The position numbers and the translations under genes were made by a program. DNA of 64,000 nucleotides from Phycisphaerales bacterium (GTDB lineage Bacteria > Planctomycetota > Phycisphaerae > Phycisphaerales > SM1A02), in NCBI GenBank assembly GCA_009692045.1, contig SIAA01000001.1:1-64000 (forward strand), given 5' to 3'. The first letter of the stretch is position 1, and each line of letters opens with the position of its first letter. The notes beneath the pieces were generated by a model. The model was not told where the DNA came from and searched no databases. It was given only the letters and a program-made list of their open reading frames with translations. Positions 1 through 64,000 of this stretch are shown here, piece by piece.

Positions 1-1385
1 GCAGGCTTGAGGGAAACACCTGCCGCGCCCGGATGTCCGCCAAACGAAACCAACAGGTCGGCGCAGGATCGCAAGCCCTCCAAGATCGAGTAGCCCAGCA
101 CAGATCGACATGATCCTTTGAGCAGGGCTCCATCAGCAGTTTCAAGTTCCGTCAGAAGGACAGCAGGGACGCCAAAGCGGTCAGCCAGTCTCGCGCAACC
201 AAGCCCGAGGATTCCTAGGGGCCACGAGGGATCAGCGAGAACAATCGCACCGCGGATTTCTTGCGGCTGCGACTTCTTTGATTGGTCTGATTGCTCTGAA
301 TGATCTGACTGCTCCAACTGCTCCAGGGCGGCAGCCTCCAGAGTTGCTGTCGCTTCTCGGCGCATCTGATTGTCAATGACAGCCTGCTCCGCGATAGCCC
401 GCAGGGATGCGGGCACAGCACTGTCGGGCTCGCTCATGGGCGCTGCCAGCAGGTCTGCCATGGGCTGAGCATGACCCATGCGACCACTGGCATTGATCGA
501 GGGCCCGAGTTTCCAGCCGATGAACTGGCAGTCAAACTCTCGATGCTTGTGGGAGGGCACTTGCAGGAGTGCTCGCAACCCCGTGAGTCGCGTACTCCGC
601 AGAGTGCGAATGCCGCACGCTGTCAGAGTGCGATTGTCACCGAGCAGCGGCATTACATCGGCGATGGTGCCAATGGCAACCAAACCCAGCAACTGCGTCA
701 GCATCATCAACTGTTGGGGATGGGGAGAAGTTCCCCCGGCGTTTGCCTCCCGCACCAAGGCTTGCGCAACCATCCACGCTACGCCGCTGCCGCTGGGAAG
801 ATGAGCTTCAGGACTCCGCCCGTGCAAGTGGGGATGGGCAATGGCGGCGGCGTCGGGCCACTGCTGCGAGCCATCAGCATTCAGCTTGGGCTCATGGTGA
901 TCCGTGATCAGGAGTTCGATTCCCAACTCGCGTGCCCGTTTCGCCGCTGCGGGTGAGTTTGCTCCGCAGTCAACTGTCACGATCACTTCCACACCGGACT
1001 CGGAGAGTCGATTCACCGCTTCTTCGGCTATGCCAAACCCATCAAGCACTCGGTGGGGAATGAGGATCTGTAGTCGCGCACTGGGCTGAATCGCCCGAAG
1101 TGCATGCAAGAGCAGTGCCGCAGCGCAGACCCCATCGGCGTCGTAGTCGCCGTGAATCGCAATGCTCGCGTCACGGCGCAGCGCCGCCAGCAATCGTGCC
1201 GCAACCTTCTGGGCACCGGGCATCTGCTCCAGACCCTCGAGATGCTCCATGGTTGGAAGCAGGAACTTGTCGCGTTCACTCAGAGCCAAGCCCCGGGCCT
1301 GAAGCAACCGCTCGACCAGCGAACCGCTGCATGCCGGTCCGTACGCACCACTCCGCCATTGCCAGTCAGCCGCTAGGCTCGCCAT
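1..1385 (-). CDS. recJ: Single-stranded-DNA-specific exonuclease RecJ, 3' end cut by window edge
   Basis: DHH-family 5'-to-3' single-strand DNA exonuclease acting in recombination and mismatch repair. About 461 codons are visible. Reading the minus strand shows motif HGDYDADGVCAAALL near residues 76-90, the TDHHEP signature near residue 160 and the DHHA1-type motif FGGHPGAAG near residue 448, in the right order and spacing. The start is ATG at 1385 (MASLAADWQW...), which follows an in-frame TAG within about 15 bases. The C-terminal OB-fold part lies beyond position 1. It is divergent from adk with a gap of about 80 bp. The identification rests on three separated motifs and is firm; only the length is incomplete. 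Confidence 0.93.
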   Translation of the reverse strand, partial: MASLAADWQWRSGAYGPACSGSLVERLLQARGLALSERDKFLLPTMEHLEGLEQMPGAQKVAARLLAALRRDASIAIHGDYDADGVCAAALLLHALRAIQPSARLQILIPHRVLDGFGIAEEAVNRLSESGVEVIVTVDCGANSPAAAKRARELGIELLITDHHEPKLNADGSQQWPDAAAIAHPHLHGRSPEAHLPSGSGVAWMVAQALVREANAGGTSPHPQQLMMLTQLLGLVAIGTIADVMPLLGDNRTLTACGIRTLRSTRLTGLRALLQVPSHKHREFDCQFIGWKLGPSINASGRMGHAQPMADLLAAPMSEPDSAVPASLRAIAEQAVIDNQMRREATATLEAAALEQLEQSDHSEQSDQSKKSQPQEIRGAIVLADPSWPLGILGLGCARLADRFGVPAVLLTELETADGALLKGSCRSVLGYSILEGLRSCADLLVSFGGHPGAAGVSLKP

Positions 1386-1464
1386 CCAATCAGGCTACGC
1401 GCTGGACCAGCCTGACCGAGTTGCCCGAAATCGCGAGAGGCGCGATACTGCCCCAACTTCATCC

Positions 1465-2079
1465 ATGTCACCTTACAAGGCAATCCTGCTCTTCGGCGCG
1501 CCCGGCACTGGCAAGGGGACGCAAGGAGCGCTCTTGGCTCAAGTGCCCGGTCTGCACCACGTTGCCACCGGTGATCTCTTTCGGGCTCTAGACAAGCAAA
1601 GCGATCTGGGCAAGGAGTTCACCAACTACTCATCGCGGGGAGAGCTAGTACCAGACCGACTCACGGTCGAGCTGTTCTTGCAGAGTTTGGTCCAGCGCGC
1701 TCTGGAGGGAAAGTTTCAGCGGGGACGCGACATTCTCGTGCTCGATGGCATTCCACGCACGGTAGAGCAGGCCGTGGCACTTGACCCCTTGGTACAAGTT
1801 CTGGGAATCATTCATCTCACCTGCGCCGATCAGGAGGCCATGGTGCACAGGATGCGGCAGCGAGCTCTCAAGCAAGGCCGCCCGGATGATGCCGACGAGA
1901 GCGTAATCCGCCGTCGATTCGAGGTGTACCGCCTCGAGTCGCAGCCAGTGTTGCATCACTATCCCACCAACAGGATTCACGATGTAAGTGCGCTGGGCTC
2001 ACCGGCCGGCGTGTTGGCCAAGATCATGGAAATCGTGGCACCGATTCTCGATTCGAACTCGGTGAACCCACTGGCCTGA
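1465..2079 (+). CDS. adk: Adenylate kinase
   Basis: Cytoplasmic nucleoside monophosphate kinase, ATP + AMP to 2 ADP. The 204-residue product opens with the P-loop GAPGTGKGTQ at about residues 11-20, followed by ATGDLFR (AMP-binding segment), the DGIPRTVEQA motif near residue 93 and the RRRFEVYR arginine-rich segment. The LID region between them is short and shows no four-cysteine zinc motif, so this is a short-LID form. Divergent from recJ and convergent with the PDZ gene, with a probable hairpin terminator right after the stop. A UMP/CMP-type kinase of the same fold is the only serious alternative. Confidence 0.92.
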   Translation: MSPYKAILLFGAPGTGKGTQGALLAQVPGLHHVATGDLFRALDKQSDLGKEFTNYSSRGELVPDRLTVELFLQSLVQRALEGKFQRGRDILVLDGIPRTVEQAVALDPLVQVLGIIHLTCADQEAMVHRMRQRALKQGRPDDADESVIRRRFEVYRLESQPVLHHYPTNRIHDVSALGSPAGVLAKIMEIVAPILDSNSVNPLA

Positions 2080-2083
2080 GACT

Positions 2084-2113
2084 TCTGCGGGGCAATCGGC
2101 GCAGAGTTTTTTT
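2084..2113 (+). terminator. Probable intrinsic terminator after adk
   Basis: TCTGCG (2084-2089) pairs with CGCAGA (2100-2105) around a 10-base loop, followed by G and a run of seven T (2107-2113). It begins five bases after the adk stop. The stem is short (6 bp) but the T-run is good. It overlaps the stop codon of the convergent gene. Confidence 0.55.
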
Positions 2114-3071
2114 ACGGCGCTTCGGCCTGCTCATCTGCTGGCAGGAGCAAGCGCCGCTGCGGGCAGAACATAGCCTCGGCTTCGCGGAGGGCATCCATCT
2201 GCGCCGTCTGCAGTTCATCGGTCGGGAGTCGCAGGCTGGGCTGACCGAAGCGATCGAGCTCCGAGACCGCCCCCAGCTTGATGTCCACTTCAACCCTCGC
2301 TTCGATTATCTGGCCGTCGGCCCCGCGCCGCTCGCGGCCCCGATCGTCACGCTCAGGTCGATGCACCACCAGATGCGCGGTTGTTCCTGGCTTCTTCATC
2401 TGCACGGTGGTGACAACATCGGCACGCTCGAGAGTGGGATGACCATCTATAGATTCAATCCGATCACCCGGTCGCAGTACCGCAGCTGCGGGCATTCCCG
2501 GCAGCAGGCTCTCTATGCGAACTCCCGAGCGACTTCCGAGGTCCTGCCCCATGCGTACTCCCAAAGCACCGCGAGGGGAATCAAGCAACTGCGATCGAAT
2601 GGCACCGAACAAACGCTCACGCTGTTCGGCGCTGAGTTTCTCTCGTGCGAGGACTGCGAACATCTCCCGCATGGGAGTCTCGTCGGTAATGAGTGCCGCT
2701 GAAGCCTTGCTCCTCACCAAGAAGTCAGGCGAATCCAGCTCATGCACGATTGCAGTGATTCGGGGCGATACCTCGACCGCCGCCAGCATCACCGGATCCC
2801 ACAGAGCCCGTGTCTCCAGAGTAATCTGTTGATATTTTTCAGCGCGTGCCTGCACACCGGGAATCAGCAACGGCAGCAAGGCCTCCACCGGCGCCGGTTG
2901 GAGCGGGCGACCTCGCTCTCGCCCCAGGGGGTTCCCATTGGGCTGCGGGGGCCGGGCAACATCCTGGGGATATGCATCCAACCGCACAGCGTCCAGCAAC
3001 AGCACGAATGATGCCAGTGCAACCTGTGCGAGTGTGATCTTTGCCCCCGCGGCCTTGGCAACTGCGTCCAT
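2112..3071 (-). CDS. Membrane-anchored PDZ-domain protein
   Basis: About 319 residues. It begins MDAVAKAAGAKI followed by a hydrophobic segment (residues ~9-25, LAQVALASFVLLLDAV) that looks like a signal anchor. A central helical part follows, then a PDZ-like domain at about residues 175-250 (GALGVRMGQDLGSRSGV...LLPGMPAAAVLRPGDRIESIDG), which in this family binds peptide ends. No protease catalytic triad is seen, so a binding or regulatory role is more likely than a protease. The start at 3071 is chosen because GGAAGGA sits about eight bases upstream and it begins five bases after the preceding stop; an in-frame ATG at 3155 would overlap the upstream gene by nearly 80 bases. Last gene of the run tpiA-secG-yicC-kinase-PDZ. 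Confidence 0.8.
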   Translation of the reverse strand: MDAVAKAAGAKITLAQVALASFVLLLDAVRLDAYPQDVARPPQPNGNPLGRERGRPLQPAPVEALLPLLIPGVQARAEKYQQITLETRALWDPVMLAAVEVSPRITAIVHELDSPDFLVRSKASAALITDETPMREMFAVLAREKLSAEQRERLFGAIRSQLLDSPRGALGVRMGQDLGSRSGVRIESLLPGMPAAAVLRPGDRIESIDGHPTLERADVVTTVQMKKPGTTAHLVVHRPERDDRGRERRGADGQIIEARVEVDIKLGAVSELDRFGQPSLRLPTDELQTAQMDALREAEAMFCPQRRLLLPADEQAEAP

Positions 3072-3076
3072 GATGA

Positions 3077-4159
3077 TCAGTCCTTCCGGATGCCTTCCTG
3101 CAAGCATGACTGCTCCAGAGTACTTGCGATGGTGCTCGATTCGTTCAGCATCCAAGCCGTCTTTCGCTCGACATACTCGAGAAACTCGAGAGCGGGAATA
3201 CCGCCAAAGTTGCCGGTCCGTGCCACTGGCACCATGGTCTCACCGATCGACGCCTCGATCATCAGGGGGGAGAGAAACTCTCCCTTGCCCGCGAGCGCGT
3301 TGGCTGCTGTCGCGGCATATCCCCTCAGGAATGCTTGCAATCGATGCAAATCCAGGGAGTGCGACCATGTGGAGGCCGGAGTTCCGCTCACCATCTTCGC
3401 CAGAGAGAACTGCATGGCGCCATTGGCTACATCCATCTGGGCGCAGCCTCGTCTAACTGAGTCGAAGTCAAGCACCACGCGCACCTCATCCCCATCGAAT
3501 AGCAGATTCCCGGGATGAAAGTCCCCGTGAATGATGAACTCTCGCCCCCATGACTCGACGGCTTCGCCACACTTGCGACAACTGTTCTCGTAGCGCTCGC
3601 TCAGCATTCCGATGAGGGCATCAAGGCGGGCGCGATCTACTCCTGGGTCGGCCGCTGCGACCGCAGCACCGGCTTTGGCTATAGCCATCCGCACCGTGCG
3701 TGAGTCGTGATAGGAGCCATCGAGTCCGCCCCCGATGTCGAAGTTCTTCAGCTTTCCGTGCATGGAGGCCAGAGTCGCGCCTGCGCTCATCGCCTGCTCG
3801 CTGGTGCGGGCAAAACGCTTTCCAGAGACATACTCAAAGAGTTCGTAGATGGCCCCGCCTCGAACCAGCACCGAGTCTCCTGTACCCCGCACGGGAATCA
3901 TGACCGCCACGGGCACTCCCGCTGCTTTGCACTGGGCATGAACTGCCACGGTGAATGCCAGACGCTCCTGCACCCCCTTCTCCCGCACGCGACGCTTGAG
4001 GAGGTACTGACCCGACGAGGTTTCGATCAGCACCTTGGGGCTTTGCCTGCTGCCGCGCCGATACTCATGAATGGTGCGAACTGCATCAACATCAAAGCAG
4101 GCGACAACCTCGGCCGCTTCCGCCGCCTCGAACCGCGCCCAGAGTTGATCACTCGGCAT
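3077..4159 (-). CDS. Aminoglycoside phosphotransferase/homoserine kinase-like protein
   Basis: 360-residue APH-fold kinase of small molecules. Brenner's motif FIIHGDFHPGNLLFDG (catalytic Asp and Asn) lies near residues 212-227, followed by VVLDFDSVRRG, the metal-binding DFD segment. The N-terminal lobe carries YLLKRR, a likely ATP-binding lysine. The substrate cannot be told from sequence; candidates in this family include homoserine, choline, fructosamine and cell-envelope sugars. ATG at 4159 overlaps the end of yicC by 11 bases, so the two are translationally coupled. The neighbours (yicC, secG) do not indicate a substrate. Confidence 0.8.
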   Translation of the reverse strand: MPSDQLWARFEAAEAAEVVACFDVDAVRTIHEYRRGSRQSPKVLIETSSGQYLLKRRVREKGVQERLAFTVAVHAQCKAAGVPVAVMIPVRGTGDSVLVRGGAIYELFEYVSGKRFARTSEQAMSAGATLASMHGKLKNFDIGGGLDGSYHDSRTVRMAIAKAGAAVAAADPGVDRARLDALIGMLSERYENSCRKCGEAVESWGREFIIHGDFHPGNLLFDGDEVRVVLDFDSVRRGCAQMDVANGAMQFSLAKMVSGTPASTWSHSLDLHRLQAFLRGYAATAANALAGKGEFLSPLMIEASIGETMVPVARTGNFGGIPALEFLEYVERKTAWMLNESSTIASTLEQSCLQEGIRKD

Positions 4160-5033
4160 TCTGCGACTGTTCCTTGATCCGGTCGATAGCGGTCTTCATC
4201 TCCACCACTGCTCTGGTGGTCTCGGAATCGGAGGACTTGCTGGCAATCGTATTCGCCTCCCGCAACATTTCCTGCGAGAGAAAGTCGAGGGTGCGGCCTA
4301 CGGGCTCAACGCGGCTCGGATCCAAAAGCTCCTGATATTGAACCATGTGCCCTTGCAGCCGCGAGACTTCCTCGGCGATGTCGCTCCGTTCAGCAAACAG
4401 GGCGACCTCGCGCACGAGATCCCCATCCTGAATAGTCGCACCGACCTCGTTGAGCAGTGACTGCACGCGCACGCGCAGGCGGTCGCGATACTGTTCCACC
4501 ACCGAGGGCGCGCGCACGGCAATGCGCTCCAATGCGGCGGAAATCTTTAGCCCGTGTGCCTTGAGCTCTGATGCAAGCACCTCGCCCTCTCGAGCGCGCA
4601 TCTCCAGCAGGCGCGAACAAGCGTCCTCGAGCAGCACCGGAAGCACCTTGCGCGCCGTCTCCACCAGCGGATCAACGCCGTCTCCGGCGATTACACCGGG
4701 CAGAGTCAGCAACGCCCCGGGGTCAACTCGAGCAACCGCCTCCTTGCCGAGCCCCTCTTCGAGTTGCCGCAAATAGGCATGAAGTGTCTGAACATTCAAC
4801 CGTACCGCGCTTCGTGAGCCCGTGGCACTGAAGCGCACGGTCATTGTGACGCTGCCCCGGGATATTCGCTTGGCTACGGCCATCTCAAGATCTGCTTCCA
4901 GCGCCAACAACTCATCGGGCATGCGCAGATTCGCTTTGAAATGACGACCGTTCACCGAGCGCACTTCAACGGCGAACTGGGTACCCGCTGCTTCGGTAGT
5001 TGCAACCCCACAGCCGGTCATTGATCGAATCAT
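4149..5033 (-). CDS. yicC: YicC/YloC family endoribonuclease-like protein
   Basis: Family of RNA-processing proteins with an N-terminal YicC domain and a C-terminal DUF1732. The product starts with the family hallmark MIRSMTGCGVA and continues with EVRSVNGRHFK and MPDEL. The C-terminal half has ERSDIAEEVSRLQGH and LDFLSQEMLREANTIASKS, the most conserved DUF1732 block. Length 294 residues is normal. The start is set at 5033, at the conserved MIRSMTG; an upstream in-frame ATG would run into secG. Seven bases separate it from the secG stop. Confidence 0.92.
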   Translation of the reverse strand: MIRSMTGCGVATTEAAGTQFAVEVRSVNGRHFKANLRMPDELLALEADLEMAVAKRISRGSVTMTVRFSATGSRSAVRLNVQTLHAYLRQLEEGLGKEAVARVDPGALLTLPGVIAGDGVDPLVETARKVLPVLLEDACSRLLEMRAREGEVLASELKAHGLKISAALERIAVRAPSVVEQYRDRLRVRVQSLLNEVGATIQDGDLVREVALFAERSDIAEEVSRLQGHMVQYQELLDPSRVEPVGRTLDFLSQEMLREANTIASKSSDSETTRAVVEMKTAIDRIKEQSQNAE

Positions 5034-5040
5034 GCGGTTC

Positions 5041-5544
5041 TCAGAGAGTGCCGGGAGCGGGCACTGGCGCTGGCACTGGCTCAGCCGTAGGCGCTTGCTG
5101 GGGTTCGCTTGGGGGCACGGGAGCAGTGGCATCGGCGGGCGCAGGCGCAGGAGCATCCGCGGGCGCGGCAGAGCCTTCTATGGTCGGGACATCCCCGGCA
5201 GCGGGCGCTGGCAATGGGTCAATGACCACTCCCTCCGTTGGCAGCAGTCCTGGTTCGATTACAGCGGTCTCGGGCACTACAGTCTCAGCATCGGCCGTCG
5301 ATGGATTGTCAATGATGTTCAGCGCAATCGCCGTGAGGATGTACATGGTGAACACGGCAACTGTTGCCACCGTCAGCGCATCACCCGTTCGACCGCCAAA
5401 TGCCGTGTCGGTGCCGCCGCCGGATGATCCTCCAAAGGCCTGTGCCAACCCGCCACCCTGGGGGCGCTGTAGCAGAATCACCAGCGCCAGAGCAACACTG
5501 ATCACTATGAAAAGAATTGTGAGTACTGAGAAGAGCCAGTCCAT
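5041..5544 (-). CDS. secG: Preprotein translocase subunit SecG with long Pro/Ala tail
   Basis: Small inner-membrane subunit of the SecYEG channel. Residues 1-25 form the first membrane helix. LLQRPQGGGLAQAFGGSS then matches the conserved cytoplasmic loop, and a second helix spans about residues 57-78. The remaining ~85 residues are a Pro/Ala/Glu-rich tail (for example PAPADAPAPAPADAT) without recognisable domain; ordinary SecG is 75-120 residues, here 167. It lies between tpiA and yicC on the same strand, a tpiA-secG order common in many bacteria. Confidence 0.9.
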   Translation of the reverse strand: MDWLFSVLTILFIVISVALALVILLQRPQGGGLAQAFGGSSGGGTDTAFGGRTGDALTVATVAVFTMYILTAIALNIIDNPSTADAETVVPETAVIEPGLLPTEGVVIDPLPAPAAGDVPTIEGSAAPADAPAPAPADATAPVPPSEPQQAPTAEPVPAPVPAPGTL

Positions 5545-5646
5545 ACGACCTCGCTATTTACCTGGGGAGACTCGACACTGGGAATCACACGCGAATCATT
5601 CACTAGGCGCACTGGCATGAATCGCGCTCGCTGCCTGCTGCACCCA

Positions 5647-6447
5647 TCAGGTAGCCGAGCCTGCCGCACGGCGACCCTGCTCACCGGCAAACTGGCCGAT
5701 CGCGAGGAACGCCTCGGCTTGAAGCGAAGCACCTCCGATGAGCCCGCCATCCACTCCTGGCTGTGACAGCAATGACTGCACATTGCCAGGAGTGCACGAC
5801 CCGCCATAAATAATGCGGGTCCGTGCTGCGAGTTCCGCATTATAGAGCAAACTCAGTTGCCGGCGGATCTCACGGTGCGCCTCGGCAGCGTCAGACACCG
5901 TGGCCGAAACGCCTGTTCCAATGGCCCAAACTGGCTCATAGGCGATCACCAGGCCCTCCAGCGCCCCCAACTCGATCCCATGCAAACCGACTCTCAACTG
6001 GCGACCAGTGACCTCGTGGGCGAGTCCGGCCTTGCGCTCTGCACCAGTTTCACCCACGCAGAGGACACAGGTCAATCCACTGGCGAGAGCGATCTGCGTC
6101 TTGGCTCCGACAAGTTCATCAGACTCGCCTCTGCCGTGCCTTCGCTCACTGTGACCCACAATCACATGAGTGCATCCGAGATCGAGCAGCATTTCGCAGC
6201 TCACCTCTCCGGTATGTGCTCCGTTCGCCTCCGCGGAAACATCCTGAGCTCCCAGCCCGATGCCGCTGATCCCCAGTGCTTTCCCAACCGAGTGAAGATA
6301 CGGGCTTGGTGGAAACACCACCACATCGGAATGCAAGACAATCTCCCTCATTGAGGTGGCGAGCCTCTGAGCGAGCTCAACCCCTGATGCCAGGTCGGTA
6401 TTCATCTTCCAGTTTCCGCCCACGAATGGTCGCCGATGAACTGTCAT
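5647..6447 (-). CDS. tpiA: Triosephosphate isomerase
   Basis: Interconverts dihydroxyacetone phosphate and glyceraldehyde-3-phosphate in glycolysis and gluconeogenesis. Residues visible: FVGGNWKMN with the active-site Asn/Lys near residue 13, VIVGHSERR with the electrophilic His, AYEPVWAIGTG with the catalytic Glu, and the phosphate-binding IIYGGS. About 266 residues. Start 6447 (MTVHRRPFVGGNWKMN) is preferred over an upstream ATG that adds a non-conserved 27-residue stretch. First gene of the tpiA-secG-yicC-kinase-PDZ run; its promoter should lie in 6448-6706, shared with the divergent PEP-CTERM gene. Confidence 0.95.
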   Translation of the reverse strand: MTVHRRPFVGGNWKMNTDLASGVELAQRLATSMREIVLHSDVVVFPPSPYLHSVGKALGISGIGLGAQDVSAEANGAHTGEVSCEMLLDLGCTHVIVGHSERRHGRGESDELVGAKTQIALASGLTCVLCVGETGAERKAGLAHEVTGRQLRVGLHGIELGALEGLVIAYEPVWAIGTGVSATVSDAAEAHREIRRQLSLLYNAELAARTRIIYGGSCTPGNVQSLLSQPGVDGGLIGGASLQAEAFLAIGQFAGEQGRRAAGSAT

Positions 6448-6587
6448 GCCCTGAAGGGTAGTCGTTGCTCGGCAGGTTGAGCCGAGGGGGAAGTCTGGCG
6501 ATTGGAGGCCATGGGGACGCGATGCCATGCAACAAACCTGTCTTGGGGATGGATGAACAGGACGATTTTGCCGTGGCAGCAGACACC

Positions 6588-6616
6588 TTGACTTTCTTTG
6601 AACTTGACCCTTTATC
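6588..6616 (+). promoter_or_regulatory. Possible sigma-70 promoter for the PEP-CTERM gene
   Basis: TTGACT (6588-6593), a 17-base spacer and TTTATC (6611-6616) resemble -35/-10 boxes ahead of the gene starting at 6707. The surrounding stretch is clearly richer in A/T than its neighbours. The -10 match is weak, so this is only a candidate. The remaining 6448-6706 interval shows no other recognisable feature. Confidence 0.3.
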
Positions 6617-6706
6617 TTGCCAGTTTCAGTGTTACTATCGATCGGCTAGGAATCTGGAGTGCTGGAAAAGGGCTGTGTTGTCCCCTTACCCCTCTGGAGT
6701 TTCTGA

Positions 6707-7369
6707 ATGAACCACAAATCGACCTGCACCATCGCCAGTGCTGCGATGCTTTCGGTGGCCGCGGCTGCTAGTGCCACCACCTACTACGACTCGGTGTTCG
6801 ACACCTTTGACAACGGCCTCGCCAATCTCGACATCGTCGCTGCCGATGTTCAATACACCTCCGGGATGCTGGTCATGTCAGTGACCACTCGTGGCTTCTC
6901 CGACTGGACCAAGTACATGATCTTCTTGGATGTGGCCCCAGGTGGTTCTAGTTCCAATCCGTGGAACCGGCCCATTAATCTCGGCACAGCTCAAGCTGAT
7001 TTCTTCATTGGTAGCTGGGTCGATCAGCCGACGAACAACACCCAGCTCTGGGGATACGGAATGTTTGGCGCTGCCCAGTGGGATCAGCTGGGAGCCGGAT
7101 CGGCCCTCATCAACTCCGCTTACAACACAGTCACATGGGCCATGCAAGTGGACCTCGCTCCTGGTTCATCGATCCGCTTTGATGTTGCGACTAGCGGCGG
7201 CGGCAACGATCCGGGCGTAGATCACCTGAGCAACTTGGGTCTGGCCACGAGTGGCTGGGGCAGCCCCTCACAGGCTGGCGAGTTCCTGACTTTCACGACC
7301 GTACCTGCACCGGGCGCTCTTGCGCTCCTCGGAGTGGCAGGAGTGCTGACGGCGCGTCGACGACGCTAA
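6707..7369 (+). CDS. Secreted PEP-CTERM protein of unknown function
   Basis: 220 residues. An N-terminal signal peptide (hydrophobic TIASAAMLSVAAAASA, cleavage near residue 24) is followed by a beta-rich region containing DTFDNGLANLDIVAADV and several aromatic strands. The C-terminus is a PEP-CTERM sorting signal: VPAPGALALLG, a hydrophobic segment and an arginine cluster (RRRR). In this family the signal directs the protein to an exosortase-type sorting enzyme and the cell surface. No catalytic motif is visible. It is a single-gene unit with its own terminator at 7402-7436. Confidence 0.85.
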   Translation: MNHKSTCTIASAAMLSVAAAASATTYYDSVFDTFDNGLANLDIVAADVQYTSGMLVMSVTTRGFSDWTKYMIFLDVAPGGSSSNPWNRPINLGTAQADFFIGSWVDQPTNNTQLWGYGMFGAAQWDQLGAGSALINSAYNTVTWAMQVDLAPGSSIRFDVATSGGGNDPGVDHLSNLGLATSGWGSPSQAGEFLTFTTVPAPGALALLGVAGVLTARRRR

Positions 7370-7401
7370 GGCTTCTCGCTAGGGGGATCATTTGGATTTG
7401 T

Positions 7402-7436
7402 CACCCAGAGCGCCGCAAGGCGCTTTGGGTGTTTTT
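7402..7436 (+). terminator. Strong intrinsic terminator after the PEP-CTERM gene
   Basis: A 13-base arm CACCCAGAGCGCC (7402-7414), loop GCAA and the complementary arm GGCGCTTTGGGTG (7419-7431) pair throughout with one G-U, followed by five T. A classic GNRA-like tetraloop terminator. Confidence 0.9.
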
Positions 7437-7472
7437 CCGCCCACTCAGCTGGCCCCGTCTGCGGATGCTCAC

Positions 7473-9467
7473 CTATTCATCGCTCTCCCGTAGTTTCGCG
7501 ACCACGCTCAAGTCCTCGAGCGTGGTCGTGTCCTGCCCCGAGTCCTTACCAGCGGCGATGTCACGAAGCAGCCGACGCATGATTTTGCCCGAGCGCGTCT
7601 TTGGAAGTGCCTGAGTGAACCGAATCACGTCGGGCTTGGCAATGGCGCCGATCTCGCGCCCGACATGCTCCTGAAGTTGCCGGGCCAGCGCCTTCCCCGC
7701 CTTGTCTTGCCAGCCCGGGCCCAGCGTGACGAATGCGGTGATGCCAGTTCCCTTTATCTCGTGGGGCATACCCACCACTGCGGCCTCCACCACGGACTCG
7801 TGAGAGACGAGCGCACTCTCCACCTCCATCGTGCCCAGCCGGTGCCCGCTCACATTGATGACATCATCTATTCGCCCCATGATCCAGAAGTAACCGCGTT
7901 CATCTCGGCGGGCGCCGTCGCCTGCCACATACATACCGGGAACCTTGCTCCAGTAAGTCTCGACATAGCGCTCACGATCACCGTGAATCCCCCGCAGCAT
8001 TCCAGGCCACGGTTGGCGAATGACCAGCAGCCCCCCAACATTGGGCGGCTGCTCTTCTCCCTGTTCGTCGACGATCGCCGCATCCACGCCGAACATGGGA
8101 ACTGTGCAGGAACCAGGCACCGTGGCAATCGCTGCTGGAAGCGGTGTGATGATGTGCCCGCCTGTTTCTGTCTGCCACATGGTGTCGACGATGGGGCATC
8201 GAGATGCACCGATGGTTTCGTGGTACCAAATCCACGCCTCGGGATTGATGGGCTCCCCTACCGTCCCGAGCAGGATCAGGCTTGAGAGGTCGTGCCCCTT
8301 GGGATGCTCATCGCCCCACTTCATGAAGGCACGAATCGCCGTAGGTGCGGTGTAGAACTGTGTGACTTTGTGGCGTTCAACCATGGACCACAGACGACTC
8401 TCCGAGGGAAAGTTGGGCGCACCCTCGTACATCAAAGTGGGCACACGATTGGGAAGGATGCCGTAGATCACATAGGAGTGGCCGGTGACCCAGCCAATGT
8501 CGGCGGTGCAGAAAAACACCTGTCCCCGATCCGGTTGCAGGTTGAAAGTCCAGCGCGCCGTGGCGGCGGTAAAGACCATGTACCCACCAATGGTGTGGCG
8601 AATCCCCTTGGGTTTGCCCGTTGAACCTGAGGTGTACAGCAGGAACAACAAATCCTCCGAGTCCATTGCTTCGCAGGGACAGGATGATTGTTGGGCGGCA
8701 ACAAGATCATGCCACCACACATCGCGGCCCTCGGACCAACTGACTGGGGTATTGGTGCGGCGCACTACGAGCACATGCTGAACTTCGGGAAGGCTCTTGC
8801 AGGCTTCGTCCACATTGCCTTTGAGCCCTACTACCGCACCGCGCCGAAACGCCCCATCGCAGGTGACGATGACTCGACTCGCCGCATCGTGGACGCGATC
8901 GACAATCGCCGGGGCGGCGAATCCTCCGAAGATCACGCTGTGCGCCGCACCAATGCGCGCGCAAGCGAGCATGGCGATCGCCAGTTCAGGCACCATCCCC
9001 ATATAGAGCGTCACGATGTCTCCCCGCGAGACACCCAGCGCCCTCAGAGCATGGGCGCAGCGACAGACCTCCCCGTGAAGTTCACGATAGGTGATGCGAC
9101 GAACCTCAAATCCATGCGGCTGGCTGGAGTTGGCTGGCTCTCCCTCCCAGATAATGGCGATGTCATCGCCGTGTCCCCCATCAATCTGCCGATCAATGCA
9201 GTTGAAACAGATGTTGGTGGTCGCACCGACGAACCACTGGGCATCCGGGCAACTCCATTCGAGGACGCGCTTCCACGGGCTGAACCAAGTGAAATCACTG
9301 GCAACATCGCCCCAGAATCCCTCAGGATCGCTGAGTGAGCGTTGATACATGGCCTTGTAGGTAGCCAGATCGGGAATGTGGGCCGCGCCGACAGCATCAC
9401 GGAAGCGCGCGTTTGGCTCAAAGACCCGATTCTCCACGAGGACGCTCTGAATGCCACGTTCAGCCAT
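7473..9467 (-). CDS. acs: Acetyl-CoA synthetase
   Basis: AMP-forming acetate:CoA ligase. 664 residues, normal for Acs. The ATP-binding loop YTSGSTGKPKG lies near residue 276, TMWQTETGG further on, and the adenylate-forming signature GRIDDVINVSGHRLGT near residue 540. The C-terminal PKTRSGKIMRR near residue 620 holds the lysine that acetylation silences in this family. The N-terminal FWGDVASDFTWFSPWK is the acetyl-CoA synthetase N-terminal domain. Same strand as alaS but separated by about 96 bp, so it may have its own promoter. Confidence 0.95.
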   Translation of the reverse strand: MAERGIQSVLVENRVFEPNARFRDAVGAAHIPDLATYKAMYQRSLSDPEGFWGDVASDFTWFSPWKRVLEWSCPDAQWFVGATTNICFNCIDRQIDGGHGDDIAIIWEGEPANSSQPHGFEVRRITYRELHGEVCRCAHALRALGVSRGDIVTLYMGMVPELAIAMLACARIGAAHSVIFGGFAAPAIVDRVHDAASRVIVTCDGAFRRGAVVGLKGNVDEACKSLPEVQHVLVVRRTNTPVSWSEGRDVWWHDLVAAQQSSCPCEAMDSEDLLFLLYTSGSTGKPKGIRHTIGGYMVFTAATARWTFNLQPDRGQVFFCTADIGWVTGHSYVIYGILPNRVPTLMYEGAPNFPSESRLWSMVERHKVTQFYTAPTAIRAFMKWGDEHPKGHDLSSLILLGTVGEPINPEAWIWYHETIGASRCPIVDTMWQTETGGHIITPLPAAIATVPGSCTVPMFGVDAAIVDEQGEEQPPNVGGLLVIRQPWPGMLRGIHGDRERYVETYWSKVPGMYVAGDGARRDERGYFWIMGRIDDVINVSGHRLGTMEVESALVSHESVVEAAVVGMPHEIKGTGITAFVTLGPGWQDKAGKALARQLQEHVGREIGAIAKPDVIRFTQALPKTRSGKIMRRLLRDIAAGKDSGQDTTTLEDLSVVAKLRESDE

Positions 9468-9563
9468 GCGTGCAGGCTAACCTCAACCGATCGCGCGCTA
9501 GTTGTCGTGTCCGGTCAGGACTGCCCGCTGGAGTAACGGGGCGATAGGAGCCAATGTCAGTAG

Positions 9564-12398
9564 TCAATGTTTGGATGCGTGCAGCTGCGCCGCCGCGATC
9601 GCTTCGTTCACTCGGCTTGGATCCTTGCCCCCAGCCTGCGCCGCATCAGGTTTGCCGCCACCGGAACCGCCGCACGCTTGCGCTGCCAACTTCACCCAAT
9701 CGCCGGCCTTGAGCCCCCGCGCAATCCACTCCTTCGGGCAGGATGCGGATATGAACACTCTCTGCGCTGCCGCATCGGCGCCAAGCAGCATGACAGGAAT
9801 GTCCGCGCGGGCGGCACATGCCACATCAATGCCGGCAAAGAGTGACTGCGCGTCCGCGCCCTCAATGAACGCGACGAACGCACCCGCGCCGTGGCTGCCG
9901 ATGAGCGACCGCACCGCATCAACTACTAGCACTCGAGTGGCGCCCTCGCTGCGCTTGCGCGCCGCCTTACCTTTGTCGCGCAGCCCTTCCAGGAGTGGTG
10001 CGATGCGTGCCTTGGCGAGAACACCCAGACTGAGCGCAGCCTCGAGACGGGTGATCTCCGTGATTTCTGCGGCGAGGGCTGCCTCGTCTACTAGTAGATG
10101 AGCCGCGGCAATACGCCCTTCCAATCCCTTGGCGGCCTCACGCGATGCCATAGCCGCCGCACCTGTCAGGCCGAAGACTCGACGCACACCAGCAGCGAGC
10201 GCACCCTCGCTCAGCAACATGAATGCCACGGCCGCGCCCGTCGATGCCAAGTGGGTCCCTCCACAAAACTCCACGCTCGCAGCCTGCCACTTCGGTGCCG
10301 AGGCGTCGGAGAGCAAATCCGCCACGCGCGCGCCAACCGAGACGACTCGCACCGGATCGGGATATCGCTCACCAAACACGGCGCGCAGTCCTTGAATCGG
10401 CCGCGCCGCCGCCAGCGGCACTGTTGCTGAGTCCACCTCTTGATCACGATCAATCCACTCATTGATGAGTTGCTCAACCCGCCCTAGTTCGTTTGGCTCC
10501 GGCGCTTTGCGTACTGAGTAGTCGAAACGCAACTTGTCCGCCGCCACCAGCGAACCCTTTTGCTGCACCTCCTCCCCAACCACTTCGCGCAGCGCCCAGT
10601 TGAGCATGTGCGTGGCTGTGTGATTGGCGCGAATCATTTGCCGGCGCGCAGCGTCGGGTCGCAGCGACACTTCATCACCGGGGGCGATTTGCCCCGCAGT
10701 GCCAGACCCGATGTGCAACACATAGCCGCCGAATACCTGAGTATCTGTGACTGCGAACAGGCCTGACGCGCCATGAATCTCTCCGCGGTCGCCCTCCTGC
10801 CCCCCTGCCTCGGCGTAGAAGTTGCTTGCGAGCGTCAGTATGCCGCATGGGGCCAAATCTGGCTGTGCTGCCGAGTTCGCCGCCGATGCGGCGGATGCGG
10901 CAGATGCTGCTGCCTCCGCAGTGGTGATCAGCTCTCGCCCGTTCCACACTGCCACGACTCGCGTGGTGATGGGTGCACCCTCATACTTGTACGAGTCATC
11001 AGTGGGTGCAATCCCCAGTTGCGATAGCTGCCCTATAGCGTCGGGCGGCAACTCAGTTCGCTTCGCAGCATCGGCAGTACCGGCACGGCTGGTGGCACGG
11101 GCTCGATCCATGAGCAACTCGTATCCACTGGTATCAACTGTGAGCCCGCGCTCCTGTGCCATCACGGCAGTGAGATCAACGGGAAATCCAAAGGTGTCAT
11201 GCAGGCGAAATGCGTCCTCGGCCGCGATGCGCTTGCCGCCACGATCAGCTGCCTCATCAAAGAGGGCCAGACCCCGATCCATGGTTCGCGCGAATGCCTC
11301 CTCCTCAGCACCAATGATGGCAGCGGCGTGACTGGCCTTCTGCCCAATCTCTGGAAAGGCGCAGCCGAGTGTTTCAACAACACTGGGTACGAGCGCGTGC
11401 AGAAACGGCCCCTTCACCCCCAGCGTCTGGCGACCATGGCGAGCGGCGCGTCTCAGAATGCGGCGCAGCACATAGTTGCGACCATCGTTGCCCGGCCCCG
11501 CACCATCACAGGCCGCCACCGTCAGGCAGCGCACATGATCGGCGATCACGCGGTAGGCAGTATCAACAGGATCAGCGAGCACCCCACCATAAGTTCGCGC
11601 GCCGGTCTGCCGCTCGATCGCCGCAAAGAGCGGACTCCACAAATCAGTGTCATAGTTGCTGCGTTTCTTCTGGATCACGCTGACCAGTCGCTCTAGGCCC
11701 ATCCCCGTATCAACATGCCGCGCGGGAAGATGCTTGAGAGACCTGTCCGCCTCGCGATTGAACTGAATGAACACGAGGTTCCAGATTTCCAAGACATCGG
11801 GATCGCCGGAATTGACCCGACTCGCTGCATCGCGGCCACCCACTCGATCAAAATGGATCTCGCTGCAGGGCCCACAGGGGCCGGTCTCTCCCATCTCCCA
11901 GAAGTTGTCCTTCATATTGCCGGGAAGCACGCGCGCCGCCGGCAGATAGCGCAACCACATGTCGCGCGCCTCGTGATCGGGCGCGAGCCCCATGGCGGCG
12001 TTCCCCTCGAACCAGGTGGCATAGAGCCGCTCCGGTGCGAGGGCAAACTCTCCGGTGAGAAGTTCCCAGGCCCAGCGGATCGCCTCCTGTTTGAAGTAAT
12101 CCCCGAAGGACCAGTTTCCCAGCATCTCGAAGAAGGTGTGGTGATAGACATCGCGCCCCACATCTTCCAGATCATTGTGTTTGCCGCCGGCGCGGATGCA
12201 CTTCTGGGTGTTGACCGCGCGCCGGTAGGGCCGCGAGCCGCGACCGAGGAACACATCCTTGAACTGATTCATCCCGGCATTGGTGAAGAGCAGAGTGGGA
12301 TCGTCGTAGGGCACCACTGGACTCGAAGCCGCAAAGGTGTGACCCGCCTCCTTCTCAAAGTAGGAGATGAACTTCGCTCTGATTTCGGCGGCCTGCAT
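9564..12398 (-). CDS. alaS: Alanyl-tRNA synthetase
   Basis: Class II synthetase charging tRNA-Ala, with an editing domain. About 944 residues, a little longer than the usual 875. Motifs seen: FTNAGMNQFKDVFLG near residue 40, GRNYVLRRILRRAARHG (motif 3 area), the editing-site NHTATHMLNWALREVVG and VEFCGGTHLASTG (zinc-type histidine and cysteine ligands), and a C-terminal DHHA1-type region ending SGGGKPDAAQAGG. Low-complexity Ala-rich stretches (AAASAASAASAANSAAQ) interrupt the region before the editing domain. Start set at 12398 (MQAAEIRAKF), the second of two close ATGs. Confidence 0.96.
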   Translation of the reverse strand: MQAAEIRAKFISYFEKEAGHTFAASSPVVPYDDPTLLFTNAGMNQFKDVFLGRGSRPYRRAVNTQKCIRAGGKHNDLEDVGRDVYHHTFFEMLGNWSFGDYFKQEAIRWAWELLTGEFALAPERLYATWFEGNAAMGLAPDHEARDMWLRYLPAARVLPGNMKDNFWEMGETGPCGPCSEIHFDRVGGRDAASRVNSGDPDVLEIWNLVFIQFNREADRSLKHLPARHVDTGMGLERLVSVIQKKRSNYDTDLWSPLFAAIERQTGARTYGGVLADPVDTAYRVIADHVRCLTVAACDGAGPGNDGRNYVLRRILRRAARHGRQTLGVKGPFLHALVPSVVETLGCAFPEIGQKASHAAAIIGAEEEAFARTMDRGLALFDEAADRGGKRIAAEDAFRLHDTFGFPVDLTAVMAQERGLTVDTSGYELLMDRARATSRAGTADAAKRTELPPDAIGQLSQLGIAPTDDSYKYEGAPITTRVVAVWNGRELITTAEAAASAASAASAANSAAQPDLAPCGILTLASNFYAEAGGQEGDRGEIHGASGLFAVTDTQVFGGYVLHIGSGTAGQIAPGDEVSLRPDAARRQMIRANHTATHMLNWALREVVGEEVQQKGSLVAADKLRFDYSVRKAPEPNELGRVEQLINEWIDRDQEVDSATVPLAAARPIQGLRAVFGERYPDPVRVVSVGARVADLLSDASAPKWQAASVEFCGGTHLASTGAAVAFMLLSEGALAAGVRRVFGLTGAAAMASREAAKGLEGRIAAAHLLVDEAALAAEITEITRLEAALSLGVLAKARIAPLLEGLRDKGKAARKRSEGATRVLVVDAVRSLIGSHGAGAFVAFIEGADAQSLFAGIDVACAARADIPVMLLGADAAAQRVFISASCPKEWIARGLKAGDWVKLAAQACGGSGGGKPDAAQAGGKDPSRVNEAIAAAQLHASKH

Positions 12399-12438
12399 GA
12401 TGCGGTGCAAGTTACCGCGTGGTGGCTACGGCGCCACC

Positions 12439-12786
12439 TCGCCAATTCCGGGCGAATGGCCGACCCCGGCCCTCGATCGCTGGATGTACCCCTTCAATCC
12501 GACTCCAGGTACGCGGCCAACGATCTCGACCTTCGGTTCAACACCGGGCGCTCCCGAGTTTGACAGTCGCGATGGCCAGATGATTGTTGGATTCACCACG
12601 ACCGATCAGATTCCGCCCGGCCTCGAGATGAGCCGCTACTTCGTTCATTCAGCACGGCTGACTCTGCAGACATCGAACGGCGTGGCCATCTATGACGAAT
12701 CCACTGACCCCTGGACAGCATCTCTGGCCAGCAGCGCAGTTGATGGAGGCGATCTCTCTCAACTGCTGAGTGCCTGGAATCCCTAG
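12439..12786 (+). pseudogene. Decayed remnant of a large secreted dockerin-type protein
   Basis: An open frame runs from inside the alaS 5' end to the stop at 12786. From about 12439 it reads GEWPTPALDRWMYPFN, ISTFGS, FDSRDGQMIVGF, and then a short conserved-looking strand region. I recognise this as the beginning of a type of long planctomycete secreted protein. After only about 90 residues it jumps to VDGGDLSQLLSAWNP, the tail of a dockerin-like repeat. No signal peptide precedes it. The simplest reading is a gene that has lost its 5' end to the alaS boundary and its whole middle to an in-frame deletion. It could still be expressed as a small protein. Confidence 0.55.
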
Positions 12787-12801
12787 GAACATTCGCGAGG
12801 C

Positions 12802-13092
12802 TCATACCGGCAGCGCGGAACGCGCGTCAACAATGACTTGGCGCACAGCTCGCAGAGTGTCCTCAATCTCACGCACACTCACGCGCAGCACTTGAGCAAC
12901 CTCCTCGCAGGTGAGCTCCTCGGTGTAACGAAGCATGGTGACCATGCGTTCGTGCCGTGTCAGCAGCCCCGACACTTCGCGGATGAATGAATGATCTGCT
13001 CGGCTCATCGGTACCACCCTCGCTCGGCTGGAACTGGAAACCTCAAGACGACTGCTGCTGGCTGATAAAAGCGTAGCACATTGCTGACTCAT
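12802..13092 (-). CDS. Small sigma-70 region-4-like HTH protein
   Basis: 96 residues, or 68 if translation begins at the internal ATG at 13008 (MSRADHSFIREVSG), which has a GAGG upstream. The C-terminal half, LTRHERMVTMLRYTEELTCEEVAQVLRVSVREIEDTLRAV in two pieces, follows the sigma region 4 helix-turn-helix pattern (E..V..LRY.EELT..E.A..L..S...I). There is no region 2, so it cannot be a full sigma factor. The ATG at 13092 overlaps the stop of the HD-GYP gene by 4 bases, so the two are one unit. It probably modulates transcription, or is a protein-level partner of the HD-GYP enzyme. Confidence 0.65.
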   Translation of the reverse strand: MSQQCATLLSASSSRLEVSSSSRARVVPMSRADHSFIREVSGLLTRHERMVTMLRYTEELTCEEVAQVLRVSVREIEDTLRAVRQVIVDARSALPV

Positions 13093-13724
13093 GCGGCACT
13101 CCTTTGGAGAGCGAGATCGCTCTCGTTGATCATTTCGAAGTCGATCTCGGCAAACGCCGAGGCGAGGGCTGGGTCAAACTGCGTTCCTGAACAGGCGCGC
13201 ACCTCGGCAAGTGCGGCCTCATGTCCCATGGCCTTGCGGTAGGGACGATCTGAAACCATGGCGTCATAGGCATCAGCGACGGCGATTATTCGAGCAATCA
13301 GAGGAACTGCCTCGCCCGAAACTCCGTAGGGGTATCCCCTTCCGTCCCATCTTTCGTGATGCAGTCGCACGCTCTCGGTGCAGACAGCGGTCGAGCAGGC
13401 CCAACGAAGCATCTCATATCCAAGTTGGGGATGCTCGCGAACACGGGCGAACTCCGACTCTGTGAGTGCGCCTGGCTTGTCGAGGATGCTGGCAGGGATG
13501 CCGAGTTTGCCGATGTCATGCACCATCGCCGTCGCCGCGACCGCGCGGAGTTCCTCTCCTCGAAGTCCGGTCTTGATTGCCAGTTCTAGAGCGAGGCGCG
13601 CCACCCGAGCGCAGTGCGAAGCCGTTGCTGGCGATGCATCACGAACGATTCCATGCAGCGAACTCCACTGGGGAATCTCTCCTCGAGTAAAAGCGGCTGG
13701 TTCTGTGTCCTGTGCTTGGCGCAT
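13089..13724 (-). CDS. HD-GYP domain phosphohydrolase (probable cyclic-di-GMP phosphodiesterase)
   Basis: 211 residues, essentially a single HD-GYP domain without a visible sensor domain. Motifs: SHCARVARL, the metal-binding MVHDIGKLGIP near residue 67, HHERWDGRGYPYG (the HHExxDGxGYP signature) near residue 121, and ADAYDAMVSDRPYRKA. In this family these support hydrolysis of cyclic di-GMP. Coupled to the sigma-region-4-like gene by a 4-base overlap, suggesting second-messenger output linked to transcription. Divergent from the DUF1015-serA-serC operon. Confidence 0.88.
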   Translation of the reverse strand: MRQAQDTEPAAFTRGEIPQWSSLHGIVRDASPATASHCARVARLALELAIKTGLRGEELRAVAATAMVHDIGKLGIPASILDKPGALTESEFARVREHPQLGYEMLRWACSTAVCTESVRLHHERWDGRGYPYGVSGEAVPLIARIIAVADAYDAMVSDRPYRKAMGHEAALAEVRACSGTQFDPALASAFAEIDFEMINESDLALQRSAA

Positions 13725-13878
13725 TGATGTACTCCGAGTGGCAGGTAACGAATCGGAGGGCTAGGGACTCGACTTGAGTACAGTTGTCATCTTTGTCGCC
13801 TTTCCCAGTCTCCACCCCCCGCTTGTGACCCTTACACTTCCCGACCATGGCTCTGCCGGCCCCATTCATCATCCTCCC

Positions 13879-15102
13879 GTGCTAAGAGTCCATCCATATC
13901 GAGCCATCCGTCCGATTCGCGGCAAGGTGTCGGAGGTCGCGTGTCCGCCCTACGACACATTGGATCGCTCAGAGGCTGCCGCGATCGCGGCCCAGAGTGG
14001 GGACAGCTTTGTGCATGTGATTCGCCCCGACATGCATCTACCCGCGGACCAGAGTGGCGACAACCCCGCAATCCATGCGCAGGCGAAACATGCTCTCGAA
14101 GCGATGCTTGCTCGCGGGGTGTTGCTTCAGGAACCCGAGCCGGTGCTCTTCGTCTACAGGCAGTCGGTAGGCGGGCGCCGTCAGACCGGACTGGTTTGCT
14201 GTGTTGATGTAGATGCCTACCGTCGCGGCGACATCAGGAAACATGAACACACGAGGCCTGAGAAGGAACTCGAGCGAGCCGAACACATATTCGTAACGGG
14301 CGCCCACACCGAGCCGGTGTTTCTTGCGGTACGCAGCGAAGAGTTGCGCTCTCTGCTCGCGCGCAGCATGAACAATCGTCCTCTCTATCACTTTGTGGCA
14401 AAGGATGGAGTAACCCACTCCCTCTGGGTGGTGGAGGAGCATCTGGCCTACACCGAACTTTTTGCCAACATTCCGCGCCTCTACATCGCTGATGGACATC
14501 ATCGATCGGCGGCAGCTGATGTAGTGGCACGCCGGTTGGCCGAGACCGATCTCACCCAGAACGGGGACTCGCCGGCACGCCGATTCCCCGCCGTGATATT
14601 TCCGGCAACCGATCTGTTCATTGCCCCCTACCACCGCGTCATCTGGCCTCACGAGGGAGCGAGTGCTAGTTCGATACTGGCACGGTTGATGGCAGGTGCG
14701 GCGCTGGCGCCGTGGGATGGCGGCGATCCGGGATTTCGTCATGCCTGCTGCGTAAGAACGAAAGGAGCTTGGCATCGGATCATGCTTCCACCTAGACCAG
14801 CCGGATTGAGGAATCCCGCCGAGGAGATGGATGTCTACAAGTTGCAAGCGAAAATCTTGGGGCCGATTCTCGGCATCGAGGACCCCCGGAGAGATCCTCG
14901 TATCGGATTCGTTGGCGGCAAGGGTGCGGAATACCTGGCGCAACTGGTTGACTCAGGTCGGGCACTCGCCGCATTCTGCATGCACCCTTGTAGTTTCGAT
15001 GAACTGGCGGAGGTTGCCGACGCGGGGTTGGTAATGCCACCGAAATCCACGTGGTTTGAGCCCAAGTTGCGCAGCGGGCTGTTTCTGCACCGATTCGCTT
15101 GA
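13879..15102 (+). CDS. DUF1015 family protein in a serine operon
   Basis: About 407 residues from GTG at 13879 (VLRVHPYRAIRP), which fits the usual DUF1015 start; a TTG at 13774 would add 35 low-quality residues. Family marks: KVSEVACPPYDTLDR near residue 20, the central RIY-type segment RLYIADGHHRSAAAD, and FIAPYHRVI. The ADGHHR segment resembles the catalytic GxHR motif of ParB-like nucleotide-dependent enzymes. The function of DUF1015 is not established to my knowledge. Its placement directly before serA and serC points to phosphoserine or serine metabolism; a kinase or phosphatase role is inference only. Confidence 0.82.
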   Translation: MLRVHPYRAIRPIRGKVSEVACPPYDTLDRSEAAAIAAQSGDSFVHVIRPDMHLPADQSGDNPAIHAQAKHALEAMLARGVLLQEPEPVLFVYRQSVGGRRQTGLVCCVDVDAYRRGDIRKHEHTRPEKELERAEHIFVTGAHTEPVFLAVRSEELRSLLARSMNNRPLYHFVAKDGVTHSLWVVEEHLAYTELFANIPRLYIADGHHRSAAADVVARRLAETDLTQNGDSPARRFPAVIFPATDLFIAPYHRVIWPHEGASASSILARLMAGAALAPWDGGDPGFRHACCVRTKGAWHRIMLPPRPAGLRNPAEEMDVYKLQAKILGPILGIEDPRRDPRIGFVGGKGAEYLAQLVDSGRALAAFCMHPCSFDELAEVADAGLVMPPKSTWFEPKLRSGLFLHRFA

Positions 15103-15137
15103 GTGAATCGGAGTGCGCTGAAGGTAAACTGATCGGC

Positions 15138-16391
15138 ATGAGTTCATCACTGACTCGCCCAGGGGGCCAGACGCCCATGCGCACCACACCGGCTCGCGTT
15201 CTGATCGCCGAGCCACTCCTCCACGGTGCAGTTGTCGCTCTCAAGCAGGCGGGATTCGATGTTGTTCACAATCCCCACCTGACAGAGTCCTCATTGACGG
15301 CTGCCGTGCGGGATCTTGAACCTGATGTTCTCGTGGTCCGTGGAATCCCGGTGACAGAAGCAACGCTCTTGGCAAGCAAACATCTTTCGCTGGTGGTTCA
15401 TGCGGGATCCGGTGCCGAGGGCATCGACATCGCTGCCGCGAGCCGCCGCGGCACCTTGGTCGCCCACTGCCCGGCCCGCGGTGCCGCTGCGGTGGCAGAA
15501 CTCGCATTCGGGCTGATCCTTACCTGTGATCGCCGCATTCCCGAACAGGTCGCTGCCACGCGCGCAGGAAGTTTTGATCACACCAAGTTTTTGGACGCCC
15601 ACGGATTGCACGGGCGCAGCCTGGGAATAATCGGACTCGGATTGGTCGGTCAAGAGGTTGCCAAGCGCGGTCGCAGTTTCGGTATGCATGTGCTGGCGTG
15701 GAGTCCCAATATCACCGAGCAACGATGCGACATCCTCGGTATTGATCTCTGCAGCAATCTTGTGAATCTCGCCAAGTTGTCGGATGTGGTCTCGGTGAGT
15801 GTGACGGGCAACGAGCAGACGCATCATTTGCTTGGGCCTAAGTTCCTGCAGGCCATGCGACCTGGGGCGATCCTGGTGAACACGAGCCAAGGATCAGTCA
15901 TTGATGAGGCAGCGCTGCTGGTGGCGGTCAAGCAGGCTGGAATCAGAGTTGGATTGGATAGCTTCGGGGAGAGGTCAGCCTCGCCTCTCACGGCGGAACT
16001 GTTGGCTCAGAGCGCCGTGTATGGCACCCAGTGCACTGGCGCGATCACCGAACAAGCCTCGGCTGCTGTGGCTGAGGATGCCGTGCGCATTGTGCGCGCG
16101 TGGAGCGAAGAGGGTCGCGCTCCCAATTGCCTCAATGTCGCCTCCAGCACCCACGCGAGTGCTCTGCTCACTCTCCGTCATGAAAACTGCCCGGGCGTTC
16201 TGGCTCGCGTGTTCGAACTCTTGGGAGGGGCCGAGATCAATATTGAAGAGATGGACAACACCATCTGCGCCGGCGGACAGGCGGCGGTTGCTCGCATCCA
16301 TCTCTCCCATGCGCCTGATGCCGCTCTGACGGCGGCAGTCCGCGCCATTCCCCATGTTTTTTCGGCCACGGTCGCCCAACTGAACCCATGA
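15138..16391 (+). CDS. serA: D-3-phosphoglycerate dehydrogenase
   Basis: First committed step of serine synthesis, 3-phosphoglycerate + NAD to 3-phosphohydroxypyruvate. About 417 residues. The NAD-binding Rossmann motif GIIGLGLVGQEVAKR is followed by the D-isomer dehydrogenase block MRPGAILVNTSQGSVIDE with the catalytic Arg/Glu region. The C-terminal ACT domain (ENCPGVLARVFELL, INIEEMDN) is where serine feedback usually binds. ATG at 15138 is used; a TTG at 15099 overlaps the DUF1015 stop by 4 bases and could also serve. The stop overlaps the serC start (ATGA). Confidence 0.93.
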   Translation: MSSSLTRPGGQTPMRTTPARVLIAEPLLHGAVVALKQAGFDVVHNPHLTESSLTAAVRDLEPDVLVVRGIPVTEATLLASKHLSLVVHAGSGAEGIDIAAASRRGTLVAHCPARGAAAVAELAFGLILTCDRRIPEQVAATRAGSFDHTKFLDAHGLHGRSLGIIGLGLVGQEVAKRGRSFGMHVLAWSPNITEQRCDILGIDLCSNLVNLAKLSDVVSVSVTGNEQTHHLLGPKFLQAMRPGAILVNTSQGSVIDEAALLVAVKQAGIRVGLDSFGERSASPLTAELLAQSAVYGTQCTGAITEQASAAVAEDAVRIVRAWSEEGRAPNCLNVASSTHASALLTLRHENCPGVLARVFELLGGAEINIEEMDNTICAGGQAAVARIHLSHAPDAALTAAVRAIPHVFSATVAQLNP

Positions 16392-17566
16392 TGACAAACG
16401 CATCCACCACTTCAACCACCTCACTCTCCACTTCATCTGGCACCTCCCCCGCTCGCCCCGGCGCCATGGGTCGCGTTTACAACTTCTCGGCAGGGCCCGC
16501 TTGTTTGCCGGAATCAGTGCTGCAGGAGTGCGCGAGAGCCATGCTCGATGTCGACGGAACTGGCATGGGAATTCTGGAGCACAGCCACCGCAACTCATGG
16601 TTCATGACAAGACTCGAATCAGTCGAGCACTCCATTCGAGCCGTGACGGGAGCGGGCCCAGAGTGGCGCGTGCTGTTGATGCAGGGTGGAGCCAGCTTGC
16701 ACTTCAACCTGTTGCCTCTCAACTTCCTTCGCCCCACCTCGCAGGCTGACTACCCCGATACCGATGTTTGGAGCGCGAAGGCGATTTTGCAGGCCAAATC
16801 GATGGAGGCGATGGGACTCACCGGCCATGTGCGCGTGCCCTTCAAGGGTGCGCCTTGCCACTATGACCATGTGCCCTCTGCGGACGAGATGTCCCTGCCC
16901 CCGGGTGCTGCATACCTGCACTATTGCTCCAACAACACCGTTCACGGCACGCGGTTTGAACAACCACCTAGCAGCGACGCTCCGCTCGTTTGTGATTCGA
17001 GCAGCGAGATGCTGGGGCGGCCGATGGATCTCAATCGTCACGCCATGATCTACGCAACTGCCCAGAAGAATCTGGGGGTCGCTGGGAGCGTCTTGGTGAT
17101 GATCAAGAAAGATTTTCTTGAAACTGCGCGCCGCGATCTACCCAGCATGCTCTCCTATCGCGAGTTTGATACTGCAGGATCGATGCCGAATACGCCACCG
17201 ACATTCGGCATCTTCGTGATGGGCCTGATGGCTGAGTGGGTGCTCGCGCAGGGCGGGACGCAGGCGATTGCCCGCGCGAACTCGGAGAAGTCAGCCCTGC
17301 TCTACGCCCAGATCGATGGCAGCAGCGGGTTCTTCAGGGGTCTAGCCCAGAAGCACTGCCGCTCGCACATGAATGTCTCATTCAAGACCACTTCCCCTCA
17401 ACTGGACAAGTTGTTCGTTGATGAAGCCGATCGAGTAGGGATGAATGGCCTGACCGGCCACCGCGATGCCGGCGGAATACGAGCCTCCATTTACAACGCA
17501 TTTCCTAGAGCTGGATGCGAAATGCTCGCCCAGTTCATGAGGGAATTCGCCCGCACCCGAGGGTGA
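16388..17566 (+). CDS. serC: Phosphoserine aminotransferase
   Basis: PLP enzyme making 3-phosphoserine from phosphohydroxypyruvate and glutamate. 392 residues. Conserved YNFSAGPACLPESVL near residue 31, GILEHSHRN, LLMQGGASLHF, HYCSNNTVHGT, and AQKNLGVAGSVLVMI, in which the lysine of AQKN carries PLP. The first ~26 residues (Ser/Thr-rich, MMTNASTTSTTSLSTSS) are an extra tail; a later ATG just before GRVYNFSAG would give a standard length. Coupled to serA by ATGA. Downstream gene is convergent. Confidence 0.94.
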   Translation: MMTNASTTSTTSLSTSSGTSPARPGAMGRVYNFSAGPACLPESVLQECARAMLDVDGTGMGILEHSHRNSWFMTRLESVEHSIRAVTGAGPEWRVLLMQGGASLHFNLLPLNFLRPTSQADYPDTDVWSAKAILQAKSMEAMGLTGHVRVPFKGAPCHYDHVPSADEMSLPPGAAYLHYCSNNTVHGTRFEQPPSSDAPLVCDSSSEMLGRPMDLNRHAMIYATAQKNLGVAGSVLVMIKKDFLETARRDLPSMLSYREFDTAGSMPNTPPTFGIFVMGLMAEWVLAQGGTQAIARANSEKSALLYAQIDGSSGFFRGLAQKHCRSHMNVSFKTTSPQLDKLFVDEADRVGMNGLTGHRDAGGIRASIYNAFPRAGCEMLAQFMREFARTRG

Positions 17567-17577
17567 GTAGGGATGAC

Positions 17578-18339
17578 TTACTTCGAGGTTGCCGGGGATA
17601 AAGCCGGTGTCGATTCTTTACCCGTGCCCGCCGGACCGGGAGCGTGGGTAATGGGTTTGATGCGAATGTCGCGGAACTGAATATACGAACCCTCTGACTG
17701 CAGCCCGATGCGGCCGGGCACGACTTCGCACCCAGAGGCTTCATTCTGAAGTACATCATTTACGAACAACTGAAGATGCCCCTCGTCAAGCACGATGCGG
17801 TAAGAGTTCCACTGCCCTAAGGGAAACTCGCTGCATGAACTGGCCTTGGTGGTGCGCCTGCCGCTGGTACGCGCCGGATCCGCCTTCATGGGCACCTCGC
17901 CGATATTCCAGATGTCACCGGCATTCTCCGAGTGCAGTTGAGCTTCGATCGACTTCGGCCAAACCATGTCTGGACCAACGACTCGCAGAAGCACGCCAGA
18001 GTTTCCTGCTCCCTTGGAGGGATCGAAACGCCACTGCAGACGCAGCTCAAAGTTGGTGTAAAGCTCCTTGGTTTCGATATAGCCCCCAGGGGTGCCCTCG
18101 CAGGTGAGTACGCCGCCTGAAGCGGAGAAGGGTGAGGTGTCAGCCGCGTCGTCTTGGGCGCGACCGGGCACGAACACTTTCCACCCAGCCAGGTCCGTGC
18201 CATTGAAGAGCGTGCACCAGCCCTTCTCACCATCGGCACTCGACTGAGTGTTCGTATCAGACCGCCCGCCCAAACACGCCGCCACTACAAATATGGCAGC
18301 AACCCAGGCGCAGCACAGCAATCCACGCGCAGTAATCAT
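17578..18339 (-). CDS. DUF1080 lipoprotein (3-keto-disaccharide hydrolase family)
   Basis: 253 residues. The N-terminal signal ends in a lipobox (AIFVVAAC, Cys at about residue 22), so it is a predicted lipoprotein. The DUF1080 lectin-like beta sandwich follows: WCTLFNGTDLAGWKVF near residue 41, GYIETKELYTNFELRLQWRF, NSGVLLRV, and the closing GRIGLQSEGSYIQFRDIRIKP. Some members hydrolyse 3-keto-glycosides; many only bind sugars, and the substrate here is unknown. It is the last gene of the glucan operon, overlapping the histone-like gene by 4 bases (ATGA). Confidence 0.82.
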   Translation of the reverse strand: MITARGLLCCAWVAAIFVVAACLGGRSDTNTQSSADGEKGWCTLFNGTDLAGWKVFVPGRAQDDAADTSPFSASGGVLTCEGTPGGYIETKELYTNFELRLQWRFDPSKGAGNSGVLLRVVGPDMVWPKSIEAQLHSENAGDIWNIGEVPMKADPARTSGRRTTKASSCSEFPLGQWNSYRIVLDEGHLQLFVNDVLQNEASGCEVVPGRIGLQSEGSYIQFRDIRIKPITHAPGPAGTGKESTPALSPATSK

Positions 18340-18656
18340 CGCGAGTTCGTTCGCAGCGCGGACTCCGCAGCAAGCCAGTTTTCCAGCTCGCTTCCGCCGC
18401 AGGTCGTCCAGCGCAAGTACGCCGACATCTGGACCAGAGCGAAGGCAGGCTCAACAGCAGCCCATCCGAGCTGGCCTCGCTTGCGAGTGGCAGCTGAAGT
18501 TGCCGACCTAAATGCTCGCGTTGAAGTTGATCGAGACTTTTTTGCCTTGGTGGGCTTGGTTGCCTTGGTGGACTTGCTCAACTTGGATGCGGTCACCTGA
18601 GCGCGAGTCTTGGCTGACTTGACACTAGTTCGTGATCTCGACTTCTTTGCTGCCAT
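18336..18656 (-). CDS. Basic histone-H1-like protein with DUF2934-like C-terminus
   Basis: 106 residues from ATG 18656, which has AAGGAG seven bases upstream; a longer frame from 18731 is less likely. Residues 1-60 are almost only Lys, Arg, Ser, Thr and Ala (KKSRSRTSVKSAKTRAQ, KATKPTKAKKSRS), like bacterial histone-H1-type DNA-binding tails. The end, AYLRWTTCGGSELENWLAAE, resembles the small DUF2934 motif. It may bind DNA or polyphosphate; nothing shows an enzyme. Its presence inside a glucan operon, coupled by ATGA to a DUF1080 lipoprotein, is unexpected. Confidence 0.72.
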   Translation of the reverse strand: MAAKKSRSRTSVKSAKTRAQVTASKLSKSTKATKPTKAKKSRSTSTRAFRSATSAATRKRGQLGWAAVEPAFALVQMSAYLRWTTCGGSELENWLAAESALRTNSR

Positions 18657-18727
18657 GGGGGACTCCTTGAGGAAATGAAGCCTACCAACAGACCTCCCCA
18701 ACTCAATGGCCAACACTTGTGACCGGT

Positions 18728-19387
18728 TCAAGCAAAGGGGCAGGATGCACTTAGTGCGGGCAATCCAAAAGGCAGGTCGAATCGCTCGCGCGTGCGAACT
18801 AGCGTCAAACCACCCATTCGTCCCACTGCGCCTAGAGACTGGGGGTTCACCCGCCCCTTCTCATCCAAGATGCCATCGGCAATATGTATCAGCACTACTT
18901 CACCGATCACAATGTTGGGGGAAGCAGTGCTTTGGCTGGCCAAGCGAATGACCTGCCGGGTGATGCACTCGAAAGTCATGGGGCTCTCTGCTACCCGCGG
19001 CGCCTTCACCCTTGTACCTGCAATCGGCGTGAGTCCTACGCGCGCAAACTCCTCCTCGCCATACTCCATGTGCTCCCCGGCGGCGACTACCTGGCGGATG
19101 ATGTCCTCGCTGGCGATGTTTACGGTGAACTCGCCAGTACCGCCCTCATTCACAGGTTTGCAGTTTCGCAGGGTGTCTTTCTCACTGCCGTCATCGCGCA
19201 GCGAGGGACAGAAGAGCAGAGTCATGGGATCGCTTCCGACGCCATTGAAGAATGAAAATGGGGCAAGGTTGCGGGAGCTCCCATCACCGGCGACAGTACC
19301 AACCACCGCGATAGGCCGAGGAACGATGCCGCCGATCAGCAGCTTGTAGCGACCGGCCGCATCGAGTTGGAGCGGATCAAGAATCAT
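18728..19387 (-). CDS. Flavin reductase-like (FMN-binding split barrel) protein
   Basis: 219 residues. Start region MILDPLQLDAAGRYKLLIGGIVPRPIAVVGTV and NLAPFSFFNGVGSDPMTLLFCP are typical of the flavin-reductase-like split barrel, in which RPI and S-rich loops hold FMN. HIADGILDEKGRVNPQSLGAVGRMGG closes the domain. Members reduce flavin with NAD(P)H or have uncharacterised oxidoreductase activity. The start overlaps the DUF1080 gene by 11 bases, and a 71-base gap separates it from the histone-like gene. A flavin step next to DUF1080 would suit a keto-sugar pathway, but this is inference. Confidence 0.85.
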   Translation of the reverse strand: MILDPLQLDAAGRYKLLIGGIVPRPIAVVGTVAGDGSSRNLAPFSFFNGVGSDPMTLLFCPSLRDDGSEKDTLRNCKPVNEGGTGEFTVNIASEDIIRQVVAAGEHMEYGEEEFARVGLTPIAGTRVKAPRVAESPMTFECITRQVIRLASQSTASPNIVIGEVVLIHIADGILDEKGRVNPQSLGAVGRMGGLTLVRTRERFDLPFGLPALSASCPFA

Positions 19388-20201
19388 GGGCCGCGAGCGG
19401 ACGGACCCACATGTTGCGAAAGCACAGAGCGTCGCCGTGATCCTGCAGGCGGATCGGCAAACGATCAGCGTGAGCGGTGTACTTGGCGGCTGCCGCGTGG
19501 GCAGTCGATCCTCTTATCACTGAGGCATCCTGTACCAGAATTCCGTTGAATAGCACGGTCATGGTGCCCGCTTGCGCCAATGATCCATCGTCATTGAACT
19601 TGGGAGCACGAAAGACGATGTCGTACACATTCCATTCGCCCTGCGGCTTGCAGGCGTTGACCAGAGGCGGATACTGCCCATACATGGCGCCGGCCATGCC
19701 ATCGCAGTAAGTGACATTGTTGTTGCTGTTGAGAATCTGTAGCTCGTACTGATTCATGAAAAACACCCCGGAGTTGCAGCCATGCTGACCGGCGCACTTG
19801 AGGTCCTTTGGCACCATCCACTCCATGTGGAACTGACAATCACCGAAGGAGTCCCGGGTGGAGATGTCCCCTGAACCCGGCGCAACTTGAGCGATGCCGT
19901 CGCGCACGCTCCAACCTGCGTCGGCATCCTTGAAAGCCGCCTTCCACTTGGAGAGGTTGGCGCCGTCAAAGAGCACGACCGCATCGGAGGGCGCTCCGCC
20001 GCACTGGGCGCTGGGGGCGACCACGGTCGGTTGCGGCCGCTTCATGTCGTGAATGCCCCAGCTTTCGCTCTGGTTGATCGCCTTTGCTCCCAATAGTGCG
20101 CCGAGCAGTGCGGCGACCGCGATGGCAGCCCGATTCAACTTGTGGGCGCGAAAAAGACCCCGCGCGGGGTTCATCGATGGCTTGATGGAATTCTCATTCA
20201 T
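19377..20201 (-). CDS. DUF1080 protein with N-terminal membrane anchor
   Basis: 274 residues. A hydrophobic segment at about residues 22-41 (LNRAAIAVAALLGALLGAKA) anchors or exports the protein. The DUF1080 domain starts at AVVLFDGANLSKWK near residue 74, followed by DCQFHMEWMVPK, GCNSGVFFMNQYELQIL, QGEWNVYDIVFRAPKF and the closing ADRLPIRLQDHGD...FRNMWVRPL. This form, with the QYELQIL strand, is the common planctomycete type. It overlaps glgP by 4 bases and belongs to the same operon. The second DUF1080 gene at 17578 is only distantly similar, so this is not a recent duplication. Confidence 0.83.
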   Translation of the reverse strand: MNENSIKPSMNPARGLFRAHKLNRAAIAVAALLGALLGAKAINQSESWGIHDMKRPQPTVVAPSAQCGGAPSDAVVLFDGANLSKWKAAFKDADAGWSVRDGIAQVAPGSGDISTRDSFGDCQFHMEWMVPKDLKCAGQHGCNSGVFFMNQYELQILNSNNNVTYCDGMAGAMYGQYPPLVNACKPQGEWNVYDIVFRAPKFNDDGSLAQAGTMTVLFNGILVQDASVIRGSTAHAAAAKYTAHADRLPIRLQDHGDALCFRNMWVRPLAAHDS

Positions 20202-22381
20202 GGTTGTTTCTCCGTGGGAGTGAGGTAAGCCTCTCTAAGGTAGTCGCCAATCATGCGGTGCGTATTGAAGACCGGGGCAATGGTCGCAGCGCTGGCCAGT
20301 GCCATCTCTATCCACCGATGGGGCAAACCGTCCGCGCCACGATCGTAGAAAGTCGGCACCAGGTGTTCCTCCAGCAATTGATAAAGCGAGGCGGCGTCGT
20401 GCTCGTCCGCGGAGAGTTCGTCGGGAGCCAGAGGAAGCGACCAGCCGTTGTTTCCATCCGCGGCCTCAGGCCACCATCCATCCAAGACACTGCAGTTGAT
20501 TCCGCCGTGCAGTGGCGGCTTCATCCCACTAGTGCCACTTGCTTCATAGGGGCGAAGCGGATTGTTGAGCCATACATCACAGCCACTGGTGAGCATGCGA
20601 CCAACATGCATGTCGTACTCCTCAATCAGAGCCACTCGCCCATTCATGCGCGGGTCGCGTTGCATCAGGAATACCTGCTGCGCCAGTCTCTGGGCCCCCT
20701 CATCGCGAGGATGAGCCTTCCCGGCAAAGATGATCTGCAGTGGGCGCTGGGGGTTTCCCAGAAGCTTTGCCAGCCGATCGATGTCACTGAAGATCAGACC
20801 GGCCCGCTTGTAGGTAGCAAATCTGCGGGCGAAACCGATGGTGAGCGCATCGGTGGAAAGTGCCTGCAGCGCTGCGAACGCGCCCAGTTCGCTCTCCCCT
20901 CGACGCATCGACTGCCGCACCAAACGCTCCCTTACAAAGTGAACTAGTCGGACGCGGTGGGACTGCCTAAGTCCCCAGAACTCAGCGTGCGGCACCTGCG
21001 CGGCCCGCTCCCAGCCCTGCCTAGCTGGATCAGGCTCGCGCAGATCGATACTGGCGTGCTCATGCCAGAAACGCTCGGCCTGCGATGAAATCCAGGTTCG
21101 CACATGCACGCCGTTGGTGACATGACCGATGGGGATTGGTGCACCATCGAGGTGGCGAATGCTTTGCCACATCTTGCGACTCACCTCGCCGTGCAGTGCC
21201 GAAACTCCATTGGCACGCGAACTCAAGCGCAGCGCCAGCGCCGTCATGCAGATCGAACTCGGCTTCTTCGCTGAGGTGCAACTGCTTGTGGCCTCACTTC
21301 CCGCCTGGGCTGCTCCGCCCCCCTGCGCGTCGGTCACGCCATCCTCGCCCCCCATCTGGGCAAATGCTCGCGGAGAAATGCATGCCGAGCGTAGAACGCG
21401 CTTCAGCTGCACTACTGCCTCGCGGACTCCGTAGCGATCGTGACCCGCCGGCACCGGTGTGTGGGTGGTGAACACTGTGCTCGATCGAACCCGCTCCATC
21501 GCGGCAGCGGGCTGCGCGCCCGCTTCTACCAACTGCGCGACTCTCTGTAGGGGAGCGAAGGCGGCATGTCCTTCGTTGAGATGAAACACCGTGGGGGACT
21601 CCCCCACCGCCTGCAGAGCCATGACACCTCCGACTCCCAGCAACACCTGTTGTCGCAATCGCAGCGACGGCTCGCCCTTGTACAGACCCATGGTGAGCTC
21701 ACGATCCTCGCTCCGATTGGCTCGCAGATTGGCATCGAGCAGGTAAAGCGGAACCCGACCCACCTGCGCCAACCAGATGCGAGCCTTGACGCGCCGCCTT
21801 CCGATCGGGCATGCCACTGAGCATCCAGTGTCCTCGAGGGGCCAGCGCTGCGGTTCAAAGTTGGGATAGGAAACTCGTGTAACCCCCTCGACTGAGATTT
21901 CCTGGCGGTAATAACCGTGGGTGTAGAAAAGTCCTACCGCGCACAGCGGCACTCCCAACTCGCTGGCGCTCTTGAGGTGGTCGCCTGCGAGAACTCCAAG
22001 TCCGCCGGCGTACTGCGGCATACTCTCGTGCAGCGCGTACTCCGAGCACAGATAGGCGATTCGCAGCGGTGCAGGTGCCGCGGGGAACTGGGAGCGCCAC
22101 CAGCTCGGTCGGGCCATCTCCTCGTCCCGAGCAATCTCGGCGCGAGCCAGCGCATGCATGAACTCACGGTCGCCGTAGTGCTCGAGCAACTCGAGGTCGG
22201 TAGCCGCAGACAACACTTCAGCCACGGAGTGGTTGCTTGATTCATATGCCGCGGCGTTGAGCATCTCAAACGGAACCCGCATTTCCGGAATCCAGGTCCA
22301 AGCAAGGTTGCGGGCGATTGCTGCCAGAGATTGGCGAAGGTCGGCGGCGCGCGCGGCGGATTCACGAGTCAGATCACTCAT
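20198..22381 (-). CDS. glgP: Alpha-glucan phosphorylase
   Basis: Phosphorolysis of alpha-1,4-glucan or maltodextrin to glucose-1-phosphate, PLP-dependent. 727 residues, the short phosphorylase type. Visible: an N-terminal NLAWTWIPEMR (DUF3417-like), CSEYALHESMPQYAGGLGVLAGDHLKSAS, HLNEGHAAF, HGEVSRKMW, FARRFATYKRAGLIF, IIFAGKAHPRDE, and the PLP/active-site EASGTSGMKPPLHG followed by INCSVLDGWW. Before the HGEVSR block is a Gly/Ala/Ser-rich stretch of about 30 residues (GGEDGVTDAQGGGAAQAGSE) that looks like an added loop. Overlaps malQ upstream and DUF1080 downstream by 4 bases each. Confidence 0.93.
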   Translation of the reverse strand: MSDLTRESAARAADLRQSLAAIARNLAWTWIPEMRVPFEMLNAAAYESSNHSVAEVLSAATDLELLEHYGDREFMHALARAEIARDEEMARPSWWRSQFPAAPAPLRIAYLCSEYALHESMPQYAGGLGVLAGDHLKSASELGVPLCAVGLFYTHGYYRQEISVEGVTRVSYPNFEPQRWPLEDTGCSVACPIGRRRVKARIWLAQVGRVPLYLLDANLRANRSEDRELTMGLYKGEPSLRLRQQVLLGVGGVMALQAVGESPTVFHLNEGHAAFAPLQRVAQLVEAGAQPAAAMERVRSSTVFTTHTPVPAGHDRYGVREAVVQLKRVLRSACISPRAFAQMGGEDGVTDAQGGGAAQAGSEATSSCTSAKKPSSICMTALALRLSSRANGVSALHGEVSRKMWQSIRHLDGAPIPIGHVTNGVHVRTWISSQAERFWHEHASIDLREPDPARQGWERAAQVPHAEFWGLRQSHRVRLVHFVRERLVRQSMRRGESELGAFAALQALSTDALTIGFARRFATYKRAGLIFSDIDRLAKLLGNPQRPLQIIFAGKAHPRDEGAQRLAQQVFLMQRDPRMNGRVALIEEYDMHVGRMLTSGCDVWLNNPLRPYEASGTSGMKPPLHGGINCSVLDGWWPEAADGNNGWSLPLAPDELSADEHDAASLYQLLEEHLVPTFYDRGADGLPHRWIEMALASAATIAPVFNTHRMIGDYLREAYLTPTEKQP

Positions 22382-23880
22382 CGATCCATCCTAATGCTCC
22401 GCCAAGAATCATCAACCAATCGCCGCACGATTCGGGCGTTTGTCTCACTCGGGTCCCCAGCACCGAGTCGAAACGCCCAGTTGCCCAGCACGGTTCCGGG
22501 CAGATTCATCCGCGCTTCACTGGGAAGTTCCAGCAGATCCTGCATGGGAATGATGGACAATCGCGCGGGTGAGGAGAGGGTGAGTCTGGTGAGGGTTCGG
22601 GCAGGGCGGGCAAATGCACTGCGGGCGTATCGCTGCGCGCGCTTACGGGCGCATGCTGGAAGTGCAGCCCACCATCCGATGGCGGTGTCATTGTCATGGG
22701 TGCCCGGATAGGCAACTGTGTGCGCGGGATGATGACACGGTAGTTCGGTTGACTTCGGGTGGCCAAATCCCCACTGAACAATTTTCATTCCCGGCAGACC
22801 AAACTGGGCACGCAGTTTCATGACTGCCGGCGTATGCGCCCCCAGGTCCTCTGCCACTAGAGGAAGCGGACCGAGCTGCGCCGCGAGCGCACATAGCAGT
22901 TGCTCTCCAGGTGCCGACCCCCACTTGCCCAACCGGGCTGTGCGGGCAGCGCCCGGGACCTCCCAGGCGCGGCACAGTCCAATGAAGTGATCGATCCGCA
23001 CTGCGTCAAATCGAGTGAGCGTCCATCGCACACGGTCGATCCACCACCTGAAGTCGGTGCGTTGATGCTCGCGCCAGCGATAGTGCGGATGTCCCCACAG
23101 TTGGCCCTGCTTGGAGAAGTCATCGGGAGGAACCCCGGTGAGAACCGTGGGGTTTCCGCGGCGATCGAGACGAAAGAGCTCAGGGTGAGCCGCAACATCT
23201 GCAGAGTCAGACGCAACAAAGATGGGAAGATCGCCTAGGAGCCGGATGCCAGCCGATTGAGCGCGCGCGCGAAGCTCCAACCACTGTGATTGAAAGGCAA
23301 ACTGGATAAAGGCCTCCAGCCCACGCCCAGACTCCTGCCGGTACTCGAGCCAGTCGGGAAGCCATCCGCGCGCCGCGCGCGCAAAGGCACGGAAGGCGGG
23401 ACTGCTGAATCCTTCCCTAGCGGCAAACACTTTGTGGGCATCATCGAGACGAGGCATCTTGTACTCGCGTGCTGCCTGATACTCGGTTCGCGGACGCTGG
23501 CTACTAGGCGCGCCTAGCCCTCCTTGCGCCCGTTTGAGAGACGCGGATGCCGTGAGAGCGCTTCGCTTCAGCAACCCGTCACGCGCCAGCATGTGAAGCG
23601 AGATGAAAAGCGGCTCGCCCGCGAACGAACTGGCGGACGAATAGGGGGATTCTGCCGCGCCGATCGGTCCTACTGGCAACATCTGCCACCAGGTCATGCC
23701 AGCGCGTCTCAGCCAGTTGATGAACCGGTGGGCTGCTATTCCAAGATCACCAATGCCGTGGGGGCCGGGCAGACTTGTTGGATGCAGCAGAACTCCAGCG
23801 GTGCGCTCGGAAAAGATCGGATGCGGCGGATCTGGTGCGGCGTGCATTTCTGACTTGGATCGCTTGCGCACATCCGTCAC
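22378..23880 (-). CDS. malQ: 4-alpha-glucanotransferase (amylomaltase)
   Basis: GH77 enzyme transferring alpha-1,4-glucan segments, lengthening short maltodextrins so that GlgP can act. About 500 residues. Conserved opening AGVLLHPTSLPGPHGIGDLG, WWQMLPVGPIG, SPYSSASSFAGEPLFIS, then VRIDHFIGLCRAWEVP (region II with the Asp nucleophile), LPLVAEDLG (Glu), and AYPGTHDNDTAIGWW (third Asp). Start taken as GTG 23880, which overlaps the upstream stop as GTGA; ATG 23847 is possible. The stop overlaps glgP (ATGA). Confidence 0.93.
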   Translation of the reverse strand: MTDVRKRSKSEMHAAPDPPHPIFSERTAGVLLHPTSLPGPHGIGDLGIAAHRFINWLRRAGMTWWQMLPVGPIGAAESPYSSASSFAGEPLFISLHMLARDGLLKRSALTASASLKRAQGGLGAPSSQRPRTEYQAAREYKMPRLDDAHKVFAAREGFSSPAFRAFARAARGWLPDWLEYRQESGRGLEAFIQFAFQSQWLELRARAQSAGIRLLGDLPIFVASDSADVAAHPELFRLDRRGNPTVLTGVPPDDFSKQGQLWGHPHYRWREHQRTDFRWWIDRVRWTLTRFDAVRIDHFIGLCRAWEVPGAARTARLGKWGSAPGEQLLCALAAQLGPLPLVAEDLGAHTPAVMKLRAQFGLPGMKIVQWGFGHPKSTELPCHHPAHTVAYPGTHDNDTAIGWWAALPACARKRAQRYARSAFARPARTLTRLTLSSPARLSIIPMQDLLELPSEARMNLPGTVLGNWAFRLGAGDPSETNARIVRRLVDDSWRSIRMDR

Positions 23881-26423
23881 GGCGTCTGCACCCAAGCCGC
23901 ACCTGAGAGAGGAGGAACCGTGACAGTTGCGGTTGGCGAGACCGCCCCTAGTCGGCCTTCAGCCGCCGGTAGTGAGGAAGTTTCCCGGACACCTTGTCGG
24001 AAACTGGCGCCATCACCGAACACCTTGGTCCACGCGGCCCCGGCGCGGCCAGTCAGCGCACCCGACACATCGACTACGGCCACGCGCTCACTGGCATTGA
24101 TTGCAACCAGCACCTGCTCTTCGGGCAGCGACCGGAGAAACACCAGCGTGCCCTGCTCATCATCGGCGGCGATCAACTGATAACAGCCGCGGCGCAAAGC
24201 CCGGTGCTTGTGGCGCAGCGCGGTAATGCGCTGATACCACGCCAGCTGCTGGGGATCCACCACATCTAACGGTGAGTCGTAGGTCCCGATGTCATCCCAC
24301 AACATCGGCTTGCGATTGTTGGGATCATCTGATCCCCACATCCCCACTTCGTCTCCGTAGTAGATCATGGGAGCGCCCGGATAGGTCATCTGCATGAAGG
24401 CTGCCAGCCGCGCTCGGGCAAAACTCACGGCATCCGGCTTGCCCCCTCGGTACTCCGGACTCGACTGCTCGCGGTTTCCCTGATCGAACTCGCGATCAGG
24501 ATTGAACATCTTGCTGGCGATGCGATCAGTGTCGTGACTGTCCAAGAGGTTTTGCAAGGCAAATGTCACCTCGCTCGGATAAGCGCGTCGCAGCTCGGCC
24601 AGACGGCGATCAACCTCACTCGGCGGAATGCTGTTGACTCGATCGCCGATGAATCGCATCACCGTATCGGCGAACGGGTAGTTCATGACGGCATCCATGG
24701 TGGTGCCATCGAGCCAATCATCCCCGCGGCGCCACACCTCTCCCACTATGTAAGCATCGGGATTGATGGACTTGACCAGCGTGCGCCACTCCCGCCAGAA
24801 GGGCATGGCAATTTCATTGGGAACATCGAGCCTCCATCCATCTATGCCGTCAGCGGGATCACCATCCCCATCCGGGTCCATCCAGCGTCTAGTGATGGCG
24901 AAGATGTGCTGCTTCACTTCATCACTGGCGAAGCCGCGCCTGTCTTTGGCAAACACTGGTAGGTCTCCGAACCCAGCCCATCCGTCGTACACGAATGGCT
25001 CGAATGACCGGATGGAGAACCAGTCCTTGTAGAGGGATTTCTCCCCCTTCTCGCGAACATCCTTGAATGCCGGATGCGCGACACCAACATGATTGAACAC
25101 GCCGTCGATGATGACGCGAAACCCCATCGACTTGGCGTGGCGCAGAAACTCGAGAAACAATCGATCAGTCTCGGTCCATGTCCAACTACTCGGATCCTTG
25201 AGATTCTCATTCGCCTCTGCCGAGGCATAGTCGCCCAGCGTTCCGAAGTGTTCGTCAATGTGAATGAAGTTCGTTGCCTCGTACTTGTGATGACTTGCCG
25301 CCTGAAACACCGGATTGAGATAGAGGGCATTCACGCCCAAATCCTTGAGGTATTGCAGTTTCTCCCTCAGGCCGCCCAAGTCGCCACCATATAGGCGCTT
25401 GAACACAAAGTAGTTGTAAAAAGTCTGACCGCTGGCAGTCTCCCACTCGCTAGGCGACTTCCACTCACTGGTCCAGGGGCGCGTTTGCGGGGCGTTGCCT
25501 CGGGCATCTCCGTCGCGAAAGCGATCGAGCATCACCTGATACCAGATGGCATCCTTGCTCCATTCTGGCAGACGGAAGGGCGGCAGATTCGAGGCATCGA
25601 GTTGATAGACCTCGCGGTCGCGGAGCTGACAACCTGCATCATGCACTACGAAGGTGTACTGAGCACCCAGTGAACTCGCTGGGAGGACCGCCTCCCACCA
25701 ATCGAACAACTCATCGCTACCCGCGCGCCCCATGGGACTCTCGCCGCCAACGCTGGTTGCGAGTGTCACGGCACTGACATCACCAAGCAATGTTCGGTAG
25801 CGCAGCAGAATTCCGCCGGAGGGATCGGCCTGCATGAACATGGGCAGCTTCTGATCGTGACCGAGCGCATCGGCGTTGATCTTGCCATCGGCGGGATGGG
25901 CGCTCGATGGATCGAGGTTGGCAAGTGCTCCCAGCCGCAGAACCGAGTTGCGCCCACCCTGCCCGTCGTCGACCGTTGCCTGATTGAGCGGGTCGTGAAT
26001 CCACTGTGTGCCATCAATGACAAACTTGTAAAGTCGCTGCCCGCTCGCGACGGTGACGCATGTTCGCCAAGTTCCGTCACTGCCGAGAAGCATCTCGTTC
26101 CCCCGCCCGATTGCGGCAATATTGGTGCCTGATTCCGCACGAGGCTCAGATGCTGGGGCGGCACCCACGGACCATCCATTGAAGTCTCCGGCGACTTGAA
26201 CCCTCTCCGCGTGTTTCTCAAGGCGCAGGCTGAAACACACCTCCCACTGCCCTCCCCCTACCGGACGCGCCTGAACACTGGCGGGGTTGCGCTCTGACGG
26301 GGTGAGGGTCGAACTCTGCGCCACCGGAACTTGCGGCGGGAAGTCGGCAGCGATTTGTACGGTGAGCATGAGGGAAGCGGCGCACATGTTCATTACAAGG
26401 GCCGATGGAGATGAGGCGGACAT
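23877..26423 (-). CDS. Exported GH13 alpha-amylase/neopullulanase-type enzyme with N-terminal glycogen-binding-like domain
   Basis: About 848 residues. A signal peptide (LVMNMCAASLMLTVQIAA) precedes a CBM48-type domain (VQVAGDFNGWS, LYKFVIDGTQWIHDP), a second beta domain, and the GH13 barrel. The four GH13 regions are complete: DGVFNHVG (~residue 440), GWRLDVPNEI (nucleophile Asp, ~530), IVGEVW (acid/base Glu, ~558) and LLDSHDTDR (~627). The last is typical of cyclomaltodextrinase/neopullulanase types, so the likely job is cutting maltodextrins or pullulan outside the cytoplasm. ATG 26423 is preferred because it puts the hydrophobic segment near the N-terminus. First gene of the operon; divergent from the transporter. 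Confidence 0.88.
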   Translation of the reverse strand: MSASSPSALVMNMCAASLMLTVQIAADFPPQVPVAQSSTLTPSERNPASVQARPVGGGQWEVCFSLRLEKHAERVQVAGDFNGWSVGAAPASEPRAESGTNIAAIGRGNEMLLGSDGTWRTCVTVASGQRLYKFVIDGTQWIHDPLNQATVDDGQGGRNSVLRLGALANLDPSSAHPADGKINADALGHDQKLPMFMQADPSGGILLRYRTLLGDVSAVTLATSVGGESPMGRAGSDELFDWWEAVLPASSLGAQYTFVVHDAGCQLRDREVYQLDASNLPPFRLPEWSKDAIWYQVMLDRFRDGDARGNAPQTRPWTSEWKSPSEWETASGQTFYNYFVFKRLYGGDLGGLREKLQYLKDLGVNALYLNPVFQAASHHKYEATNFIHIDEHFGTLGDYASAEANENLKDPSSWTWTETDRLFLEFLRHAKSMGFRVIIDGVFNHVGVAHPAFKDVREKGEKSLYKDWFSIRSFEPFVYDGWAGFGDLPVFAKDRRGFASDEVKQHIFAITRRWMDPDGDGDPADGIDGWRLDVPNEIAMPFWREWRTLVKSINPDAYIVGEVWRRGDDWLDGTTMDAVMNYPFADTVMRFIGDRVNSIPPSEVDRRLAELRRAYPSEVTFALQNLLDSHDTDRIASKMFNPDREFDQGNREQSSPEYRGGKPDAVSFARARLAAFMQMTYPGAPMIYYGDEVGMWGSDDPNNRKPMLWDDIGTYDSPLDVVDPQQLAWYQRITALRHKHRALRRGCYQLIAADDEQGTLVFLRSLPEEQVLVAINASERVAVVDVSGALTGRAGAAWTKVFGDGASFRQGVRETSSLPAAEGRLGAVSPTATVTVPPLSGAAWVQTP

Positions 26424-26452
26424 CGTCGATTGATCTCTATACTGACTCGGTG

Positions 26453-28837
26453 ATGGACTCGTCATCGAGGCAGCGAACCGCCATCCTAGTCCGTGCCCGA
26501 GGCGTTGTCGGAACGCTCACGACTCTGCTGCGCTCCGCAGCGGTACTGGTTTTCCTTGCCCTGCTGCTGTGGGCATTCGCCCGAGTCGGCCTACGCGAGT
26601 TTGCCCGCGTCTTCGCCACTGACGGTCGGACTGAGCTAGTAGTGATGCACTGGTCGGGCGGCGGCGGGCAGGAGGAGGACGCCATCGTCGACTCCTCTTT
26701 GCAGGAGTTTGAAGCTGCCAATCCCAGTCTGCGTGTGCGCCGCATAAATGCCGGTGGTGCGGGCGACTTCTACACCAAGCTGCAAACCATGACGGCTGCG
26801 GGCGATCCCCCCGACGTGTTCTATGTTGGCGCCGAGCGCGTGCCCGCGTTCGCCGCACTAGGACTCCTGCTTCCACTTGATGAGTTTGTGGCGAGTGATG
26901 GAGTCGCTCCGCGGCTCAACCTCGCCGACTTCTATCCCCACACAGTTGAGGCGTTTCGCTACGACGCCGAGAGAAGTGAGCTGGGAGTTGGGCCGCTCTG
27001 GGGCATCCCCAAGGATTTCACAACCGTTGGCTTCTACATCAATGTTGACCTGTTCCACCGCGCCGGCATCGCGCTACCGAGTGACGACTGGACCTGGGAT
27101 GAGTTCGCCGCCGCTGCCCGCGCCATTGGTGCCCTCAAGGGAGTTGATGCGGGCGCGGTCTTTGTTACTTGGCCCATGATGGTGCGCGCCTATCTGCGCA
27201 CCGAAGGGCTTGATGTTCATGACATGACTGACTCAGCAATGATCGCCACCCTCGAGAGGCTTCGTTCTTGGCGTCACGACGAGACAAAGACAATCCTGCG
27301 CACCAGCGCCAACATCGCGGAGGACAGTCTGTTCCTTGGGGGCAGGATCGGCATGGCTGGGCCATTCGGGCGCTGGGTGGTTCCGAGCTACCGCACGATC
27401 AAGTCCAGCGCTGATGGCGGATTCGAGTGGGACTTCCGCCAGCTTCCCCACGGCGCCGTTCGATCAAACACCATTGCCACAGTCTCATGGAGTATTGCTC
27501 GCGCCACCGAGCATCCCCAAGAAGCATGGCGGTTGGTGCAGTGGTTGGTCAGTCCAGCGAGTCAGGCGGCGCAGGCACGACTCGGACTCGCCATCCCCAC
27601 CATTCGCTCCGTCGCCACATCGGAAGCCTTCGCCGACCCCGCGCAGGCACCCGCCAATGACCGCGGTTTCCTCGCCTCCGCCGAAACAGCACGGGTGGTT
27701 GAGTGGCCGGAGGATCCGCAGTTTGAGGGGCTTCTCGGCAGCAGACTCGATCAGGCGCTCAAGACAGGCGCACTGAGCGCGGCGGCGGCGAGCGCCAACT
27801 TCGTGCGCGACTGGGCGGCGGTGAGTAACTCGCCGCTATCCCATCGGCGCGGCGCCCGAGTGGATTGGAGTGCCCTCGCCGCGATCGGCGCCGCTGCCCT
27901 GGCTCTCGCCGCCCTCTATCTCTACTGGCCCAGCGTGAGAGGTGGCAACAGGAACGAGCGTGCCGGCATGCTGCTGGCATCCCCGTGGATAATCGGGTTC
28001 GCCCTCTTCATGGCAATCCCGGTGGCGATGAGTCTGGTTCTCGCCTTCAGTTCATGGAGCGGGGTATCAGAGCTCGGCAGCGCCGAGTATGTGGGGCTGG
28101 CGAACTTCGAGCAGCTTCTCAGCGATGACATCCGCTTCCGAGCGAGCCTGAGAGTCACCATCATCTACGCGCTGATCGCCGTCCCCTGCGGGCAACTTCT
28201 GGCGCTGGGCTTGGCGATGCTCCTGCACACACGAGTGCGGCCGCAGAGATTGTTTCGGGCAGCGTGGTATCTGCCCAGCGTCGTCGCCGGTGTCGGTGCG
28301 GCAGTCCTCTGGCAATGGGTGTTCGACACGCAGCACGGCCTGCTCAACGGCATGCTCAGTGCCATCGGCATCGATGGTCCGGATTGGCTTGGCCGCGACG
28401 CTGATGTTGCTGGCGCTCCTGCCTTTGCCCTGATGAGCCTTTGGTATGTCGGCGGCAGCATGATGATCTATCTCGCAGGGCTGCAACAAGTACCCGCGGA
28501 TCTCATCGAAGCCTCGGCCATCGACGGCGCTGGCGCCTGGAGCAGATTCCGGCGAGTGACGCTGCCCATGCTCTCGCCTGTCATCTTGTTCAACATGCTC
28601 ATGGCCGTTATCGCCAGTTTTCAGGTGTTCACGCAGGCCTTCATCATGGGTGGCGGCAAGTCAGGCGATGACACGCTGTTCTATGTTCTCTACCTGTACG
28701 ACCAAGGCTTCGTGAACTACCGCATGGGATACGCCAGCGCCCTCGCCTGGCTGCTGCTGCTGGCGGTGCTGGTCATGACCGGGATCATTCTGCGCAGCAG
28801 TTCTCGCTTCGTCTATTACGAAGGGCTCAAGCTGTGA
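26453..28837 (+). CDS. Fused sugar-binding protein and MalF-type ABC permease
   Basis: About 794 residues carrying two transporter subunits in one chain. Residues ~20-50 form a membrane anchor. A family-1 sugar-binding domain spans ~60-440: VVMHWSGGGGQ, GDFYTKLQTMTAAGDPPDVFYV, PLWGIPKDFTTVGFYIN, AWRLVQWLVSPASQ. A membrane helix (LAAIGAAALALAALYLYW) then leads into a MalF/UgpA-type permease with ASPWIIGFALFMAIP, WYLPSVVAGVGAAVLWQWVF and the EAA loop EASAIDGAGAWSRFRRVTLP, which docks on the ATPase. No stop or frameshift separates the halves. It overlaps malG by 4 bases (ATGA-type, GTGA at 28834). Confidence 0.9.
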   Translation: MDSSSRQRTAILVRARGVVGTLTTLLRSAAVLVFLALLLWAFARVGLREFARVFATDGRTELVVMHWSGGGGQEEDAIVDSSLQEFEAANPSLRVRRINAGGAGDFYTKLQTMTAAGDPPDVFYVGAERVPAFAALGLLLPLDEFVASDGVAPRLNLADFYPHTVEAFRYDAERSELGVGPLWGIPKDFTTVGFYINVDLFHRAGIALPSDDWTWDEFAAAARAIGALKGVDAGAVFVTWPMMVRAYLRTEGLDVHDMTDSAMIATLERLRSWRHDETKTILRTSANIAEDSLFLGGRIGMAGPFGRWVVPSYRTIKSSADGGFEWDFRQLPHGAVRSNTIATVSWSIARATEHPQEAWRLVQWLVSPASQAAQARLGLAIPTIRSVATSEAFADPAQAPANDRGFLASAETARVVEWPEDPQFEGLLGSRLDQALKTGALSAAAASANFVRDWAAVSNSPLSHRRGARVDWSALAAIGAAALALAALYLYWPSVRGGNRNERAGMLLASPWIIGFALFMAIPVAMSLVLAFSSWSGVSELGSAEYVGLANFEQLLSDDIRFRASLRVTIIYALIAVPCGQLLALGLAMLLHTRVRPQRLFRAAWYLPSVVAGVGAAVLWQWVFDTQHGLLNGMLSAIGIDGPDWLGRDADVAGAPAFALMSLWYVGGSMMIYLAGLQQVPADLIEASAIDGAGAWSRFRRVTLPMLSPVILFNMLMAVIASFQVFTQAFIMGGGKSGDDTLFYVLYLYDQGFVNYRMGYASALAWLLLLAVLVMTGIILRSSSRFVYYEGLKL

Positions 28838-29739
28838 ACTCAGACAACTATCTATGGCGCGGCTATCGATCGCTTCGGATGGCTTCACGCTCTCAAGTCA
28901 TGGCGTTTCTGCTCCTGGCACTCGGCGCAACCATCTCTCTGTTCCCGCTGTGGTGGATGACTGTCACCAGCCTGCAGAGTGCGTCAGAGGCGGGCGCCGC
29001 GGTGACCGGCGCCAAGGGGCTCTCGCTCTGGCCTCATGAAGCGCAAGTCGACAACTATCCGGAGGCGCTGGCGCAGATGGGCTCGCTGCGCTGGCAGGGA
29101 TTCTTGGATGCGCTGGCAAACTCCACCGTCGTGGCGTCACTGGTCGTCACTGGCACGGTTCTCTCCTCAAGCCTTGTGGCATTCGCCTTCGCTCGTCTGC
29201 GATTTCGCGCGCGCGGCCTGCTCTTCACCCTCATGCTCGCGACCATGATGCTTCCCGGCCAGGTTGTACTCATTCCGCTCTTTCTACTTTTCCGATACCT
29301 CGGCTGGGTCGACACCCTTCTGCCGCTGATCGTGCCGGCGTTTTTCGGCAGCGCCTTCTTCATCTTCATGTATCGCCAGTTCATGGCGCAGATTCCTGAA
29401 GCCCTGTTCGAAGCCGCGCGCATGGATGGCTACGGCCCTATTGGGTTATGGTGGCATGTTGCCCTTCCCCTGAGCAGGCCGGTGACGGCGACTACCGCGG
29501 TGTTTACCTTCATCTGGTGCTGGAACGATTTTCTTGGTCCTCTGATCTATCTGCAATCGGAGAGTCAGATGACGCTTGCCGTCGCACTCAACGGATTCCG
29601 ATCACAGTATGGTGGACTCGACGATGTGCACCTGCTCATGGCAGCAAGCATCGTGACAATGATTCCGTGCCTGCTGATTTTCTTCGCGGCTCAGCGCCAC
29701 TTTGTTGAGGGTCTTTCTCGCGGCGGCGTGAAGGGCTGA
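28834..29739 (+). CDS. MalG-type ABC sugar permease
   Basis: 301 residues, GTG start overlapping the previous stop by 4 bases. Six predicted membrane segments. ATISLFPLWWMTVTSL near the N-terminus is the usual MalG/UgpE first helix, LWPHEAQVDNYPEAL the following loop, and LFEAARMDGYGPIGLWWHVALPLSRP the EAA loop that contacts the ATPase. FIWCWNDFLGPLIYL and FFAAQRHFVEGLSRGGVKG close the protein. Forms the permease pair with the fused upstream protein; the likely substrate is maltodextrin from context, not from sequence. Confidence 0.93.
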   Translation: MNSDNYLWRGYRSLRMASRSQVMAFLLLALGATISLFPLWWMTVTSLQSASEAGAAVTGAKGLSLWPHEAQVDNYPEALAQMGSLRWQGFLDALANSTVVASLVVTGTVLSSSLVAFAFARLRFRARGLLFTLMLATMMLPGQVVLIPLFLLFRYLGWVDTLLPLIVPAFFGSAFFIFMYRQFMAQIPEALFEAARMDGYGPIGLWWHVALPLSRPVTATTAVFTFIWCWNDFLGPLIYLQSESQMTLAVALNGFRSQYGGLDDVHLLMAASIVTMIPCLLIFFAAQRHFVEGLSRGGVKG

Positions 29740-29773
29740 CACGAGGGAACCTCCTTGACCGTACATTGCCCCC

Positions 29774-31006
29774 ATGGCAGAGGTACTTCTCGCAGCAGTC
29801 AGCAAGGTTTATCCCGGCGGCGCCCGCGCCGTAGAGACTCTGGATCTCGCCATCGGCCACGGTGAGTTCGTGGTACTGGTCGGCCCCAGCGGATGCGGCA
29901 AGAGCACAACTCTGCGCATGATTGCCGGTCTTGAGGATGCGACCTCCGGCGAACTCTCCATCGACGGTCGCGTGGTCAACGAAGTAGCGCCCAAGGATCG
30001 TGATGTCGCTATGGTGTTTCAGAACTACGCGCTCTACCCCCACCTCTCGGTCCGCGGCAATCTTTCGTTCCCTCTGGAACAACGCCGCCATCACGGTGGC
30101 ATTCTTAGCCGATTCACTGCTGCCGGCCGTTCTGAGCGCGCCTCGATCGATGCTCGCGTCGACGCGGTGGCGCAGACTCTGGGGATCACTCCCCTCCTGA
30201 ACCGCAAGCCGGCCCAACTCTCTGGCGGACAGCGGCAACGCGTCGCCGTGGGCAGGGCGATGGTGCGCGATCCCAAGGTCTTTCTATTCGACGAGCCGCT
30301 TTCCAATCTGGATGCCAAGCTGCGCGGGGAGATGCGCACCGAGTTGCGCATTCTGCATAAGCGACTTGGAGCCACGATGATTTATGTGACTCACGATCAG
30401 GAGGAGGCGATGAGCCTTGCTGATCGGATCGTGGTGATGCACAGCGGACGCCTGCAACAGGCGGGCTCTCCCATCGATGTCTATCAGCGGCCGGTCAACA
30501 GATTTGTGGCATCCTTTATTGGTACGCCCACGATGAACTTCATCCCCGGCCGGGTTGCCATAGATACGGGCACACACTCGAGGTCGGCCGAGAGGGGCGC
30601 AGCGGGCGCCGCCACCAGCGCTGGGGTGTTTCGCCACGCGGGTGGGACACTCGCGCTTCCCGGCAACCGCTGGCGAGACATCACCGCTATCTCAGGGCGA
30701 GACCTCGTCTTGGGCATACGACCGGATCAACTCCGGATTGCTGGGGATGCTGAAGCGATGAAGATCGCTCAGAAGGGAGACCATCCGCCTGATCCAAACT
30801 CTTCCATCATCTGTGGTGTGATCGCAGCGGCAGAGCACTACGGAGACCGAATGGACATCGTCCTCGACTCTCCCAGCGGTCGTTTCACTGCGCGCTGTCC
30901 ACCGGTACGGGTGCGCGAGGGTGATCCATGCACCATGATCGCTGATCTGTCAGCTGCTCATTTGTTTGAAGTTGGCGAGTGCGGCGCGGCCATCGCCTTG
31001 AGTTAG
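29774..31006 (+). CDS. MalK/UgpC-type ABC transporter ATPase
   Basis: 410 residues. Walker [11 protein letters not shown] near residue 39, Q-loop [12 protein letters not shown], signature [17 protein letters not shown], Walker [17 protein letters not shown]-loop [18 protein letters not shown]-terminal TOBE/regulatory region follows ([30 protein letters not shown]), the MalK-type module that in relatives receives regulatory signals. The linker after the Q-loop has an extra basic stretch ([13 protein letters not shown]...). Follows malG by 34 bases; last gene of the importer operon. Shared use by other importers is possible. Confidence 0.94.
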
Positions 31007-31043
31007 GAGCAGCAGCACAGGGCGCGTGCCCGCCGGGCAACCC

Positions 31044-33137
31044 TCAACTTGCCCATGCGCCGAGGAGCCGCGCCAAATCACCACCGGCCGTAGTGCCATC
31101 GCCGTCCAGATCGGTAGAGCCAGACTGACCCCACGCCGCCATTAGCGCCGCAAGATCAGCGCCGTTCACAAGGCCATCACCAGTCAAGTCCTCCGGTGGT
31201 CCTGACTCCGGAGGCCAGTTGCAGGTTCCCTGGGTGAACACGGCGCAGCTGTAGGGAGCCAGACTCACTAGGCCGCTGAAAGGCAGACCATCCCACGGAG
31301 TCGTCTGGGCACCAGAGTCGTGAGTGGCTGCGTTGGCGTAATCAGCCGAGTAGCCATTCCAGTCGGAGTTGAATATCACCCGCCACAATCCGCTGTGTGG
31401 CAGTCCGATTCGATAGTTGTTGAGCGAGGTGCTACTAAAGTTCATCATCACGATTACATCATCGCCCGGGCCACCATCCTGATAGCGATGAAACGCAATC
31501 ACCTTCGCAGAGTTGTCGACATGAAACACATTGGTACTGCTTCCCATCAGCCCCGCAGTGCAGCCGCCCATGTTGCGGCGCATCCTGATTAGGTCCTTGT
31601 ACAGCCTGTGAATCCCCGAGTAGGTCTGGAGCTTGGCCCAATCGAGCGGGTCGCTGTCAGCGAACCAGCCATTCTCCAAAAACTCCTGCCCCATGAAGAG
31701 CATGGGAATCCCTGGCGATGTCATCACTAGTGCCCCGCCGAGGGTTGAGCGCTTGCGCGAGTACCACGATCCCGCGTTTCCCGGCCAGATCTCCTCGGGC
31801 ACACGCTGCTTGCCATTAGCCACTTCGTCATGGCTCTCGGTGTAGATCACCCGCTGGAGAGCCGCTCCGTTGTAGTTGAAGTTGATCGCATCCCTGATGG
31901 CATACATATTGCGATCACCATCATTGGATGAGATGAGCGCCGCGCGCACCGGGGCATAGAAGGCCGGGTCCCACTGCGAGTCGAATCCGGCCCCGCCTGC
32001 TCCGGTGGGCTTGGTGAGCCAAGGATTCAGATCAAGGTCCTCGGCAACGATCAGCTTGCCGGGAAACACGGCATCGATCTGGTTGTTGATCCACGCCAAG
32101 AGTGACCACCCCTCCGGAAGGTCGACGCCGAACTGGTCGGTACGCCGGATGTACTTGGTGCCATCCATGCGAATGCCATCGGCGCGAAACTCCTCGAGCC
32201 AAGTGAGCACCGAGTCGCGGATGTAACTGCGAACCTCGGGGCGGCTGTAGTCGGGCCGCGTATTGCCCCAGGGGGTATAGGCTCGGGAATCGTTGTAAAA
32301 GAAAACTCCGCCCAGATCATTGGCGTACCACCCGTCGAAGCGCCACTGATCGAGATCATTGGGACCGAGGTGACTGAACACCACATCGGTGAACACGGCG
32401 ATGCCCCGAGAGTGAGCGGCATCAACAAGTTCCTTGAAGTCATCAGGCGTACCGTAAGCACTCTCAATGGCGAAGGGGTAGGAGTTGTTGTAACCCCAGG
32501 AGATGTCCGTGGGAAACTCGCAGATTGGCATGAACTCGAGAGCATTCACCCCGAGGTTTTGCAGGTAGTCGAGTTTGGCCTTCACCTTATCAAGCGTTGC
32601 CGGAGGAGTCGCGCCGGGCTCGACGGCGAATGTTCCTACGTGGGCCTCGTAGATGATCAGATCGTTCCAATCGGGAGTTACGAAATCAGTGGCACTCCAC
32701 TGATAGGCACTGGAGTTGTAGACGATCGAGTTCCCAGAACTATTGGTCAGATCGCGGGCACGCGGGTCGTTCTTGACCATGGTCGCCGTCCCGCGCTTCA
32801 CCACGAACTTGTATTGACTGCCGGGCCCCGCGTAGGGGACATCGGTCGACCAGTATCCGTTGCCCTCGTTGGCGAGCGGCGTCTGCGTCTGGCTCCAAAA
32901 GTTGAAAGTCCCAGAGACTGCCACAGAGTCGGCATTCGGAGCAAAGGTGCGGAAAGTCACCCCGGACGGAGTCGCGGTATAGGGAATCGCACCTATTCCC
33001 GGGCGGGCGGATGGACCCGTCGCCAGAGCTGACGAAGCGGCCCATGCGATGGCGGCTAGGGCGAGACTTCGGTTGTATGCAGCTGATACGAACACTAGGA
33101 ATAAGCCTACCCCATGGCAGCGAGAAAACGACTTCAT
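31044..33137 (-). CDS. Secreted GH13 branching-enzyme-like protein with dockerin-like C-terminus
   Basis: About 697 residues. A long signal sequence (LFLVFVSAAY...AAIAWAASSALA) precedes an isoamylase/CBM48-type domain (GVTFRTFAPNADSVAVSGTFNFWS) and a GH13 barrel close to 1,4-alpha-glucan branching enzymes: DLIIYEAHVGTF, DVVFSHLG (~250), GIRMDGTKYI (nucleophile Asp, ~323), IVAEDLD (Glu, ~365), YTESHDEVANGKQR (~432), MLFMGQEFLENGWF. The end holds two dockerin-like repeats, DLTGDGLVNGADLAALMAAWG and a second DLDGDGTTAGGDLARLLGAW. A branching enzyme is normally cytoplasmic, so an exported version may remodel or cut extracellular glucan. Start M at 33137 (MKSFSRCHG); an ATG 18 bases earlier is possible. 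Confidence 0.86.
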   Translation of the reverse strand: MKSFSRCHGVGLFLVFVSAAYNRSLALAAIAWAASSALATGPSARPGIGAIPYTATPSGVTFRTFAPNADSVAVSGTFNFWSQTQTPLANEGNGYWSTDVPYAGPGSQYKFVVKRGTATMVKNDPRARDLTNSSGNSIVYNSSAYQWSATDFVTPDWNDLIIYEAHVGTFAVEPGATPPATLDKVKAKLDYLQNLGVNALEFMPICEFPTDISWGYNNSYPFAIESAYGTPDDFKELVDAAHSRGIAVFTDVVFSHLGPNDLDQWRFDGWYANDLGGVFFYNDSRAYTPWGNTRPDYSRPEVRSYIRDSVLTWLEEFRADGIRMDGTKYIRRTDQFGVDLPEGWSLLAWINNQIDAVFPGKLIVAEDLDLNPWLTKPTGAGGAGFDSQWDPAFYAPVRAALISSNDGDRNMYAIRDAINFNYNGAALQRVIYTESHDEVANGKQRVPEEIWPGNAGSWYSRKRSTLGGALVMTSPGIPMLFMGQEFLENGWFADSDPLDWAKLQTYSGIHRLYKDLIRMRRNMGGCTAGLMGSSTNVFHVDNSAKVIAFHRYQDGGPGDDVIVMMNFSSTSLNNYRIGLPHSGLWRVIFNSDWNGYSADYANAATHDSGAQTTPWDGLPFSGLVSLAPYSCAVFTQGTCNWPPESGPPEDLTGDGLVNGADLAALMAAWGQSGSTDLDGDGTTAGGDLARLLGAWAS

Positions 33138-33203
33138 TCCTGCTATCGGCAACAAAGTCAGCCATGCTGCCGCAAGGAGTCACCGCGCCGGGAAGTCGGA
33201 GGA

Positions 33204-33845
33204 TCAGAGCTTTAGGATGTCTACGAGCGCTGCTGAGCCAGGAACTGGCTTGACCTTGCCGCCGAGGATGTCTTCCACGGTAGTACCGACCCCATAGGCA
33301 GCGTCATTTGCTTCGCGGTCGATGATTACCTTCATTCCACCAATCGTTGCACCGCCATACAGCCCGGATGCCGCTGTGTACAGCTTGGCCTGAGGGCCTG
33401 CCGCTTCTGTCTGCCCACTTGCAGATCCGATGGATCCGGAGGCCGCAGCGGCGAAGTATCCACCATCAGTAATAAAGGTGTTGAGAGCGTCCTTGTCCAA
33501 GAAGACGATCACGGCGTCAACTGACTGGGTCCCGATCTGAGCACCGAAAGTCCCGGAGCCGATGCTGACCGCTACTGGCTCGCTCCAGCCTGACCCGAGG
33601 CGCTCCACGAGGACTCCGCTGCCGCCAGCGCCACCAAAGATCAACCCACCTTGGAACGAATGAACTATGGCAAGGGCGATGGCTCGCTGCAACTCTTCCT
33701 TGGGCACTGGAGCCCCGCTCGCCTGCACACTGGCATAGGCAGACATCGAAGACCCGATCCGGCTCGTCATGTTCTGGCCGCTATGGCAACCAACAACAGC
33801 GAGCAATGCGATCCCCATGAAGACGGCCGAAAGAGTGTTGCGCAT
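33204..33845 (-). CDS. SYLF (Ysc84-like) lipoprotein
   Basis: 213 residues from ATG 33845. MRNTLSAVFMGIALLAVVGC ends in a lipobox Cys at residue 20. The body matches the SYLF/Ysc84 domain: LQRAIALAIVHSFQGGLIFGGAGGSGVLVER, WSEPVAVSIGSGTFGAQIGTQSVDAVIVF, and GATIGGMKVIIDREANDAAYG near the end. This domain binds phosphoinositides in eukaryotes; bacterial members are envelope proteins of unclear role. Single gene between the secreted GH13 gene and a dockerin-tailed gene. Confidence 0.85.
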   Translation of the reverse strand: MRNTLSAVFMGIALLAVVGCHSGQNMTSRIGSSMSAYASVQASGAPVPKEELQRAIALAIVHSFQGGLIFGGAGGSGVLVERLGSGWSEPVAVSIGSGTFGAQIGTQSVDAVIVFLDKDALNTFITDGGYFAAAASGSIGSASGQTEAAGPQAKLYTAASGLYGGATIGGMKVIIDREANDAAYGVGTTVEDILGGKVKPVPGSAALVDILKL

Positions 33846-33944
33846 GAGTTCTCCCTTGTAGCGCGGCACTATATCAACAAGAGACATCCAGCACCCACAT
33901 CACGGGCGAGGGAGCATCGGACCAGTTAGCTACGCGTCGGCATC

Positions 33945-34961
33945 TCAGTTCGGGCAAGGACCCCAACTGCTCAGAAGTACCGCGAGGTCGCCGCCGTTGG
34001 TGTCGCCGTCGCCATCCAAATCTGCAGCGGGAGTTCCCCATGATCCCAGCACCACAGCGAGGTCGCCTCCGGAAACATCACCGTCTCCGTCAAGATCGGT
34101 TGGGCAGGGCGGTACCACGACTCCGCCGTCGATGACTACGAACTGATCACCGGTGAGCAGTGAGAAGTCCACCAGGCGCGACTCGCCCAGATTGCCGAGA
34201 CCGCCGAGCGGGCCAGCGACCTGGTTGGCAAGGTAATCGTGGTTCAATCCATTGATGAAGGCGCAAATTCGCAGCGCCGCTCCATCAACATGTCCCAAGA
34301 GCGCGCGGGGGATGGAAAGCTCGATTCCCGTGACCACGCCCACTCCGCTCATCAGGCCGCTGCCCTGTCCGCCGACACCGGCGGCGTTGCTGTTGTCGAT
34401 GGTCCACATGAGTCCGTTCTCAGCAGTGAGCACCCCAGCTGCCCCTGCCCCGCCGGAGCCGAGATAGCCACCAACTCCGCCACCAGCGGTGAGCAGCTGG
34501 GCCAAGTTGCAGTAGGTGGCGAAGGGAGTTCCGCCGCAGGTGCCGGTGAAGTACCAGTCGGGAGCAAACACGTCATCAAACTTCAGACCATTGCCCGTGC
34601 CGTCATCACCCATGCGATTGAGACCGTTGAAGTCGACATCAGGGTTGTTGCCCAGCAGACGATTCTGCCCCTCGACAGGAATGGAATCGATGAAGAGTTC
34701 GATCTTGTTGAAGTTGCTCTCCAGATTGCCGGCGATGAGCAGGTAGACGCGATAGGCATCCATCGACGCGAACACGCCGTCAATCTCAGAGCCGTTGGCG
34801 TAATTCATCATGGCAATGTTGGCATCGCCGAAGCCGGTTTCGGTGTTCTGAACAGAAAGCGCCTTTCCGTAGCCAATGTCAGCGATCCCATCGACGACGA
34901 TCTGGCCAAAGGCGGAGGGAGACGCGAGGAGGAGCGCTAAAGTAACGATTTGAGCTTTCAT
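33945..34961 (-). CDS. Secreted protein of unknown function with two dockerin-like repeats
   Basis: 338 residues from ATG 34961. The signal peptide QIVTLALLLASPSAFG is cleaved near residue 19. The body (IVVDGIADIGYGKALSVQNTETGFGD, YRVYLLIAGNLESNFNKIELFIDS, GGVGGYLGSGG) resembles planctomycete secreted proteins with a carbohydrate-binding-like fold; I cannot name the function. The C-terminus has DLDGDGDVSGGDLAVVLGSWG and DLDGDGDTNGGDLAVLLSSWG, two near-identical calcium-loop repeats. Gly-rich central segment. Followed downstream by the SYLF gene; its own promoter should lie in 34962-35157. Confidence 0.8.
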   Translation of the reverse strand: MKAQIVTLALLLASPSAFGQIVVDGIADIGYGKALSVQNTETGFGDANIAMMNYANGSEIDGVFASMDAYRVYLLIAGNLESNFNKIELFIDSIPVEGQNRLLGNNPDVDFNGLNRMGDDGTGNGLKFDDVFAPDWYFTGTCGGTPFATYCNLAQLLTAGGGVGGYLGSGGAGAAGVLTAENGLMWTIDNSNAAGVGGQGSGLMSGVGVVTGIELSIPRALLGHVDGAALRICAFINGLNHDYLANQVAGPLGGLGNLGESRLVDFSLLTGDQFVVIDGGVVVPPCPTDLDGDGDVSGGDLAVVLGSWGTPAADLDGDGDTNGGDLAVLLSSWGPCPN

Positions 34962-35157
34962 GAGAGGGGTCCTAACTGGGGCTGAGGGGTTCGCTGCCTG
35001 CAACGCAGGACAGATGGCCACACCATACAAAAAGGGGTAGCCCATCGCCCTCAAATGTACTTCGCCTCGCGACCGCTTCCAAGACAAAGATGGGGAAAGA
35101 CCACGATCTTAGAGGTGAGAGACACCGCCCATCAGCCCTGCAGAGGACCGCAGGGGA

Positions 35158-36312
35158 TCAGGGAATGAAATTCTTTGGAAGCAATCGAGCCGCGAGGCCC
35201 TCTTCCGAAGAGAACTGCCGCGCCATTGAGAAGGACTCGACTGCCCTACTCTGATTACCACCGCGCTGTGCAGCCTGACCCTGAAAGAGGTGCCCTTCGG
35301 CGCTGGAGGGGTCCAGACCGATCAACATTGATGCCGCTTGCGCCAACCTGGTCTCGTCACCGATATGCCAGGCAACAAGACCGAGAATGATCCAGTACTG
35401 CTCGCTGTCATGTCCAGATGTTTCAGGAAAGGCCAGGAGCAAGTCTCGCGCCGCGACGCCATCGTTTGACATGAGCAAACAACGAGCGCGCAGCCGAACG
35501 AGGTCGGGCCGGTTGGCAACTTCGATGAAGGGTTCATGTTCCAACATCTCGAGACAGACTCCCCAGCGACCCTGACGGAACTCGGCGTGCAGTAGTTCCT
35601 CCTGAATGCCGGCTTCGTGGGGAACCAGTGCTACCACTCGCTGAAGTCGTTCGGCAGCGCCTGAGTGCTCATCGCTCATGGCGGCTATCTCGGCGCGCAG
35701 ATGCTGTACCGCTGAGCTATAGGAGAAGCGATTGCTCATGGCAGCAACTAAATCGCGCGCCTCTTGCATACGACCCAAGGCCAGCAGTGACTCGGCGTGG
35801 GCGGTAGCGAACTGCAAAGTGCTGGGATCGCCCTCTAGCGCTGCCGCAAAGGACTCACGAGCCTTCTCATAATCGCCTAGGCGCTCGTAGACGGTGCCCG
35901 CGAAGTAGGCGCAGAGCGAGCAGGCCGCAGACTCAGCGTCGTTGGGCTTGGACACCTTCGACTCAGACTTCTCGTCCGCTTTCGTAGCCTCGGCACATGC
36001 GTTGAAGTCAGCCAGCGCTGACTCCAGTCGGTTCATAGCCAGCAGCGTGCGACCGCGCAGAGTGCGGAACTCTCTGTCCTTGGGGAACATCTCAACCAAC
36101 TTGTTTCCCATCTGCAGCGCCGTGGTGTACTGGCCACTCGCAAGCGACTGCTTGCCTTGATCCACCATGAAGCGAGCGTTCATGCGATCGAATCGCTCGT
36201 TCGCCTCAACTCGAGCCTGACGACCAGAGGCTGTGATCCCGTTACACGATGACAAGGCAACGAGGACACCGAGCACTGAAACCAACATCAACCGATGGGG
36301 TGGGTACTTCAC
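35158..36312 (-). CDS. TPR lipoprotein of the pilus operon
   Basis: 384 residues. MKYPPHRLMLVSVLGVLVALSSC ends in a lipobox Cys at residue 23. Tetratricopeptide-like helical pairs follow: SLASGQYTTALQMGNKLVEMFPKD, RLESALADFNAC, YERLGDYEKARESFAAALEGDPS, GRMQEARDLVAAMS and others up to the C-terminus. By position (4-base overlap with the secretin gene) it is a likely secretin pilotin or assembly lipoprotein, comparable in role to PilF/PilW, but the sequence alone only shows TPR plus lipidation. An Asp/Lys/Ser-rich insert near residue 115 (KADEKSESKVSKPND) is unusual. Confidence 0.8.
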   Translation of the reverse strand: MKYPPHRLMLVSVLGVLVALSSCNGITASGRQARVEANERFDRMNARFMVDQGKQSLASGQYTTALQMGNKLVEMFPKDREFRTLRGRTLLAMNRLESALADFNACAEATKADEKSESKVSKPNDAESAACSLCAYFAGTVYERLGDYEKARESFAAALEGDPSTLQFATAHAESLLALGRMQEARDLVAAMSNRFSYSSAVQHLRAEIAAMSDEHSGAAERLQRVVALVPHEAGIQEELLHAEFRQGRWGVCLEMLEHEPFIEVANRPDLVRLRARCLLMSNDGVAARDLLLAFPETSGHDSEQYWIILGLVAWHIGDETRLAQAASMLIGLDPSSAEGHLFQGQAAQRGGNQSRAVESFSMARQFSSEEGLAARLLPKNFIP

Positions 36313-38252
36313 TTCGGTGCTCCTTCGCCCTTGATTTCCGGATCACCTGGTTTGTCACTGAAGGCAGGGGTAGTGTCGAGAATCGATTGCAGCGTGTCGG
36401 CAAACTTGCTGTTGGGACCCGACTCGATGCGCTCCTCCATCATGATCATGGCTGGCATCACCGGCTTGAGTCGGCGGGCGGCACGCGCGAAGTGCAGCGC
36501 CTGCTTGGTGTCACCATTTTGGTAGGCCTCGAAAGCCATGCGCTGCAGATTGTCGGTGGTCTGCTCGCGCGAGAATGGCAACAGGCCGGCTCGCTGCCCA
36601 ACCCGCACCGCCTCGATCACTTGCAGGGCGTCCTCACCCTCCTTGGCCGCGATCTCATCGGCGACTACTGTCGGAGTGATCAGGAAGATGATCTCCTTGC
36701 GAGAAACCTTGTCCTCCTTGCCTTGGAACGCGGCGCCCAAGATGGGGATGTCACCGAAGAAGGGCATGCTGCGGCGTTTCACAGTCGTGTCCTCGGTGAA
36801 GAGTCCGCCCAGCACAATCGTCTGCCCCGACTTCACTCGAACATTCGTTTGCAACTCTCGGGTTGTTTCCTGGGGGACGGTGGCCTTTCCACCTGCCGAA
36901 TCAAGAGTGACCGAGCGAGCACTGGACACGCTGGGATAGAGATCCATGCGGATCATTCCCTCCGGTGTGATGAATGGTCGCACAATCATCTTCACGCCGA
37001 CATCCAGAAACTCGACGGTCTGAGTCGTGGTTGTCTGATTCTGGGTGGTGTTGAGATAGGGGACGCGCTCGCCTATCAGCACTTGGCCCTTCTGCCTGTT
37101 GAGGCAGGTGAGATTCGGTCGAGCCATCACTGTGGTGTCGGTAACTTCGTCCAGGGCAGAGATGAACACGGCAATGTTGTTGGCGATCAGACCCATCTGC
37201 AGCGTCGGATTCTTATCGCCGATCAACCCCGCCGAGTTAGTTGCCTGCCCTGCTGTGGCATTGTTCGTACTCACCACCCCGTCCTTCATATCGGTAACCG
37301 GCGCCAAAGGCGTAGTCAACGAAGTGAAGTCGAGATTGTTGACCCAGGAGAAGTCCACCGAGAACGCGTTGTCCTCTCCAACCTCTGCCAAGAGAACCGT
37401 GCACTCAATACGCACCTGCTGCGGGGACACATCGAGCGCCTTCAGTGTCTCGGCGATTCGATCGAGAGTTTTTGGATAGTCAGTTACGACCACCTTGGTG
37501 GAGTAGGCGTACTCGTCTCCTCCGCCGTCATCCACGCTGGGCTCATAGTTCGGTTCCGCCGAACCACGCGCCGCGATGGACCCATCCTTGGAAACTATCG
37601 GCTTCAGAAACTCGATCACATCTGTTGCGCTGAGATACTCCACCACGAACACGCGAGTCTCCTTGCCGTGGAGTTTCTGCTCAAGGACAGCAAACTCCTC
37701 GCTGGTATAAACCTTGGTGAAGTTCGCCTCCGTCTGACTCACCAGCCCGTTTACGGAAAGGATCGCCTCCAATGCCTGATCGAAGGGGACATCAAAGAGG
37801 TTTACCGAAACTGTGCCCTTCACCAAGTTGCTCGCGATGATGTTGCGGTTGCTGCGCACGCTGAGCAGCTCAAGCAGCGAGGAGATTTCGACATTCTGGG
37901 CGGCAATGGTCACCGTGCCGTGGACGCTGAACTTGACGCTGTCCTCTGTAGCTTCGACACCCGGTGCCGTGGGCGGGGTTGGGACGGCAGGCACCGGAAC
38001 TTCTTGGCTCGAGGGTTCGGTAACAGTTGGGTTCGGCTCCGCTGCCACTGCAGTTGGGACCGAAACCGGTGGCACCCCCTGAGGCAGCTCGACATCGCGC
38101 GGTGCGGCGGCGGTCTGCATCAACAGACCCGCGACAGCGCATACTGCCACGCCTCTGGCAACGAATCGGCCGCCGAGTATTGGCTCCGTCTTTCGGATTA
38201 CCCCTTGCGAAGGGTCGATAGTGTCACAATGCTTAGTTTGTGGCTCGCGCAT
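36309..38252 (-). CDS. pilQ: Type IV pilus/type II secretion secretin
   Basis: 647 residues. The outer-membrane secretin forms the channel for the pilus fibre. After a signal region ending near MQTAAA comes a Pro-rich linker and an N0/STN-type domain (VEISSLLELLSVRSNRNIIA, VPFDQALEAILSVNGLV). N1-type domains follow with TRVFVVEYLSATDVIEFLKPIV and TKVVVTDYPKTLDRI. The secretin core is VPYLNTTQNQTTTTQTVEFLDVGVKMIVRPFI (in two blocks), GQTIVLGGLFTEDTT, PFFGDIPILGAAFQ and EIIFLITPTVV. The C-terminal ~100 residues after ITPTVV look helical and TPR-like (FEAYQNGDTKQALHFARAARRLKPVMP), an unusual extension. Start supported by GAAGG about nine bases upstream. Confidence 0.9.
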   Translation of the reverse strand: MREPQTKHCDTIDPSQGVIRKTEPILGGRFVARGVAVCAVAGLLMQTAAAPRDVELPQGVPPVSVPTAVAAEPNPTVTEPSSQEVPVPAVPTPPTAPGVEATEDSVKFSVHGTVTIAAQNVEISSLLELLSVRSNRNIIASNLVKGTVSVNLFDVPFDQALEAILSVNGLVSQTEANFTKVYTSEEFAVLEQKLHGKETRVFVVEYLSATDVIEFLKPIVSKDGSIAARGSAEPNYEPSVDDGGGDEYAYSTKVVVTDYPKTLDRIAETLKALDVSPQQVRIECTVLLAEVGEDNAFSVDFSWVNNLDFTSLTTPLAPVTDMKDGVVSTNNATAGQATNSAGLIGDKNPTLQMGLIANNIAVFISALDEVTDTTVMARPNLTCLNRQKGQVLIGERVPYLNTTQNQTTTTQTVEFLDVGVKMIVRPFITPEGMIRMDLYPSVSSARSVTLDSAGGKATVPQETTRELQTNVRVKSGQTIVLGGLFTEDTTVKRRSMPFFGDIPILGAAFQGKEDKVSRKEIIFLITPTVVADEIAAKEGEDALQVIEAVRVGQRAGLLPFSREQTTDNLQRMAFEAYQNGDTKQALHFARAARRLKPVMPAMIMMEERIESGPNSKFADTLQSILDTTPAFSDKPGDPEIKGEGAPK

Positions 38253-38418
38253 TCCTTGCGCCCTTCAAGTTTGTGCGACGCCAACAGAGCGCGGCGCATC
38301 TAAGTCCTATAAGCCGTGCATCCATGCATGGCATTAGTAGTCACTATCGGCAGCCAAGCCTGTTTGGTGCCATAGATTGAGCCTCGGCATCCTGAGCCAG
38401 GTTTCCAAGGGAATTTTG

Positions 38419-38434
38419 TGATCAATATTGATCA
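38419..38434. promoter_or_regulatory. Perfect AT-rich 16-bp palindrome, possible operator
   Basis: TGATCAATATTGATCA equals its own reverse complement with no mismatch. It lies in the 187-bp gap between the prepilin gene stop (38440) and the secretin start (38252), just after the prepilin stop and about 170 bases upstream of the secretin. The composition is unlike the GC-rich surroundings. A homodimeric regulator site is likely; it has no T-run, so a terminator is not. A second shorter palindrome CCATGCATGG lies at 38322-38331. Confidence 0.45.
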
Positions 38435-38439
38435 GTTAT

Positions 38440-39000
38440 TCAGGGGCCGATCCAGTTTCTAGAGATTGCCCCCGTAGAAGGGTGAATCCGTAGTTCCAAC
38501 TGGCGACCGTCGATTGCCGTCAGAGCAATCGTCGGTGCCGGGCCCACCGGATCTCCCTCAACTGCGCCGTAGTGATTGAATCGCACCTCATTCTCACACA
38601 CATTCGCCAGTTGTAGCGTCACGCCGCGCGCTTCGGAAAACCCAGCCTGGGTGAATGTGACAGACACGGGAGTGTCCACATTTACCAAGGTATAGCCGGT
38701 GTCCGTGAACTGAATGCGCGCCGGGTTGGTGGGATCAGCGATGGTGCAAGCCTGGGCATATCCGATGTCACTGCTCAAGCGATCGGCAGCTGCGCACAGA
38801 GCCCCGTGACCAGTAGGCATGAAGTAGGGGATAGCGAGTGCCGCAATCGAAGTGACAATGACGCACACCAATACGAGTTCCACGAAGGTAAACCCGCGGC
38901 AGGCCCTCGCGCCCACTCGGCGTGCCACGCCGGGGGCGTGGAGTGTGATTACTTCGGTGCGGCTGCTAGTGGTAACAACATTAGGACAGTTCACGTTCAT
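38440..39000 (-). CDS. Type IV prepilin-like protein (GspH/FimT type)
   Basis: 186 residues. A long leader (~35 residues) ends in the prepilin peptidase site CRG/FTFVELVLVCVIVTSIAALAIPYFMP, with the conserved Glu at +5 and a hydrophobic helix. A beta-rich globular part follows (RIQFTDTGYTLVNVDTPVSVTFT, EVRFNHYGAVEGDP, QLELRIHPSTGAI), the GspH/FimT minor-pilin layout. It follows the PilX-like gene by 11 bases and is the last gene of the minor-pilin group before a 187-bp gap containing the palindrome. Confidence 0.82.
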   Translation of the reverse strand: MNVNCPNVVTTSSRTEVITLHAPGVARRVGARACRGFTFVELVLVCVIVTSIAALAIPYFMPTGHGALCAAADRLSSDIGYAQACTIADPTNPARIQFTDTGYTLVNVDTPVSVTFTQAGFSEARGVTLQLANVCENEVRFNHYGAVEGDPVGPAPTIALTAIDGRQLELRIHPSTGAISRNWIGP

Positions 39001-39011
39001 GGGCTCCAGGT

Positions 39012-40781
39012 TCAGAAGTTGACACTGATGCGAGTAGGAATGGATTGAGTGCCTCCGCGCGGGGGCGGGGCGCCCTCGGTGAGCCCGGTGATGTCATCAA
39101 GGGCGTGGTCGTAGTAGAAGGAGGCCTCATCGCGCAGGATCACATGCTTGGCGGCGATGCGACCGTACAACTCACTGCTCCCCCTCAGGATCACCGGGTT
39201 CGTGGGCATGAAGATCGATCCGATGATCGAGGAGTTGTTGAAGTCCCACAGGAAGATCGATGACAGGAAGGCCGGATCGGGATAAATGCGCACGCGCCAT
39301 GGCTCGAGGTATTGCGGCTCACTAGGCTCGAATGAACTGCAGGAGTTGGCCACCCATTGGTTCAACCACTTCTTGCGATGAGGATCGCCGGCTGCCAGAG
39401 TTGCATCGGGCTCATTGGGACATGTCCAGGATTTGCCCACCCATGAGCCAGTCGAGGCGAGGTCATAGGCCACGAAGAACAGCAGCTGGGAGTTTTCCTT
39501 CAACTCCACGGAACTGTTGATCATCTCGAAACTCTTGGCATCGAGATCGAACCACATCCGCGCCTTCATCACAATTTTCACATTGCCATTGATGATGAGC
39601 CGACTGTTCTCCAGCTTGAATTTGTCATCAACCCGATAGACGCCGCTATTCATGGTGACGAAAGAGTTGTTCTTGATAGTCAGGTCGCCGCCCCCGATGG
39701 GAATGCCGAACAGCTCCCAACACTTCACTCTGATGGGGTTGAGTGTTTGCGTGACTCCGCTATAGATCTTGTTCCCGAGGTAGGTGGTTCCTGGCACGAA
39801 CGATGGTTCGGTCGGGGGCGCGATCATGAGAATCGACTCGCCTTCCGTCATCTGCACCTGCTCAACCTCATCGGCGCTGTCGCCCCAAACATTGAGGCTC
39901 TCCGCGTCGTCGGGGTAGTAGATGAATGTGCTGGGGTCGGTGCCGGTTATCAAACCGTTCTGCGTCCAACTCGACGATTGCAGCGGGTTGGCGCCCAGAG
40001 TGAAGTCGTAGGTGGCGAGCACTCCACCCACCATCACATTGGCGTGACCGGCCTTGGACGCACGCTTGAACTCCGCTGCCTTGGTAGCGATGGCACCGGC
40101 GAGCGAACCGTGCGCCCCGGAGATAATCACCGGGTCGCTCTCAAAGTGAGCGCCTGCTCCCAGATACACCCCTTCGTTCCCCCACCATGGCGCGCGCCCT
40201 TGCGTGCCGATGCTCACTGGGTATTGCTTGCCCGCCTGGGGAGAGTTCTCCCATCGCCCCACGAAGTTGTCCCCTTCAACAGAGAAGTACTTGTCAGCGT
40301 AAATCGCGTACTGCCCCTTCACCAGACTCTGCAAACTCATTTCGGCGGTCATGCTGTAGCTGGTGCCGCCAATGGTCACGGTGATCCCCGCGCGGAACTC
40401 GGTGGTGGCGGCACTGGGGGCGACTCCCGTAGCGATGTCCGAGATGCTCACATTCAGTACTGCATCGCCAACCTGGAAGTTGCTCAGAAGTACCCCATCG
40501 GCCAGTTGCGCCCGCCACTGCGTGGCAAGCGTCGCGTCGGACTGCTGAAAGATGGAAGCAAGCACCTCCTTGGCGATAGCCAGCCCCTGAGCGGCGACCA
40601 TTCGGGCACGCGCCGCCTGCTCCATGCTCCGGCCGATCACAACGCTGTTGTCCCGACTCTTTACGAAGGCAGTGGCGGCAGTGGCAGCGATTCCCAATGC
40701 GAACAGTGCCATCATGAGGGCGGCTCCGCGCGACTTCCTATGCTTGGCAATCCTAGACTTGAGTTGGTTTGTTACTGACAT
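39012..40781 (-). CDS. Large PilX-like pilus-associated protein
   Basis: 589 residues. The N-terminus KHRKSRGAALMMALFALGIAATAATAFVKSRD has the basic-then-GAALMMALF layout of PilX/GspK-like proteins that insert beside pilins. About 480 residues of beta-rich sequence follow, with DLTIKNNSFVTMNSGVYRVDDKFKLENSRLIINGNVKIV in pieces and SSELYGRIAAKHVILRDEASFYYDHAL near the end, a pattern seen in surface domains after PilX N-termini. The end is Pro/Gly-rich. A tip or adhesive role is likely from position and fold type; no known adhesin motif (MIDAS etc.) was found. Two bases after the PilW-like gene. Confidence 0.72.
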   Translation of the reverse strand: MSVTNQLKSRIAKHRKSRGAALMMALFALGIAATAATAFVKSRDNSVVIGRSMEQAARARMVAAQGLAIAKEVLASIFQQSDATLATQWRAQLADGVLLSNFQVGDAVLNVSISDIATGVAPSAATTEFRAGITVTIGGTSYSMTAEMSLQSLVKGQYAIYADKYFSVEGDNFVGRWENSPQAGKQYPVSIGTQGRAPWWGNEGVYLGAGAHFESDPVIISGAHGSLAGAIATKAAEFKRASKAGHANVMVGGVLATYDFTLGANPLQSSSWTQNGLITGTDPSTFIYYPDDAESLNVWGDSADEVEQVQMTEGESILMIAPPTEPSFVPGTTYLGNKIYSGVTQTLNPIRVKCWELFGIPIGGGDLTIKNNSFVTMNSGVYRVDDKFKLENSRLIINGNVKIVMKARMWFDLDAKSFEMINSSVELKENSQLLFFVAYDLASTGSWVGKSWTCPNEPDATLAAGDPHRKKWLNQWVANSCSSFEPSEPQYLEPWRVRIYPDPAFLSSIFLWDFNNSSIIGSIFMPTNPVILRGSSELYGRIAAKHVILRDEASFYYDHALDDITGLTEGAPPPRGGTQSIPTRISVNF

Positions 40782-40783
40782 TC

Positions 40784-41512
40784 TTACTCGTCCTCACAAA
40801 TGGGATGGGGGTCAGGGAAGGGCAACACCGCATCGATGCGCATATCCACGCGCATCGCCTCCTCATCCTCGACGCCTCCGCTAGCTCTTAGCTCTACGAA
40901 CGCAAACTCCACCCCGATGTGTCTGTTCGCGCAAATCGTCTGGTCGCGATAAACGAATGAGGGACCGAGACCGATCTCGCCAGTAGCAGAGGCTCGCATG
41001 CCGCCGAGACCTTCGGCAATAGGGTAAGTCTTGAGTTTGCCGCCAGCTTCGAGTGTTAGGCGCAGATCGCTCCAGTAGTCGGGCTGATCGGTGAAGTATG
41101 CCGCGGTCTCCGCAGGAGCCAGCGTCCCAGCATCGACAATGGTCTCCAGAAGCGACCAGCTGCCGTCCCCCTCCTCCACGAAATCCAGCCAGTACAACTC
41201 GGCCTGATCCAGGTTGATGCGGTCAAACGCCGCTTCGGCGCCACTGCCTGACTCGTCTAGGTTTTCCGAGGGAAGCCACAGCAACAATCGCTTCGGGTCC
41301 TGCACCAGGATCATGCGACTCTGCAATGTCAACTTGGATAGATGCGCCTGCATTCCCGCCGTTCGCAAAATGGCACCGGCTCTCACATCCTGCAGGCGCA
41401 CCGCTTCACAGAATGCCGTGGCAAATCCAGCCACGGACGCACCGATCATCGCCGTGATCACACTGGAGACGAGGATTTCGAGAAGGGTATAGGCGCGACG
41501 ATTGCTCCTCAT
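40784..41512 (-). CDS. Prepilin-like protein (PilW/GspJ type)
   Basis: 242 residues. Very short basic leader, then RRAYTLLEILVSSVITAMIGASVAGF: a prepilin-type segment in which the residue before YTLLE is Ala rather than the usual Gly, with Glu at +5. Downstream QDPKRLLLWLPSENLDESGSG and LYWLDFVEEGDGSWSLLE are found in PilW/GspJ-type minor pilins. Overlaps the upstream PilV-like gene by 4 bases (ATGA). The acidic C-terminus ends PHPICEDE. Confidence 0.8.
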   Translation of the reverse strand: MRSNRRAYTLLEILVSSVITAMIGASVAGFATAFCEAVRLQDVRAGAILRTAGMQAHLSKLTLQSRMILVQDPKRLLLWLPSENLDESGSGAEAAFDRINLDQAELYWLDFVEEGDGSWSLLETIVDAGTLAPAETAAYFTDQPDYWSDLRLTLEAGGKLKTYPIAEGLGGMRASATGEIGLGPSFVYRDQTICANRHIGVEFAFVELRASGGVEDEEAMRVDMRIDAVLPFPDPHPICEDE

Positions 41513-42021
41513 TCGCCACCCTCCTCATCTTCGTCATCATCGAATGAGTGGGGGCGAAAGCGGGAGATGCTGGCGAGTTGCCTCTCCTCACCCTGACCTT
41601 GATCAAACACCGTCACATCGATTTGGAAGCCTTCAATCACTAGGCCGGTGTAGCCGGGGATCGCCAGTGATTGCGCCGCGATGATCGTGCGGCGACCCAT
41701 GGGGACGAATCCCGCGGGGGATCTGCCGGTGGAGTGAGACATCGAACCGATGACCTCTACCGCTGTGCCCGGCACGATTTCGTCATAGTCCGTGGCAAGC
41801 AGTTCGTTGACGCGAGATTCAGCCGCTGCGGTACCTGCCGTCAATCGCAGAGCGTCCTCCTGCGCAGCAATGCCGCCCAAGAGTGCACTGGAGACGGCGA
41901 CTGAAGCTAGCGCCAGCACCGCGATGGCGACCAGGCACTCGATCAGGGTGAATGCGCGGCCCGCGCCGTTAGCGCAGGAGGGTCGGGTCAGCATCTCCAC
42001 TTGGTAGTCAGGACACACCAT
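41509..42021 (-). CDS. Prepilin-like protein (PilV/GspI type)
   Basis: 170 residues. Cleavage-site segment GRAFTLIECLVAIAVLALASVAVSSALL (Glu at +5), then SRVNELLATDYDEIV as in PilV/GspI minor pilins. The C-terminus is strongly acidic (FDDDEDEEGGE). ATG 42021 is backed by a strong AGGAGGAGGAACG ribosome site. First gene of the minus-strand pilus operon; the 245-bp gap to the plus-strand pilin gene must hold both promoters. Confidence 0.82.
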   Translation of the reverse strand: MVCPDYQVEMLTRPSCANGAGRAFTLIECLVAIAVLALASVAVSSALLGGIAAQEDALRLTAGTAAAESRVNELLATDYDEIVPGTAVEVIGSMSHSTGRSPAGFVPMGRRTIIAAQSLAIPGYTGLVIEGFQIDVTVFDQGQGEERQLASISRFRPHSFDDDEDEEGGE

Positions 42022-42266
42022 CGTTCCTCCTCCTTACGTGGATCGGTCGGAGTGACCGAGCACTTGAGTCTGAGTTTCAAGTGGTGGCAAGGCAAGCCCA
42101 ATCATTTAGAGGGGGCTGGAACCCCGCCTACCGCGATGTCACGAATGTCAAGAAATGAATTTGCAGCATCTCCGGTGAATCTCACTGTCCTTGTATCGCC
42201 GCCAATCGTTGGCGCCGAAGATTGCATCAATGCCGGTCGCATGACCGCGCGGAAAAGGAACTGTTC
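42022..42266. promoter_or_regulatory. Divergent intergenic region between the two pilus operons
   Basis: The starts of the minor-pilin operon (42021, minus) and the major-prepilin operon (42267, plus) face away from each other across 245 bases. I looked for sigma-70 and sigma-54 boxes and found no convincing match. A short inverted repeat (GTCGGAGTGACCGA) near 42050 and a GAGGGGGCTGGAACCCCGCC hairpin-like stretch near 42111 are visible. The region must contain both promoters. Confidence 0.5.
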
Positions 42267-42647
42267 ATGACAACTCGTACGACTCTCAAGCGTGGATTCA
42301 CCCTGATCGAAATTCTGATCGTTGTCGTCATCCTCAGCGTCCTGGCGGCGCTTGTGGTTCCCAGCGTCACTAGTGCCCTCGGCGATGCCAAGTCCGAGGC
42401 AGCTGATGCTCGCGGCAGCCAGATTCTCACCATGATCACCCGTTACAACCAGTTCCTGCCTGGTGGTGGCACGGCAATCGCTACGACTGACGGCGCCATT
42501 TCTGCCGCCAACATGCAGAAGTTGATCACCGCCGGTTACTGCGTCTCGGGTGACTTGAACAACCAGATGATTGCTTCTCCTGCGGGCACCAACGCCGACT
42601 GGCAGTGGACCTTCGCCAGCGGCAAAGTCAGCCCCACCGCTCAGTGA
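42267..42647 (+). CDS. Type IV prepilin, probable major pilin (GspG/PilA type)
   Basis: 126 residues from ATG 42267 (GGAAAAGGAA upstream). Prepilin peptidase site LKRG/FTLIEILIVVVILSVLAALVVPSVTSAL with Glu at +5 and an ideal hydrophobic helix. The mature head is small (about 118 residues): DAKSEAADARGSQILTMITRYNQFLPGG, then CVSGDLNNQMIA and a final DWQWTFASGKVSP. Alone at the head of the plus-strand pil operon and followed by two strong hairpins, a layout expected for a highly expressed fibre subunit. Confidence 0.85.
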   Translation: MTTRTTLKRGFTLIEILIVVVILSVLAALVVPSVTSALGDAKSEAADARGSQILTMITRYNQFLPGGGTAIATTDGAISAANMQKLITAGYCVSGDLNNQMIASPAGTNADWQWTFASGKVSPTAQ

Positions 42648-42663
42648 CTCACTAGATTTCCCA

Positions 42664-42684
42664 TCGCGTGCTTGTAGCACGCGA
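42664..42684 (+). other. RNA hairpin 1 after the pilin gene
   Basis: TCGCGTGC (42664-42671), loop TTGTA, GCACGCGA (42677-42684): a perfect 8-bp stem 16 bases after the pilin stop. No T-run follows. It could stabilise the 3' end of the pilin mRNA or partly stop transcription. Confidence 0.55.
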
Positions 42685-42699
42685 GTTCCGCGCAGATAT

Positions 42700-42737
42700 G
42701 CACGCTGCGGGTGGCAACGGAGCCATCCGCAGCGTGC
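42700..42737 (+). other. RNA hairpin 2 between pilin and pilM
   Basis: A 16-base arm at 42700-42715 (GCACGCTGCGGGTGGC) pairs with 42722-42737 around the loop AACGGA with one G-U only. It lies 25 bases before the pilM start. No T-run, so it fits an mRNA-stability or processing element (or partial attenuator) better than a full terminator. Confidence 0.65.
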
Positions 42738-42762
42738 GGCGCGAATGCACGAAAGGGATTCA

Positions 42763-43794
42763 ATGCTCAACAAGTCGCGAACAACTCTCTCAGCCATCGC
42801 AGTTGACATCGGCCGCAAGGATTTGCGCCTCCTGCAACTCGATCTCTCCGCGGCAGTGCCCTGCGTGCGCGCTCACGCGACCCTGCCCTGCCCCATCTTC
42901 ATGCGAGACCCAATCTCGGGTGAACCACCGACAGCGGCCTTGACAGCAACACTGCGCGCGCTCGTCCGCGAGGGCGGATTCAGCGGTTCGAAGTGCGCTG
43001 TGACGCTACCCTCGGCCACCTTTCTCTCCGACACCGCAGAACTACCGACAGTCTCTCCAGGGGAGCTCTCGGCGACAGTGGCCTGGGATGCAGTGGATCG
43101 ATTCGGATTGGATCATGACACCATCGAGACGGGAGCACTTCCCATGGCGATGAGCACAGGAAACGGCAAGTCGGGAGAGTTTCTGGTGATGGCCATTCGC
43201 AAGGACTCGGCTCTGCGAGCAACGCAGTTCCTCGGCGAGGTAGGTCTGGATCCAGTTCGGCTTGAAAGTGCGGCGATGGCCTCGCTTCGCGCCGCGTGGC
43301 GCCGAGCTCGGCGCCAAGACGGTGTCGAGCGATTCGCAACTCTGTATCTGGAGGACCGCCGCGCAGTTCTCTGTGTACTGTCAACGGCGGGCCTCTTGTT
43401 CCATCGATCCTTCACCTGGTCGTCTGGAAGCGACATCGCCTCAGTTGACTCACCGATTCCTGTCGCTGGAGACCGCGAGGGCGTACGCGCCTGGCGCTGG
43501 AACTCCCTCTCGGAAGAAGTGCTCCAGTGTTTGCGCCGTTTGGAGAAGCGCCAGCCCGGTTTGTGGCCGAAGGAACTACTGCTGAGCGGACCCGCGGCAA
43601 CAAGTGAAGGGCTGATCGAAGTTCTCTCCAGCGTCTGTGGTGCGCCTTGCATGCAGTTTGCCCAGGACGCCGGAATCGACTGGAGCGATGTCAGTCGCGG
43701 TGAGGAATCACTCTCAGCTTGGAGTGCAGCCCTAGGCTCGGCTCTGGCCGACACCCCCAACCGCGACCATGCCGGCCGCAAGGAGGCAGCGTGA
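42763..43794 (+). CDS. pilM: PilM-like pilus assembly protein
   Basis: 343 residues from ATG 42763, with AAAGGGAT before it. The start region SAIAVDIGRKDLRLLQLDL is the actin-like phosphate-1 motif (VDIG) of PilM/FtsA-type proteins. SATFLSDTAELPTVSPGEL, AWDAVDRFGLDHDTIETGALP and LVMAIRKDSALRATQFLGEVGLDPVRLES are PilM-like blocks. Sequence divergence from model PilM is large, so the call leans on operon order. Cytoplasmic; expected to bind the N-terminus of PilN. Stop overlaps pilN (GTGA). Confidence 0.78.
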   Translation: MLNKSRTTLSAIAVDIGRKDLRLLQLDLSAAVPCVRAHATLPCPIFMRDPISGEPPTAALTATLRALVREGGFSGSKCAVTLPSATFLSDTAELPTVSPGELSATVAWDAVDRFGLDHDTIETGALPMAMSTGNGKSGEFLVMAIRKDSALRATQFLGEVGLDPVRLESAAMASLRAAWRRARRQDGVERFATLYLEDRRAVLCVLSTAGLLFHRSFTWSSGSDIASVDSPIPVAGDREGVRAWRWNSLSEEVLQCLRRLEKRQPGLWPKELLLSGPAATSEGLIEVLSSVCGAPCMQFAQDAGIDWSDVSRGEESLSAWSAALGSALADTPNRDHAGRKEAA

Positions 43795-44450
43795 GTGAGT
43801 TCCTGATCAACCTGATGCCGATCGAGGCCCGCGTCCAAGCCCGTAAGCGAAGCAATCGCCGACTCATAAACCTCATGACTACGCTCGCCATCTGTTCGAC
43901 CACTGGCCTTGCCGCGCACTCATATGTCCAGTGGCGCGGCGCCAATGCTGCCCGCGATGTCGCGCTCTGTCTCCGGGAGAACGCCCAGAACATCGACGAC
44001 ATCGCCGCCGCGCTAGCCGCGGAGCGGAATCAGTTGCAAGCGCAGTTGGCCACTCATGGGGGCATCGAAATGCCCGTTGAGGCCAGCGATGTTGTGGCCA
44101 CCATTACCCATCTCCTTCCCCAGAGCGTCAGGCTTGAGGGGCTGAAGATAACTGCCATTGAGCCGAGAGTCATGAAGGGCAAGGCTACTGACGATAACGC
44201 CGCTGCCGTCCCGCCTCAGCCGGCGTACTACGAAGTGCGGCTTGTCGGAGTGTCAACTGATGAGAGCGCTGCTGCCAGTCTCTCTCAGCTGCTTGCCAGC
44301 ACGGTGCCATTCTCGGGAGTTGCGAGGCAGGAGCAGCGGACCAGAACGGGCCCCAGCGGTACCGAGCATGTATTCACCCTTAGTTTCCACGCCGACCCAT
44401 TCTCTGCCGGACGAGCCAGTGCTCGTCAAGTAGTAAGGAATACCCGATGA
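43791..44450 (+). CDS. pilN: PilN-like pilus assembly protein
   Basis: 219 residues, GTG start (VSEFLINLMP) overlapping the pilM stop. The FLINLMP start is the short cytoplasmic motif by which PilN binds PilM. One membrane helix at about residues 27-45 (LINLMTTLAICSTTGLAAHS), then a periplasmic coiled coil (NIDDIAAALAAERNQLQAQLATHG) and a ferredoxin-like fold (VATITHLLPQSVRLEGLKITAIE, YYEVRLVGVSTDESAA). Inner-membrane alignment complex. Confidence 0.8.
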   Translation: MSEFLINLMPIEARVQARKRSNRRLINLMTTLAICSTTGLAAHSYVQWRGANAARDVALCLRENAQNIDDIAAALAAERNQLQAQLATHGGIEMPVEASDVVATITHLLPQSVRLEGLKITAIEPRVMKGKATDDNAAAVPPQPAYYEVRLVGVSTDESAAASLSQLLASTVPFSGVARQEQRTRTGPSGTEHVFTLSFHADPFSAGRASARQVVRNTR

Positions 44451-45007
44451 ATATTCAACTAATCGATCGACGACTGATTGTGGCGACGACTGGCGGAGCC
44501 TTGGCGCTACTTGCGGGCCTTTGGATCGTCCCCAACTACCTGAGCGCAACCGACATTCGCGCCCACTCGCAGCGGCTCGATGCTCAGACTTCGGAATACC
44601 TCGCCCAGCGGTCTGCACTAGAGCAACTTCAGGCCGAGGTGCTGATCCTTCGCAGCGAGGCACAGTCAAACTGCCGAAGCCTGCCTGAGTCACCGCAGGA
44701 CAGCCAACTGGTTGACGCGCTGGCCCGACCTGTGGACGGCCTCAATCTCTCCGATCAGGTGGTTCGGCTCGGCGAACTCGAACTGCACCCAAGTGCGAGT
44801 GCCAACGGCTCGCCTCTGGAGAGGCGGCGAGTGCGCATAGAGATGCTGGGCTCTTTCGATGCTGTGTTCAGCGTGCTTCACGCCATCGATCAGGAACGAA
44901 ATGTGAATCGAGTCACTTCGGTTGATATTCATCCGGGAGCTGCTGGATTGAGTGCCGTCCTTGAAGTTGACGAGTACTTCTCTGGTCCCAAGGAGGTGGC
45001 ACAGTGA
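44447..45007 (+). CDS. pilO: PilO-like pilus assembly protein
   Basis: 186 residues, ATGA overlap with pilN. A membrane helix at about residues 12-30 (VATTGGALALLAGLWIVPNYL), then a coiled coil (QRLDAQTSEYLAQRSALEQLQAEVLILRSEA in pieces), then a PilO-type alpha/beta end (RRVRIEMLGSFDAVFSVLHAIDQERN, VTSVDIHPG). Same membrane topology as PilN, as expected for the PilN-PilO heterodimer. Stop overlaps the next gene (GTGA). Confidence 0.76.
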   Translation: MNIQLIDRRLIVATTGGALALLAGLWIVPNYLSATDIRAHSQRLDAQTSEYLAQRSALEQLQAEVLILRSEAQSNCRSLPESPQDSQLVDALARPVDGLNLSDQVVRLGELELHPSASANGSPLERRRVRIEMLGSFDAVFSVLHAIDQERNVNRVTSVDIHPGAAGLSAVLEVDEYFSGPKEVAQ

Positions 45008-45504
45008 GTTCTGTCAACAGTTTCTGGAGTCGCATCTGCATCAGACTTGGCGTGAACTCAAAGCAGTTCGGGGTGCTGTTATCCATCTGTGTGATGGCCC
45101 TCGGCATCGTGGGAACCAAGGTCGTGATCGGCGGACCCAGCAAGGCCGCGGCCAAGTCGGCGGTGGCTCTTTCGACCATCGCCGCGGTAACGCCGCCGCC
45201 CTCCCCATCGGCTCTGAAGGCCGTGGCATTCACCCTGCAGACCTGGCCATCCCGGGATCCTTTCCGTGGCAGCAGCAACCAAGGCAACTCTCCCGATCCA
45301 GGGGCGCTGGGGAAGGCTCCTGCCTCCCTGCGCCTCGGCGCGACCATGGACGGCCAGTTTGCCGTTATCAACGGAAAAACCCTCAAGGAGGGCCAATCGC
45401 TGACCGACCCAGTAAGCGGTTCGTCATACCGCCTGCTTGAGGTTGAGACTCGGTCGGTGACCATGGAAGCAGGCGGCCAAAGGTTCCAGATCGCATTCGA
45501 CTGA
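45004..45504 (+). CDS. PilP/GspC-like pilus assembly protein
   Basis: 166 residues, GTG start. An N-terminal membrane helix (FGVLLSICVMALGIVGTKVVI) precedes a Pro-rich linker and a small beta domain with RDPFR, LGATMDGQFAVINGKTLKEGQSL and YRLLEVETRSVTMEAGGQRFQIAF. That beta pattern (G..M.G...A.I.G....EG....) is typical of PilP/GspC homology-region domains. PilP is normally a lipoprotein; here no lipobox exists and the protein is membrane-anchored as in GspC. Likely link to the secretin. Confidence 0.68.
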   Translation: MSSVNSFWSRICIRLGVNSKQFGVLLSICVMALGIVGTKVVIGGPSKAAAKSAVALSTIAAVTPPPSPSALKAVAFTLQTWPSRDPFRGSSNQGNSPDPGALGKAPASLRLGATMDGQFAVINGKTLKEGQSLTDPVSGSSYRLLEVETRSVTMEAGGQRFQIAFD

Positions 45505-45546
45505 GGCCAGTCTGAATTCGATCTTTGGGTTGCTGGGAGGCACTCA

Positions 45547-47307
45547 ATGGATCGTCCTATTCAATCCCTCGTCTCACTTACTGTTGATCCGACACACTTG
45601 TCCACCGTAGGCGAGGTACTCGTCGAGCGCGGTGACATCAACGGCGACCAGCTCCGCGAAGCCTTGATGATTCAGACTCGTGGATCGCAGCGCCTGATGC
45701 TGGGCGAGATTCTCATCAATGAGGGAATGGTGACTCCTGATCGCCTGCTGTCAGCCATCGCCCACTCCAAGGGGCTACAGTTCGTCAGCGATCCTCGCGA
45801 ACTTGCCGATGCCGGAGCGCGCGCCCTGCTGCCTCAGCCCTTTCGCACCCAACACAATGTCTTGCCGCTGGGATTGGACTCCGGCGAGCTCCGTGTCTGC
45901 ACCGGCGACCCCGATGACTTCTTTGTCATTGATGAGATGCAGAAGCTCACCGGCTTCAGAGTGCGCCTGGTGGTCTCCACCCCCGAGGCAATCGCGGCCG
46001 TGCTCCGCAGCGAGGAGCCGGATGCCGAAGCCCCGAGCACCGGCGTCACTTCCGAACTGATTGATTCCATCATCGAGGGATTCGACGAGTCAACGCTACA
46101 GGTTGATGCCAGCCACGCCGCTGACATGGCTGAGAGTGAGCCTTCAGAAACAAGTGGCCCCGTAGTTCGACTCGTCAACTTCATCATCTGCGCGGCGGTA
46201 AAAGAGGGCGCCAGTGATATTCACATCGAACCTGATGAGGGCTCGTTGCGGGTTCGCTTGCGAATAGACGGAACCCTGTATCAGCGCCTAACTCCCCCCC
46301 ATCGAATGCACGCTGCGATTTCGAGTCGCATCAAGATCATGGCCAAGTTGGATATCAGTGAACGGCGCGTCCCTCAGGATGGCGAGATCAGCGTTCGCAT
46401 CGAGGGCAAAGCCATCGACCTGCGCGTGAGCACGCTTCCCGGCAAGTTCGGCGAAAAGACTGTCATGCGCGTCATCGACCGCAGCGGTTCCCAGATCGGG
46501 CTGGAAAAACTGGGCTTCCGCCCCGAGATGTTGCAGCGCTTCCACCATCTGATTTCCGAACCGCACGGCGTGGTACTGGTCAGCGGCCCCACCGGCTCGG
46601 GAAAGTCAACCACGCTCTACTCGGCGCTGTCACAGTTCGACACCATGTCGCTAAACATCTCCACCGTGGAGGACCCGGTTGAGTCGAATCTGGCGGGTGT
46701 GCATCAGACCCAGACCAACAATAAGGCGGGGCTCACTTTCGCCAGCGCTCTCCGCGCCCTGCTGCGGCAGGACCCGGACATCATCATGGTGGGCGAGATC
46801 CGTGATGCCGAGACCGCGCAGGTTGCGGTGCAGGCAGCTCTCACTGGTCACCTGGTGTTCTCAACTCTGCATACCAATGATGCGCCTAGTGCCACCACGC
46901 GACTGGTGAACCTGGGAGTCGAGCCATTCCTAGTGGCGGCGGCACTCCGGGGCGTACTCGCTCAGCGGCTGGTGCGCCGTGTCTGCAGTGGATGCCGCGA
47001 GGAGTATGTGCCTGATGGCCATGTTCGCGCCTCGATGGGTAAGTATGGCGCTCAAGCCGAACGCCTGTGGCGTGGTCACGGGTGCAAGCGCTGCCACGAA
47101 AGTGGTTGCGCGGGCCGAGTCGGACTCTATGAGCTATTCATTCCCGACCAGAAGATCCTTGAAGCAATCACCGCACGAGTTGATCACTCTCAGTTTCGCC
47201 TCATGCTCGATGCTGCGGGATTCGAGTCCATATGGGATGATGGCATGATGAAGGTGCTAGCCGGAGCAACAACGGTTGAGGAAGTTCACAGTGCATGCCG
47301 CCATTGA
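45547..47307 (+). CDS. pilB: Type IV pilus assembly ATPase (PilB/GspE)
   Basis: 586 residues. A GspE N-terminal domain (LVERGDINGDQLREAL, LGEILINEGMVTPDRLLSAIAHSKGLQF) is followed by the ATPase core: GASDIHIEPDEGSLRVRLRIDG, Walker A GPTGSGKSTT near residue 347, Asp box and His box STLHTNDAPSATTRL, and Walker B region RQDPDIIMVGEIRDAETA. The C-terminal CSGCREEY ... CKRCHESGCAGRVGLYE keeps the four-cysteine zinc motif. ATG is preceded by GGGAGG. Extension motor; no PilT retraction ATPase is in this window. Confidence 0.94.
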   Translation: MDRPIQSLVSLTVDPTHLSTVGEVLVERGDINGDQLREALMIQTRGSQRLMLGEILINEGMVTPDRLLSAIAHSKGLQFVSDPRELADAGARALLPQPFRTQHNVLPLGLDSGELRVCTGDPDDFFVIDEMQKLTGFRVRLVVSTPEAIAAVLRSEEPDAEAPSTGVTSELIDSIIEGFDESTLQVDASHAADMAESEPSETSGPVVRLVNFIICAAVKEGASDIHIEPDEGSLRVRLRIDGTLYQRLTPPHRMHAAISSRIKIMAKLDISERRVPQDGEISVRIEGKAIDLRVSTLPGKFGEKTVMRVIDRSGSQIGLEKLGFRPEMLQRFHHLISEPHGVVLVSGPTGSGKSTTLYSALSQFDTMSLNISTVEDPVESNLAGVHQTQTNNKAGLTFASALRALLRQDPDIIMVGEIRDAETAQVAVQAALTGHLVFSTLHTNDAPSATTRLVNLGVEPFLVAAALRGVLAQRLVRRVCSGCREEYVPDGHVRASMGKYGAQAERLWRGHGCKRCHESGCAGRVGLYELFIPDQKILEAITARVDHSQFRLMLDAAGFESIWDDGMMKVLAGATTVEEVHSACRH

Positions 47308-48568
47308 GGTGACTGACTCTCCTAGCGGTAGCACCTTCCCCCTGCGGAAGTACTCCTATCAGGCCCGCCGGGCCGACGGGACGCTGATTCGTGGCGTGAT
47401 TGAATCCGGGGGCCCCAGTGCCGCGGTGCGCATGCTTCGCCGCGACGCATTGGTGGTGGTAGCGATCGAACTCGCCAGCCTCGAGGCGAGTGTGGGTGTG
47501 GCAAGGCAGCTGAGCGTGGGCAGGCTCTCGGCACACTTCAAACGCGATGATGTCTTAGCACTCTGCCAGCAACTGTCGGTGATGCTCAAGACCGGAGTGC
47601 CGCTCCCGGAAGCGCTGGAGACCTACGCGCTGCAGGCGTCCAACAAACATGTCGCCGCCATTGTGCGCCGCATCAAAGAGGATGTAAGCGAGGGCGATGA
47701 GTTCAGCAAGGTGCTGGCCAAGTGGCCCCGTGTGTTCCCCCCCATCCTCATCAGTTTGATTCGAGCCGCCGAGGCTTCGGGCCTGCTTGCCGAGATGATG
47801 GAGCGCGTGGGTAAAGAGCTGGCCAAGCAGCGCAAGACCTCCAGGCAGGTAACGGGTGCCATGATCTATCCCGGCATCATGCTCACGGTTGCCATTGCGG
47901 CCGTCACCATCATCATGGTGTTTGTGCTACCCAAGTTTCAAGGGTTGTTCATGGCGCAAGGTGAAAACCTCCCTACCCCGACCAAGGTACTGATGGCTGT
48001 GAGCGACTTCCTCCGCTTCGGCTGGCCCATTTACCTCCCCCTCCTCATCACCGCAGTAGCCGGCGGCTGGGTATTCGTCCGCAGCACCACGGGCCGACTC
48101 TTTGTCGATCGCATGAAACTCACCATGCCCGTTCTGGGAAAGCTGTTTCGCTTTCTCTATGTATCGCGTATCGCCAGCACCATGTCCACTCTGCTCGCAG
48201 CGGGTGTGAGTCTGCTGGAGGTGATCGCCATCTGCCGCGAGGTGACCAACAACCTAGTGCTAGCGCGAATGTGGGACGATCTGGAGCAACGAGTTCAGCA
48301 CGGTCAGGACATGTCAACAGCCTTCTCGAACTGCCCCTACTTCCCCCGCAATGTGGCGGCAATGTTTCATGCGGGCGAGCACAGCGGCAGATTGCCGGAG
48401 GTGCTGCAGCAAGCCGCGCTTTTCGCCGAGGAGGAACTGGACACTGCGGTCAAGGCCTGCACCTCAATGATTGAGCCGATGATGATCGTCATCATGGGTG
48501 GTCTTGTCGGTGGCATCGCTTCAGCCATGCTGCTGCCCATCTTCAACATGAGCAAGATGGTTCACTGA
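47291..48568 (+). CDS. pilC: Type IV pilus inner-membrane platform protein (PilC/GspF)
   Basis: About 425 residues from GTG 47291, which has GAGGAA seven bases upstream and lies inside the pilB end; GTG 47309 just after the pilB stop is an alternative. Domain start LRKYSYQARRADGTLIRGVIESGG, two F-domains: LCQQLSVMLKTGVPLPEALE and VSRIASTMSTLLAAGVSLLEVIAICREV, and the motif YPGIMLTVAIAAVTIIMVFVLPKF with three membrane helices in all. Ends by convergent 7-base overlap with a kinase gene. Confidence 0.93.
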   Translation: MHAAIEVTDSPSGSTFPLRKYSYQARRADGTLIRGVIESGGPSAAVRMLRRDALVVVAIELASLEASVGVARQLSVGRLSAHFKRDDVLALCQQLSVMLKTGVPLPEALETYALQASNKHVAAIVRRIKEDVSEGDEFSKVLAKWPRVFPPILISLIRAAEASGLLAEMMERVGKELAKQRKTSRQVTGAMIYPGIMLTVAIAAVTIIMVFVLPKFQGLFMAQGENLPTPTKVLMAVSDFLRFGWPIYLPLLITAVAGGWVFVRSTTGRLFVDRMKLTMPVLGKLFRFLYVSRIASTMSTLLAAGVSLLEVIAICREVTNNLVLARMWDDLEQRVQHGQDMSTAFSNCPYFPRNVAAMFHAGEHSGRLPEVLQQAALFAEEELDTAVKACTSMIEPMMIVIMGGLVGGIASAMLLPIFNMSKMVH

Positions 48569-50148
48569 CCAGGGGGAGACAGTGCTTCCAACTCAACGCG
48601 AATCTCCACCGCTCGCGCCCGTTTGCCCCGGGGATCAGGCGACACCATGGTGGTCGAGGGCTGGTAGCCGTCCAGTTCGATCCTCACTTCGGCACTCGCC
48701 GACTCTTCCGCCCAGCGAATGAGCAGCGTGGAGGGCGTGGTACCGACTTTGGTGCCGTCAAGAAATATGGTTGCCCCCACCGGCACTGACTCCACGCGCA
48801 CACTCTCGACTGCGAGCGTCTTGCTCGGCGTGACTGTGTTTGAGGTGGGCGACTGCAGCTGATCCCGAGCCCGCTGAAACAAGATGGGCACTGGCGGCAG
48901 CACACCAAGCGAGATGAGCCCCGCAACTATCACGCCAGCCGCCAGCATTGCCAGCCCCGCCCAAGCGAACCAACTCCCCTTGGGGGTCCTGCCGCGCAGG
49001 TTGCCACTCCCGATATCGCGCGGGTGGGCGTGGCCCTTTCCCATTGCCCCGGCTCGCGTTGCCGTTTGCAGTTTCCCCATTTCACCGGTGCCCACATCTC
49101 CCATCTCCAGCCACTGCCGAACTGCACTCGCGAGCATGCTCGCATCGTCGAAGCGAAGATGCTTCTCCCGTGATAGGGCCCGAGTGACGATTTCCTCGAG
49201 TCGATCATCCAGATCAGGGAGGAGGTCCCCTATGGCTGCAACTCTGCCCTCACACACAACGCGGGCTGCCTCGTGCACGGGAAGTCCACGCACATCGTAG
49301 GGATGGCAACCGGTCAGGAGCTCGAACAGCACGGCACCGAGTGAGTACACATCAACTCGCTTATCGATCAGGCGCGGATCGGCACGAAACTGTTCCGGAC
49401 TCATGTACTGCATGGTTCCAATGAGCTGCCCGGTATCGGTGCGCACAGTTGCCGCCGAGATATCGTTTTGGGAGGATCGGGCCACCCCGAAGTCGATGAC
49501 CTTTGGCTGCCCATCCTTGCCGACCAGAATGTTCTGCGGTTTCAAGTCGCGGTGTACGAATCCTGCCTCATGACCGGCGGCAACTCCATCGCAAGTCAGA
49601 GCAATCAATCCGAGGCGTGCCCGCATAGTCAGGCGTTCATCCTCGGCGTACTCAATGATGGTGCGCGCTTCCTCAATCAGTTCCATTGCCAGCCAGGGGA
49701 CCTCCGTCGCGCCATCGGCAACCACTCCCGAGTCAATGATGCGCGCGACATTGGGGTGGTCAAGGGTCGCAAGAATCCGCACCTCACGCTCGAATCGCCG
49801 CAGAGTGTTCTCGTCAATGGCGGCGCGGGCTAGGAGCTTGAGCGCCACAAAACGCGGCGGGTTGCCCCCGGTGGCGGCATACACCCGACCCATGCCACCC
49901 ACGCCGATCAAGCGATCGATCTTGAAGCCGCCGACTTCTCGACCGAGGAAGGGATCGACCGAGGTGATGATGCTGCGCGGTGGTGTGGCATCATGAAGCG
50001 TGGCCGCTACGGCGATAAGTCGCTGAACCTCCTGTTGGACCGCTCGATCAGTGGTCCTCTCCTGGAGCCAGCGTGCAATGTCTGAAGTGTTGGCTGCAGC
50101 AGCCTCTCGAAACAGTCTTTGCGCCTCCTCTCGCTGCGTTGGAGTCAT
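48562..50148 (-). CDS. Membrane Ser/Thr protein kinase with extracytoplasmic PEGA domain
   Basis: 528 residues. N-terminal helical stretch, then the kinase domain: GVGGMGRVYAATGG (Gly loop), VALKLLAR (lysine), FVHRDLKPQNILVG (catalytic Asp), KVIDFGVARSS (DFG), QYMSPEQFR. A membrane helix (WFAWAGLAMLAAGVIVAGLI) near residue 400 leads to an outside part ending in a PEGA domain (VESVPVGATIFLDGTKVGTTPSTLLI...VRIELDGYQP). Such planctomycete kinases sense envelope signals. It converges on pilC with a 7-base overlap; whether it regulates the pilus is unknown. Confidence 0.9.
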   Translation of the reverse strand: MTPTQREEAQRLFREAAAANTSDIARWLQERTTDRAVQQEVQRLIAVAATLHDATPPRSIITSVDPFLGREVGGFKIDRLIGVGGMGRVYAATGGNPPRFVALKLLARAAIDENTLRRFEREVRILATLDHPNVARIIDSGVVADGATEVPWLAMELIEEARTIIEYAEDERLTMRARLGLIALTCDGVAAGHEAGFVHRDLKPQNILVGKDGQPKVIDFGVARSSQNDISAATVRTDTGQLIGTMQYMSPEQFRADPRLIDKRVDVYSLGAVLFELLTGCHPYDVRGLPVHEAARVVCEGRVAAIGDLLPDLDDRLEEIVTRALSREKHLRFDDASMLASAVRQWLEMGDVGTGEMGKLQTATRAGAMGKGHAHPRDIGSGNLRGRTPKGSWFAWAGLAMLAAGVIVAGLISLGVLPPVPILFQRARDQLQSPTSNTVTPSKTLAVESVRVESVPVGATIFLDGTKVGTTPSTLLIRWAEESASAEVRIELDGYQPSTTMVSPDPRGKRARAVEIRVELEALSPPGQ

Positions 50149-50269
50149 GCCATCATTGATACTACGGCGCAGGCTGTTGCCGTGACCAGCGCCGCATACG
50201 GCATCCCCGCGCGCTCACATCTCTCCCTGGCAATCCCACCCCAGCCGCGTCCGCCCGTATGCTTTCCTC

Positions 50270-50575
50270 ATGCGAGTAACGCTCATTGCTGCCGGAATAG
50301 CCGCTGTAATCCTCTTATTGCGCGCCTTCACCGAGGTCATCCCCGCAGCCCAGCCCATGGCGACGATGGTGTCGTGGGCTCTCACTGCGAGCCTCGCCGT
50401 CGCATCAGTTGGATTCGCCAAGGAGGGCTTCGCCGGATGGTGCGGACTTTGCGCCGCATTCGCCGTCCTGTTCAATCCCCTGCTACCCGCCGAAATCCCC
50501 GCCAACTGGCGCGTCCTCATTGAGACCTGCTCTGGCGCCGTTTGTGCGGCCAGCGTGATTCGCCACTGGAAGTGA
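50270..50575 (+). CDS. Small membrane protein (DUF6804-like)
   Basis: 101 residues. Three hydrophobic segments: VTLIAAGIAAVILLLRAF, MVSWALTASLAVASVGFA and GWCGLCAAFAVLFNPLLP, then a membrane-near W and a last short segment. The FNPLLPAEIPANWRVLIE pattern recalls the small DUF6804 family; this is a resemblance, not proof. Positioned between a kinase and a secreted protein, both on the other strand. ATG 50270 begins the frame. Confidence 0.6.
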   Translation: MRVTLIAAGIAAVILLLRAFTEVIPAAQPMATMVSWALTASLAVASVGFAKEGFAGWCGLCAAFAVLFNPLLPAEIPANWRVLIETCSGAVCAASVIRHWK

Positions 50576-50588
50576 TTGCCGCCGGGAC

Positions 50589-51944
50589 CTACTGGGTCGG
50601 CAGTTGAAACAGAAGTGCTCCGCCGGGCTCAACGCCCGCAGTTTCGCTGCGCATGCGACCAACGGCGATGGTTCGCCCCTTGATAACAAATGCGCCGCCA
50701 TAACGACCCGTAGCTGTGGGCACGGACGCTACAAGGCGCCATGTCTGATTCCAGCCCACGGAGTCACGGGTAAAGACACAAACAGCACCAAGGCCTCGCT
50801 GCGGCTCTACCTCCCCTGGCACCGGATACATGGCGCTCTGATCACCGACCACTACAAAACCATCGCCCACTCCCAAGCAGTTGCCCCAACCTACACCGGG
50901 CATAATGGGATCTGCCGGCTCCAGACTGCCGTCATAGGTCCACGCTGTACCCGATCGTCGATAAACCATCACGCGCGCGGCGCCACCGTCAAGATCGACG
51001 GCACGCACAACCAAGGTGTCGCCCTTGAGGGCGATACTTCCGCCAAATGTAGGTGACCGACAGTCCGCGGGTGGACGAATCTCTGCTTCTAACTTCCAAG
51101 TCCCGTCAACGAATCTATAGACACAAACGAGCGACTCGCCACCGGCCTGCAGCGGCTGCTTGGGTGATGGCTGGATGGCACGAGGCGAACCCACCGCCAA
51201 GGTTCCGGAGTCGATCGCCAGCGATGCTCCATACCACATGGCATTCACCTCCTTGCCGCGCGTAAGTGAACCGGCGGGCTGCCAGCCTTTGGCACCATAG
51301 CTGAACAGGCAAACACTCGGGTGCTCAATGGTGACTCGAGCATCGTGACCGCGCACTACCTGATCAACGACACCGACCGCGGCAAACACGCCATCGGTGG
51401 CGATCGAAGTTCCGAAGTTCGGCGCTTCCATTCCCGCGGGCTGGCGCAGTCGAGCGCGCAAAGCCCATCCCGATAGTGAGGTGGGATCTTTCCCGATGAC
51501 CATGACTCCCCCCGTGCCCACCTTGCCGAAGTAATCATCGTTGGTGAGAATCCAGTCAGGGGATGTCGCAACGCGTTGAAAGAACAGCTGCCCGGGCCGC
51601 CCGCCGGGGACGGCATACATCTCCATCAACGGTTTGAAGTCGCCAGCGACAGGATTGAATGTCGCAACTTGGCCGTTCGATCCCGCCTCGCGCACGCGCT
51701 CTGGACCCGTGACGATCAGTGACTCACCGACCCAGCCGAGGACGCCGCCGAAGGTAGGGCTGACCGTCGGCCCAGGCGCATCGAGTACGGCGAACTGATG
51801 CAGATCCGTGGATGTGCTTGCTTGTTGAGCTGCGCTGGCAGCGGCAGCCGGTGCGGATTGAGCCACAGGCGCGGGTAAAGCCGATGGTGCGGTGGGAGCA
51901 GAAGTCTGAGCCAAAACCAATGAGGAAACCAGTATTGCAAGCAT
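50589..51944 (-). CDS. Secreted FG-GAP/beta-propeller-like protein
   Basis: 451 residues from ATG 51944 (MLAILVSSLVLAQ, signal peptide). A Pro/Ala/Ser-rich linker follows, then at least six repeats of the FG-GAP type pattern, for example FGTSIATDGVFAAVGVVD, YGASLAIDSGTLAVGSPR, FGGSIALKGDTLVVRAVD, WGNCLGVGDGFVVVGDQ and YGGAFVIKGRTIAVGRMR, each with FGxSxAxxGxxxxVG. This predicts a beta-propeller, often a surface-binding protein. The start is only 19 bases from a divergent gene. Upstream in-frame ATG 52235 would run through the divergent gene and is rejected. Confidence 0.82.
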   Translation of the reverse strand: MLAILVSSLVLAQTSAPTAPSALPAPVAQSAPAAAASAAQQASTSTDLHQFAVLDAPGPTVSPTFGGVLGWVGESLIVTGPERVREAGSNGQVATFNPVAGDFKPLMEMYAVPGGRPGQLFFQRVATSPDWILTNDDYFGKVGTGGVMVIGKDPTSLSGWALRARLRQPAGMEAPNFGTSIATDGVFAAVGVVDQVVRGHDARVTIEHPSVCLFSYGAKGWQPAGSLTRGKEVNAMWYGASLAIDSGTLAVGSPRAIQPSPKQPLQAGGESLVCVYRFVDGTWKLEAEIRPPADCRSPTFGGSIALKGDTLVVRAVDLDGGAARVMVYRRSGTAWTYDGSLEPADPIMPGVGWGNCLGVGDGFVVVGDQSAMYPVPGEVEPQRGLGAVCVFTRDSVGWNQTWRLVASVPTATGRYGGAFVIKGRTIAVGRMRSETAGVEPGGALLFQLPTQ

Positions 51945-51963
51945 TGAACTAGCGTACCTATAT

Positions 51964-53394
51964 ATGCCTAATACGAGTATGGCTGAAGTTTGGGCGCGCG
52001 CTCTTTGTTTCCTCATTACGGTGGTGCTGATCGGATCTCCCGTGTCTGGGGCTCCTCGCCTCCAGGACAAGACACCCGCATTTGAAGCGCCGACAGTTCC
52101 TCTCGATAGTCGGGTGAATCCCAGCAGGATCACCGAACTCCCCGAGCCGCAGCTACCTGCCCACCTCGTTGCGCCCCTGCCCGCTTCGCATCGAATCAGC
52201 GCCGGCGCGGCGACCAGCCCGGCCGATGCCGCCACGGATGCGCGAGCTCGTCAGGCGATCGCCAGCGGTCTGGCCTATCTGTCCAAGTCACAAAGTCGAC
52301 GCGGGGCATGGATGGAGGGAGATGGTGCCGCGGCTACGGATCAGAAGCGCCCCTCGCCCGCGGCGACATTGGCGGTGACGGCACTCGCCGCCAAAGCCCT
52401 CATTCAGGCTGGTCGCGACCGAAGTAACAGCCCGTCGGTGGCGCGTGCTCTCGACTACCTCCGCGCCGGGGCCATGAAAACGGGAGGCTTCAATCCTGAT
52501 CCCACTGGGGCTCTGGGAAACTATGTCGCGAGTGCGATCGCTTCAGCGGCAGCGGGACTCGAGGATCCAGCTGATCGATTGCTGCTTGACGAATCACTCA
52601 CTTGGTTGCGTGGCAATCAATGGGATCAGACGGAGGGATTGCCCTCCAAGGCGGATTGGTTCGGTGGCTCTGGTTATGGCAACAACGGCCGCCCCGACCT
52701 ATCCAACACCCAGATGATGTTGGATGCGATGCACGATGCCGGTGTGAGTCCTGATGATCCCGCGGTGCAGCGCGCTCTGGCGTTTGTGGCGCGCGCCCAG
52801 AATCTGAAGGCCACTAATGGAGCAGACTGGGCCCAGAATGGGACCAATGATGGAGGGTTTGTCTACACCCCCGCCAATGGTGGCGAGTCCTTCGCCAGTG
52901 ATGCCGCTGGTGAGGGCCGCTACGGTGAGAAGACTGCCGCAGGCCAGCCACGCAGCTTGCGTAGTTACGGGTCCATGACATACGCGGGCTATAAGAGCCT
53001 GCTTTATGCGGGGCTGGGGCGAGATGATCCGCGAGTTGCCGCCGCTCGCAAGTGGTTGATCGAGAACTGGACACTCTCGGAGAACCCTGGTCTCAAGATG
53101 CAGGGTTATTACTACTACTTGCACGCCATGGCGCGCGCTCTTGCAGCGGGACAGGAGTCGGTGCTTGTTGACAGTGCTGGCATCTCTCACAACTGGCGTT
53201 CGGAACTCGTTGATGCCCTGGTTGCGAGGCAACGACCTGATGGTTCGTGGATGAATCCTGCCGACCGCTGGCAGGAGGGCGAGGCTGACCTCGTCACCGC
53301 CTACGCCGTGCTGGCACTTGAAGAGGCACTGAAAGAAACAAGTGATGCGGATCGGCTACACGCGCACGAGGCGACGCATCCAAGCGGCCAGTGA
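51964..53394 (+). CDS. Exported alpha-toroid (prenyltransferase/squalene-oxidase-repeat) protein
   Basis: 476 residues, or 471 if it starts at ATG 51979. Signal peptide (ALCFLITVVLIGSPVSGA). The mature part has repeated (alpha/alpha)6-barrel units: ARQAIASGLAYLSKSQSRRGAWMEGDG, SVARALDYLRAGAMKTGGFNPDP, LSNTQMMLDAMHDAGVSPDDPAVQRALAFVARAQN and SELVDALVARQRPDGSWMNPADRW. The QxxDGSW repeats are of the squalene/hopene cyclase type, but no DXDD catalytic motif is seen, so it is probably not a cyclase. Exported members of this type are common in planctomycetes and poorly understood. Convergent overlap of 39 bases with ctaA. Confidence 0.8.
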   Translation: MPNTSMAEVWARALCFLITVVLIGSPVSGAPRLQDKTPAFEAPTVPLDSRVNPSRITELPEPQLPAHLVAPLPASHRISAGAATSPADAATDARARQAIASGLAYLSKSQSRRGAWMEGDGAAATDQKRPSPAATLAVTALAAKALIQAGRDRSNSPSVARALDYLRAGAMKTGGFNPDPTGALGNYVASAIASAAAGLEDPADRLLLDESLTWLRGNQWDQTEGLPSKADWFGGSGYGNNGRPDLSNTQMMLDAMHDAGVSPDDPAVQRALAFVARAQNLKATNGADWAQNGTNDGGFVYTPANGGESFASDAAGEGRYGEKTAAGQPRSLRSYGSMTYAGYKSLLYAGLGRDDPRVAAARKWLIENWTLSENPGLKMQGYYYYLHAMARALAAGQESVLVDSAGISHNWRSELVDALVARQRPDGSWMNPADRWQEGEADLVTAYAVLALEEALKETSDADRLHAHEATHPSGQ

Positions 53395-54813
53395 CACAGC
53401 GAATGCCAACAGCAGAGCACCAGTTGCCTGATGAAGCGTGGTGAAGATCGCGTCGGCTACGGTGGGCTGAGGACTCTTGCGCCCTAGCACCAGCATCCAT
53501 GCGGTGAATCCCAGCATTATCTGCAGGAGTATCGATAGCGCCACCAGTCCCCCGAATCGGCGCAGCACAGCCCGCTCTTCAGGATGGCGCATGCCTCGCA
53601 GTGCCGCGTGCATACCTACACCGAGAACTATCGCTGCCATAGTTAGATGCGCATGGATCGCCCACATCGGTTTGATGGAAGCGCCGCCATCCGGCGAAGG
53701 AACTTCAAGGTGGCGGTAGCAAGCACCGAGAACTAGTTGCACCAAGAGAGCGCCAACGAGCGCCTTGCTCCACCCGAGGTCCTTGGCGGAGCGATCGCTG
53801 GAGATGGGCTGAGCATCGGAGCGCCACAGTTTGCTCTGGGCACAGGCCAGAAGTACCACGAGCGCGAACACGATCTGGGCAAAGACCCCGTGGACCACTC
53901 CCCATGCTGCGCTCGGCGCGAGGTCGGCGCGATCCGCACTCGCCGTGAATGTGCCGGTAACCCGCAGTGCGCCCAATAGGCCCTGGGCGATGACAGCAGC
54001 CAATATGACCAGCGCGAGCGCGCGCGTCCAACTGCGCCGATCACTCTTCCACACCATCGCCGCCTGCACGATTGCCGTCAGACCAACCAGCGTTCCGAAC
54101 AGCCGGTGCGCGTGCTCGTAATAGATGCCGCCCTTCATTTCCGAGAGCGGATAGAGGAGCATGTTGTGACCGAATGAGTTGGGCCAGTCTGGAACTGCCA
54201 GCCCCGCCTTCAGCCCGGTCACCAGTCCGCCGGTCACGAGAAGCAGCATCACTGTGGCCGCCGAGACGAGGGTAAAGAGTGAAATGGGTTCGAGGTCGCT
54301 AGTGCAGGCGCCAGAAGAACGGCGAGATGCCACCACACCCCCACAATAGGAGAGCGCGGCGCTGGTGCCGAACAAACCTAGCACCCACATGAGCCCGCTT
54401 CTTCCCATGGCATCCGCATCCCCGCCTCCAAACAGACTTCCTACGATAAGCAGATTCACCGTGGCGGCGACTAGACCAACCTTGAGACCGCTGCTGGCGC
54501 TTCCAGTGGCGCGCGCCGCCGCAAACCCACCGGCAAACAGACACGCCAGCGTGCTGGCGAACAGCCCTTCGCCCATGGCAACACCGGGATGCATGAAGGC
54601 GATGTATCCCAGGAACCACATGGCAACTGCTGTGGCCCAGCCAAACGCCAGATGAATGGGGCGAGCGGCGCGCTGCGCCGCGATCCACACCACGAGGCCG
54701 GCAACCGCTGCGGCGATGATGAACGCCACAGCATTGCGCGATGCACTTGATCCGGTGCCAGCGCTGTCGGTCACCTGTTGCGCCAAGGGCATAAGCATTG
54801 GGAGTACCTGCAT
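53356..54813 (-). CDS. ctaA: Heme A synthase (CtaA/Cox15) with N-terminal membrane extension
   Basis: 485 residues; typical CtaA is about 310-340. The extra N-terminal ~150 residues hold four or more membrane helices. The core contains GGLVTGLKAGLAVPDWPNSFG, YEHAHRLFGTLVGLTAIV (heme-binding His), GLLGALRVTG, VVHGVFAQIVFALVV, WAIHAHLTMAAIVL and FTTLHQATGALLL, the paired His sites of the family. It converts heme O to heme A for cytochrome oxidase. Divergent from ctaB with about 36 bases between starts; ATG 54798 or 54792 are alternative starts. Confidence 0.88.
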   Translation of the reverse strand: MQVLPMLMPLAQQVTDSAGTGSSASRNAVAFIIAAAVAGLVVWIAAQRAARPIHLAFGWATAVAMWFLGYIAFMHPGVAMGEGLFASTLACLFAGGFAAARATGSASSGLKVGLVAATVNLLIVGSLFGGGDADAMGRSGLMWVLGLFGTSAALSYCGGVVASRRSSGACTSDLEPISLFTLVSAATVMLLLVTGGLVTGLKAGLAVPDWPNSFGHNMLLYPLSEMKGGIYYEHAHRLFGTLVGLTAIVQAAMVWKSDRRSWTRALALVILAAVIAQGLLGALRVTGTFTASADRADLAPSAAWGVVHGVFAQIVFALVVLLACAQSKLWRSDAQPISSDRSAKDLGWSKALVGALLVQLVLGACYRHLEVPSPDGGASIKPMWAIHAHLTMAAIVLGVGMHAALRGMRHPEERAVLRRFGGLVALSILLQIMLGFTAWMLVLGRKSPQPTVADAIFTTLHQATGALLLAFAVSLAAWMRRLVRV

Positions 54814-54849
54814 ACACCTATACTAGAGCCCCGCTTCCCAGTGATTTCC

Positions 54850-55758
54850 ATGTACCTCCAACTGAGCAAGGCGCGCCTGAATGCGCTGGTGTTGGTAACA
54901 ACGCTCGTGGGATTCATTGTTGCCAGCGGCCCCGAGCTGGCTTGGACCCGATTGGGTTGGACTCTGCTTGGTACGGCGCTGGCTGCGGCAAGTTCCGCGG
55001 CACTCAATCAACTCGCCGAGCATCGCCGCGATGCCAAAATGGTTAGGACCAAGAGCCGCCCAATTCCTGCTGGAGCAATCCATCGAGCGACCGCGCTTAC
55101 TCTCGGCCTAGTGCTGGGATATGCCGGTGGGGCAATACTTGCCCTCAAGGTAGATCTTGTGACCTGCGCGCTCGCCGTGGGAAACATACTCGTGTATGTG
55201 CTGGTGTATACCCCGCTGAAGCCGCGCACTTCTTTCAACACTCTGGTCGGCGCCCTCTGCGGGGCGGTGCCGCCCATGATCGGCGCCGTCGCGGCGGAAG
55301 GCCGGTTTGGAGCGGCATCTTTCGTGCTTGGTGGTCTGCTCTTCGTCTGGCAGCTGCCTCACTTCATGGCTCTGGCATGGATGTACCGTGACGACTACGC
55401 CCGGGGCGGGTTTGCCATGCTGCCAGTGGTCGAGCCATCGGGGCGCGTGACGGCAGAGGTCGCCCTCGGTTGCTCGCTTTGCACGGTGATCGTGAGTCTG
55501 CTCGCGGTCGCAGAGGACTTGGCGGGCAAGTGGTACGCCGCGATCGCCCTCGCTGTGGGTGTGTGGATGTGCTGGAGGGCGTGGAAGTTTTGCCAAGATC
55601 GTTCCGATGCATCCGCGCGCAGACTTTTCTTTGCGAGCATCACCTATCTACCCGTGGTACTGACGGCGATGGCGCTTGACCGCGTGCCAATGCGGGCCTC
55701 TGACTCTGCTTCGGAGATTCATCTTGAACACAGTGCCCCGTCCGCTGACAAGCCGTGA
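54850..55758 (+). CDS. ctaB: Protoheme IX farnesyltransferase (heme O synthase)
   Basis: 302 residues from ATG 54850 (MYLQLSKARLNALVLVTTLVGF). UbiA-type prenyltransferase: NQLAEHRRDAKMVRTKSRPIPAG carries the first Asp-rich/RT.SRP block, VLVYTPLKPRTSFNTLVGALCGAVPPMIG the second, and LFVWQLPHFMALAWMYRDDYARGGFAMLPV the third. About eight membrane helices. Makes heme O for CtaA. Stop overlaps the DUF3179 gene (GTGA), so the two are coupled. Confidence 0.93.
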   Translation: MYLQLSKARLNALVLVTTLVGFIVASGPELAWTRLGWTLLGTALAAASSAALNQLAEHRRDAKMVRTKSRPIPAGAIHRATALTLGLVLGYAGGAILALKVDLVTCALAVGNILVYVLVYTPLKPRTSFNTLVGALCGAVPPMIGAVAAEGRFGAASFVLGGLLFVWQLPHFMALAWMYRDDYARGGFAMLPVVEPSGRVTAEVALGCSLCTVIVSLLAVAEDLAGKWYAAIALAVGVWMCWRAWKFCQDRSDASARRLFFASITYLPVVLTAMALDRVPMRASDSASEIHLEHSAPSADKP

Positions 55759-56771
55759 AATCGCGAGCACTCATCTGGGTCAGCTCCATTGCGGTGGCCA
55801 TGATGCTGACCCTGCTTGGCTTCGCACTCAGTGGCCTGTGGTTTGGTGTTGCCGTTGTCGGAGATGGACGCAATCCCGACACATATGGGTTTGATCTGAC
55901 GAACCTGAGCGTTCCCCGAGCGGCACTTGTGGCGAGCGGAAACCCGCGTGACTTTCTGCTCGCCCTCAATGATCCCAAGTTCATCAGAGGAAGCGAGGTT
56001 GTGGCCTACAACGCCCGAGGCAGAAGCAAGTATCTGGTATCAACGGATAGGGTGATAGGGGTTCAGATCAAGGGCGAGTACCGCGCCTATCCCCTGCGCT
56101 TGATAAACGCGCACGAGATAATCAATGACACGCTGGCTGGTCTCCCCATTGCCGTTACCTACAGCCCTTTCTGTGACAGCGTGGTGGTCTTTGATCGCAG
56201 AGGTCGCGAGGGTGTGCGCCAGTTTCGTGTGAGCGGACTTCTATGCAGCTCGAATCTGGTGATGTATGCCGTGGCGGATGATGGTGGTGGACCCGCAGGG
56301 GCGGCAGCACCGCCTCCACTTCACCTCTACAGCCAGCTGCTGATGCGTTCCATCACCGACCCTGTCACGACAGACAACACGCTGACGGCACTACCCGGGG
56401 TGAGCCTGTGTAGCTGGCAGCAGTGGCTTGATGCTCATCCCGACACGAGTGTTGTCATTCCAGACATCTCGAGCCTGCGCCGCATGAAGGCGATCAGTTA
56501 TGAGCGCTACTTCGACTCGAATCACATGGCTTGGCCGATGGTGCCCCTCAGTGGCGGTATCGACCTTGATCAGGCTCCGATAGAGGATGCAGCGATCGAG
56601 AAGGAGCCATGCCTAGCGACCTTCCGCGAGGGCGCATTCACCATCAGCCCCGCCGGCGGCAGACGCTGCGAGTACCTAGCACCATCAGGTACAGAGAGCG
56701 TGCTTGTCGTCCCCGGGTTTCGTTTTGCGCTGGAGAACTTTCTGCCGCCCTCGCAGCCGCTCACTCCCTAA
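55755..56771 (+). CDS. DUF3179 family membrane-anchored protein
   Basis: 338 residues, GTG start. One membrane helix (LIWVSSIAVAMMLTLLGFALSGL). The DUF3179 hallmarks are present: VIGVQIKGEYRAYPLRLINAHEIINDTLAGLPIAVTYSPFCDSVVVFDR in pieces, VSGLLCSSNLVMY, and LCSWQQWLDAHPDTSVV. The expected TYCPLC block reads TYSPFC, keeping one cysteine. Function unknown; coupling to ctaB suggests a role around heme or oxidase assembly, but this is inference. Confidence 0.82.
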   Translation: MKSRALIWVSSIAVAMMLTLLGFALSGLWFGVAVVGDGRNPDTYGFDLTNLSVPRAALVASGNPRDFLLALNDPKFIRGSEVVAYNARGRSKYLVSTDRVIGVQIKGEYRAYPLRLINAHEIINDTLAGLPIAVTYSPFCDSVVVFDRRGREGVRQFRVSGLLCSSNLVMYAVADDGGGPAGAAAPPPLHLYSQLLMRSITDPVTTDNTLTALPGVSLCSWQQWLDAHPDTSVVIPDISSLRRMKAISYERYFDSNHMAWPMVPLSGGIDLDQAPIEDAAIEKEPCLATFREGAFTISPAGGRRCEYLAPSGTESVLVVPGFRFALENFLPPSQPLTP

Positions 56772-57270
56772 CCGCACACCCGCCCTCTGGGTATCGACTT
56801 TGAGCGATAGTTGCGTGCGTGGCGCCGAAGTTAGCTTCTTGGCAGTATGGGTTCGGCAGTCGATCACCCAGCCGTTGTCAAAGTCGAGCCGAGGATGCTT
56901 GGGCGTGTGCAACCCTCAGCCTTGAGCGCATCGAGACTTGGTTTCGCAAGCAGCAGCGGAGTGAACTCGAATGCTGGCGCGGAACTGGAAGTGGACGACG
57001 AAGCGATATCACTCGACAAGAGAACAACAACTTTCTGACCATCAGCCCTTTCGCAGACCGAGGGTCGCGATTTGGACGGATCTGGTACTGCCGCGTCGAG
57101 CCGGGAAGGCACAGGATCAGACGTGCTGGCGCTGAAGGGACGCTTCCGATGCGTCCCACAGCTGCGGGCTGAACCCCAGATAATCGTCGAATGCAAAGTG
57201 CATCCAGCCTGCGGCTAACGGCGGGGAGCACACACTATGGCGATCTCAGTGAAAGAAGCTATGAACAGCT
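56772..57270. other. 499-bp stretch without intact gene, between DUF3179 and methylase genes
   Basis: No intact gene is supported here. The left part contains the inverted 93-bp copy of the restriction-gene tail (56799-56891). Beyond it, frames on both strands are short and show no family motif. GC and codon pattern fall as the restriction-modification pair is approached. The right end abuts the methylase stop at 57271. Confidence 0.7.
56799..56891 (-). repeat. Inverted, mutated copy of the 3' end of the restriction endonuclease gene
   Basis: The reverse complement of 56799-56891 matches 59108-59200 over 93 bases with about eight mismatches and no gap in the compared blocks. Translated on the minus strand it still reads RLDFDNGWVIDCR, HTAK, SAP and TQLSLK as in the endonuclease, with conservative changes. 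Upstream of it the same frame is broken by a stop, so only a fragment of the gene remains. The pair of copies is in opposite orientation, flanking the methylase and endonuclease genes. Confidence 0.88.
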
Positions 57271-58296
57271 TCAGGAGCATCGAGCGATGCCGCGACCTGA
57301 CCTTTCGGTTGCGCTCTTTCGTCCACCGACGCAATCCCGAATCTGCTTGGCGAGCCGAAAGGCAAATTCGACCGGAACGGCATTTCCAATCATCTTGTAA
57401 CCATCGATGATGCGGTCGTAAACGAGTTGATGGCTGTCTGGAAATGTCTGAATGCGTGCGCATTCACGAACGCTCAACCGACGGTACGAAGATTCCTTCC
57501 CTACGACGAAACGGAACTTGTCCTCGCCAATTTTTTCCATAGTTGGCGCCGACGGATGGAGCGGTGCGTGTCGTGCGCCAGCTTGAATTGTGAAGGACTG
57601 CCTCGCCCAGGGTCGAACCCGATTCCTCGACATAAACATCGAACTGAATCCTCCCACGAGGTACTCATGATTCGCAATCGCCAATCCCCGCATCGTGGTG
57701 CTCAGAGATGGATTCGCCATTGGACTTGGCATTCCTCCTATTGCGTCTCTGAGAGTCACTCTGTCCGCAACTTGATCGGGGAACTCGAATACACGATTAA
57801 GGTCGCTGCGAATGCCAACGACGATCACTCGCTCGCGATCCTGCGGGACGCCGTAGTCAGCCGCGTTCAGAAGTTTGTGGCTCACCTCGTATCCGAGTGC
57901 CGTAAATCGCCGCAAAATCTTCTCGAATGCGCCCAAATGCCGCGAGGACACGATTCCAGAAACATTTTCGGCGAGAAAGAACCTCGGCTTGACATGCTTC
58001 AACACTCGCAAGTACTCGAAGAACAACTGCCCTCGTTCATCCTCGATGCCTCTGTGTGCGCCAGCTTCGCTCCAACTCTGGCATGGAGGACCGCCGATGA
58101 GCCCATCTGCTTTGGGAAGGTCGCTTTCTGCAATCGCGGTGATACTGCGAGTGTCAAGATGTGTGGTTGGGAAGTTCGCGCGATAGGTTTCCCAAATTGC
58201 CTTGTCATACTCATTGGCAAAGACAATCTCAAATCCCGCGCGTTCGAATCCTTGGTCAAGACCTCCCGCGCCAGAGAAGAGTGAAATGATCTTCAT
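57271..58296 (-). CDS. C5-cytosine DNA methyltransferase, HaeIII-like (predicted GGCC)
   Basis: 341 residues from ATG 58296 (MKIISLFSGAGGLDQGF). All C5-methylase motifs occur: I ISLFSGAGG, IV GGPPCQSWSEAG with the catalytic Cys near residue 71, VI AENV, VIII QDRERVIVVG, IX/X RRLSVRECARIQTFP and GYKMIGNAVP. The text around the catalytic motif (QSWSEAGAHRGIEDERGQLFFEYLRVL in pieces), NHEYLVGGFSSMFMSRNRVR and the target-recognition region closely follow M.HaeIII/M.NgoPII, which modify GGCC. Protects the host from the divergent endonuclease. The target GGCC is inferred from similarity. Local GC is near 52 percent, below the surroundings. Confidence 0.9.
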   Translation of the reverse strand: MKIISLFSGAGGLDQGFERAGFEIVFANEYDKAIWETYRANFPTTHLDTRSITAIAESDLPKADGLIGGPPCQSWSEAGAHRGIEDERGQLFFEYLRVLKHVKPRFFLAENVSGIVSSRHLGAFEKILRRFTALGYEVSHKLLNAADYGVPQDRERVIVVGIRSDLNRVFEFPDQVADRVTLRDAIGGMPSPMANPSLSTTMRGLAIANHEYLVGGFSSMFMSRNRVRPWARQSFTIQAGARHAPLHPSAPTMEKIGEDKFRFVVGKESSYRRLSVRECARIQTFPDSHQLVYDRIIDGYKMIGNAVPVEFAFRLAKQIRDCVGGRKSATERSGRGIARCS

Positions 58297-58356
58297 CCCA
58301 CGATGGTAGTGTTCTGTTAGGAGATGTCGATGGACGCGAGACAAATGCGCGGATTT

Positions 58357-58384
58357 TTGGCGACTGTTCCGCAAGCGGTATCAT
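58357..58384 (+). promoter_or_regulatory. Candidate promoter giving a leaderless endonuclease transcript
   Basis: TTGGCG (58357-58362), 16-base spacer, TATCAT (58379-58384). Transcription would begin about seven bases later, at or within one base of the ATG at 58391, so the message would have no 5' leader. No Shine-Dalgarno site precedes the ATG, in agreement. Confidence 0.45.
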
Positions 58385-58390
58385 GCTTTC

Positions 58391-59251
58391 ATGTCGGAGC
58401 CGGCATCGAACGGGAGAGCATTGGAGTATCAAATCGTTCGACTTCTCAATGATCAGGGTGCCGTACCACTGGGGGCGACAGCCAACTGGCAACGACGGGA
58501 TGCAGCGCACTGGAACTCAAGGGCGGCCCATGTTCGAACGAGATTCATCGAGGCATCCGGCGCCATCGTTCAGTGGATCACAACTCGTACGGGTGGCTCG
58601 GTTCTGACTGTAGAACGAATGGGAGATCAGTCCGGGGATGTTGTAGACATTGTCGTCGTCGGCACGAAGGGGCGAAGCGTGCGACTCTCTGTGAAACACA
58701 ATCACTTCGCGCTCAAGCATCCACGACCCTACTCGCTCGCGATCGCCTGTGGATTCCGAAAGCAATCCGCCGAGGATGAACGACACCGTAGCGAAATGAA
58801 GGTTGCAGCAGATCGGTTCCGAGACGAAGCCACGCGCCTGCGAAAGACGAGATACAACGAACTTGAACTGGCGAAGATTCGACTGTATCGAGATACGGTC
58901 AGAGTTTGTGCGGATGCAGTGACTCGATGGTGCATGGGATCTCCCACCCAACGCCCCGACGTGCTGTTCCAGTTCCTCGTCGGGTCTGGCTTCCACAAGG
59001 TCATTGTTTCGCCTGTACCGAGCGGTATGATCCAGATCCAAGACTTCTCCGGTATTCCAAGACCGAACGCGGTTTGCGCTTCTGCGCCGGGCAATGGATC
59101 ACACCTTCGGCTCGACTTTGACAACGGCTGGGTAATCGACTGCCGAATCCATACCGCCAAGACGCTGATTTCGGCGCCAAGCACGCAACTATCGCTCAAA
59201 TTTGATGCACTGAAGCACGTTGGGGATGTTTCGACAGAGAACTTGGAGTAG
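58391..59251 (+). CDS. HaeIII-type restriction endonuclease (predicted GGCC)
   Basis: 286 residues. The central part QSGDVVDIVVVGTKGRSVRLSVKHNHFALKHPRP (in pieces) matches the HaeIII-family core, in which the Asp of the GDxxDIV block and the lysine of S(V/I)KHNH are the likely nuclease residues. The N-terminus NGRALEYQIVRLL is the family start (GxAxEYxxxxxL). The C-terminal LRLDFDNGWVIDCRIHTAK is also conserved. Divergent from the HaeIII-like methylase, 94 bases between starts. No controller (C) gene is seen. The 3' end is duplicated in inverted form at 56799-56891. Confidence 0.85.
   Translation: MSEPASNGRALEYQIVRLLNDQGAVPLGATANWQRRDAAHWNSRAAHVRTRFIEASGAIVQWITTRTGGSVLTVERMGDQSGDVVDIVVVGTKGRSVRLSVKHNHFALKHPRPYSLAIACGFRKQSAEDERHRSEMKVAADRFRDEATRLRKTRYNELELAKIRLYRDTVRVCADAVTRWCMGSPTQRPDVLFQFLVGSGFHKVIVSPVPSGMIQIQDFSGIPRPNAVCASAPGNGSHLRLDFDNGWVIDCRIHTAKTLISAPSTQLSLKFDALKHVGDVSTENLE
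59108..59200 (+). repeat. Endonuclease 3' segment repeated in inverted form at 56799-56891
   Basis: The intact member of the inverted pair described at 56799-56891, lying inside the endonuclease coding region and encoding RLDFDNGWVIDCRIHTAK to TQLSLK. Confidence 0.88.
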
Positions 59252-59392
59252 ACGGATTGATGCTGGCAATGCGGTTCTGCGCGATCATTTCACCGGAATT
59301 CAACAGCCTCGCCTTGATACCGCCCGCCCCAACTCCATACTGTCCCTGACACGCCAGCGGCAATAACTCGCGCACCTCCAGAGGCAATCCAC

Positions 59393-60607
59393 ATGACCCA
59401 TCTGATCGCACTTCTCACCGCCGTTCTCGCCCAAACCACCCCGCCGCAGATTGAACTGCAGCTTGTCCCGGTGGGCGATCCTGGAAATGAGTCGCTTCCG
59501 ATCATCAACTTCAATCCGACCTTTCCGACCCCGGAGAACGCGACTGAGTTCGTCGGCTCGGTCTCGTACGAGTATGAAATCGGTCGGGTCGAGATCACGG
59601 TGAATCAGTGGGTGAGTTTTCTGAACACCGTCGATCCCACCGGCAGCAATGACCGTGGTCTTTGGGACCCAGCCATGTCGCCGGAACTGGACTCGATGTA
59701 TGGTTCCGTGCGGCGAGCGCCGAGCGCCCCCGCGGGGAGTCGGTATCAGGTTGCAGAGCCAGAGTTCAATCAGAGACCCATCGCCTGGATTGACTTCTTT
59801 CGCGCGGCGCGATTCATCAACTCGCTGCACAACGGACACTCTGAGCGCACCACTGGACCTAGTGGCGTGATTGTCTATCGCTGCTGGTTCTCGCAAAACA
59901 CCGAGACCGGCGTCTATGACCTGCGCAATCAGCAGACTTTCGGCGTCGGCGCTACGCGTGCGGTGTTGGAGGGATTCGTCCTTCCCTCTCAGAACGAGTG
60001 GATCAAGGCGGCCTACTACTCGCATCTTCCAACGGCAAATGGTTCGCACTATTGGCGCTTCCCCACCCGCAGCGACGAACCCCCAACTCCCGCGCTGGTG
60101 AATGCCTGCGGCGAAGTGACGAATGTTGCCAGTGCCCCGATCGTCAACTACAACAATGTCGCTTCCTGGTGCCCCCAGAGTTGCCACAGTGGTGATGTTG
60201 GTTCATGTCCCAATCCCTTTGGATTCATGGGCAATCTCACCCGAGTTGGTGCCTGCCAGACTCTGTCGCCATGGAACACGCTCGATCAGGGCGGCAATCT
60301 GGTGGAGTGGACTGACACCGTTGTTGCCCCGCTGGCGGGCGCACCTAACCCTCTCGCGATCCCGATCTGGCGGCAGTTGCATGGCGGAATCGCCGTTGCG
60401 GGGGGCTGGCAGTTGTGGATGTCAGCGACCGGAGCAAGTGATCCCTACGGACAGGTACTGGGAAACACCCGCTCCTTCGCGGGATTCCGCGTGGCCTATC
60501 TGCCCGCGAGTGCTGGAGGCTGCGTGGGTGATCTCACCGGCGATGGCCTGATCAATGGCGAGGATCTGGGAGCTCTCATCGGCGAGTGGGGACCCTGCCA
60601 GCCCTGA
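59393..60607 (+). CDS. Secreted FGE/SUMF1-like domain protein with dockerin-like tail
   Basis: 404 residues. Short signal peptide (HLIALLTAVLAQ). The formylglycine-generating-enzyme-sulfatase (SUMF1/C-type-lectin-like) fold appears as YEYEIGRVEITVNQWVSFLNTV near residue 60, PIAWIDFFRAARFINSLHNG, PSQNEWIKAAYYS, LDQGGNLVEWTDTV and GNTRSFAGFRVAYL. The catalytic Cys pair of true FGE is not evident, so a structural or binding role is more likely. The end carries one dockerin-like repeat DLTGDGLINGEDLGALIGEWG. Lies next to the restriction pair but belongs by style to the host. Confidence 0.84.
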   Translation: MTHLIALLTAVLAQTTPPQIELQLVPVGDPGNESLPIINFNPTFPTPENATEFVGSVSYEYEIGRVEITVNQWVSFLNTVDPTGSNDRGLWDPAMSPELDSMYGSVRRAPSAPAGSRYQVAEPEFNQRPIAWIDFFRAARFINSLHNGHSERTTGPSGVIVYRCWFSQNTETGVYDLRNQQTFGVGATRAVLEGFVLPSQNEWIKAAYYSHLPTANGSHYWRFPTRSDEPPTPALVNACGEVTNVASAPIVNYNNVASWCPQSCHSGDVGSCPNPFGFMGNLTRVGACQTLSPWNTLDQGGNLVEWTDTVVAPLAGAPNPLAIPIWRQLHGGIAVAGGWQLWMSATGASDPYGQVLGNTRSFAGFRVAYLPASAGGCVGDLTGDGLINGEDLGALIGEWGPCQP

Positions 60608-60624
60608 GCGAATCTTTGCGCTCA
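60605..60624. terminator. Possible bidirectional hairpin between convergent genes
   Basis: TGAGCG (60605-60610) and CGCTCA (60619-60624) form a 6-bp stem that includes both stop codons. No good T-run; weak. Confidence 0.25.
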
Positions 60625-61257
60625 CATTGATCCGAGCCAGAGCGTGAGGTAGAGCACAATCCACACTCCGGCAAGGAAGTGCCAGTACATGGAGCAGTAG
60701 GTGAGGCCGCTATGAGAGAGTCGGCTGTAGGTACCGCGACGCGCCCGGGCTGCTACTACGCCCATGGGGATCAGCCCACCGAGCACATGAACCGCGTGCA
60801 GGCCGGTGAGAACATAAAATGTCCAGCCGTACAGGCTGCTATCGATGTAGACACCGGCGCGCCACATGTCGATCCATCCCACGGCCTGCAACACTAGAAA
60901 GAGGCTGCCGAGAATCAGGGATCGTTCGATCCACTGTCGCCCCTGACGGCGCTGGTCACCAACAATCGCAGCGCTGGCGCGGGTCAACGTCCAGCTTGAT
61001 GCCAACAGCACGGCGGTTGAGATGAGCAGTATGCCGGGGATTCCCGGTTCGTCTGTAGGCCTCCACCCCGTGGCAGGATCGGGCTGAAGCCTGACTACTA
61101 CAAAGGCAAAAATCGTGGAGGCAAAGAGGATTCCCAGCGTGATCAGAAACAGCCACATCCCCATGCGCCCCGCCTGAAAGCGGGCATGCGAGTCGGAGAA
61201 CGCATCACGCGTGTCGCCGTCCCATTCCAGATGCAAGATTCGGCTCAGTCGCCCCAT
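60622..61257 (-). CDS. Second cytochrome c oxidase subunit III-like protein
   Basis: 211 residues from ATG 61257 (AGGTG upstream); a TTG at 61302 is possible. Five membrane segments: MGMWLFLITLGILFASTIFAFVVV, ILLISTAVLLASSWTL, SLILGSLFLVLQAVGWI, GWTFYVLTGLHAVHVLGGLIPMGVV and SMYWHFLAGVWIVLYLTLWL. The GLHAVHV and YWHF motifs are those of the heme-copper oxidase subunit III family. It is the last gene of the oxidase operon and only distantly similar to the larger subunit III at 61777. Confidence 0.85.
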   Translation of the reverse strand: MGRLSRILHLEWDGDTRDAFSDSHARFQAGRMGMWLFLITLGILFASTIFAFVVVRLQPDPATGWRPTDEPGIPGILLISTAVLLASSWTLTRASAAIVGDQRRQGRQWIERSLILGSLFLVLQAVGWIDMWRAGVYIDSSLYGWTFYVLTGLHAVHVLGGLIPMGVVAARARRGTYSRLSHSGLTYCSMYWHFLAGVWIVLYLTLWLGSM

Positions 61258-61311
61258 ATCACCTACAGAGTAATCCTCGAAAGCGTGCCCTGCCCGCCGC
61301 AAGAGGCCAAG

Positions 61312-61767
61312 TCATTGATCGAATCGGCCAACCGGCGCGTTCGGGGCATTCTGCAGGAGCGTCTCGGCAACGAGGGGCGGATTGCCATTGATTTGTTCGT
61401 GGCGGTACTGCGAGGTGTCCATCAGGCAGAACCCCATCATGAGCACTACGAATAGCACGCAACCGAAAAACACAATCATGTTGAAAGGGCGATCCCAGCG
61501 CAGGTGCATGAAAAACAGAGCAACAAGACTGGCCTTGATGACGGCGATTCCCAGGGCGATGTAAATGTTGAACTCTCCTATGTCCATGTAGCGGACTGCC
61601 ACCGTAATGCAGGTGAGAACCAGCAAGGCACAGGCGGTGACGACCAACGTTGTCATCGGCACCAGGTGACCAACGAGCGGTTGATCACCCGCTGGATGTA
61701 CAGCAGCGTGGGCATGACCGCCAGCGGCGGCTTCTATTGGTGGAGGAGAGTGAGGCTCGTGGGACAT
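61312..61767 (-). CDS. Cytochrome c oxidase subunit IV
   Basis: 151 residues. The N-terminal ~35 residues are His/Ala/Pro-rich; then three membrane helices: MTTLVVTACALLVLTCITVAV, FNIYIALGIAVIKASLVALFFMHL and FNMIVFFGCVLFVVLMMGFCLMD. The VIKASLVALFFMHLRW block is the hallmark of bacterial oxidase subunit IV. Fits between the two subunit III genes; 9 and 54 bases from its neighbours by the starts chosen. Confidence 0.88.
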   Translation of the reverse strand: MSHEPHSPPPIEAAAGGHAHAAVHPAGDQPLVGHLVPMTTLVVTACALLVLTCITVAVRYMDIGEFNIYIALGIAVIKASLVALFFMHLRWDRPFNMIVFFGCVLFVVLMMGFCLMDTSQYRHEQINGNPPLVAETLLQNAPNAPVGRFDQ

Positions 61768-61776
61768 GGTTCTGCC

Positions 61777-62823
61777 TTAGTGGATCAGATAGAACAAAGG
61801 GAAGAGGAAGATCCAAATGAGGTCGACGATGTGCCAGTACAAACCCACCAGATCGACTGGGGTATAGAAGTTGGAGTTGAAGTCGCCGCGCATGCCGCGG
61901 TAGATCAGCATGCCGATCACGACCATTCCCACCAGCACATGCACGCCGTGCAGGCCGGTCATCGCGTAGTACACCGCAAAAAACAGGTGCACATTGGCCG
62001 GCATCGTTGCATCTTCAAGATGGGCGCTCGGATGTCCCTCAGCGATTGTCTCTGAACCGTGAGGAGCAGCATCGGTCGAACCGGAAAGCGCTACTCCCAG
62101 AGGCCCGCGCGATGCGGGTTTCACAGCCGATAGTTCGGTGAGCGGCGCACCGACGAAGCTGGGGGACCCTCCCGCGGCCAGCATTGCGGCAGGTGCCAGC
62201 ACTTCGCCTACTGAGTCGGTGGATGTGCTCGCGGCGTGGCTGGTCGCCGCTGTGGCATGGCTGGATGCGCCCCCTTGGGCAACAGCAGCAGGCGCCGCGA
62301 TCTCATGGGAACCCTCAATGACGGCAATCTCATGGTCAGGTGGAACATAGAAGGTGCTGCCCCACACCAGATGCTCGTGAATCTTGTGGGTGTACTCAAA
62401 GTACTTGATCACCATGAAGGCGGCCGCGCCCGCCATGGTTAGCCACAGACACACCAGCATCGCCCTCTTGCGCGACCGCTGCGCGAAGTACACGGCGCTT
62501 GCCATGGTGAGACTGCTGACTATGAGCACGCAGGTGTTGATTCCACCCATGGTCGTGCTGAGATAGTGACTGGCGTAGCTAAAGACCTCAGGGAATCGAT
62601 TGCGCAGGACGGCATAGGCCACGAACAGCCCGCCGAAGAACAGAACTTCGGTGGCAAGAAACAGCCACATGCCCAACTTGCTGCTGTCAAACTGCTGAGC
62701 CGGGGTCTCGAAGTGGTGCGCGAGGAAGGGATGCTTGGCGTGCTCGCCGCCATGACCGTGATCAACTGCGTGGGAGTGCGGCACTGGAGCGCCTGATGCC
62801 TGATTGGCGTCAACAGTACTCAC
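61777..62823 (-). CDS. ctaE: Cytochrome c oxidase subunit III with large insertion
   Basis: 348 residues. KLGMWLFLATEVLFFGGLFVAY is the family's first helix pair; NTCVLIVSSLTMASAVYFAQR, MAGAAAFMVIKYFEYTHKI follow. About 110 residues rich in Ala, Ser, His and Gly (HATAATSHAASTSTDSVG...) then interrupt the loop before NVHLFFAVYYAMTGLHGVHVLVGMVVIG and LYWHIVDLIWIFLFPLFYLI. Ordinary subunit III has a short loop there. Overall 7 helices remain. Starts three bases after subunit I. Confidence 0.9.
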   Translation of the reverse strand: MSTVDANQASGAPVPHSHAVDHGHGGEHAKHPFLAHHFETPAQQFDSSKLGMWLFLATEVLFFGGLFVAYAVLRNRFPEVFSYASHYLSTTMGGINTCVLIVSSLTMASAVYFAQRSRKRAMLVCLWLTMAGAAAFMVIKYFEYTHKIHEHLVWGSTFYVPPDHEIAVIEGSHEIAAPAAVAQGGASSHATAATSHAASTSTDSVGEVLAPAAMLAAGGSPSFVGAPLTELSAVKPASRGPLGVALSGSTDAAPHGSETIAEGHPSAHLEDATMPANVHLFFAVYYAMTGLHGVHVLVGMVVIGMLIYRGMRGDFNSNFYTPVDLVGLYWHIVDLIWIFLFPLFYLIH

Positions 62824-62826
62824 TGG

Positions 62827-64000
62827 TCAGTGTCCCTTCGCCGGAGTTGGGTTCTCTCGCAGAGAGGGATCGAGGCTGCGATCAACCACATAACCATTCT
62901 CCTCATCACTCCAGCGCACGATGGAGAAGTCATAGCAGTCACCCACGCGCGGTGGCGTCTTGAAGTTGTCATGGGGAGGAGGCGAGGGACATTGCCACTC
63001 GAGGCTGCGCCCGCCCCAAGGATTGGCGGGCGCGCGCTTGCCGTTGACGAGACTCGCCAGCAGGTATCCCGCAGTGATGAAGAAACCCACGGACATGATG
63101 TAGGAACCAACCGTGGAAATCACATGGTAGGTCTGGAACTCCGGCAGGTAGTCGTAGTAGCGCCGGGGCATGCCCTGACTTCCCAGCATGAACTGGGTGA
63201 AGAAGGTCACATTGAATCCCACGAAGACCAAGACCCAGGCGAAGCGTCCCCAGTTCTCGTTGTACATGCGTCCCGTGATCTTGGGCCACCAGTGGTGCAG
63301 GCCGCCGATCATGGCGATCAGAGCTGAGCCCATCATCACATAGTGGAAGTGCGCAACAACGAAGTAGGTGTCATGCAGGTGAACATCAACACTGAGGGTG
63401 GCTAGATGCAGACCGGTAAGACCGCCGATGGTGAAGAGGAAGAGGAATGCCAGTCCATACAACATGGGGGTATTCAGCGAGATGTTGCCCTTGTATAGGG
63501 TGATGGTCCAGTTGAACACCTTTACAGCCGAAGGAATCCCCACGCTGAACGAGATCGCGGAGAAGATCGTGTTCATGAGCGCGCTCTGACCGCTGGTGAA
63601 CATGTGGTGGCCCCACACGATGAAACTGAACATGGCAATGGCGACGCTGCTGAAGGCAATGAAGCGATAGCCAAAGATGTGACGGTGACTATGCACCGAA
63701 ATGAGTTCACTCACGATTCCCATGGCGGGAACGATCATGATGTAGACGGCGGGGTGGCTGTAGAACCAGAAGAAGTGCTGGTAAAGAACCGGATCGCCGC
63801 CCATCGAGGGATTGAAAATCCCGATGTTGACTGTCCGCTCGATAATGAGAAGCAGCAGAGTGATGGCCAGCACCGGTGTCGCCAGCACCTGAATGATTGC
63901 CGTCGAGTAGATGGCCCAGAGGAACAGCGGCATCTTGAACCAGGTCATCCCCGGCGGACGCAGCTTGTGAATGGTGACTATGAAGTTCATCCCCGTGAAG
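62827..64000 (-). CDS. ctaD: Cytochrome c oxidase subunit I, A2-type, 5' end beyond the window
   Basis: The visible ~390 residues are the C-terminal two-thirds. [23 protein letters not shown] carries the first CuB histidine in a YSHPAVY context (no Glu), which marks the A2 subgroup of heme-copper oxidases. [10 protein letters not shown] supplies the other two CuB histidines, and [15 protein letters not shown] the heme a3 and heme a ligands. The reading frame is open to position 64000, so the true start is outside. Catalyses O2 reduction with proton pumping; the operon order I-III-IV-III' follows on the minus strand. Confidence 0.93.

What the first reader, a model, noticed from the sequence alone, without database searches (positions are those of the whole stretch)
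17578..26423. Glucan operon that carries two DUF1080 genes, a flavin-reductase-like gene and a histone-like gene
Seven minus-strand genes follow with almost continuous short overlaps (ATGA/GTGA), from the exported GH13 enzyme through malQ and glgP to two DUF1080 proteins, a flavin-reductase-like protein and a Lys/Ser-rich DUF2934-like protein. Some DUF1080 members hydrolyse 3-keto-glycosides. The combination could join ordinary maltodextrin breakdown to a keto-sugar route, with flavin chemistry alongside.
Basis: partly seen in the sequence, partly recalled or inferred. Interest (0 to 1): 0.62.

Follow-up and report, generated by a model that had tools for sequence, protein, structure and literature searches.

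The report
Starch-sugar cluster with keto-glycoside enzyme
In a planctomycete genome, a run of starch- and glycogen-breakdown genes continues straight into four other genes; comparison with relatives shows that only one of the four (a secreted DUF1080 enzyme) keeps company with starch genes elsewhere, while the flavin, histone-like and second DUF1080 genes go with a neighbouring serine-biosynthesis block.

Summary
The seven genes and their short overlaps are real, with two caveats: the histone-like gene overlaps its neighbour only if it starts at TTG, and the first overlap is 19 bases. Comparison with 180 genomes of the same family shows the run is not one conserved operon but the meeting of two older neighbourhoods: (1) an alpha-glucan block (GH13-MalQ-GlgP, divergent MalEF/G/K, a second GH13 at 31044-33155); (2) a serC/serA/DUF1015 block, to which the flavin-reductase-like gene belongs even where DUF1080 is absent. 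The two DUF1080 genes and the DUF2934-like gene sit at the junction. DUF1080a is nevertheless kept with alpha-glucan genes (beside GlgP, or upstream of the second GH13 on the same strand) in 8 of 17 genera that carry it. In other phyla its relatives are often next to a Gfo/Idh/MocA oxidoreductase, and this genome holds an exported-looking homologue on another contig (8TDF-like, E 6e-73); no GMC oxidase was found. A 3-keto-glycoside step attached to alpha-glucan use is thus plausible for DUF1080a, with its dehydrogenase encoded elsewhere. A flavin role in it is not supported. No activity is shown.

The parts
23877..26465 (-). Exported GH13 enzyme of the neopullulanase / maltogenic amylase / cyclomaltodextrinase type (ATG at 26423 gives a likely signal peptide)
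   Evidence: Alpha-amylase 1.2e-49; nearest solved structure 1BVZ neopullulanase 2 / TVAII 6.8e-86; part of a conserved GH13-MalQ-GlgP order in g1, g5, g22, g33, g38 (GlgP inverted in g17)
22378..23895 (-). 4-alpha-glucanotransferase MalQ (GH77)
   Evidence: Glyco_hydro_77 1.5e-131, NF011080 514 bits
20198..22381 (-). Alpha-glucan phosphorylase GlgP
   Evidence: TIGR02094 678 bits; 22-residue insertion not in the relatives aligned
19377..20201 (-). DUF1080a: exported DUF1080 protein, the member linked to alpha-glucan genes
   Evidence: 3keto-disac_hyd 9e-42; nearest structure 4QHZ 3e-54; N-terminal hydrophobic segment by eye; upstream of GH13b or beside GlgP in 8 genera
18728..19387 (-). Flavin-reductase-like split-barrel protein (FLAV), no signal peptide seen
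   Evidence: Flavin_Reduct 4e-16; nearest 3BPK nitrilotriacetate monooxygenase B 3e-26; conserved neighbour of SerC (38 of 60 genomes)
18336..18731 (-). Lys/Ser-rich tail plus DUF2934-like C-terminus (HISTL); probable ATG start 18656
   Evidence: orthologues in the same place in G001 and genus g42; DUF2934 2.3e-5 in one orthologue
17578..18339 (-). DUF1080b: DUF1080 lipoprotein-like protein (lipobox by eye)
   Evidence: 3keto-disac_hyd 6e-34; conserved RTxGRxTxK and WPxSxEAQLHS motifs in 30 relatives
26405..28837 (+). Divergent MalE-MalF fusion (solute-binding domain plus permease)
   Evidence: SBP_bac_1 1.8e-31 and BPD_transp_1 1.8e-11 in one ORF; same fusion in relatives
28834..29739 (+). 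MalG-type permease
   Evidence: BPD_transp_1 1.7e-21
29774..31006 (+). MalK-type ATPase
   Evidence: ABC_tran 2.9e-33, OB_MalK 8.9e-7
31044..33155 (-). GH13b: exported CBM48-GH13-amylase_C protein with dockerin-like end; the gene next to DUF1080a in g45, g16, g26, g33, g38
   Evidence: Pfam; linkage
13774..15102 (+). DUF1015 protein of the serine block
   Evidence: DUF1015 2.2e-78
15099..16391 (+). D-3-phosphoglycerate dehydrogenase-like (PGDH, serA)
   Evidence: identified by sequence reading; orthologues beside SerC and FLAV
16388..17566 (+). Phosphoserine aminotransferase (serC), convergent with DUF1080b
   Evidence: identified by sequence reading; orthologues in 45 of 45 genera

Best explanation
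The stretch is the meeting of two conserved gene neighbourhoods of a Phycisphaerae-type planctomycete. The first is an alpha-glucan uptake and breakdown locus: two exported GH13 enzymes, the divergent Mal transporter with a MalE-MalF fusion, and cytosolic MalQ and GlgP. The second is the serA/serC/DUF1015 block with the flavin-reductase-like gene. DUF1080a is an exported accessory of the alpha-glucan locus. Most likely it cleaves the glycosidic bond of 3-keto-glucosides in the periplasm after an exported Gfo/Idh/MocA dehydrogenase (contig C52 of this genome) has oxidised C3 of alpha-linked gluco-oligosaccharides, for instance alpha-1,6 or alpha-1,1 linked remnants that GlgP and MalQ cannot use. 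DUF1080b would be a second, separately moving DUF1080 of the same general chemistry. FLAV and the DUF2934-like protein are neighbours, not pathway members. Shown: gene content, overlaps, conserved neighbourhoods, homology. Inferred: export, keto-glycoside chemistry, substrate, division of labour.
For: DUF1080a directly upstream of GH13b on the same strand in 21 genomes of five genera (g45, g33, g16, g38, g26), and within 13.5 kb, always same strand, in 27 genomes of eight genera. Beside GlgP in g1, g5, g17, g33, g38. DUF1080a relatives in 12 of 80 named loci from six phylum-level groups are directly next to a Gfo/Idh/MocA gene; the one checked has 8TDF as nearest structure, 2.5e-112. This genome's homologue, G000:C52:6301-7689, has an RR-type signal by eye and matches 8TDF at 6e-73. 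Its orthologue lies 5-9 kb from DUF1080a in g42 and g43, in g42 with the same Kup/DAO flank as C52. Published: BT2158 is a periplasmic glycoside 3-dehydrogenase needed for growth on trehalose, leucrose and palatinose (PMC11300592); BT2157 is a DUF1080 3-ketotrehalose hydrolase, and a DUF1080 protein is needed for lactose use in Caulobacter (PMC9007349). FLAV is near SerC in 38 of 60 genomes, including genera without DUF1080 nearby.
Against: DUF1080a is closest to 4QHZ, not to the characterised group (about 1e-5 to 8TDA), so the chemistry is carried over a distance. In this genome no Gfo/Idh/MocA gene shares a contig with any DUF1080 gene. The genus-level co-occurrence of DUF1080a, GlgP and the dehydrogenase is not significant once relatedness is considered (too few independent pairs). 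In 9 of 17 genera DUF1080a is not near alpha-glucan genes. Outside the family no GH13b-DUF1080a neighbourhood was seen in the 80 named loci; the only hit belongs to g45.
Confidence: 0.45

Rival explanations
1. DUF1080a is an ordinary (unoxidised-substrate) glycosidase or glucan-binding protein of the alpha-glucan locus, without keto chemistry.
For: A planctomycete DUF1080 protein (THTE_1561) was reported to hydrolyse xanthan, lichenan and other beta-glucans directly (PMC10881899). The linkage of DUF1080a to GH13b and GlgP needs no dehydrogenase. The own dehydrogenase gene is on another contig.
Against: The same DUF1080 subfamily is next to Gfo/Idh/MocA genes in many phyla, and the dehydrogenase orthologue is near it in g42 and g43. 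Reported direct activity is on beta-glucans, not alpha-glucans.
Confidence: 0.25
2. The seven genes are one functional operon, in which the flavin protein serves the keto-sugar route.
For: Almost continuous short overlaps. DUF1080a, FLAV and DUF1080b stay together in four genera. The DUF1080a/FLAV overlap also occurs in the sister genome G001.
Against: FLAV accompanies SerC/PGDH, a transhydrogenase-like gene and a low-molecular-weight phosphatase in genera without DUF1080 nearby. The four-gene segment lacks glucan genes in G001 and g42. GlgP is inverted in g17. FLAV presence is unrelated to DUF1080a, GlgP or the dehydrogenase by genus (p 0.13-0.38).
Confidence: 0.12
3. The order is mere regional synteny: the genes co-transcribe here by accident of rearrangement and no pathway joins them.
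For: Other apparently unrelated pairs (FLAV-SerC) are kept equally well in this family. DUF1080a moves between contexts. The relatedness-aware test is without power.
Against: DUF1080a meets alpha-glucan genes in two different arrangements, upstream of GH13b or beside GlgP, always on the GH13b strand (27 of 27).
Confidence: 0.18

Closest known systems
Bacteroides thetaiotaomicron BT2156-BT2160 (BT2158 periplasmic glycoside 3-dehydrogenase, BT2157 DUF1080 3-ketotrehalose hydrolase)
   Same: An exported-looking Gfo/Idh/MocA dehydrogenase homologue (8TDF-like) and exported DUF1080 proteins are in the genome; the published substrates are alpha-linked glucose disaccharides
   Different: The dehydrogenase is not in the locus; DUF1080a is nearest to 4QHZ rather than to the other DUF1080 structures; the locus carries GlgP, MalQ, GH13 and a Mal-type ABC transporter
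Caulobacter LacABC plus DUF1080 (CCNA_01705) lactose route
   Same: Exported DUF1080 protein in a disaccharide-use locus
   Different: No GMC oxidoreductase (PF05199) was found in this genome
Classical maltodextrin loci (mal transport, MalQ, GlgP/MalP, neopullulanase-type GH13)
   Same: Same enzyme set and divergent transporter
   Different: MalE and MalF are fused; DUF1080a and an exported CBM48-GH13 with dockerin-like end are attached
Thermogutta terrifontis DUF1080 endo-xanthanase THTE_1561
   Same: Planctomycete exported DUF1080 protein
   Different: Reported to act directly on beta-glucans and xanthan; no alpha-glucan context described

Membership tests
DUF1080 / 3-keto-disaccharide hydrolase (PF06439) | Full-length match above the curated cut-off | tested here: met
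   143.7 and 118.2 bits against a cut-off of 26.8, positions 2-187 and 1-187 of 187
DUF1080 / 3-keto-disaccharide hydrolase (PF06439) | Activity on 3-keto-glycosides | not testable with these tools
   needs assay; also not every DUF1080 member is reported to need a keto substrate
Glycoside 3-dehydrogenase plus DUF1080 pathway (BT2158/BT2157 type) | Exported Gfo/Idh/MocA dehydrogenase of the 8TDF group in the genome | tested here: met
   G000:C52:6301-7689, 8TDF 6.3e-73; RR-type signal seen by eye only
Glycoside 3-dehydrogenase plus DUF1080 pathway (BT2158/BT2157 type) | Dehydrogenase encoded next to the DUF1080 gene | tested here: not met
   different contigs in this genome; 5-9 kb apart in g42 and g43, directly adjacent in other phyla
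LacABC-type (GMC) 3-dehydrogenase pathway | GMC oxidoreductase in the genome | tested here: not met
   no PF05199 match in the own genome, 95% complete
Maltodextrin utilisation locus | MalQ, GlgP, GH13 and Mal-type ABC transporter together | tested here: met
   enzyme set conserved in g1, g5, g17, g33, g38
Single conserved seven-gene operon | Same gene set and orientation in relatives | tested here: not met
   full set with all genes co-oriented only in g1 (window) and g5, in g5 without a detected HISTL; GlgP inverted in g17; glucan genes absent beside the segment in G001 and g42
DUF2934 (PF11154) protein | Match above the curated cut-off | tested here: inconclusive
   this copy 13.5 bits, orthologue L181 24.4 bits, cut-off 22

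The most novel reading that the evidence does not exclude
Planctomycetes of this family couple extracellular alpha-glucan breakdown to an exported oxidise-then-cleave route: the dehydrogenase on C52 makes 3-keto-gluco-oligosaccharides and DUF1080a, co-inherited with a dockerin-bearing CBM48-GH13, cleaves linkages that phosphorylase and glucanotransferase cannot.
Probability: 0.3. Interest if true: 0.55.

Novelty: new variant of a known kind. Interest (0 to 1): 0.4.

Why it matters
DUF1080 genes are strikingly numerous in planctomycetes and mostly without known substrate. It also shows how an apparent operon can mislead: the flavin and histone-like genes look like pathway members but are better explained as neighbours.

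Tried and rejected
GlgP residues 347-375 were first taken for a compensated frameshift; alignment shows an in-frame insertion of 22 residues instead. The Gfo/Idh/MocA plus TIM-barrel pair on C61 was considered as the keto-sugar maker and dropped: no export signal seen, nearest structure 7BVJ, a different group. Linkage judged by GlgP alone understated the DUF1080a association; GH13b had to be added. Gene co-occurrence across genera looks strong but does not survive a relatedness-aware test for lack of independent pairs; a first tree had two rows in a wrong frame and was discarded. The Q in the LxWRF motif of DUF1080b is not a sign of decay: relatives have E, D, N or Q there. Rfam search of 12-34 kb found nothing; promoter and terminator scans were uninformative. 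A Nature 2024 paper on an alternative glycan-breakdown pathway, known to me from memory, was not held. Structure prediction was not used because full-length family matches already settle the fold.
Full report
What is there. Seven minus-strand ORFs lie at 17578-26465 with overlaps of 19, 4, 4, 11, 4 and 4 bases. Family searches name them GH13, MalQ (GH77), alpha-glucan phosphorylase, DUF1080, flavin-reductase-like, a Lys/Ser-rich protein with a DUF2934-like end, and a second DUF1080. The start of the Lys/Ser-rich gene is probably ATG 18656, as in its orthologues (MAKK...), which turns its 4-base overlap with the flavin gene into a gap of about 70 bases. Divergent from the GH13 gene runs a Mal-type transporter whose binding protein and first permease are one ORF. 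Behind it is another minus-strand GH13 with CBM48 and a dockerin-like end at 31044-33155, called GH13b here. Downstream of DUF1080b, convergent, lie serC, serA and a DUF1015 gene; the names serC and serA rest on reading the sequences and on their strict conservation, the DUF1015 one on Pfam.

Where it comes from. The window is contig C34 of a 2.17 Mb, 95% complete assembly. Several contigs of relatives match, by length, named records of Phycisphaerae / Phycisphaerales and other planctomycete MAGs: G001:C6 and SYPI01000068.1, G161:C1 and VGYB01000001.1, G019:C14 and JAHBWZ010000003.1. The genome holds eight DUF1080 domains; DUF1080 is reported as over-represented in planctomycetes (PMC5673643).

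Is it one operon? In 181 genomes of the family (the window's own included), orthologue positions were compared. FLAV lies within 9 kb of SerC in 38 of 60 genomes that have both, in nine genera, and beside PGDH in two more (g25, g43). In g39, g15, g16, g43 and g45 this happens without any DUF1080 gene nearby; frequent flanks there are a pyridine nucleotide-disulphide oxidoreductase (transhydrogenase-like) and a low-molecular-weight phosphatase. FLAV is near GlgP only in g1, g5 and g17. The grouping of DUF1080a, FLAV and DUF1080b is kept in g1, g5, g17 and g42 (DUF1080a near FLAV in 21 of 21 genomes, DUF1080b near FLAV in 20 of 21), with the DUF2934-like gene seen in g1 and g42. It lacks glucan genes in g42 and in the sister genome G001, although G001 is only 55% complete. 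In g17 GlgP is inverted relative to its neighbours. So the seven-gene run is a junction.

The part that is kept. The alpha-glucan order GH13-MalQ-GlgP recurs in g1, g5, g22, g33 and g38, with GlgP inverted in g17, and MalEF/G/K is divergent from GH13 in g1, g5, g17 and g38. DUF1080a was then tested against GH13b. It lies upstream of GH13b, on the same strand, within 5 kb in 21 genomes of five genera (g45, g33, g16, g38, g26), and within 13.5 kb in 27 genomes of eight genera, always on the same strand (in g1, g5 and g17 the two bracket the glucan block). In g33 and g38 the pair stands beside GlgP-MalQ-GH13, which are on the opposite strand. Thus 8 of the 17 genera with a DUF1080a orthologue keep it with alpha-glucan genes, in more than one arrangement.

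Is there a keto-sugar maker? No GMC C-terminal domain was found in the genome. Eight Gfo/Idh/MocA matches exist, none on a contig with a DUF1080 gene. One, G000:C52:6301-7689, begins with an RR-containing signal (by eye) and matches the dehydrogenase structures 8TDF and 8TDH at 6e-73 and 7e-72. Deposition codes next to these (8TDA, 8TDE, 8TDI) are DUF1080 and glucuronide-3-dehydrogenase entries; that they belong to one published pathway is my recollection and could not be checked. In a scan of named genomes, the DUF1080a subfamily occurs in Planctomycetota, Acidobacteria, Gemmatimonadetes, Aminicenantes, Verrucomicrobia, Armatimonadetes, Bacteroidota and others. In 12 of the best 80 loci it is directly next to a Gfo/Idh/MocA gene on the same strand; one of those was checked and has 8TDF as nearest structure, 2.5e-112. 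The nearest own-genome homologue of the best-matching ones is the C52 gene. In genus g42 its orthologue (52-54% identical in four genomes; more distant homologues in others) stands 5-6 kb from DUF1080a in the genomes whose contigs reach, followed by a DAO and a Kup gene as on C52; in g43 it is 9 kb away, and in g33 and g38 on the same contig within 30 kb. So a plausible dehydrogenase is present, in trans here and nearer in relatives.

Mechanism proposed. Exported GH13 and GH13b open alpha-glucans; maltodextrins enter through MalEFGK and are used by MalQ and GlgP in the cytosol. In the periplasm the C52 dehydrogenase oxidises C3 of remaining gluco-oligosaccharides and DUF1080a cleaves the resulting 3-keto-glycosides. 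Published parallels: BT2158 is a periplasmic glycoside 3-dehydrogenase needed on trehalose, leucrose and palatinose (PMC11300592); BT2157 is a DUF1080 3-ketotrehalose hydrolase, and a DUF1080 protein of Caulobacter is needed on lactose (PMC9007349); BT2158 with BT2156 or BT2157 acts on glucosinolates (PMC12385236). Against over-reading: BT2157 and BT2158 were dispensable on raffinose-family sugars (PMC11501099), and a planctomycete DUF1080 protein is reported to hydrolyse unoxidised beta-glucans (PMC10881899). Export, substrate and chemistry are inferred, not shown.

Limits. Gene calls in relatives come from homology and a simple ORF chooser. Orthology was set by score thresholds, and match tables were cut at about 150 rows, so counts near the thresholds are approximate. 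Genus-level co-occurrence of DUF1080a with the dehydrogenase (p 1.6e-5) and GlgP (1.4e-5), and its absence for FLAV (0.13-0.38), are raw Fisher values. On a single-gene SerC tree only four or five supported independent pairs exist, so these associations cannot be called independent of relatedness. Neighbourhood conservation is also partly shared ancestry.

Verdict. Observation confirmed; interpretation partly supported; a new variant of a known kind with moderate interest.

Noticed in passing
window 26405-28837: Solute-binding domain and MalF-type permease in one ORF, next to separate MalG and MalK genes; the same fusion is present in g5, g17 and g38.
   Followed up: partly
window 20198-22381, residues about 347-368: GlgP carries an in-frame insertion of 22 Gly/Ala/Gln/Ser-rich residues absent from the ten relatives aligned.
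   Followed up: yes
window 31044-33155: Exported CBM48-GH13-amylase_C protein ends in a repeat that reads like a planctomycete dockerin (Pfam Dockerin_1 E 0.014).
   Followed up: partly
L083:7965-9311 (G000:C10): One ORF joins a MarC-type membrane protein to a ThuA (trehalose utilisation) domain; it lies a few kb from another DUF1080 gene, and MarC genes also stand between DUF1080b and serC in several genomes of genus g42.
   Followed up: partly
L080:8366-10411 (G000:C24) and L082:2415-5615 (G000:C36): Other DUF1080 domains of this genome are fused to an alpha-L-fucosidase domain and to a cytochrome c domain.
   Followed up: no
L218:6726-9374 (G000:C45): Two tandem Gfo/Idh/MocA genes with RR-type signals follow a sulfatase-modifying-factor-like gene; further candidates for exported sugar oxidation.
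   Followed up: no
L047:5156-7713 and relatives of genus g42: The flavin-reductase-like gene has a conserved tie to serC/serA and a transhydrogenase-like gene; the reason for that link is unknown.
   Followed up: partly
window 18336-18656: Lys-rich tail plus short DUF2934-like motif is kept in the same place in relatives although the tail sequence itself is not conserved.
   Followed up: partly
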